From IMG/VR virus record IMGVR_UViG_3300007734_000892, positions 1 to 21,502 of that record: a stretch of DNA of 21,502 nt. One strand, 5' to 3'. The notes under the pieces were generated by a model. That model was given only the letters and a program-made list of their open reading frames with translations, ran no database searches and was not told the DNA's origin. The stretch comes from a virus. The position numbers were made by a program, and so were the translations under genes. This document shows, one piece after another, positions 1 to 21,502 of this stretch (position 1 is its first letter; each line of letters starts with the position of its first letter).

Positions 1-185
1 ATACATCAGCTACATTTAATGTTGAAGTTAGGTCATATAATGTGTTTAAAGAAGAAGAAGTTATTATATTAACTACATCTATGACCTTCGTTAGAATAGA
101 CGATGAAGGCGGACCTATACCAATTTCAGAACAAGTTAAACGAAAATTTAATGAATCTAGGACAACTGATAGAAGCAAACAATAA
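1..185 (+). CDS. Hotdog-fold acyl-CoA thioesterase-like protein, C-terminal part (5' truncated by window)
   Basis: An open frame enters from the window edge (first whole codon at base 3) and ends at TAA 183-185, giving about 60 residues. The stretch with NVEV, then LTTSMTFVRIDDEGGPIPIS, resembles the last two strands of YciA/YbgC-type acyl-CoA thioesterases, where an F-T-[FY]-V-A-[VL]-D-x-x-G-K-P-x-P pattern is usual. Such enzymes hydrolyse acyl-CoA or related thioesters in the cytoplasm. Catalytic residues lie upstream of the window and cannot be checked, so activity is open. Its end overlaps the next small gene. The family call rests on the strand pattern only and is moderate. Confidence 0.5.
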   Translation, partial: TSATFNVEVRSYNVFKEEEVIILTTSMTFVRIDDEGGPIPISEQVKRKFNESRTTDRSKQ

Positions 186-348
186 TTACTATCAATTATA
201 CCGAACAATAAAAGAACCAAAAACATTACCTAGTGAAATGGTTAATGAATTAAAGGATCTTTGGTTATGCACCCATACGTTTAGAAAAGATGGTATGTTA
301 TATTTCTGTCGAGAAGTACAAACAATTGAATACGAATTAATAAAATAA
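151..348 (+). CDS. Small uncharacterised phage protein
   Basis: A 65-residue protein I do not recognise. It is rich in aromatic residues and has two cysteines (LWLCTHTFRKDGMLYFC). The frame is open further up, to an ATG at 103. I prefer the ATG at 151 because it follows an A-rich stretch like most starts here and cuts the overlap with the upstream thioesterase-like frame from 83 to 35 bases. It ends five bases before the next gene and is probably co-transcribed with it and gp62. No membrane segment or signal peptide is visible. Confidence 0.55.
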   Translation: MNLGQLIEANNNYYQLYRTIKEPKTLPSEMVNELKDLWLCTHTFRKDGMLYFCREVQTIEYELIK

Positions 349-353
349 ACAAA

Positions 354-617
354 ATGAATAAACAACCACAACAACAACTTAATATTGACATTAAAACTAC
401 AACCCCCATTAAATCACCTGAAGGTAATATGGTATTTCAAGAGGGTGTTATTTTGCGAAAAGTATCCAAATTTATTGCGGGTACTGCTGAAGATGGTGTT
501 ATCCCCGTACCTGTATTTTTTGATGTTAAAAGCGGTAAAGTACTAATTGAGTTATTGCCTAAGGAACTTAGAGAAGAATTCCAAGAGTTATATGACAAAG
601 AAGACGCAACAAAATAA
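354..617 (+). CDS. Small uncharacterised phage protein
   Basis: An 87-residue protein of unknown function. It starts with a polar Q-rich leader (MNKQPQQQLNIDI), continues with alternating hydrophobic residues that suggest a small beta-rich domain (VILRKVSKF, VIPVPVFFDV, KVLIELLP), and ends in a charged helix (ELREEFQELYDKED). The ATG follows the A-rich sequence typical of starts here. Its last 26 bases overlap the start of the clamp-loader gene, so the two are probably translationally coupled and may serve the same replication block. That link is inferred from position only. Confidence 0.65.
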   Translation: MNKQPQQQLNIDIKTTTPIKSPEGNMVFQEGVILRKVSKFIAGTAEDGVIPVPVFFDVKSGKVLIELLPKELREEFQELYDKEDATK

Positions 618-1017
618 GTCATTTACTATATTTGATTGGTTGAAGGAGATTACATATACTAAATCTCCTTCCTCTAAATTCAGTAATGAGGAATGGGAAT
701 CATTTAATCCATATATGATATCTCGTTTTTTGAGTATGTCAAAAGATTATATTGAACTAGTAAATTATGTTCAAAATATTCCATATACTGAAAAGGAAAA
801 GTATTATAAAATATATTGTGAATTAATTCCTAAAAAACAATTCTTTCAAAAATATATTAAATCAACTAAAAAAAGCCCATCAAAAGATATAGTAGAACAA
901 ATTAGTAAATACTATGAATGTTCCCTTGGAGAAGCAGAAGAATATACTTATATTCTAGGAAACAAAGGTATACAAGAAATTTTAAGCAAATTAGGATATG
1001 AGTCAAAACAAAACTAG
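592..1017 (+). CDS. 62: T4-type clamp-loader small subunit (gp62-like)
   Basis: This 141-residue protein matches the layout of gp62 from T4-like marine phages. It has an N-terminal FDWLKEI segment, then FNPYMISRFLSMSKD (the family's P-[YF]-M-I-x-[RN]-x-L-S region), then a basic IPKKQFFQKYIK stretch, and finally ISKYYECSLGEAEEY, which resembles the KEYYGYSxxKAxE helix. With four gp44 ATPase subunits, gp62 loads the gp45 sliding clamp onto primer-template DNA during phage replication. The frame is open to 547, but the ATG at 592 aligns with the family start and gives a 26-base overlap with the upstream gene. Gp44 is not in view, and T4's neighbour regA is not directly downstream. Assignment comes from remembered pattern, without an alignment. 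Confidence 0.75.
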   Translation: MTKKTQQNKSFTIFDWLKEITYTKSPSSKFSNEEWESFNPYMISRFLSMSKDYIELVNYVQNIPYTEKEKYYKIYCELIPKKQFFQKYIKSTKKSPSKDIVEQISKYYECSLGEAEEYTYILGNKGIQEILSKLGYESKQN

Positions 1018-1222
1018 AGAAATAGAAGTAACAGATTCTATTGTAGATACAATTGTAGATAAATTTGTTTCTAGAGCTAAATTTGGTAAAAACAAATACG
1101 GAACTGATTTAGATAGAACTGATTTATCAGTAGTAGACTGGATTACACATTTTGAAGAGGAGCTAATGGATGGAATTTTGTATTGTCAAAAACTTAGACA
1201 AACTTTAATTGGTAAAAAATAA
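998..1222 (+). CDS. Small MazG-like / nucleotide pyrophosphohydrolase-like protein
   Basis: A 74-residue protein with the pattern R-x-K-F-G-K-N-K-Y-G-T-D-L, then a tryptophan, then HFEEELMDGILYCQKL. This resembles short phage proteins of the all-alpha NTP pyrophosphohydrolase (MazG/dATP-dGTP) type, in which an EExxD helix binds the metal. Only one acidic helix is clearly visible and the protein is short, so enzyme activity is uncertain. It overlaps gp62 by 20 bases. Its last residues, QKLRQTLIGKK, have a close second copy after the inserted HNH gene (1906-1944), so this 3' end may have been brought in by the endonuclease insertion. Confidence 0.5.
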   Translation: MSQNKTREIEVTDSIVDTIVDKFVSRAKFGKNKYGTDLDRTDLSVVDWITHFEEELMDGILYCQKLRQTLIGKK

Positions 1223-1230
1223 GATTTTTT

Positions 1231-1240
1231 TAATATTTAT
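1231..1240 (+). promoter_or_regulatory. TAATATTTAT motif before HNH gene
   Basis: The exact 10-mer TAATATTTAT lies in the gap after the MazG-like gene, 23 bases before the HNH start. The same 10-mer precedes the other two homing endonuclease genes and the gene at 15933. Its reverse complement contains ATAAATA, close to the T4 late promoter TATAAATA, so orientation and role are unclear. Confidence 0.25.
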
Positions 1241-1263
1241 GATTGGATCAAACACTCATAAAT

Positions 1264-1905
1264 ATGGATTATCAAAAAATATACAACCAAATAATAGAAA
1301 GAGCTAAAAATCGAATGCTAGAAGGTTATAAAGAAAAACATCATATTATTCCTAAATGTTTAGGGGGGGATAACGATAAAGAAAATATAGTTAAATTAAC
1401 AGCCCGTGAACATTTTTTGTGTCATATGTTGCTCCATGAGATATATCCTCAAAATATTAAATTAACTAAAGCTTTATGGTTAATGTCTATTAACAAAAAT
1501 AAAAAATCATATCAACGATATAAAATTTCATCTAGAACATACGAATTTCTTAAAATAGAGTATTCTAACATAGTTAAAGGAAAAAAAGATAGTTTAGAAA
1601 CTAGACAAAAAAAATCAATAGCTTTAAAAAAAAGAACTATGGACTGGGAAAGCAGAAATTTAAAAGCAAGCGAAAAATTAAAAAATAGAAAAATAACTTG
1701 GAATCTAAAAGGAATCCCTAGAAAACCACATAATAGAAAAACTAATATAGCCATTATGCAGTTTGATTTATACGGAAATTTTATTAAAGAATATTCTAGT
1801 ATAGCTGAGGCTGCTGGTAAAAATAGAGCATTACATGAAAGCATTAGATGCTGCATACATGGGAAATACAATACTGCTAATGGATATATTTGGAAGAAAA
1901 AATAA
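1264..1905 (+). CDS. HNH homing endonuclease with C-terminal NUMOD-type DNA-binding module
   Basis: A 213-residue free-standing homing endonuclease. Near the N-terminus EKHHIIPKCLGGDNDKEN and then LTAREHFLCH give the HNH signature (His27, Asn41 and His50 counting from this start). The middle is lysine-rich. The last 50 residues (IMQFDLYGNFIKEYSSIAEA ... NGYIWKKK) form a NUMOD1-like repeat that also occurs twice in the GIY-YIG protein at 18134. The frame is open to a TTG at 1243; the ATG at 1264 is preferred. The gene interrupts the junction between the MazG-like gene and the PD-(D/E)XK nuclease, and a displaced copy of the upstream gene's tail follows its stop codon. Its likely role is cutting cognate sites in related phages to spread itself. 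Confidence 0.88.
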   Translation: MDYQKIYNQIIERAKNRMLEGYKEKHHIIPKCLGGDNDKENIVKLTAREHFLCHMLLHEIYPQNIKLTKALWLMSINKNKKSYQRYKISSRTYEFLKIEYSNIVKGKKDSLETRQKKSIALKKRTMDWESRNLKASEKLKNRKITWNLKGIPRKPHNRKTNIAIMQFDLYGNFIKEYSSIAEAAGKNRALHESIRCCIHGKYNTANGYIWKKK

Positions 1906-1944
1906 TTTATAGAAAAATTAAAACAAACCCTAAGTGGCAAATAA
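1906..1944 (+). pseudogene. Displaced C-terminal tail of the MazG-like gene
   Basis: Directly after the HNH stop codon, and in the same frame, the bases read F-I-E-K-L-K-Q-T-L-S-G-K-stop. The intact gene at 998 ends in Y-C-Q-K-L-R-Q-T-L-I-G-K-K-stop. Over the ten core codons, 22 of 30 bases match and seven residues are identical. No start codon serves this fragment. It looks like the original 3' end of the MazG-like gene, cut off when the homing endonuclease gene was inserted. The start of the next gene overlaps it in another frame, as would be normal for intact neighbours in this genome. Confidence 0.65.
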
Positions 1945-2881
1945 AATACCACAAATAGTAAAAGAGGTTAAAAAATTTGTTCCTGCTAGCCTTAATCATG
2001 CTTACCAAAAACAAATTTCATTTAGCCAATTTTCTACATTCCAACAATGCCCACACAAATGGGCGTTAATGTATAGGGATGGGCACTATCAATCTGAGGT
2101 ATCCATTCATATGACATTTGGAACTTCAATGCACGAAGCTATACAACATTATTTAGATGTAATGTATAATAAAAGTATGGCTGAAGCAGATAGAATTAAT
2201 CTAGAAGAATATTTTGAAAATAGATTAAGGGAAAATTATAAAAAAGATTATGAGCAAAACAAAAAACAGCATTTTTCTAGTTCGTTAGAATTAAGAGAGT
2301 TTTTTGAAGATGGGAAAGCTATTTTAGAATGGTTTAAAAAGAAGAAAAAAGGATACTTTAGTAAACGTAATTGGTGGTTAGCAGGTATAGAAGTTCCTAT
2401 TTTAATTGCGTTTAATTCTGCTTATAAAAACATACTATATAAGGGGTACATAGACATTGTATTATACAATGAGCTTTCAAATACTATTGAAATAATTGAT
2501 ATCAAAACTAGTACAAAATCATGGGGGAAAGACCAAAAACAAGATAAAGTTAAACACTCACAATTAATCTTATATAAAAAGTTTTTTTCAGAACAATTTA
2601 ATTTCCCAATAGAAAATATTAGAGTTACATTTTTTATAGTTAAACGTAAAATATGGGAACAGTCCGAATTTCCACAATCTAGAATACAAACTTTTTCTCC
2701 CACATCCGGAAAAAACTCAGTAAACCAATGTATGAAAACTCTTAATGAATTTGTAAAAAAAACTTATACATCTTCAGGTACCCATATAAACACCAACCAT
2801 TCTCCTACTCCTAATAAAAATTGCACCTATTGTGTGTTTAATAAAACTCATTTATGTTCTGTTAATATACAAAAAAGTTAA
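1934..2881 (+). CDS. PD-(D/E)XK nuclease, Cas4/AddB/RecB-like with probable iron-sulfur cluster
   Basis: A 315-residue nuclease. SFSQFSTFQQCPHKWALMY is the usual opening of PDDEXK_1/Cas4-type domains. GTSMHEAI holds the conserved His (about 67), KGYIDIV holds the first metal-binding Asp (about 174), and IEIIDIKTSTKSW gives the D-x-K catalytic core (Asp189, Lys191). Cys39 with Cys297, Cys300 and Cys308 (C-x2-C-x7-C) fits the split four-cysteine cluster of Cas4 and AddB. The expected role is single-strand or end-directed DNA cleavage in phage replication or recombination. A stop codon lies just upstream and no other start is near, so GTG 1934 is taken as the start. It overlaps the displaced MazG-like tail, consistent with the arrangement before the HNH insertion. 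Confidence 0.85.
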   Translation: MANKIPQIVKEVKKFVPASLNHAYQKQISFSQFSTFQQCPHKWALMYRDGHYQSEVSIHMTFGTSMHEAIQHYLDVMYNKSMAEADRINLEEYFENRLRENYKKDYEQNKKQHFSSSLELREFFEDGKAILEWFKKKKKGYFSKRNWWLAGIEVPILIAFNSAYKNILYKGYIDIVLYNELSNTIEIIDIKTSTKSWGKDQKQDKVKHSQLILYKKFFSEQFNFPIENIRVTFFIVKRKIWEQSEFPQSRIQTFSPTSGKNSVNQCMKTLNEFVKKTYTSSGTHINTNHSPTPNKNCTYCVFNKTHLCSVNIQKS

Positions 2882-2907
2882 AACTAGTTCAATAGGATGG
2901 AAATTTG

Positions 2908-2917
2908 TAATATTTAT
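2908..2917 (+). promoter_or_regulatory. TAATATTTAT motif before second HNH gene
   Basis: A second exact copy of TAATATTTAT, ending 12 bases before the preferred start of the HNH gene at 2930. It lies between the nuclease stop codon and that start. It may be a promoter element or part of the mobile gene's 5' boundary. Confidence 0.25.
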
Positions 2918-2929
2918 TATAAAAATATT

Positions 2930-3667
2930 ATGAAAAAATGTTACAAATGTCAAATATTTAAAAATAAAGAAGAATTTAGTAAAAACAAAAGGTATAAAGA
3001 TAATTTAAATGATTTATGTAAATTATGTAAAAAAAAACATAATACACTAAGTAAAGATAAAATCAAGGAATATTATTTTAAAAATCAAACTAAGAATAAA
3101 GAATATAATAAACAATATTATCAGAATAATAAAGAACAAATTTTAGAATATTCAAAACAATATTATTCAATACCTGATAACCAAATACAAAAACAAAATT
3201 ATATAAAACAATATGATTCTATTTCTATTAATCAAATAAAAAGAAAAGAATATACCAAAATGTGGAAAGAAAAAAATCCTTTATATCATACTTTATATAT
3301 GAAAGAAAAATATAAAAAAGATATTAATTTTAAAATTAAAAATAATTTAAAAAGTAGATTTTATCATTCCATTAAATCAACTAAATTTACATCTATAATT
3401 AAATTAGTAGGATGTTCTATAGAAGAACTTAAATTATATTTAGAACAACAATTTTTCCCAGAAATGACTTGGGAAAATCATGGGTTAATATGGGAAATAG
3501 ATCATAAAAAACCATGTGCTGCTTTTGATTTAACCCAATTAGAAGAACAACAAAAATGTTTTCATTATACTAATTTGCAACCCCTATTTAAAACAACAGA
3601 AATAGCTAAATCCTTTGGGTATAATGATCAAATAGGAAATAGAAATAAAAATAAAAGAACTTTGTGA
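2930..3667 (+). CDS. HNH-family homing endonuclease with N-terminal zinc finger
   Basis: A 245-residue protein. Residues 4-33 hold a C-x2-C ... C-x2-C zinc finger (KKCYKCQIF ... DLCKLCKKKH). Residues about 45-110 are a low-complexity Tyr/Gln/Lys/Asn region with a repeated K-E-Y-x-K-Q-Y-Y unit. The C-terminal nuclease core has IWEIDHKKPCAAFDL and then QQKCFHYTNLQPLF, the D-H ... P-C ... F-H-Y-x-N-L-Q-P-L pattern of a phage and giant-virus HNH group. The ATG at 2897 is in frame, but the start at 2930 puts the zinc finger at the N-terminus as usual in this group. It sits between the nuclease and the RHH gene, and no tail duplication like that at 1906 was found here. Confidence 0.82.
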   Translation: MKKCYKCQIFKNKEEFSKNKRYKDNLNDLCKLCKKKHNTLSKDKIKEYYFKNQTKNKEYNKQYYQNNKEQILEYSKQYYSIPDNQIQKQNYIKQYDSISINQIKRKEYTKMWKEKNPLYHTLYMKEKYKKDINFKIKNNLKSRFYHSIKSTKFTSIIKLVGCSIEELKLYLEQQFFPEMTWENHGLIWEIDHKKPCAAFDLTQLEEQQKCFHYTNLQPLFKTTEIAKSFGYNDQIGNRNKNKRTL

Positions 3668-3736
3668 TAAAGGTGCATTTTCCTAAAAATGTGATATATT
3701 TATATACAACAAATGTATAATTAAAAAATTAATGTT

Positions 3737-3925
3737 ATGAGTAAAAAAGATATGACACTAACAAGTGTAAAAATTCAAAGTGAAATGTTTGAAGAATTTA
3801 AGGTTTCATGTGTAAGGTATAAATTTTCATTACAAAAACTTGCCGATCGAGCAATTCATTTGTACCTTACCGATGATAGTTTCCGAAAAACTATTCACAA
3901 CCACAACGTTTTAGAAACAAAATAA
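3737..3925 (+). CDS. Small ribbon-helix-helix-like DNA-binding protein
   Basis: A 62-residue protein with a short N-terminal strand (TLTSVKIQ), a helix (SEMFEEFKVSCVRYK), a turn and a second helix (SLQKLADRAIHLYLTDD). This is the order of the Arc/MetJ/CopG fold. Such proteins usually bind DNA as dimers and repress nearby genes. It lies three bases before the first glycosyltransferase gene, so it might regulate the sugar cassette or its own transcript, which is inference from position. A 69-base gap precedes it. That gap contains TATTTATA at 3697-3704 and no clear hairpin. Confidence 0.6.
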   Translation: MSKKDMTLTSVKIQSEMFEEFKVSCVRYKFSLQKLADRAIHLYLTDDSFRKTIHNHNVLETK

Positions 3926-3928
3926 TTT

Positions 3929-5362
3929 ATGAAAGAAGGTTATATTCCAAAAGAACAAAGAAAAAAAATCCTATTAATTACAGACGACATCAGATTACCT
4001 TCAGGTGTAGGTAATGTTGGTAGAGAAATAGTTATTCATACTGCCCACCACTATAATTGGGTTTGTATTGGAGCTGCTATTAAACATCCTGAAGCAGGTA
4101 AAAGATTTGATTTAAGTCAAGATACAAACCAAAATGCAGGTATAACAGATTCTAATGTAATGTTATACCCGTTTGATGGTTATGGTAATCCTGAATTTGT
4201 AAGAGCTTTAATTAAACATGAAAAGCCAGATGCGGTAATGTTAATTACTGACCCTCGTTATTTTATGTGGTTGTTCCAAATTGAAAATGAGATTAGAAAA
4301 GATATTCCGATTTTGTATCTTAATATTTGGGATGATTACCCCGCACCTATGTACAATCAGGCGTTTTATGAATCGTGTGATGCGTTATTAGGTATTTCAA
4401 AGCAAACTGTAAATATTAATAAACTTGTTTTAGGTGATAAAGCCAAAAACAAAATTATAGAATATGTTCCTCATGGATTAAGTCCTGAAATGTTTTATCC
4501 TATCTTAAATAAAGAACAAGATAAAGAATTTCAACAATACAAAAAGAACTTATTTAGAGAGAAAGAATACGATTTTGTAGTTTACTTTAACTCTAGAAAT
4601 ATTCGCCGTAAACAAATCCCGGATGCAATTTTGGCTTTTGATCACTTTTTGAAGCAATTACCTAAAGAAAAAGCTGATAAATGTGCAATGTTACTCCATT
4701 GCGATCCTGTAGATGAAAATGGTACAGATTTAATAGCAGTTATAGAAACTTTATGTTTAAATCCTGCTAATTTTATCTTCAGTACAGGTAGAAAACATGT
4801 TAAGGAAATGAATTTTATGTATAATATGGCGGATGTTCAAATCCTTTTAACATCTAATGAAGGATGGGGATTATCATTAACTGAAGCTATGTTAGCAGGA
4901 GTTCCTATTATAGCTAATACAACGGGGGGTATGCAAGACCAAATGCGTTTTGAATTTGAGGATGGTACTTGGATTAATTTTGATGCTGATTTTCCCTCAA
5001 ACCATAGAGGTACTTACAAAAAACATGGAAAATGGGCTTTCCCAGTTTACCCCTCAAACCATTCAATTCAAGGTTCTCCTGTAACTCCTTATATCTTTGA
5101 TGATAGATGTAAATGGGAAGATGCAGCTGAACAAATTATGAAAGTTTATAATTTAGGAACTGAAGAACGTAAAGCTAGGGGGTTAGCAGGTAGGGAATGG
5201 GCTATGGGAGATGAAGCAGGATTTACCTCAAAACACCAAGCTGAAAGATTTATACAATATGCTGATAAGCTATTTAGTACCTGGAAACCAAGAGAACAAT
5301 TTGAATTAATAGAAGCTAACAAATTTCAAAAACCTAAATTAAATCATAAATTAATATATTAA
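3929..5362 (+). CDS. GT-B fold glycosyltransferase (GT4-like)
   Basis: A 477-residue glycosyltransferase. The N-terminal domain begins KKILLITDDIRLPSGVGNVG, the glycine-rich acceptor-side loop of GT-B enzymes. The C-terminal domain has TSNEGWGLSLTEAMLAGVP (about residues 307-325), the E-x7-E donor-binding motif of GT4 retaining enzymes, followed by IIANTTGG. No signal peptide or membrane segment is seen, so it should act in the cytoplasm with a nucleotide-sugar donor. It opens the sugar cassette, three bases after the RHH gene, and its stop codon shares one base with the next gene's ATG. Donor and acceptor cannot be read from sequence. Confidence 0.85.
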   Translation: MKEGYIPKEQRKKILLITDDIRLPSGVGNVGREIVIHTAHHYNWVCIGAAIKHPEAGKRFDLSQDTNQNAGITDSNVMLYPFDGYGNPEFVRALIKHEKPDAVMLITDPRYFMWLFQIENEIRKDIPILYLNIWDDYPAPMYNQAFYESCDALLGISKQTVNINKLVLGDKAKNKIIEYVPHGLSPEMFYPILNKEQDKEFQQYKKNLFREKEYDFVVYFNSRNIRRKQIPDAILAFDHFLKQLPKEKADKCAMLLHCDPVDENGTDLIAVIETLCLNPANFIFSTGRKHVKEMNFMYNMADVQILLTSNEGWGLSLTEAMLAGVPIIANTTGGMQDQMRFEFEDGTWINFDADFPSNHRGTYKKHGKWAFPVYPSNHSIQGSPVTPYIFDDRCKWEDAAEQIMKVYNLGTEERKARGLAGREWAMGDEAGFTSKHQAERFIQYADKLFSTWKPREQFELIEANKFQKPKLNHKLIY

Positions 5363-6678
5363 TGAAGCCGTTATTTATAATCAGTTGCCCTATAGATACT
5401 TTTTCAGGCTACGGAAGTCGTAGTCGCGACCTAGTAAAAGCTATAATCGAATTAGATAAGTACGATGTAAAAATATTACCCCAAAGGTGGGGAGGAACGC
5501 CTTGGGGTTTTATAGAAAAAAATCCTGAATGGGGATTTTTAACTAAACATATTCTTCAAGATAATCAAATTCCACGCCAACCCGAAATTTGGGCTCAAAT
5601 AACAATCCCAAATGAATTTCAACCAGTAGGAAAATTTAACATAGGAATTACAGCAGGGATTGAAACTACAATTTGTAATCCTACTTGGGTTGACGGGTTA
5701 AATAGAATGGACTTGAATATTGTATCTTCGAAGCATGCTAAAGACGTATTTTTAAATGCTAAATTTGAAGAAAGAAATCAACAAACCAATCAAGTTGTAA
5801 GAACAATTTCACTTAATAAACCCGTAGAAATATTATTTGAGGGTGTAGATTTAAATATTTATAAATTATTAGATACTCTTCCACAGAGCACTTTAATTGA
5901 TTCTTTAAATTCTATTCCTGAATCATTTGCTTATTTGTATTTAGGGCATTGGTTGCAAGGAGATTTAGGTGAAGATAGAAAAAATACTGGATTGTTAATT
6001 AAGGCGTTTTATGAAACCTTTAAAAATAAAAAACAAAAACCAGCCCTAATCCTAAAAACTTCAATATTAGCTGGATCTTCTTATATGGATCGAAACTTGA
6101 TTTTAGATAAGATAGAACAAATTAAACGTACAGTTAATTCTAAAGATCTACCTAATGTTTATTTATTACACGGTGAATTTACAGATGAGGAAATAAATGG
6201 AATTTATAATCATCCTAAAGTAAAAGCTATGGTTAATTTAACCAAAGGTGAAGGATTTGGACGACCATTACTTGAATTTACCCAAACCAAAAAACCAGTA
6301 ATAACAACAAATTGGAGTGGCCATATTGATTTTCTTGACCCACAAATGTCTGTTTTATTAAATGGTAAATTAACCCCAGTTCACCCTAGTGTAGTTAACG
6401 ATTGGATAATTCAAGATAGTCAGTGGTTTTCGGTTGATCTAGGTCAAGTAGGACATTATTTAAAAGATGTGTTTGAAAATTATAAAAAATATACTGATGG
6501 GGCTAAACGTCAAGCCTATAGAAGTAAAACAGAGTTTAGTTGGGATAAAATGAAGGAAAAAGTAGGTCAAATTTTAGAAGGTAGTATACCTGAATTTCCA
6601 CAACAAGTTCAATTAAAACTTCCCCAACTTAAAAAAATAGAGCTTCCAAAACTTAAAAAAATAGAAACAAATGGATAA
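5362..6678 (+). CDS. GT-B fold glycosyltransferase (GT4-like) with repeated basic C-terminal tail
   Basis: A 438-residue protein of the same broad class as its upstream neighbour. The N-terminus has IDTFSGYGSRSRDL, a GT-B glycine loop. The donor site is NLTKGEGFGRPLLEFTQ (about residues 291-307), with the two glutamates of the E-x7-E motif, followed by KPVITTNWSGHIDF. The last 25 residues contain the octapeptide L-P-x-L-K-K-I-E twice, encoded by a 24-base tandem repeat; this tail is not part of the catalytic fold. Its start overlaps the upstream stop by one base and its end overlaps the zinc-ribbon gene by eight bases, so the three are probably co-translated. Confidence 0.82.
   Translation: MKPLFIISCPIDTFSGYGSRSRDLVKAIIELDKYDVKILPQRWGGTPWGFIEKNPEWGFLTKHILQDNQIPRQPEIWAQITIPNEFQPVGKFNIGITAGIETTICNPTWVDGLNRMDLNIVSSKHAKDVFLNAKFEERNQQTNQVVRTISLNKPVEILFEGVDLNIYKLLDTLPQSTLIDSLNSIPESFAYLYLGHWLQGDLGEDRKNTGLLIKAFYETFKNKKQKPALILKTSILAGSSYMDRNLILDKIEQIKRTVNSKDLPNVYLLHGEFTDEEINGIYNHPKVKAMVNLTKGEGFGRPLLEFTQTKKPVITTNWSGHIDFLDPQMSVLLNGKLTPVHPSVVNDWIIQDSQWFSVDLGQVGHYLKDVFENYKKYTDGAKRQAYRSKTEFSWDKMKEKVGQILEGSIPEFPQQVQLKLPQLKKIELPKLKKIETNG
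6619..6666 (+). repeat. 24-base tandem repeat, two units
   Basis: Two adjacent 24-base units (6619-6642 and 6643-6666) agree at 21 of 24 positions. Both contain ACTTAAAAAAATAGA. They encode the doubled LPxLKKIE tail of the glycosyltransferase, just before the overlapping start of the next gene. Slippage or recent duplication is likely. Confidence 0.85.
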
Positions 6679-7117
6679 TTTAACTGTGTGTAATCGTTGT
6701 GATAGTGATGCATGTTACGTTCAAGAAATAAACGACCAAATTAAACTATATCATTGTATGGGGTGTGGATTTCAAGCTAATACTATAATGACTCGAGATT
6801 CAGAATTTCTAAAAGAACAAATGGAAATTTTACCTGAATTATATAAAGAATTAATGGTTGAAGACGAAAATGGAACTATTTGGATGCCCTCAATGGTTAA
6901 TATACCTTCCCAAGGTATGGTATTTGCTGATGGTACTAATAAAAATAATTGGCAGTGGGCAGCTGTAAAAGCAACTCCGATGCCTGAAGAAGAAAAAGCT
7001 AAATTTAAGGCCAAAGGAAAAGATTATGAATGGAAGATGGATATGGAAACGCTAAGACATTATCCTGAACGTGGATATTTAGATGCTCTTTCGTATATTG
7101 GCGTATTACCTGAATAA
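6671..7117 (+). CDS. Zinc-ribbon protein of unknown function
   Basis: A 148-residue protein with an N-terminal zinc ribbon: C7-x2-C10 and C29-x2-C32 (VCNRC and HCMGCG), plus an extra Cys15. The rest is a mixed domain rich in Trp, Met and Lys (NNWQWAAVKATPMPEEEKAKF, then DYEWKMDMETLRHYPERGY) that I do not recognise. It begins inside the upstream glycosyltransferase gene and ends three bases before a GT2 gene. It may therefore belong with the cassette, or be a phage gene into which the cassette grew. Function is not assigned. Confidence 0.65.
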   Translation: MDNLTVCNRCDSDACYVQEINDQIKLYHCMGCGFQANTIMTRDSEFLKEQMEILPELYKELMVEDENGTIWMPSMVNIPSQGMVFADGTNKNNWQWAAVKATPMPEEEKAKFKAKGKDYEWKMDMETLRHYPERGYLDALSYIGVLPE

Positions 7118-7120
7118 ACT

Positions 7121-7747
7121 ATGAAAATAAGTTATGCTATAACAGTAAAAGATGAATTAAACGAATTACAACGTTTAGTTAATTTTCTTATAGATCGGAA
7201 ACGAACCGAAGATGAAATTGTAATTTTATACGATTCAAAAGGGGGGAGTAAAGCTGTAGAAGAATGGTTAAGAGCTAATTCTATAACAAACCCGGAATAT
7301 AGATGGTATAGTAGTAAATTTAATAATCATTTTGCTGATCATAAAAACTATTTAAACATGTTGTGCACTGGTGATTATATTTTTTCCTTGGATGCTGATG
7401 AGATCCCCCATGAATACTTAATCGAAGAACTCCCATCTGCACTAAAGCATAATCCTTCAGTTGATTTGTACGCTGTACCAAGAGTAAACACAGTAGAAGG
7501 TTTAACACCTCAACATATTCAAAAATGGGGGTGGAATGTAAACGAAAAAGGGTGGGTGAATTGGCCCGATTTTCAAACTCGTATTTATAGAAAATCTCCC
7601 GAAATAAAGTGGATAAATAAAGTACACGAAAGAATTGACGGGCATAAACAATTTGCTTATCTTCCTATGGAAGAAGAATGGGCATTATATCATCCCAAAA
7701 CAATTGAAAGACAAGAAAAACAAAACAATTATTACGAGACATTATGA
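7121..7747 (+). CDS. GT2-like glycosyltransferase (GT-A fold)
   Basis: A 208-residue single-domain protein. It starts with the GT-A nucleotide-binding strand (MKISYAITVKDELNEL). It carries YIFSLDADEIPHEYL, where Asp91-Ala-Asp93 is the metal-binding DxD followed by the usual Glu. Later KVHERI and ALYHPK resemble the WaaE/SunS-like GT2 group, whose members transfer sugars to lipid-linked glycans or proteins. It is short for GT2 but the core looks complete. Its TGA stop overlaps the next ATG (ATGA), so it is translationally coupled to another GT2. Confidence 0.8.
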   Translation: MKISYAITVKDELNELQRLVNFLIDRKRTEDEIVILYDSKGGSKAVEEWLRANSITNPEYRWYSSKFNNHFADHKNYLNMLCTGDYIFSLDADEIPHEYLIEELPSALKHNPSVDLYAVPRVNTVEGLTPQHIQKWGWNVNEKGWVNWPDFQTRIYRKSPEIKWINKVHERIDGHKQFAYLPMEEEWALYHPKTIERQEKQNNYYETL

Positions 7748-8586
7748 GTTTATTAACATTTTGTATTTCTACTTGGAATAATTTACCATATCTAAAAATA
7801 GCAATTGATTCGGTTAGAAAAAATAGCTATTATAAAGATGCACCATTCATTGTTCATGCTGAAAATTGTACGGACGGGACTAATAAGTGGTTGGAAGAAA
7901 ACAAAGATAAATACAACTTAACTTTAATCATTGAACCTAATAACGAAATAGTTAAAGGAATTGGTGGTGGAATGAATATATGTGCCGAAAATGTGAAAAC
8001 TGAATACATTATGTTCCTTCACTCAGATTTTTATGTTACTAAAGACTGGGATAAAGCATTGATGGATATATTTGAAAAATATCCAAATAAAAAACTATGG
8101 GTAAATTCTTATAGAATAGAGCCTGATCAATTTAATTCCCCACCAAGACATGGAACAACAATGGTCCCAATAAATCAATTTGGGGGATATCATAATGATT
8201 TTAATTCGGAATTATTTGATAATTGGGTAGAAGAGTTTAAACAATTAAATATGGGTTATGAAGTTCCTAAAGGGGAAGGTGTATCTGGTTTGGTAAAAAA
8301 ATCAGTATGGGATGAAGTTGGTGGAAATGACCCAATATTTGCACCTGCATCTTGGGAAGATATGGATTTATTTTTAAGAATGTTGCAAAATGGTGTTGAG
8401 TTTGTTTTACCAATAACATCAGTAGTTTGGCATTTTGGGGCTAGAGGTTCTCATAGATTGGAAGAAAATGAGGGAACTAGTTCAGAACGCCAAAAGCAAT
8501 CAGAAGAAAAAAATATTAAAAAATGGTTGGAAAAATGGAAAAAATTTCCTATATTTGATGAATATGGAATGATAAAAATTATATAG
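7744..8586 (+). CDS. GT2 glycosyltransferase
   Basis: A 280-residue GT-A enzyme. LTFCISTWNNLPYLKIAIDS is a standard GT2 N-terminus. FLHSDFYV (His93-Ser94-Asp95) takes the place of the DxD. PASWEDMDLFLRML carries the catalytic-base ED pair, followed by VVWHFGARGSH. It shares this layout with the gene at 14878 (FHADMY, HEDSDIFNRF, VYHLTCRG), so the two are paralogues within the cassette. A 36-base AT-rich gap separates it from the dehydratase gene. Confidence 0.83.
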   Translation: MSLLTFCISTWNNLPYLKIAIDSVRKNSYYKDAPFIVHAENCTDGTNKWLEENKDKYNLTLIIEPNNEIVKGIGGGMNICAENVKTEYIMFLHSDFYVTKDWDKALMDIFEKYPNKKLWVNSYRIEPDQFNSPPRHGTTMVPINQFGGYHNDFNSELFDNWVEEFKQLNMGYEVPKGEGVSGLVKKSVWDEVGGNDPIFAPASWEDMDLFLRMLQNGVEFVLPITSVVWHFGARGSHRLEENEGTSSERQKQSEEKNIKKWLEKWKKFPIFDEYGMIKII

Positions 8587-8622
8587 AATATTAATAATTA
8601 ACAATAAATTAAAAAATAAAAT

Positions 8623-9588
8623 ATGAAAAAAAGAGCATTAATTACTGGGATTGGTGGAATGGATGGTTCCCATTTGGCAGAATTTTTATTATCCAAAGAT
8701 TATGAAGTATTTGGGTTAGAACGCAGAAAATCTACACCACATGCCCCAAATTTAAAAAACATTAAGGATAAAATTTATTTATTAAAAGGAGATTTATCAG
8801 ATCAAAATTCTTTAGTACGTGCTGTTAAAGATAGTGAACCCCATGAAGTTTATAATTTAGGAGCCCAATCCTTTGCAGGTGAAAGTTGGGGCACGCCTGA
8901 ACAAACCTCAGATATTACTGGGTTGGGGGCTCTTAGAGTTTTAGAAGCTATAAGAGAGTATGGTAACAAAAACACTAAATTTTATCAAGCATCATCTTCA
9001 GAAATGTTTGGCAAAAAGGGGGGCACTGCTAATGAATTAACTGATTTCCACCCCTGTTCTCCGTATGGTGTGGCAAAATTATATGCTTATTGGATTACAA
9101 AAAATTATAGGGAAAGCCATGGGATTTTTGCGGTTAATGGAATTTTATTTAATCATGAAAGTGAACGACGTGGGGTTGAGTTTGTTACAAGAAAAATTAC
9201 AGATGGTGTTGCTAAAATTCATTTAGGATTAGCAGATTCTATTACATTAGGTAGCTTAGAAGCAAAAAGAGATTGGGGGTATGCCCCGGATTATGTAGAA
9301 GGAATGTGGATGATGCTACAACAAGAACAACCCGAAGATTATGTATTGGCAACAGGGCAAAATTATTCAATTAAAGAGTTTTTAGATGAAGCCTTTAAAT
9401 GTATAGATATCAATAATTGGTCTAAATTTGTGGTTTTTGATAGCAAGTTTTTACGACCAGTTGATCCCATGTATTTATTAGGTGATGCTTCTAAAGCTAG
9501 GGAAAAATTATCTTGGGCCCCCAAAACGTCATTTCAAGAAATGGTTTCAAAAATGGTGAATAATGATATATCACTACTTAAAAACTAG
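8623..9588 (+). CDS. gmd: GDP-mannose 4,6-dehydratase
   Basis: A 321-residue extended short-chain dehydrogenase, close to the family's usual length. It should convert GDP-D-mannose to GDP-4-keto-6-deoxy-D-mannose using bound NADP. Visible signatures are the dinucleotide loop TGIGGMDGSHLAEFL (residues 8-22), NLGAQSFAGESW (78-89), ASSSEMFG with Ser125/126 and Glu127, the catalytic Tyr148-x3-Lys152 in SPYGVAKLYAYW, NHESERRG (177-184), and LEAKRDWGYAPDYVEGMW (212-229), which is diagnostic for the GDP-mannose type. The usual Thr before the catalytic Glu is Ser here. The only nucleotide-sugar-forming enzyme in view, it defines the probable donor sugar of the cassette, together with the adjacent C-methyltransferase. 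Confidence 0.92.
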   Translation: MKKRALITGIGGMDGSHLAEFLLSKDYEVFGLERRKSTPHAPNLKNIKDKIYLLKGDLSDQNSLVRAVKDSEPHEVYNLGAQSFAGESWGTPEQTSDITGLGALRVLEAIREYGNKNTKFYQASSSEMFGKKGGTANELTDFHPCSPYGVAKLYAYWITKNYRESHGIFAVNGILFNHESERRGVEFVTRKITDGVAKIHLGLADSITLGSLEAKRDWGYAPDYVEGMWMMLQQEQPEDYVLATGQNYSIKEFLDEAFKCIDINNWSKFVVFDSKFLRPVDPMYLLGDASKAREKLSWAPKTSFQEMVSKMVNNDISLLKN

Positions 9589-9609
9589 TTAATAAAAAAT
9601 AAACAATTT

Positions 9610-10839
9610 ATGAAAAACAAAAAACAATTATTTAGTTTAGGCGACTTATATGTATCCGATTTTATAAATACCAATTCAGAGGCACGTGCTGGTAAACATG
9701 ATATGACATTAGTTATTGATGAACGGTATGGGGCCGTACGATTAGAAAAATGTACTCCTATACATTCCATGTTTGGGAAATATTGGTATCGTAGTGGAAC
9801 TAATTTAACAATGACTAATGAATTACATTCAATCGTAGAGAGTATAACTGCAGTGCATAAGTTAAATGATGGGGATGTTTGGTTAGATATAGCATGTAAT
9901 GATGGTACATTACTAAAATTTGTTCCTAACCATGTTAAAAAATTAGGAATAGACCCCGCAGAAGATTCATTTGTAAAAGAATCTTCAAAGGTTGCAGATG
10001 AAATTATACAAGACTATTTTACAGCTCAAAGTTATAATAAATCTAAATTTAAAAATCAAAAATCATCTGTGGTTACATGTATTGCTATGTTTTATGATTT
10101 AGATGAACCTATTAAATTTTTAAATGATGTACATTCAATATTAGAAGATGATGGGTTATTTGTATTGCAAATGAGTTATACACCTTTAATGTTAGAGCAA
10201 TTAGCGTTTGATAATATTTGCCATGAACATGTATATTATTGGTCATTATTTTCTATTAAACGTTTATTAGAAGAAGCTAATTTTCAAATTGTAGATTGTC
10301 AATTAAATGACATTAATGGTGGAAGTTTTAGAATTTATGTAAAAAAATCTATTGCTAATTTATCTACATTTGCTTCTAGACCATACCGAGATGTATGTAA
10401 TGTTAGAATTAATTCATTATTAGAATGGGAATCTAATTTAAAACTTGATGAAGCAAATACATGGGTTGAATTTTATAAAAGAATAGAACAATTAAAAGAA
10501 CAAACTGTTAATTTTATTAAAGAAGAAAAATCTAAGGGAAAAGTAATTTGTGGGTATGGGGCATCTACAAAAGGAAACACATTACTACAATATTTTGGAT
10601 TGGATAATTCATTAATTGACGCAATTGCAGAACGCTCCCATTATAAATTTGGCCTAAAAACTATAGGAACAAATATTCCCATCATTTCAGAAGAAGAAAT
10701 GCGTAAACTTAATCCCGACTATATGTTAGTACTACCCTGGCATTTTATTTCAGAATTTATTATACGAGAAGATGAGTATTTATCAAACGGAGGGAAATTT
10801 ATTGTACCATGTCCTAAATTTGAAATAATTGCAAAGTAA
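9610..10839 (+). CDS. SAM-dependent deoxysugar C-methyltransferase-like protein
   Basis: A 409-residue protein with the architecture of NDP-sugar C-methyltransferases of the TylC3/TcaB9 type. It has an N-terminal region, a class I SAM-binding domain (VWLDIACNDGTLL, about 90-102), then FDNICHEHVYYWSLFSI and NDINGGSFRIYV (about 200-244), the hallmark of the C-terminal methyltransferase domain, and a late Rossmann-like part (VICGYGASTKGNT). The family's N-terminal zinc site (C-x2-C ... C-x2-C) is missing; only Cys48 remains. The active-site YHEH tetrad reads CHEH (204-207). It follows the dehydratase by 21 bases, and a 4-keto-6-deoxy sugar is the type of substrate such enzymes methylate. Activity is uncertain because of the altered residues. 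Confidence 0.75.
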   Translation: MKNKKQLFSLGDLYVSDFINTNSEARAGKHDMTLVIDERYGAVRLEKCTPIHSMFGKYWYRSGTNLTMTNELHSIVESITAVHKLNDGDVWLDIACNDGTLLKFVPNHVKKLGIDPAEDSFVKESSKVADEIIQDYFTAQSYNKSKFKNQKSSVVTCIAMFYDLDEPIKFLNDVHSILEDDGLFVLQMSYTPLMLEQLAFDNICHEHVYYWSLFSIKRLLEEANFQIVDCQLNDINGGSFRIYVKKSIANLSTFASRPYRDVCNVRINSLLEWESNLKLDEANTWVEFYKRIEQLKEQTVNFIKEEKSKGKVICGYGASTKGNTLLQYFGLDNSLIDAIAERSHYKFGLKTIGTNIPIISEEEMRKLNPDYMLVLPWHFISEFIIREDEYLSNGGKFIVPCPKFEIIAK

Positions 10840-12366
10840 ATGAAGACGTATTTTATCAATAGTACAAAAGAAAACTGCGGTGTTTATCAGCTAGGATTGA
10901 GGGTTTGGGATATTGTAAAACATACCAAGCTAGACATCGAATATAAGGAGATAGGGTCCAAGGAAGAGTTCTTGGACCTCGATTTCCAATCAGTTGATCT
11001 ACTATTCTTCAATTGGATTGAAGGGGGTGCAACTGGACCTTTCGGATGGTATAATCATGATATGATACAGTACCTAAAATCAGAGTATGATATTAAAACA
11101 GCAACAATCATTCATACATTCGATTTCAACACAGCAACGTTTGACTTCTGCATCGATCAGGATCCTCACGATGATGGATTAACAAGACCTTTATATGAGT
11201 TTAGTAAACCCAAGATCAAAAATGAGATTCCAACTCTTTGCTCTTTTGGTCTAGCCTTCGAACACAAAGGTTTCGATGATGTTGTCCACAAAGTTAACGC
11301 TGAGTTTGATAATGCAGTGCTTAATTTACACATCACTAATGCACATTATGGAGATGCAAGTGGTACATTGAGAGATAGTATTGTTCAGAACTTAAAAGCT
11401 ATACCACTTAAACCGGGAATCACGCTCAATATCACAACCGACTTCAAATCAAATGAAGATCTTTTAGACTTTGTTAATAGCGCAGATATGTTGGTACTTG
11501 GTTACAGACGTGGTACCGATATTAGTAGTGTGCCAGACTATGCCATCTCAACAGAAACACCAATTGCACTTACAGATATTGGCCAGTTTAGACACATATA
11601 CAAATCTGAGATTGACATCAACAAGAACAGTCTTCCAGAAATCCTAGAGTTCTATAAAAACCAAGACTACATATCACAACTAAAGCAGCAATGGTCACGA
11701 GAGGTGCTGTTAAGAACCTTTGAGCAGTTTGTTACCGAGGTGTGTGAGACTTTCACGGAGAAGACATACTCACAAGTGAATCAAGATAGATTTGCTTTGA
11801 AGCTTATTGGTAAGGGTGGTTACTTCTTGGATATTGGAGCGGGATGGGATTATAGCGGTGTGAATAGTAATACACTACTACTAGAGCAGAATGGTTGGTC
11901 TGGTATATGTGTTGAAGGTGATCATGCTTCTGCAGAGCGTCGTAGCTCAAAGAAAGGACCTCGTTGTGTTGTCGAAAACGTTTACATCCCACAAACAACA
12001 ATATTAGAGCTATTACAGCGAAATAACGCACCTAAGGTCATCGATTATGTTAACATCGACATTGAACCTTCATCATTAACCGGATTAGAAAACTTCCCAT
12101 TTGATCAATATGATGCCAAAGTGATTACATTTGAGCATGATTTATATAGATTAGGTCCAGAGCAGAAGGAAACAGCATACAATATCCTAACTAATCATGG
12201 TTATGTGAGATTGTGTGAAAATATAAACGTACCAGAAGCACAAGGTGTTGGTTTATACTTTGAAGATTGGTATATTAATCCAAAATACTTTTCTAACGAC
12301 TTTATCCAAGCCAATCAATTTAAAGATTGTCACGGAAGTCATATCATAGACAATTTAGTATGTTAA
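10840..12366 (+). CDS. Fusion of a GT-B-like glycosyltransferase and an FkbM-type methyltransferase
   Basis: A 508-residue two-domain protein. Residues 1 to about 300 resemble a degenerate GT4-like protein: CGVYQLGLRVWD near the N-terminus and a C-terminal half with SADMLVLGYRRGTDISSVPDYAIST, where a donor site would lie. Residues about 308-500 are FkbM-like: YSQVNQDRFALKLIG, the SAM loop GYFLDIGAG (327-335), NSNTLLLEQNGWSGICVEG, and YVNIDIEPSSLTGLENF, typical of O-methyltransferases acting on sugars. It would glycosylate and/or cap a glycan by methylation. Its ATG immediately follows the upstream stop. Codon use differs sharply from neighbours (TTC, ATC, CTA, GAC frequent), which suggests recent transfer. 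Confidence 0.78.
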   Translation: MKTYFINSTKENCGVYQLGLRVWDIVKHTKLDIEYKEIGSKEEFLDLDFQSVDLLFFNWIEGGATGPFGWYNHDMIQYLKSEYDIKTATIIHTFDFNTATFDFCIDQDPHDDGLTRPLYEFSKPKIKNEIPTLCSFGLAFEHKGFDDVVHKVNAEFDNAVLNLHITNAHYGDASGTLRDSIVQNLKAIPLKPGITLNITTDFKSNEDLLDFVNSADMLVLGYRRGTDISSVPDYAISTETPIALTDIGQFRHIYKSEIDINKNSLPEILEFYKNQDYISQLKQQWSREVLLRTFEQFVTEVCETFTEKTYSQVNQDRFALKLIGKGGYFLDIGAGWDYSGVNSNTLLLEQNGWSGICVEGDHASAERRSSKKGPRCVVENVYIPQTTILELLQRNNAPKVIDYVNIDIEPSSLTGLENFPFDQYDAKVITFEHDLYRLGPEQKETAYNILTNHGYVRLCENINVPEAQGVGLYFEDWYINPKYFSNDFIQANQFKDCHGSHIIDNLVC

Positions 12367-12713
12367 AAATAAGCTTAGACGAATCCTATGTGTTTGACTT
12401 ACTTTCAATATTTGAAGTAAAGCTATCCGCAGCTGAGTCTCTTACAAAGCAGGAACAGTTGCAAAGATCCTACAACACTCTTAGAGAAGAGATTGTAGAT
12501 CAAGTTGGGATTGATCTGTTTAACCAAATAATAAGTAGCGATCAGTACAACATGCTACGAAAGGCTAATCAATTGGTTTTTGATCTAGTTGATCGAGCTC
12601 ATGAGTCAGCCTTATCTAAGGAAACAGCCGATGCAAACTATGAAAGGTATCTTAGAAAAGTTGAAATTCAAACAAAGTTTTTTACAACACAAATTACCGA
12701 GGTAAAACTATGA
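12360..12713 (+). CDS. Uncharacterised helical protein in the transferred block
   Basis: A 117-residue protein, predicted mostly helical by eye, with no motif I recognise (YVFDLLSIFEVKLSAAESL, then AHESALSKETADANYERY). The ATG at 12360 gives a 7-base overlap with the fusion gene; the frame is open further up to 12327, but that would only lengthen the overlap. It shares the raised GC and mixed codon use of the gene before it, and its stop overlaps the next ATG (ATGA). It probably travelled with the glycosyltransferase-FkbM gene. It could be a partner or regulator of that protein, but nothing in the sequence proves this. Confidence 0.65.
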   Translation: MLKISLDESYVFDLLSIFEVKLSAAESLTKQEQLQRSYNTLREEIVDQVGIDLFNQIISSDQYNMLRKANQLVFDLVDRAHESALSKETADANYERYLRKVEIQTKFFTTQITEVKL

Positions 12714-13417
12714 AGTACTTAGCAGGTGGAAAAATGGGTGATTTTATCCATAGTTTAATTATATGTAAATACAAATATGATAAAACCGGAGAATTATCGA
12801 ATATATTTTTATCTAATAATGGAGATACATTTGAATATGATTTAGAATTTACATATAATGAATTAAAACCATTAATGTTATCACAGCCCTGGGTTGGTTC
12901 ATTTAATATATACAATAATGAATTTATAGATGTTAATTTAACTGATTGGCGCCAATCCCCAAAATTATATCAAACTAATTGGTTAGAAATATATTCTAAT
13001 ACATATTTAAACAATGTCAAAATGCCTAACGAGTATAAATGGATTAATGTGGTTCCTGATCCTGAATATTCAAATTCGTTAATGATTAATCGTTCATTAA
13101 AACCTATAGATAATAGTAAATTGCATGTATATAATAATTTAATAGATAAATATGAAAATACATATTTTATATGTTTTGATATACGACAATATTATGAATT
13201 TCCATTACATTATAAAACAAAATTATTGTTAATAGATAATTTATTAGATTTTTTTATTAAAATAGCTAGTTGTCACTTTTTTATAGGGAACCAGTCTGGA
13301 CCATTTGCGTGGGCTTCTTCATTAAACATCCCTAGAGCAGTTGAATTATTAGACACCCCTGATAAGAACCATTATATTAATGATGTAAATTACTATAAAT
13401 ACTTTAGTTATTTTTAA
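12710..13417 (+). CDS. GT9/heptosyltransferase-like glycosyltransferase
   Basis: A 235-residue protein. LAGGKMGDFIHSLIIC at the N-terminus fits the G-G-x-G-D-x-I-h-S-L loop of ADP-heptose transferases and other GT9-like GT-B proteins. Near residue 190 FFIGNQSGPFAWASSLNIP corresponds to their F-x-G-N-D-S-G-x-x-H-x-A-A donor loop, but with Gln for Asp and Phe-Ala-Trp where His-x-Ala is usual. At 235 residues it is shorter than bacterial GT9 enzymes (about 350). Codon use returns to the extremely AT-rich style here, so the foreign block ends at the ATGA overlap with the previous gene. Fold assignment is fair; substrate unknown. Confidence 0.68.
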   Translation: MKYLAGGKMGDFIHSLIICKYKYDKTGELSNIFLSNNGDTFEYDLEFTYNELKPLMLSQPWVGSFNIYNNEFIDVNLTDWRQSPKLYQTNWLEIYSNTYLNNVKMPNEYKWINVVPDPEYSNSLMINRSLKPIDNSKLHVYNNLIDKYENTYFICFDIRQYYEFPLHYKTKLLLIDNLLDFFIKIASCHFFIGNQSGPFAWASSLNIPRAVELLDTPDKNHYINDVNYYKYFSYF

Positions 13418-13418
13418 A

Positions 13419-13443
13419 TATAAATATTAGGTCAATCCTAATA
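13419..13443 (+). promoter_or_regulatory. TATAAATA box plus short hairpin
   Basis: In the 53-base gap before the gene at 13471, TATAAATA (13419-13426) is an exact match to the T4 late promoter consensus, on the coding strand. It runs into a 7-bp dyad, TATTAGG (13425-13431) and CCTAATA (13437-13443), with a 5-base loop. An internal late promoter for the last part of the cassette is plausible. In such AT-rich DNA, chance remains possible. Confidence 0.35.
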
Positions 13444-13470
13444 ATAAGTTAAACCTACAAAAAAACAATA

Positions 13471-14178
13471 ATGAAAATCATATATAGAATATCAGATTCA
13501 GGTTATAATAAAATAAAACCCGAATATATAAACAATGAAAATTGTTTGAAAAATGCTTTACTAACATTTCCGCCCTATGAATACGATTGGTCTATAATCG
13601 CAGATAATATATCCGAAAAAACAAACGATATGATTCAAAAATATATTTCTAGGGATCATATTTTGTATGTTGAAATAGGTGATGGGGCAGGAACCTTTAA
13701 TATAGCATTAGATGAAGCTCTACAGAGTCCAGATGATAAGATAATTTACTTTTTAGAAAACGATTATCTACACAAACCTAATTCTGATCAAATTTTAAAA
13801 GAAGGTTTTAAATTAGGAGCTTCTTTCGTATCGTTATATGACCATCCTGATAAATACAAAAGTCCGGAACAGGGTGGTAATCCCTATTGTGAGGGTGGTG
13901 CTGAAGATACAAGAGTATATCTAACAGATTCTTGCCATTGGAAAATAACAAACTCAACAACTATGGCATTTGCTGCAAAGGTATCTACTTTAAAACGCAC
14001 TGAGTCTATTTTAAGGAAACACACAGCAGGAACTCACCCTAATGATTTTACAATGTTTCTAGAATTGAGAGAACAAAATGAATTATTAATAACTTCTATT
14101 CCTGGCTATTCAACCCACGGAGAAACAGCTTGGCTTTCACCTTTAACAAACTGGGAATATGTTAATAGCAACACTTAA
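13471..14178 (+). CDS. GT-A-like glycosyltransferase-family protein
   Basis: A 235-residue protein with GT-A-like features. A strand leads into IIYFLENDYLHKPNSD, in which Glu96-Asn97-Asp98 stands where the DxD metal motif lies, and a C-terminal segment reads PGYSTHGETAWLSPLTNWE. The N-terminus (MKIIYRISDSGYNKIKPEYI) is not the classic GT2 strand-loop, so this may belong to a distinct family. It follows the only sizeable gap inside the cassette, which holds a TATAAATA box. Its end overlaps the next glycosyltransferase by 20 bases. Sugar and acceptor are unknown. Confidence 0.62.
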   Translation: MKIIYRISDSGYNKIKPEYINNENCLKNALLTFPPYEYDWSIIADNISEKTNDMIQKYISRDHILYVEIGDGAGTFNIALDEALQSPDDKIIYFLENDYLHKPNSDQILKEGFKLGASFVSLYDHPDKYKSPEQGGNPYCEGGAEDTRVYLTDSCHWKITNSTTMAFAAKVSTLKRTESILRKHTAGTHPNDFTMFLELREQNELLITSIPGYSTHGETAWLSPLTNWEYVNSNT

Positions 14179-14881
14179 TCATAATCTTCCGCAATGGGCA
14201 GATAACCTAGTTAATCAATTAAAGCGAGACTCATTATTCGCAGAATGTGAACTAATGGTATTGGATAATGGCTCTTCAGAACCACTAGCTAATTCGACAA
14301 CTCACTGCTTAGAAGAAAATATATTTTTTGGTGGTGGGTTCAATGTTGTGTTAGATTATTTTTTACAAACTAATCATGATTACTTATATTTTTTGAATAA
14401 TGATTTAGTATTTCATGGGCCAGCATTTTTATCAACTTCCTTACGGGAAGCAAAAGAATCAGATGCAGCTATTTATTCACCATCCATAATAAACGCATCA
14501 ATAGAACAATGCCATTGGAAACAAATGTGGAATTGGGGAATGGGATTACGGGAAGTTAAATGGGTTGATTTTCAAGCACCCCTATTACGAAGAGATATTT
14601 TAGAAAAGATTCAACAATTTCCAAGTGAGTTAATATACGGGTGGGGTTTAGATTTTTATGCTGGGTGTATTTCTGAAAAATATGGATTTAAAACAGTTGT
14701 TTCTGATATAAATACTATCACACATATGAATTCATTAACCTTTAAGGAAAATAAAATAAATATTGGGGTTGATGAATTTTGTAGAAACGCCGAATTAAAT
14801 ATGATGAATTATTTTTTGAATTCTGAGTTTAATTTAGTATATTCCGAATTAAGAAAATATGGTGAAACTTATAAAATATGA
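14159..14881 (+). CDS. GT2 glycosyltransferase (rhamnosyltransferase-like)
   Basis: A 240-residue GT-A enzyme. It has ATLNHNLPQWADNLVNQL at the N-terminus, LMVLDNGSSEP (the nucleotide-contacting D-N-G-S loop), FFGGGFNVVLDYFL (like the N-x-G-x-A-x-G-x-N segment) and YLYFLNNDLVF, where Asn81-Asp82 follows the DxD pattern. YGWGLDFYAGC resembles the acceptor-side W-G-x-D motif. This set is typical of GT2 proteins related to rhamnosyltransferases. It starts 20 bases inside the upstream gene and ends with an ATGA overlap to the next GT2. Confidence 0.8.
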   Translation: MLIATLNHNLPQWADNLVNQLKRDSLFAECELMVLDNGSSEPLANSTTHCLEENIFFGGGFNVVLDYFLQTNHDYLYFLNNDLVFHGPAFLSTSLREAKESDAAIYSPSIINASIEQCHWKQMWNWGMGLREVKWVDFQAPLLRRDILEKIQQFPSELIYGWGLDFYAGCISEKYGFKTVVSDINTITHMNSLTFKENKINIGVDEFCRNAELNMMNYFLNSEFNLVYSELRKYGETYKI

Positions 14882-15921
14882 TAACTTTTTGTATTCCAAG
14901 TAAAAATAACCTCAGGTACTTAAAAAACAGTATTACATCTATTAAAGAAAATAGTAATATTGAACATAACATTATTGTCTATATTGACATGGATCAAGAT
15001 GGAACCGAAAAATGGTTAATCGAAAATAATATTAAGTATCTTAAAAATAATTTGAATAAACCACGAGGGATAGCTTATGCTTATAATCGTTGTATCGAGG
15101 CCGCAAATACTGAAATAGTTTGTATGTTTCACGCTGATATGTATATGGCTAGAGGGTTTGATGAAAATATTTTAAAGTTTTTGAAACGGGGTAGTATTGT
15201 AGCCGGAACTAGAATTGAACCACCATTACATCCAGAAGGAAAAGAAAAAATAGTTAAAAACTTTGGACTTTATCCTGAAGATTTTAAAAAAGAAGAATTT
15301 GATGAATTTGTGAGGGAGTTAATTACAAAAAACCAAAATGTAACAACCAAAGGAATATTTGCTCCATGGGCTTGTTATAAAGAAGATATTACTAAAATTG
15401 GGATGCACGATGAAACTTTTCATTCTTATCACGAAGATAGTGATATTTTTAATAGATTTATTTTAAATGGGTATGATATTACACAAATATGGACAGCTTT
15501 TGTGTATCATCTAACTTGTAGAGGAGGTCAGTTTCAGGATGGAATAGAGCAAGTTACCAAAGATGTAGACTTTCATAACATGAAACAATCGGCTGCCCGA
15601 AACTACCTGCGTAAATGGGGCAGTTGGGTAAAAAACGATGAATACCAATGCCCTGTTATTATTCCTGTTTATAGAAAAAAATTAATATTAAATAATTCTA
15701 ATCCTCAATTACAAGAAGCCTTAGAAATATGGTTTAATGAAGGAGAAGATATTATAGTAGAGATAGATGGGAATAATTTTACACAACAAGATTTTCAATA
15801 CATAACCCAATTAAATGAAATAATTAAAGATAATGGTGAAGTTGGAGAATTTGAATTAGGAAATTTAAAAATAAAAATTAATTCATTAAATGAATACCAA
15901 AATGATTTAATAAAAATCTAA
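14878..15921 (+). CDS. GT2 glycosyltransferase with extra C-terminal domain
   Basis: A 347-residue protein. Residues 1 to about 260 are GT2: MITFCIPSKNNLRYLKNSI, VCMFHADMYMARG (His85-Ala86-Asp87 as the metal motif), YHEDSDIFNRFILNG and VYHLTCRGG. The same order is seen in the gene at 7744, its likely paralogue. The last 90 or so residues (PVIIPVYRKKLILNN, then EIWFNEGEDIIVEIDGNNF, then FELGNLKIKIN) form a separate alternating strand/helix piece I do not recognise, possibly for acceptor binding or dimerisation. It closes the main cassette. The motif TAATATTTAT overlaps its stop codon. Confidence 0.8.
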   Translation: MITFCIPSKNNLRYLKNSITSIKENSNIEHNIIVYIDMDQDGTEKWLIENNIKYLKNNLNKPRGIAYAYNRCIEAANTEIVCMFHADMYMARGFDENILKFLKRGSIVAGTRIEPPLHPEGKEKIVKNFGLYPEDFKKEEFDEFVRELITKNQNVTTKGIFAPWACYKEDITKIGMHDETFHSYHEDSDIFNRFILNGYDITQIWTAFVYHLTCRGGQFQDGIEQVTKDVDFHNMKQSAARNYLRKWGSWVKNDEYQCPVIIPVYRKKLILNNSNPQLQEALEIWFNEGEDIIVEIDGNNFTQQDFQYITQLNEIIKDNGEVGEFELGNLKIKINSLNEYQNDLIKI

Positions 15922-15928
15922 TATTTAT
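15919..15928 (+). promoter_or_regulatory. TAATATTTAT motif at the end of the sugar cassette
   Basis: A third exact copy of TAATATTTAT begins on the stop codon of the last cassette gene and ends four bases before the next ATG. Such closeness to a start would leave almost no leader, so a role in initiation or an antisense late promoter (ATAAATA on the other strand) are both possible. Confidence 0.2.
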
Positions 15929-15932
15929 AACC

Positions 15933-16247
15933 ATGAAACAAGTAAAATCCCACCGCCCTATTAAACTAGATATTGATTATTCTAGTAGAGAAGACCTACA
16001 AGAATTTGCTTCAAACACTGAATTCAATCAGTTCATACTGGAAAACACATTTGAGCCGTTAAAATACGCGATAAACAAAAATAAAACACAATGTATCTTA
16101 TTTGAAGTGGGGGGTGGTGATTATAAAGTAGTAGTGAAAAAATCCCAATATAAAACAATATTAGACAAAATTATTGAGCATTTTGAAAATAAAGAAGACT
16201 ACGACAAATGTAGTGAATTAGTTAAACTTAAAGAAAAAATAAAATGA
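15933..16247 (+). CDS. Uncharacterised phage protein
   Basis: A 104-residue protein of unknown function. It has a basic leader (MKQVKSHRPIKLDIDY), an acidic helix, a strand pair around CILFEVGGGDYKVVVKK, and a charged C-terminal helix (DYDKCSELVKLKEKIK). No catalytic motif or membrane segment is seen. It begins 11 bases after the sugar cassette, and its stop overlaps the ATG of the next small gene (ATGA), so it starts a separate run of small genes. Confidence 0.62.
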   Translation: MKQVKSHRPIKLDIDYSSREDLQEFASNTEFNQFILENTFEPLKYAINKNKTQCILFEVGGGDYKVVVKKSQYKTILDKIIEHFENKEDYDKCSELVKLKEKIK

Positions 16248-16426
16248 GTTATTATTACTATTATTCTAAAATAGATAAAACCCAAGAAAAACTTGGTAAA
16301 GTAGAAGCAAATAGCAAAGAAGAAGCTATAAAAAAATTAGCTGAATACAAAAGACTAGATATTGATTTTGTTTTAAGGTTATGGGAAATTGAAAAATTAG
16401 ATGATGAATCCAAAAAAAGACTTTAA
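16244..16426 (+). CDS. Small uncharacterised protein
   Basis: A 60-residue protein. It starts with a run of tyrosines (MSYYYYYSKIDK), then KLGKVEANSKEEAIKKLAEY, then a helix with LRLWEIEKLDDE. The middle resembles short phage domains in which a strand is followed by an A-x-S-x-E-E-A helix, but no family is assigned. It is tied to both neighbours by overlaps (4 bases upstream, 26 downstream), which supports its being a real gene. Confidence 0.55.
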   Translation: MSYYYYYSKIDKTQEKLGKVEANSKEEAIKKLAEYKRLDIDFVLRLWEIEKLDDESKKRL

Positions 16427-16802
16427 AGATTATTTTGAAAAGGTTTTAGGAACCCCAGTAGAAATTCAAGGCCAATCCACTAATCCTAAAGAGCAAGAAC
16501 GTACTAATTTTATTAACTTCATAGAAAGTTATAGAAAAGTAATCCAACGAAGTATTGCACTACAAAAACAATACGAGGTTAACTTTTATTCTTGGGATGT
16601 TTTATTTGTTGAAGCACTTGAAAATCTAATTAATTTTACATTTGATAAACATTTATCTAAACTTATAACTTGGTATGTTTATAGACATCCTTTTATTACA
16701 GACGAAGACGAAAAAATGATAGTAGATCCTGATGGCAATACTCATCTTGTAGAAAATGCTGAAGACTTATATGAACTTATTTTGCTACTTGAAAGTTATT
16801 AA
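16401..16802 (+). CDS. Uncharacterised helical phage protein
   Basis: A 133-residue protein (132 if the second of two adjacent ATGs is used). The central part is helical and aromatic (FINFIESYRKVIQRSIALQ, then FYSWDVLFVEALENLINFTF), and the C-terminus is acidic (VDPDGNTHLVENAEDLYELI). No known motif is visible. It overlaps the preceding gene by about 26 bases and is followed by a 25-base A/T-only-like gap. Confidence 0.58.
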   Translation: MMNPKKDFKDYFEKVLGTPVEIQGQSTNPKEQERTNFINFIESYRKVIQRSIALQKQYEVNFYSWDVLFVEALENLINFTFDKHLSKLITWYVYRHPFITDEDEKMIVDPDGNTHLVENAEDLYELILLLESY

Positions 16803-16827
16803 TTATATTTACAAATAAAATAAAATT

Positions 16828-17139
16828 ATGGAAGAAGTAAAATGCATGTCGTGCGGTGAAGCTATTCACCCAAAACGACTTCAAATATTGCCTAATACTA
16901 AATGTTGTGTTAATTGCTCAGAAGTAGGACGCAAACGAGGAGTTACAATTCAATTAGGTGAAGGAGACCATACATACAACGACTTAGTTATTATGAGTGA
17001 AAAGCAATATTTTAAATACGTAGAAGGAGAGTCTAAAGTAGCTAAAGGTCAAAGCAAAGCTGAAACTATTGATTTTGATAATCAAGACGAAACTGATGAT
17101 AACATTAGTAGATTTGGAATAGAGGATATTGTAGAATAA
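16828..17139 (+). CDS. DksA/TraR-type C4 zinc finger protein
   Basis: A 103-residue protein whose N-terminus, VKCMSCGEAIHPKRLQILPN followed by TKCCVNC, matches the DksA/TraR zinc finger (C-x2-C-G-x-x-I-x-x-x-R-L-x-x-x-P-x-x-x-x-C-x2-C; Cys6, Cys9, Cys26 or 27, Cys30). DksA family proteins bind the secondary channel of RNA polymerase and shift promoter choice. Here the finger is at the N-terminus and is followed by an acidic, unstructured tail instead of the N-terminal coiled-coil that reaches the active site. It may only borrow the fold. It lies one base before an HTH plus HNH-like gene. Confidence 0.68.
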   Translation: MEEVKCMSCGEAIHPKRLQILPNTKCCVNCSEVGRKRGVTIQLGEGDHTYNDLVIMSEKQYFKYVEGESKVAKGQSKAETIDFDNQDETDDNISRFGIEDIVE

Positions 17140-17140
17140 A

Positions 17141-17782
17141 ATGCCATTACCAAAACCACTTACAAAAGAACAAATAATAGCCGCAATGGGGATTACAAAA
17201 AGTAACCGCGCTGCTGCAAGGTGGTTAAATGTATCTTACATACATTATAAAAAATGGGCTAAAAACTATAAAGACGAAGAAACAGGTAAAACCTTATTTG
17301 AAAAACATTTAAACCAAGAAGGAAAAGGTATAGCAAAATGGGGCATACATACTAAAGAACCACCTTTAGATGATTTAATCAACGGCCTTATACCTATGAC
17401 TAATTATTCGCCTGATAAAGTTAAAAGACGTTTATTTCAAAAAGGATATTTAAGAGAAGAATGTTATATATGTGGGTTTCACGAACGCAGAGTAACTGAC
17501 TACAAAGTACCTTTATTATTACATTTTAAGGATAAAAATAAGAAAAATTATAGGTTAAATAATTTACAAGTACTTTGCTATAACCATTATTTTCTAATGG
17601 TAGAAGATGTATTTAACCCAAATGATATTTCTATAATCGAAGACTCAGTTCCTAAAAATAACACATCACAAGCGGTTGAATGGGAATTAGATGATTTCCA
17701 ATTAGATCAATTAAATAAACTAGGTTTGTACGATCCACCCCAAGTAACAGACGATGGAAGCGAGTTTATTTCACGACTATGA
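17141..17782 (+). CDS. HTH plus HNH-like zinc-binding protein
   Basis: A 213-residue protein. Residues 20-43 (SNRAAARWLNVSYIHYKKWA) look like a helix-turn-helix. Residues 108-150 (ECYICGF ... LLLHFKDKNKKNYRLNNLQ ... LCYNHYF) follow the HNH layout C-x2-C, L-x-L-H-[HF], N-N-L, L-C-x2-[CH]. The usual catalytic His-His pair reads His128-Phe129 and the last zinc ligand would be His149. The C-terminal 60 residues are acidic. It could be a phage nuclease or a DNA-binding protein that lost cleavage. It differs from the mobile HNH genes in having no low-complexity or NUMOD part. Its stop overlaps a small ORF (ATGA). Confidence 0.6.
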   Translation: MPLPKPLTKEQIIAAMGITKSNRAAARWLNVSYIHYKKWAKNYKDEETGKTLFEKHLNQEGKGIAKWGIHTKEPPLDDLINGLIPMTNYSPDKVKRRLFQKGYLREECYICGFHERRVTDYKVPLLLHFKDKNKKNYRLNNLQVLCYNHYFLMVEDVFNPNDISIIEDSVPKNNTSQAVEWELDDFQLDQLNKLGLYDPPQVTDDGSEFISRL

Positions 17783-17934
17783 AACATAAAAAACACGATA
17801 AAATAGTAAACGACTATCAAAAAACTAAATCTAAACATTTAGAAAAGTTGGCTACTGAAATGCTTAAAAATCAAGATAAAATAGATAAACTAAAAAATAA
17901 GAAATCTAATGGTAAGTTTTTAAACTTATTTTAG
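17779..17934 (+). CDS. Small lysine-rich protein
   Basis: A 51-residue ORF read directly from the sequence. It starts at ATG 17779, overlapping the upstream TGA, and ends at TAG 17932-17934. It is very lysine-rich with a heptad-like helix (HLEKLATEMLKNQDKIDKLK), so a short coiled coil is likely. The ATGA coupling and lack of a gap support it as a real gene. No function is assigned. Confidence 0.55.
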   Translation: MKHKKHDKIVNDYQKTKSKHLEKLATEMLKNQDKIDKLKNKKSNGKFLNLF

Positions 17935-17975
17935 ATTGGGTTATGTATGGTTAAACAATTTAAAAACTATACAAA

Positions 17976-18125
17976 ATGGCAGCAAAAGTAAAATCAGCAG
18001 CATCTAGTCTCACTTACAAAGAAAAGAAAAAAGTTAGACGCAAAGGAGTACACGCAAAAACAAAAACAAGTAAAAATAAAAATTCAAAACTTTATTCAAA
18101 GCCCAGTGTAGGTCAAAATTCTTAG
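17976..18125 (+). CDS. Small, highly basic phage protein
   Basis: A 49-residue ORF (ATG 17976 to TAG 18125) with a strongly basic sequence: SLTYKEKKKVRRKGVHAK, then a K-T-S-K-N-K-N-S-K-L-Y segment and a final SVGQ. Short proteins with an R-R-K-G-V-H-[AS]-K motif followed by Lys/Thr/Ser repeats are familiar from T4-like marine phages, where function is unknown; nucleic-acid binding is a guess from charge. An A-rich leader precedes the start. The GIY-YIG gene is inserted directly after it. Confidence 0.65.
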   Translation: MAAKVKSAASSLTYKEKKKVRRKGVHAKTKTSKNKNSKLYSKPSVGQNS

Positions 18126-18135
18126 TAATATTTAT
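18126..18135 (+). promoter_or_regulatory. TAATATTTAT motif before GIY-YIG gene
   Basis: A fourth exact copy of TAATATTTAT starts right after the stop codon of the basic protein and runs into the first possible ATG of the GIY-YIG gene. If this is a promoter or leader element, the second ATG (18143) would be the more likely start. Confidence 0.25.
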
Positions 18136-18928
18136 GGGGAACATGAATGAAACACTTATTTATTATTTACACTATGGAGATAATATTCCTTTTTATATTG
18201 GGAAAACAGTTAATGAACGTCGAAGAAGGCATGAACATTTTTTTCAAGATAAAAAAATAAAATTAGAAATAATAGATAAAATCCCCTCTAGTGAATGGGT
18301 CTTTTGGGAAAGGTGGTATATATCATTATTCAAAAGTTGGGGATTTTATTTAAAAAATAAAAATAAGGGAGGAAATGGGTGCTCACAGCAAAATGATCTT
18401 TCAAAAAAACAAATATCTAAAAACATGAAAGGTAAAAATAATTGGAGTGTTGGTGGGTATAATAAAAACTCGGTATTGCAATATAATTTAGAAGGTGAAT
18501 TTATAAAAAAGTATGAATCTACCGAGGAAGTTAAAAAAACACTTAATTTACGTGTAGGTCCTTGTTGTCGAAATCAAACCAAAACATGTGGTGGGTTCAT
18601 TTGGGTTTATGAAAAAAATTTCAAAAATATAAATTTATCAAATAAAATACATAATGTAAAGGTTCACGGTAATCTTAATAAGAAAAAAAGTAAAGAACAT
18701 GCTACTAAATTAACAAAACGTTTACTAAGTTACATTAGTGATCCTATTTTTTATAAGAAAAAAAGAAAAATAATATTACAATATGATATAAACGGTAATC
18801 TTATACAAGAATGGGAAAGTATTAAAAAAGCAAGTTTAGAATTAAACATATGTAGCAGTTCAATTAATAATAATCTTAAAAAAAGATATAAACATGCCGG
18901 AAATTATATATGGGAATACAAAAAATAA
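18134..18928 (+). CDS. GIY-YIG homing endonuclease with two NUMOD1-like repeats
   Basis: A 264-residue free-standing homing endonuclease. The N-terminal catalytic domain has IYYLHYGDNIPFYIGKT (GIY-YIG core), the basic RRRRHEHF, WVFWERWYISLFKSWG with Glu59 as the likely metal ligand, and NKGGNG. Two C-terminal DNA-binding repeats follow: ILQYDINGNLIQEWESIKKA ... GNYIWEYKK and an earlier VLQYNLEGEFIKKYES ... GGFIWVYEK. The same module ends the HNH protein at 1264, showing module exchange between nuclease types. A second ATG at 18143 is a possible start. The gene splits a row of small basic-protein genes and probably moves by cutting related phages lacking it. Confidence 0.87.
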   Translation: MGNMNETLIYYLHYGDNIPFYIGKTVNERRRRHEHFFQDKKIKLEIIDKIPSSEWVFWERWYISLFKSWGFYLKNKNKGGNGCSQQNDLSKKQISKNMKGKNNWSVGGYNKNSVLQYNLEGEFIKKYESTEEVKKTLNLRVGPCCRNQTKTCGGFIWVYEKNFKNINLSNKIHNVKVHGNLNKKKSKEHATKLTKRLLSYISDPIFYKKKRKIILQYDINGNLIQEWESIKKASLELNICSSSINNNLKKRYKHAGNYIWEYKK

Positions 18929-18943
18929 TTAAACAACAAAATT

Positions 18944-19132
18944 ATGAGTAAAACATCAAACATGCAAAGGCTAGCTTGCTTAAAAGACTACATTAGAGAG
19001 TTACACAAAACAAGTAGGTACGGCTGGGGCAAACGTAGAAAGCCACAACAAAACGAACAATTTGCTATCAAAAATATGGTAACAGAGGAAGAATTGTTAG
19101 TAAATTATGGTGTGAAGTCGCGTAAAAAGTAA
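18944..19132 (+). CDS. Small basic uncharacterised protein
   Basis: A 62-residue protein with a basic middle (SRYGWGKRRKPQQNEQ) and helical ends; no motif is recognised. The ATG follows an A-rich leader (AAACAACAAAATT) like most genes here. It comes 15 bases after the GIY-YIG gene and before a 68-base gap rich in dyads. Its character resembles the basic 49-residue protein on the other side of the endonuclease, so the two may have been neighbours before insertion. Confidence 0.58.
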   Translation: MSKTSNMQRLACLKDYIRELHKTSRYGWGKRRKPQQNEQFAIKNMVTEEELLVNYGVKSRKK

Positions 19133-19139
19133 TAACTAA

Positions 19140-19182
19140 GTCATAACAATGGTTTGGCTTATGACATTCTATAATGTACATT
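19140..19182 (+). promoter_or_regulatory. Dyad-rich gap before the SWIM gene
   Basis: The 68-base gap holds GTCATAA (19140-19146) facing TTATGAC (19159-19165), a 7-bp inverted repeat with a 12-base loop. The perfect 10-base palindrome AATGTACATT follows at 19173-19182. Either could be an operator or a short RNA hairpin controlling the SWIM gene that begins 19 bases later. A 19-codon ORF (19149-19208) overlaps this region but is not supported. Confidence 0.35.
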
Positions 19183-19200
19183 TAGGCAAATTAAAAGGTT

Positions 19201-19638
19201 ATGCTTAGAATATTTACTAACTTAAACAAGTACGGCACACTCAGAAACCGAATTATACACGTTCCTGATGGTAAGCCGTTTACTCACGGCCCTAATTATG
19301 GTCCAATAGTTAGCTCGCGAGTATTCAAATATGAATACACAGGAAGTATATCTCCTGCTTTAGTAACACTCAATGGTAAAAAATATATTATACCATCGTG
19401 GCAAGAGGTATTATCTGAAACTACATTGAACGATATAGAATGGGTTAAACCTCAAGTAGAAGCACCTTCTCCTACGCAGTCAAATGTATGGAAATTTCAA
19501 TCTGAAAGTAGTCCTGATGTGCAATACATTGTACGTCAAAATGGATCAAAATTGAGTTGTAATTGTCCTGGTGTGTGGAGATCAAAAATTCGAAAATGTA
19601 AGCACATTTTTGAAATAGAAAAGAAATTAGGTTTGTAA
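19201..19638 (+). CDS. SWIM zinc finger protein
   Basis: A 145-residue protein. The C-terminus, KLSCNCPGVWRSKIRKCKHIFEIEKKLGL, is a SWIM zinc finger (Cys120-x-Cys122-x10-Cys133-x-His135), a module found in DNA-binding and recombination-related proteins. The N-terminal 80 residues (IIHVPDGKPFTHGPNYGPIV, then KKYIIPSWQEV) look like a small beta domain I cannot name. A Pro/Ser/Thr linker (VEAPSPTQS) separates the two parts. It lies between two non-coding segments full of dyad symmetry. It may bind nearby DNA, but this is inference. Confidence 0.75.
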   Translation: MLRIFTNLNKYGTLRNRIIHVPDGKPFTHGPNYGPIVSSRVFKYEYTGSISPALVTLNGKKYIIPSWQEVLSETTLNDIEWVKPQVEAPSPTQSNVWKFQSESSPDVQYIVRQNGSKLSCNCPGVWRSKIRKCKHIFEIEKKLGL

Positions 19639-19642
19639 TATA

Positions 19643-19737
19643 TAGCGCGTTAATTACTAATGCTCTACATGATTTTATAGTGCGTTAATAATTAACGCGT
19701 TACATAAATCGTTAGGGCGTTGATAGTCAACGCGCTA
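19643..19737 (+). repeat. Three 25-base quasi-palindromes at exact 35-base period
   Basis: Units at 19643-19667, 19678-19702 and 19713-19737 share the left arm TAGNGCGTTRAT and right arm AAYGCNYTA around a four-base centre. The inner core of unit 2 (19682-19698) is a perfect 8+8 base dyad around one A; unit 3 has 7+7 around TAG; unit 1 has a few mismatches. Start-to-start spacing is 35 bases both times. The segment is far richer in CG than the surrounding DNA. Two further copies of GTCATAT follow (19742 and 19753). It lies in the longest non-coding gap (19639-19804), which otherwise holds only a TATTTAT at 19792. Protein-binding iterons, an origin element or RNA hairpins are the main options. 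Confidence 0.85.
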
Positions 19738-19804
19738 AAACGTCATATAAGCGTCATATGCCTTGTTTGGAAATTATTTGGTTTGTTCGTATATTTATTT
19801 TGTT

Positions 19805-19960
19805 ATGATTGATAGAAACGATAGACGCAGTAAAGAAGAAGGTCATATGGCGGCTTTGATACGACGTAAGATGATTCAAAGAAATCATGGCGATAAAACT
19901 AAATATTCACGTAAACAAACTAAATCAAAGTTATGGCACAAAGAGGGAGACCAAAATTAG
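19805..19960 (+). CDS. Small basic uncharacterised protein
   Basis: A 51-residue, highly charged protein (MIDRNDRRSKEEGHMAALIR, then a K/R/Q-rich tail). The frame is open up to 19763, but ATG 19805 avoids an unlikely hydrophobic leader and sits just after the TATTTAT of the gap. Its last 28 bases overlap the next gene. It is the first gene after the palindrome array, so it may be controlled from there. No function assigned. Confidence 0.55.
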   Translation: MIDRNDRRSKEEGHMAALIRRKMIQRNHGDKTKYSRKQTKSKLWHKEGDQN

Positions 19961-20220
19961 TCAAAAGCGAAGAAGCAGTAATGCTTGTCAACGCAACTAA
20001 ATTCACTCGTAAATATACTAATGAAGATGGTAGTATGGATACTTGGTATTACGATTTGGATATTCGTAAGAGTGGTCCTGTATCTGTAGAATGTGAGCCA
20101 AGTCACAGCATGGCTAAGGTATTAGAAGATAAAATGCCAAAGTCACAAAAGAAATACTTGAATCCTATTAATGGAAAGATGGTAAGTTATTGTAGAGCAC
20201 GTCAATTAAACTTAGTATAA
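19933..20220 (+). CDS. Uncharacterised phage protein with AT-hook-like N-terminus
   Basis: A 95-residue protein. It begins MAQRGRPKLVK; R-G-R-P is the core of AT-hook minor-groove binders, although such starts are also common in otherwise unrelated phage proteins. The middle has strands (MLVNATKFTRKY, then TWYYDLDI, then PVSVECEP) suggesting a small beta-rich domain, and the end is basic. Nothing further can be assigned. It is coupled to the upstream gene by a 28-base overlap and followed by a 13-base gap. Confidence 0.6.
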   Translation: MAQRGRPKLVKSEEAVMLVNATKFTRKYTNEDGSMDTWYYDLDIRKSGPVSVECEPSHSMAKVLEDKMPKSQKKYLNPINGKMVSYCRARQLNLV

Positions 20221-20233
20221 ACTAAACCCTATT

Positions 20234-20512
20234 ATGAAAAAGAAAAAACACCCAATTACAACTAACTACAAAAAGATTAGGTTGTATCTCGAAGAAGGCA
20301 GAATTAAAGAAGCAGAAGAACTACTCAATTGGGGTATTGCTCGTTTAGCAAATATCTCAATCGAAGGAATCAAAGTTATTGATAAAGTAGATGTTAATCT
20401 TTGGAAAGACAGGTATTGGTTTGAACTTGAAAACCACGGACTACTTGAAGGTGCTGACATTGAAGATTTTGAATTTGAAGATATAGAAGACGATGGCGGA
20501 GAAACGTGGTAA
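20234..20512 (+). CDS. Uncharacterised protein with acidic tail
   Basis: A 92-residue protein. A basic start (MKKKKHPITTNYKKIRLYLE) leads into a helical pair (RIKEAEELLNWGIARLANI) reminiscent of a single TPR-like hairpin, then FELENHGLL and a strongly acidic end (DIEDFEFEDIEDDGGE). Acidic tails of this kind occur in DNA mimics and chaperone-type phage proteins, but no family is assigned. Its last 20 bases overlap the next gene. Confidence 0.58.
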   Translation: MKKKKHPITTNYKKIRLYLEEGRIKEAEELLNWGIARLANISIEGIKVIDKVDVNLWKDRYWFELENHGLLEGADIEDFEFEDIEDDGGETW

Positions 20513-20804
20513 TTTAGAGAAACTTACTTATGACTTTGACACAGCAAAATGTGTTCAGGGACAATATAAAGACGATGGGCCTTGGTACCAACTCACTCAG
20601 CGTGAATTTAGGAGTTTTAATGGTAAAAGACGAATAGTAACATGGAATAAAGGTACTCCTATTTATGCTGATTACAATGGTCCTATTTTCTATTTTGGAA
20701 CTAATATTAAGGCTAAAGAAATGTACGGAGTGGGTGTGCAATATGCCCATAATGTAAAACCCAAATTTAAGCAAACATTAGCTGAATCGTACAAATATTT
20801 ATAA
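20493..20804 (+). CDS. Uncharacterised beta-rich phage protein
   Basis: A 103-residue protein rich in Tyr, Trp, Phe and Gly (YKDDGPWYQLTQREFRSFNG, then IYADYNGPIFYFGTNIKA). This suggests a compact beta fold, but no motif is recognised. It starts 20 bases inside the previous gene and its stop codon is covered by TATTTAT (20796-20802), three bases before the ATG of a glycosyltransferase. It is the last small gene before sugar genes resume. Confidence 0.58.
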   Translation: MAEKRGNLEKLTYDFDTAKCVQGQYKDDGPWYQLTQREFRSFNGKRRIVTWNKGTPIYADYNGPIFYFGTNIKAKEMYGVGVQYAHNVKPKFKQTLAESYKYL

Positions 20805-20807
20805 GTA

Positions 20808-21502
20808 ATGAAATTTAGTATAAGCACATCCTTTTATAAAAGAGGCCATTTAGTAGAATCGGTCTATCAACAAGTATTAGATCAAACCTATACTAATTGG
20901 GAGTGGATTGTAACTGACGACTTTTCCGAAGAAAATTCAGCTCGAGAAAAATTATTAGAAATATGTGCTGAAGATTCTCGGGTTAAATATTATGAGCAGT
21001 CTCGTAAAAAAGAATGTTTTTATAATCCACAACGAGGAGCAACTGGGGATATTATTGTGATGTTTGATAGTGATGATTATGCTTATCCTAAAGTTTTAGA
21101 AGTATATCATCATATGTTTACAAAGCATCCCGAAATTGCAGGTATAAGTTGTTATTCTCATAATATAAATAATGGTTGGTTTGATGGGGTTTATCCTTAT
21201 TATGAACCAAATGGTTTATTTAATTCTAATGCCTTGGGAGAAATAATGATGTGTCGTGCTTTTAAAAATATATTTATTGAATTTGATGATGGCATTTTAA
21301 AATCTCATTACAACGATTTAAATATCATTAGACATATAGAAACAATAGGTAAGTGGTTGACAATACCTCGAACTTTGATGAATTATGATAAAACTGGATT
21401 TTTTACCAATTCGACATATGATCCAAACACTCAGCTTTATTATTTTGAAAAAGATAAATATTCAAAAGAAGAACATTCTTTTATAGAAAATAAATTTCCT
21501 CA
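20808..21502 (+). CDS. GT2 glycosyltransferase, 3' truncated by window
   Basis: 231 codons are visible, and the frame runs off the end of the window. The N-terminus KFSISTSFYKRGHLVESVYQ with QTYTNWEWIVTDDFS is classic GT2, as is DIIVMFDSDDYAYPKVLE with the Asp87-Ser88-Asp89 metal motif followed by Asp90. Downstream IAGISCYSHNINNGWFDG and GEIMMCRAFKN resemble the acceptor region of the same class. It shows that glycosyltransferase genes continue past the window and are not confined to the block at 3929-15921. The start is ATG 20808, three bases after the previous stop. Confidence 0.85.
   Translation, partial: MKFSISTSFYKRGHLVESVYQQVLDQTYTNWEWIVTDDFSEENSAREKLLEICAEDSRVKYYEQSRKKECFYNPQRGATGDIIVMFDSDDYAYPKVLEVYHHMFTKHPEIAGISCYSHNINNGWFDGVYPYYEPNGLFNSNALGEIMMCRAFKNIFIEFDDGILKSHYNDLNIIRHIETIGKWLTIPRTLMNYDKTGFFTNSTYDPNTQLYYFEKDKYSKEEHSFIENKFP

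Follow-up and report, generated by a model that had tools for sequence, protein, structure and literature searches.

We have identified in phage DNA what is, with a probability of roughly 0.87, a tail-replacing homing cassette. In it, a homing endonuclease gene (HEG) is preceded by a diverged, still coding copy of the 3' end of its target gene and followed by the original end of that gene, now displaced. Tail substitutes with relics occur with at least three unrelated nuclease types and in at least four genes. On balance we lean toward the broader view that these are a recurrent class of phage homing cassettes with a recoded 3' end of the cut gene, evolved with several unrelated nuclease families within one lineage, and that they form a counterpart in nature to engineered homing-rescue gene drives, which lets HEGs target essential coding sequence.

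Background

Descriptions of phage HEGs usually place them in introns, inteins or the gaps between genes, where they are harmless. If the reading proposed here is true, substitute gene ends would let HEGs target conserved coding sequence without self-splicing, the resistant allele would spread along with the cassette, and chimeric genes would be created. The cassettes would also show a route by which replication-gene clusters gain mosaic 3' ends. The near-isogenic empty and filled sites in this lineage make cleavage specificity and homing directly testable.

Methods

The stretch analyzed, referred to as the window, is the whole 21,502 nucleotides of IMG/VR record IMGVR_UViG_3300007734_000892 (positions 1-21,502). 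HEG1 is the HNH gene with which the analysis is mainly concerned, and HEG2 and HEG3 are labeled as in Table 1. IMG/VR was searched with both proteins flanking HEG1, yielding 45 and 26 loci on contigs partly common to both sets. The window was compared with the HEG-free phage L005, which is near-identical to it (mostly 98-100% identity, the exceptions being the HEG1 and HEG2 cassettes). Phages L002 and L003 carry HEG2 and lack HEG1.

Table 1. Coordinates of cassette features in the window
Feature	Position	Strand	Evidence
Small conserved gene, intact chimera (native body with foreign 3' end)	998..1222	+	ORF; PHROG families of unknown function; body 98-100% identical to HEG-free L005
Replacement 3' tail FEEELMDGILYCQKLRQTLIGKK-stop, diverged from native tail	1151..1222	+	48/69 identical to L005 tail; dS ~1.2 versus 0.03 in body
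HEG1 leader, RNA hairpin extending into ATG region	1223..1275	+	-11.3 kcal/mol, z -3.5; similar hairpins before HEG1 relatives in L075, L077
HEG1, free-standing HNH homing endonuclease, MobE-like	1264..1905	+	phrog_655 homing endonuclease, E 4e-44; T4-type mobE hits; dN/dS 0.19 versus L010 copy
Relic of native 3' end of the 998 gene (EKLKQTLSGK-stop), holding the GTG start of the next gene	1910..1944	+	35/35 identical to native end in L035 and L009
PD-(D/E)XK (Dna2/Exo5-like) nuclease gene (exonuclease), chimeric	1934..2881	+	PF12705, E 2e-21
Replacement 3' part of nuclease gene, arrived with HEG2	2484..2881	+	L005-to-L002 marker switch between 2467 and 2484
HEG2, HNH/endonuclease VII-like homing endonuclease; final codons and TGA within relic	2930..3667	+	phrog_1035, E 5e-11; 96% identical to L111
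Relic of native exonuclease 3' end (KELCDKGAFS-stop)	3653..3686	+	100/100 versus L005 over 3653-3752; L002 differs
Small gene, last codons altered at HEG3 insertion (GQNS-stop for GQGH-stop)	17976..18125	+	Empty sites in L123, L124
HEG3, GIY-YIG/NUMOD-type, beside stop codon of the 17976 gene	18134..18928	+	NUMOD1, E 6e-11; absent from L123, L124

Results

HEG1 lies between two copies of a gene end

The small gene at 998 terminates in YCQKLRQTLIGKK-stop. The HNH ORF has its stop at 1903-1905, and the DNA from there reads FIEKLKQTLSGK-stop, including the GTG (1934) of the next ORF. The original prediction had described a ten-codon tail repeat either side of the HNH gene with 22 of 30 bases matching, and this was borne out: on neither strand of the window does any other stretch match the 30-mer as well without gaps (runner-up 20/30), and at the protein level the repeat scores 36 against 23 for the runner-up. 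Whether such a repeat could occur by chance is irrelevant, because the second copy matches native gene ends in HEG-free relatives (33/35 in L005, and every position in the phages listed in Table 1).

In about 20 HEG-free IMG/VR loci the small gene ends in ...YLEKLKQTLSGK-stop (...ILYLEKLKQTLSGK-stop), and its final 11 nt are shared with the PD-(D/E)XK gene, which starts with GTG. Among the loci compared, the 711-nt interruption with the HNH gene is confined to the window, the contigs behind L010/L047 and the contigs behind L011/L048. BLAST comparison of the window with the empty sites gives a match to 1219 that restarts at 1910, and the 35-nt overlap of these matches on the target is the duplicated tail. 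The arrangement recurs in three contigs (the window, L010 and L011) from different metagenomes, which argues against an assembly artefact. These empty sites are the relatives that the original prediction had called for, with tails in ...LEKLKQTLSGK directly overlapping the nuclease start (gap -11). Relatives ending in QKLRQTLIGKK with no overlap, or with the second tail inside a longer unrelated ORF, were not encountered. The interpretation given in that prediction is supported: the HNH gene entered the 3' end of the small gene with a diverged replacement tail, the original tail remains behind the HNH gene as a relic, and the relic overlaps the GTG of the next gene as in an undisturbed operon. 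The name MazG-like, which the small gene had been given, finds no hit in Pfam or NCBIfam. An AlphaFold model of its protein has a pTM of 0.43, and a PDB fold search with it returned no significant match.

The upstream tail copy (1151-1222) is about 70% identical to the native end. Compared with L005, codons 1-50 of the gene have a dS of 0.03, whereas the last 23 codons have a dS of ~1.2 with a dN/dS of 0.24. This contrast indicates that the upstream tail was acquired through recombination and did not drift in place. The ORF of the chimeric gene is intact and, judged by this dN/dS, the substitute tail still behaves as coding sequence. Among 80 distant relatives of the gene, no donor was found in which the substitute tail is the native end.

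HEG1 matches phrog_655 across residues 1-181, with similarity over the full N-terminal HNH domain; its matches to HNH and NUMOD models are weak, and that to the HNH homing PHROG is strong. With homologues beginning MDYQKIYN, the most likely start of the ORF is 1264. In the leader, hairpins similar to that of the window precede relatives of HEG1 in L075 (229-299, z -5.2) and L077 (2440-2510, z -2.4), and in all three the start codon lies in or beside the stem. Translational control is known for T4 HEGs, and by analogy the HEG1 hairpin perhaps serves the same function. At L073 3130-3181, the HEG1 copy of L010 has CAA for the window's stop TAA; it reads in frame through the relic, ending in ...QFVEKLKQTLSGK-stop, and the overlap with the nuclease gene is restored.

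A self-splicing intron or split gene, with the HEG inside the intron and the downstream tail as the real last exon, would fit a HEG located within a gene whose downstream end is conserved, and the downstream copy is indeed the more native one. Yet the window has no Rfam match, whether at the gathering threshold or with E relaxed to 1 (group I catalytic core included), the upstream copy supplies an entire tail in frame, stop codon included, and HEG1 of L010 as well as a GIY-YIG HEG of L025 (see below) read in frame into their relics, which thereby form HEG C-termini. Taken together, these findings make splicing very unlikely.

A HEG-free phage offers a further view of the HEG1 site. Of 2676 positions compared, L016 and L013 differ at 35, and 10 of these fall within the 23 nt adjoining the site; 26 nt (L016 3436-3461) are identical to HEG1-bearing alleles, after which the native end resumes. 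This patch could be a short repair tract that yielded a resistant allele without the HEG, and it is also compatible with ordinary recombination.

HEG2 marks a homing tract in the adjacent nuclease gene

HEG2 replaced the last ~140 codons of the exonuclease and left a 34-nt relic. From 2521 to 2880 the window is 97-100% identical to L002/L003 and 47-80% identical to HEG2-free phages; in the bin holding the left breakpoint its identity to L002/L003 is 92-93%, and over 2521-3652 it is closest to these two phages. At sites that differ between L005 and L002, the window agrees with L005 at 25/26 up to 2467, with L002 at 10/11 informative sites from 2484 (and with L005 at 0), and again with L005 at every site over the next 100 from 3653. 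The displaced native nuclease end, AAAAGAACTTTGTGATAAAGGTGCATTTTCCTAA, begins at 3653. From there on, the first difference between L002 and L005 falls at 3672, which puts the right crossover no later than 3672. Since the window equals L005 from 3653, the relic represents the old gene end of the recipient itself, as cut-and-repair homing predicts. By its marker pattern, the HEG2 replacement is a homing tract. The first codons of the exonuclease relic, read in another frame, give HEG2 its stop. The dN/dS of HEG2 is 0.32, and both this value and that of HEG1 (0.19) are consistent with purifying selection.

Similar tails on either side of a HEG could also stem from a tandem duplication in place, one copy of which then diverged. 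Against this, the flanks match L005 at 98-100%, in contrast to a dS >1 in the upstream tails, and the HEG2 substitute tail is shared at 97-100% with L002/L003. We give this explanation next to no weight, and the near-identical flanks exclude in-place duplication and drift for this lineage.

The right junction AATAAAAATAAAAG is common to two HEG2-family insertions at unrelated genes (window 3640-3667 and L025 3270-3296), and its AAAAG is present in the target genes too. This suggests that microhomology was involved in the first insertion of HEG2-family genes.

Substitute tails and relics recur at other genes

In L025, a HEG2-family gene sits in the 3' end of the gene for the clamp-loader small subunit, where the native EQKKLLKNG-stop has become EQKKLLVNIYNKIS-stop. 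Part of the new tail is the HEG leader read through, and downstream of the HEG 23 nt of the native end remain as the relic AAAAGTTATTAAAAAATGGATAG. The L025 gene for the clamp-loader large subunit carries a GIY-YIG HEG; here CALIASILKIIT-stop stands in place of the native MALLASILKIINNK-stop, with 25/39 bases identical against 92% in the flank, and the HEG reading frame runs on into the relic KIINNK-stop. The nuclease gene of L045, also with a GIY-YIG HEG, has the tail CKYCVFRQLKSLCQEGI instead of CKYCPYKDKKDLCDKAFS and the relic KDLCNK. Each of these three insertions, like that of L019 below, can be set against an empty site. HEG3 alters only the last two codons and the stop of its neighbor. 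All GIY-YIG assignments are made from the visible motif (in HEG3 DNIPFYIGKT, by eye) and NUMOD hits, with no Pfam GIY-YIG match.

The end of the 3737-type gene (62 codons) holds a GIY-YIG/NUMOD HEG, full in L019 and decayed in L010. The evidence from this gene is weaker, because the relic is short and lies mostly past the stop. At L010 4630-4860, the internally deleted HEG retains a substitute tail and relic and is a decayed cassette. In the unrelated phage L101, RLGIGINVRL-stop and RFIIGLSVRL-stop stand either side of a MobE-like HEG (23/33 bases; score 28 versus 14 for the next match), and the target gene has no relatives in phage or viral collections. An insertion after a glycosyltransferase gene in L077/L079 shows a 17-nt overlap that is AT-rich and weak. 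L113 was dropped as an exonuclease case; its match to the exonuclease tail is unsafe because the KGSKL in which its HEG ends is shared with the HEG of L115.

Screens and cargo genes set the scope

A test for tail copies within single genomes, which is insensitive and misses diverged cases (HEG2 and those of L025 among them) that are visible only against empty sites, gave one or two positives (L101 and, weaker, L086) among ~40 loci of both HEG families, and none among 65 HEG2-family loci except one tandem-HEG case. T4-type nrdA/mobE junctions in RB5 and DK-13 have no tail substitute and no relic. Given the few positives, tail substitution is not claimed as a general rule; it is one insertion mode, common in this lineage, and not a property of an enzyme family.

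Non-HEG cargo genes occupy junctions of the same operon (L065 3722-4450 and 1563-3254, L003 1315-2017, L019 1998-3017). The inserts of L003 and L019 at about window position 350 were considered as a HEG case and rejected, as they are cargo genes.

Passive modular insertion, in which any gene enters junctions by illegitimate or homeologous recombination and the survivors are those that keep their neighbors intact, would leave the HEG without a driving role. It is the main rival, given that gene ends in this lineage take up cargo genes as well: a non-HEG gene lies between the 998-type gene and the nuclease gene in L065, and cargo genes follow the 103-348 gene in L003, L019 and L065, with weak tail similarity in L003 and L019. 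We nevertheless hold it to be improbable, since the target tail in L065 is intact and not substituted, at least three unrelated HEG types come with substitute tails and relics, the end of the HEG2 tract falls exactly within its relic as cut-and-repair predicts, and L016 bears its short patch of the HEG1-bearing allele right beside the cassette site. Because non-HEG genes are inserted at gene ends too, HEGs may not be the sole route there in this lineage.

Discussion

For a tail-replacing homing cassette we propose the following course. When a HEG-bearing and a HEG-free phage infect the same cell, the enzyme would cleave the HEG-free genome at the target gene's uninterrupted 3' end. Repair from the HEG-bearing genome would find its homology in the gene body on the left and in the relic and next gene on the right, and would paste the substitute tail together with the HEG into the recipient. 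The reading frame of the target gene would stay intact with a tail that no longer holds the recognition sequence. The recipient's old tail would turn into the new relic, so that the downstream gene would keep its overlapping start. We infer that native tails are cut and substitute tails are not, and the chimeric genes are presumably functional. The substitute tails conserve protein better than DNA, as the dN/dS of the HEG1 tail illustrates. First invasion probably involved homeologous recombination on the left and joining at a short shared sequence (e.g. AAAAG) on the right.

A comparable organization is found in the mobile ORF (mORF) hybrids of fungal mitochondria, in atp6 of Allomyces and in atp6, atp9, cox2 and nad3 of Rhizophagus/Glomus (PMC3630166). 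As here, an endonuclease ORF and a foreign C-terminal coding segment lie near the 3' end, with the native C-terminal end downstream and nearer to HEG-free relatives than the inserted one (PMC3630166). The mORF hybrids carry LAGLIDADG or GIY-YIG enzymes in mitochondria, whereas the cassettes described here carry HNH and GIY-YIG enzymes in dsDNA phages. Unlike the mORF hybrids, they also lie among tightly overlapping operon genes, in a near-isogenic recipient background and with mapped homing breakpoints. A related N-terminal version has been proposed for Tremella introns (PMC7315562).

The yeast WHO elements in FBA1 likewise have the target's 3' end upstream of the nuclease gene, where it confers resistance, and a displaced 3' fragment downstream, which provides the right homology and is renewed from the recipient's old 3' end (PMC7282813). 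The FBA1 fragments measure ~400 bp (PMC7282813), as against 23-35 nt for the relics here. WHO proteins are intein-derived LAGLIDADG-zinc-finger enzymes with demonstrated allele-specific cleavage (PMC7282813); the enzymes here are unrelated to them. The LAGLIDADG/zinc-finger make-up of the WHO family is absent from HEG1, assigned to an HNH homing PHROG, and from HEG2, assigned to an endonuclease VII PHROG. Shared with WHO and mORF elements are a complete target with a foreign 3' end, a native end downstream, and HEG-free alleles.

Among phage elements, the T4 Mob and Seg HEGs (PMC2988022) are free-standing and have a leader hairpin, as does the MobE-like HEG1; T4-type free-standing HEGs are described there as intergenic. 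Unlike the cassettes here, the T4-type mobE/nrdA site lacks a tail substitute and relic. In Aeromonas phage Aeh1, a MobE-type HEG lies inside the coding sequence of nrdA, as here, but that gene is split into nrdA-A and nrdA-B, whereas the gene here is re-completed. The logic of tail replacement is thus known from fungal mitochondria and yeast, and a phage example was not found among the open-access papers covered, PMC2988022, PMC10448857 and PMC12724721 included. In Aeromonas phage AS-gz (L129 2501-3817), a MobE-like HEG follows the gene for the topoisomerase large subunit and precedes two small ORFs annotated as topoisomerase fragments, which may represent either a split gene or a displaced end.

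Other content of the window

The window starts with replication genes and, unusually, continues with a long run of glycosyltransferase-like and sugar-modification genes (3929-15921, by eye). The ORF at 17141-17782 has weak matches to HNH endonuclease PHROGs (E 3e-6) and is possibly a fourth nuclease gene.
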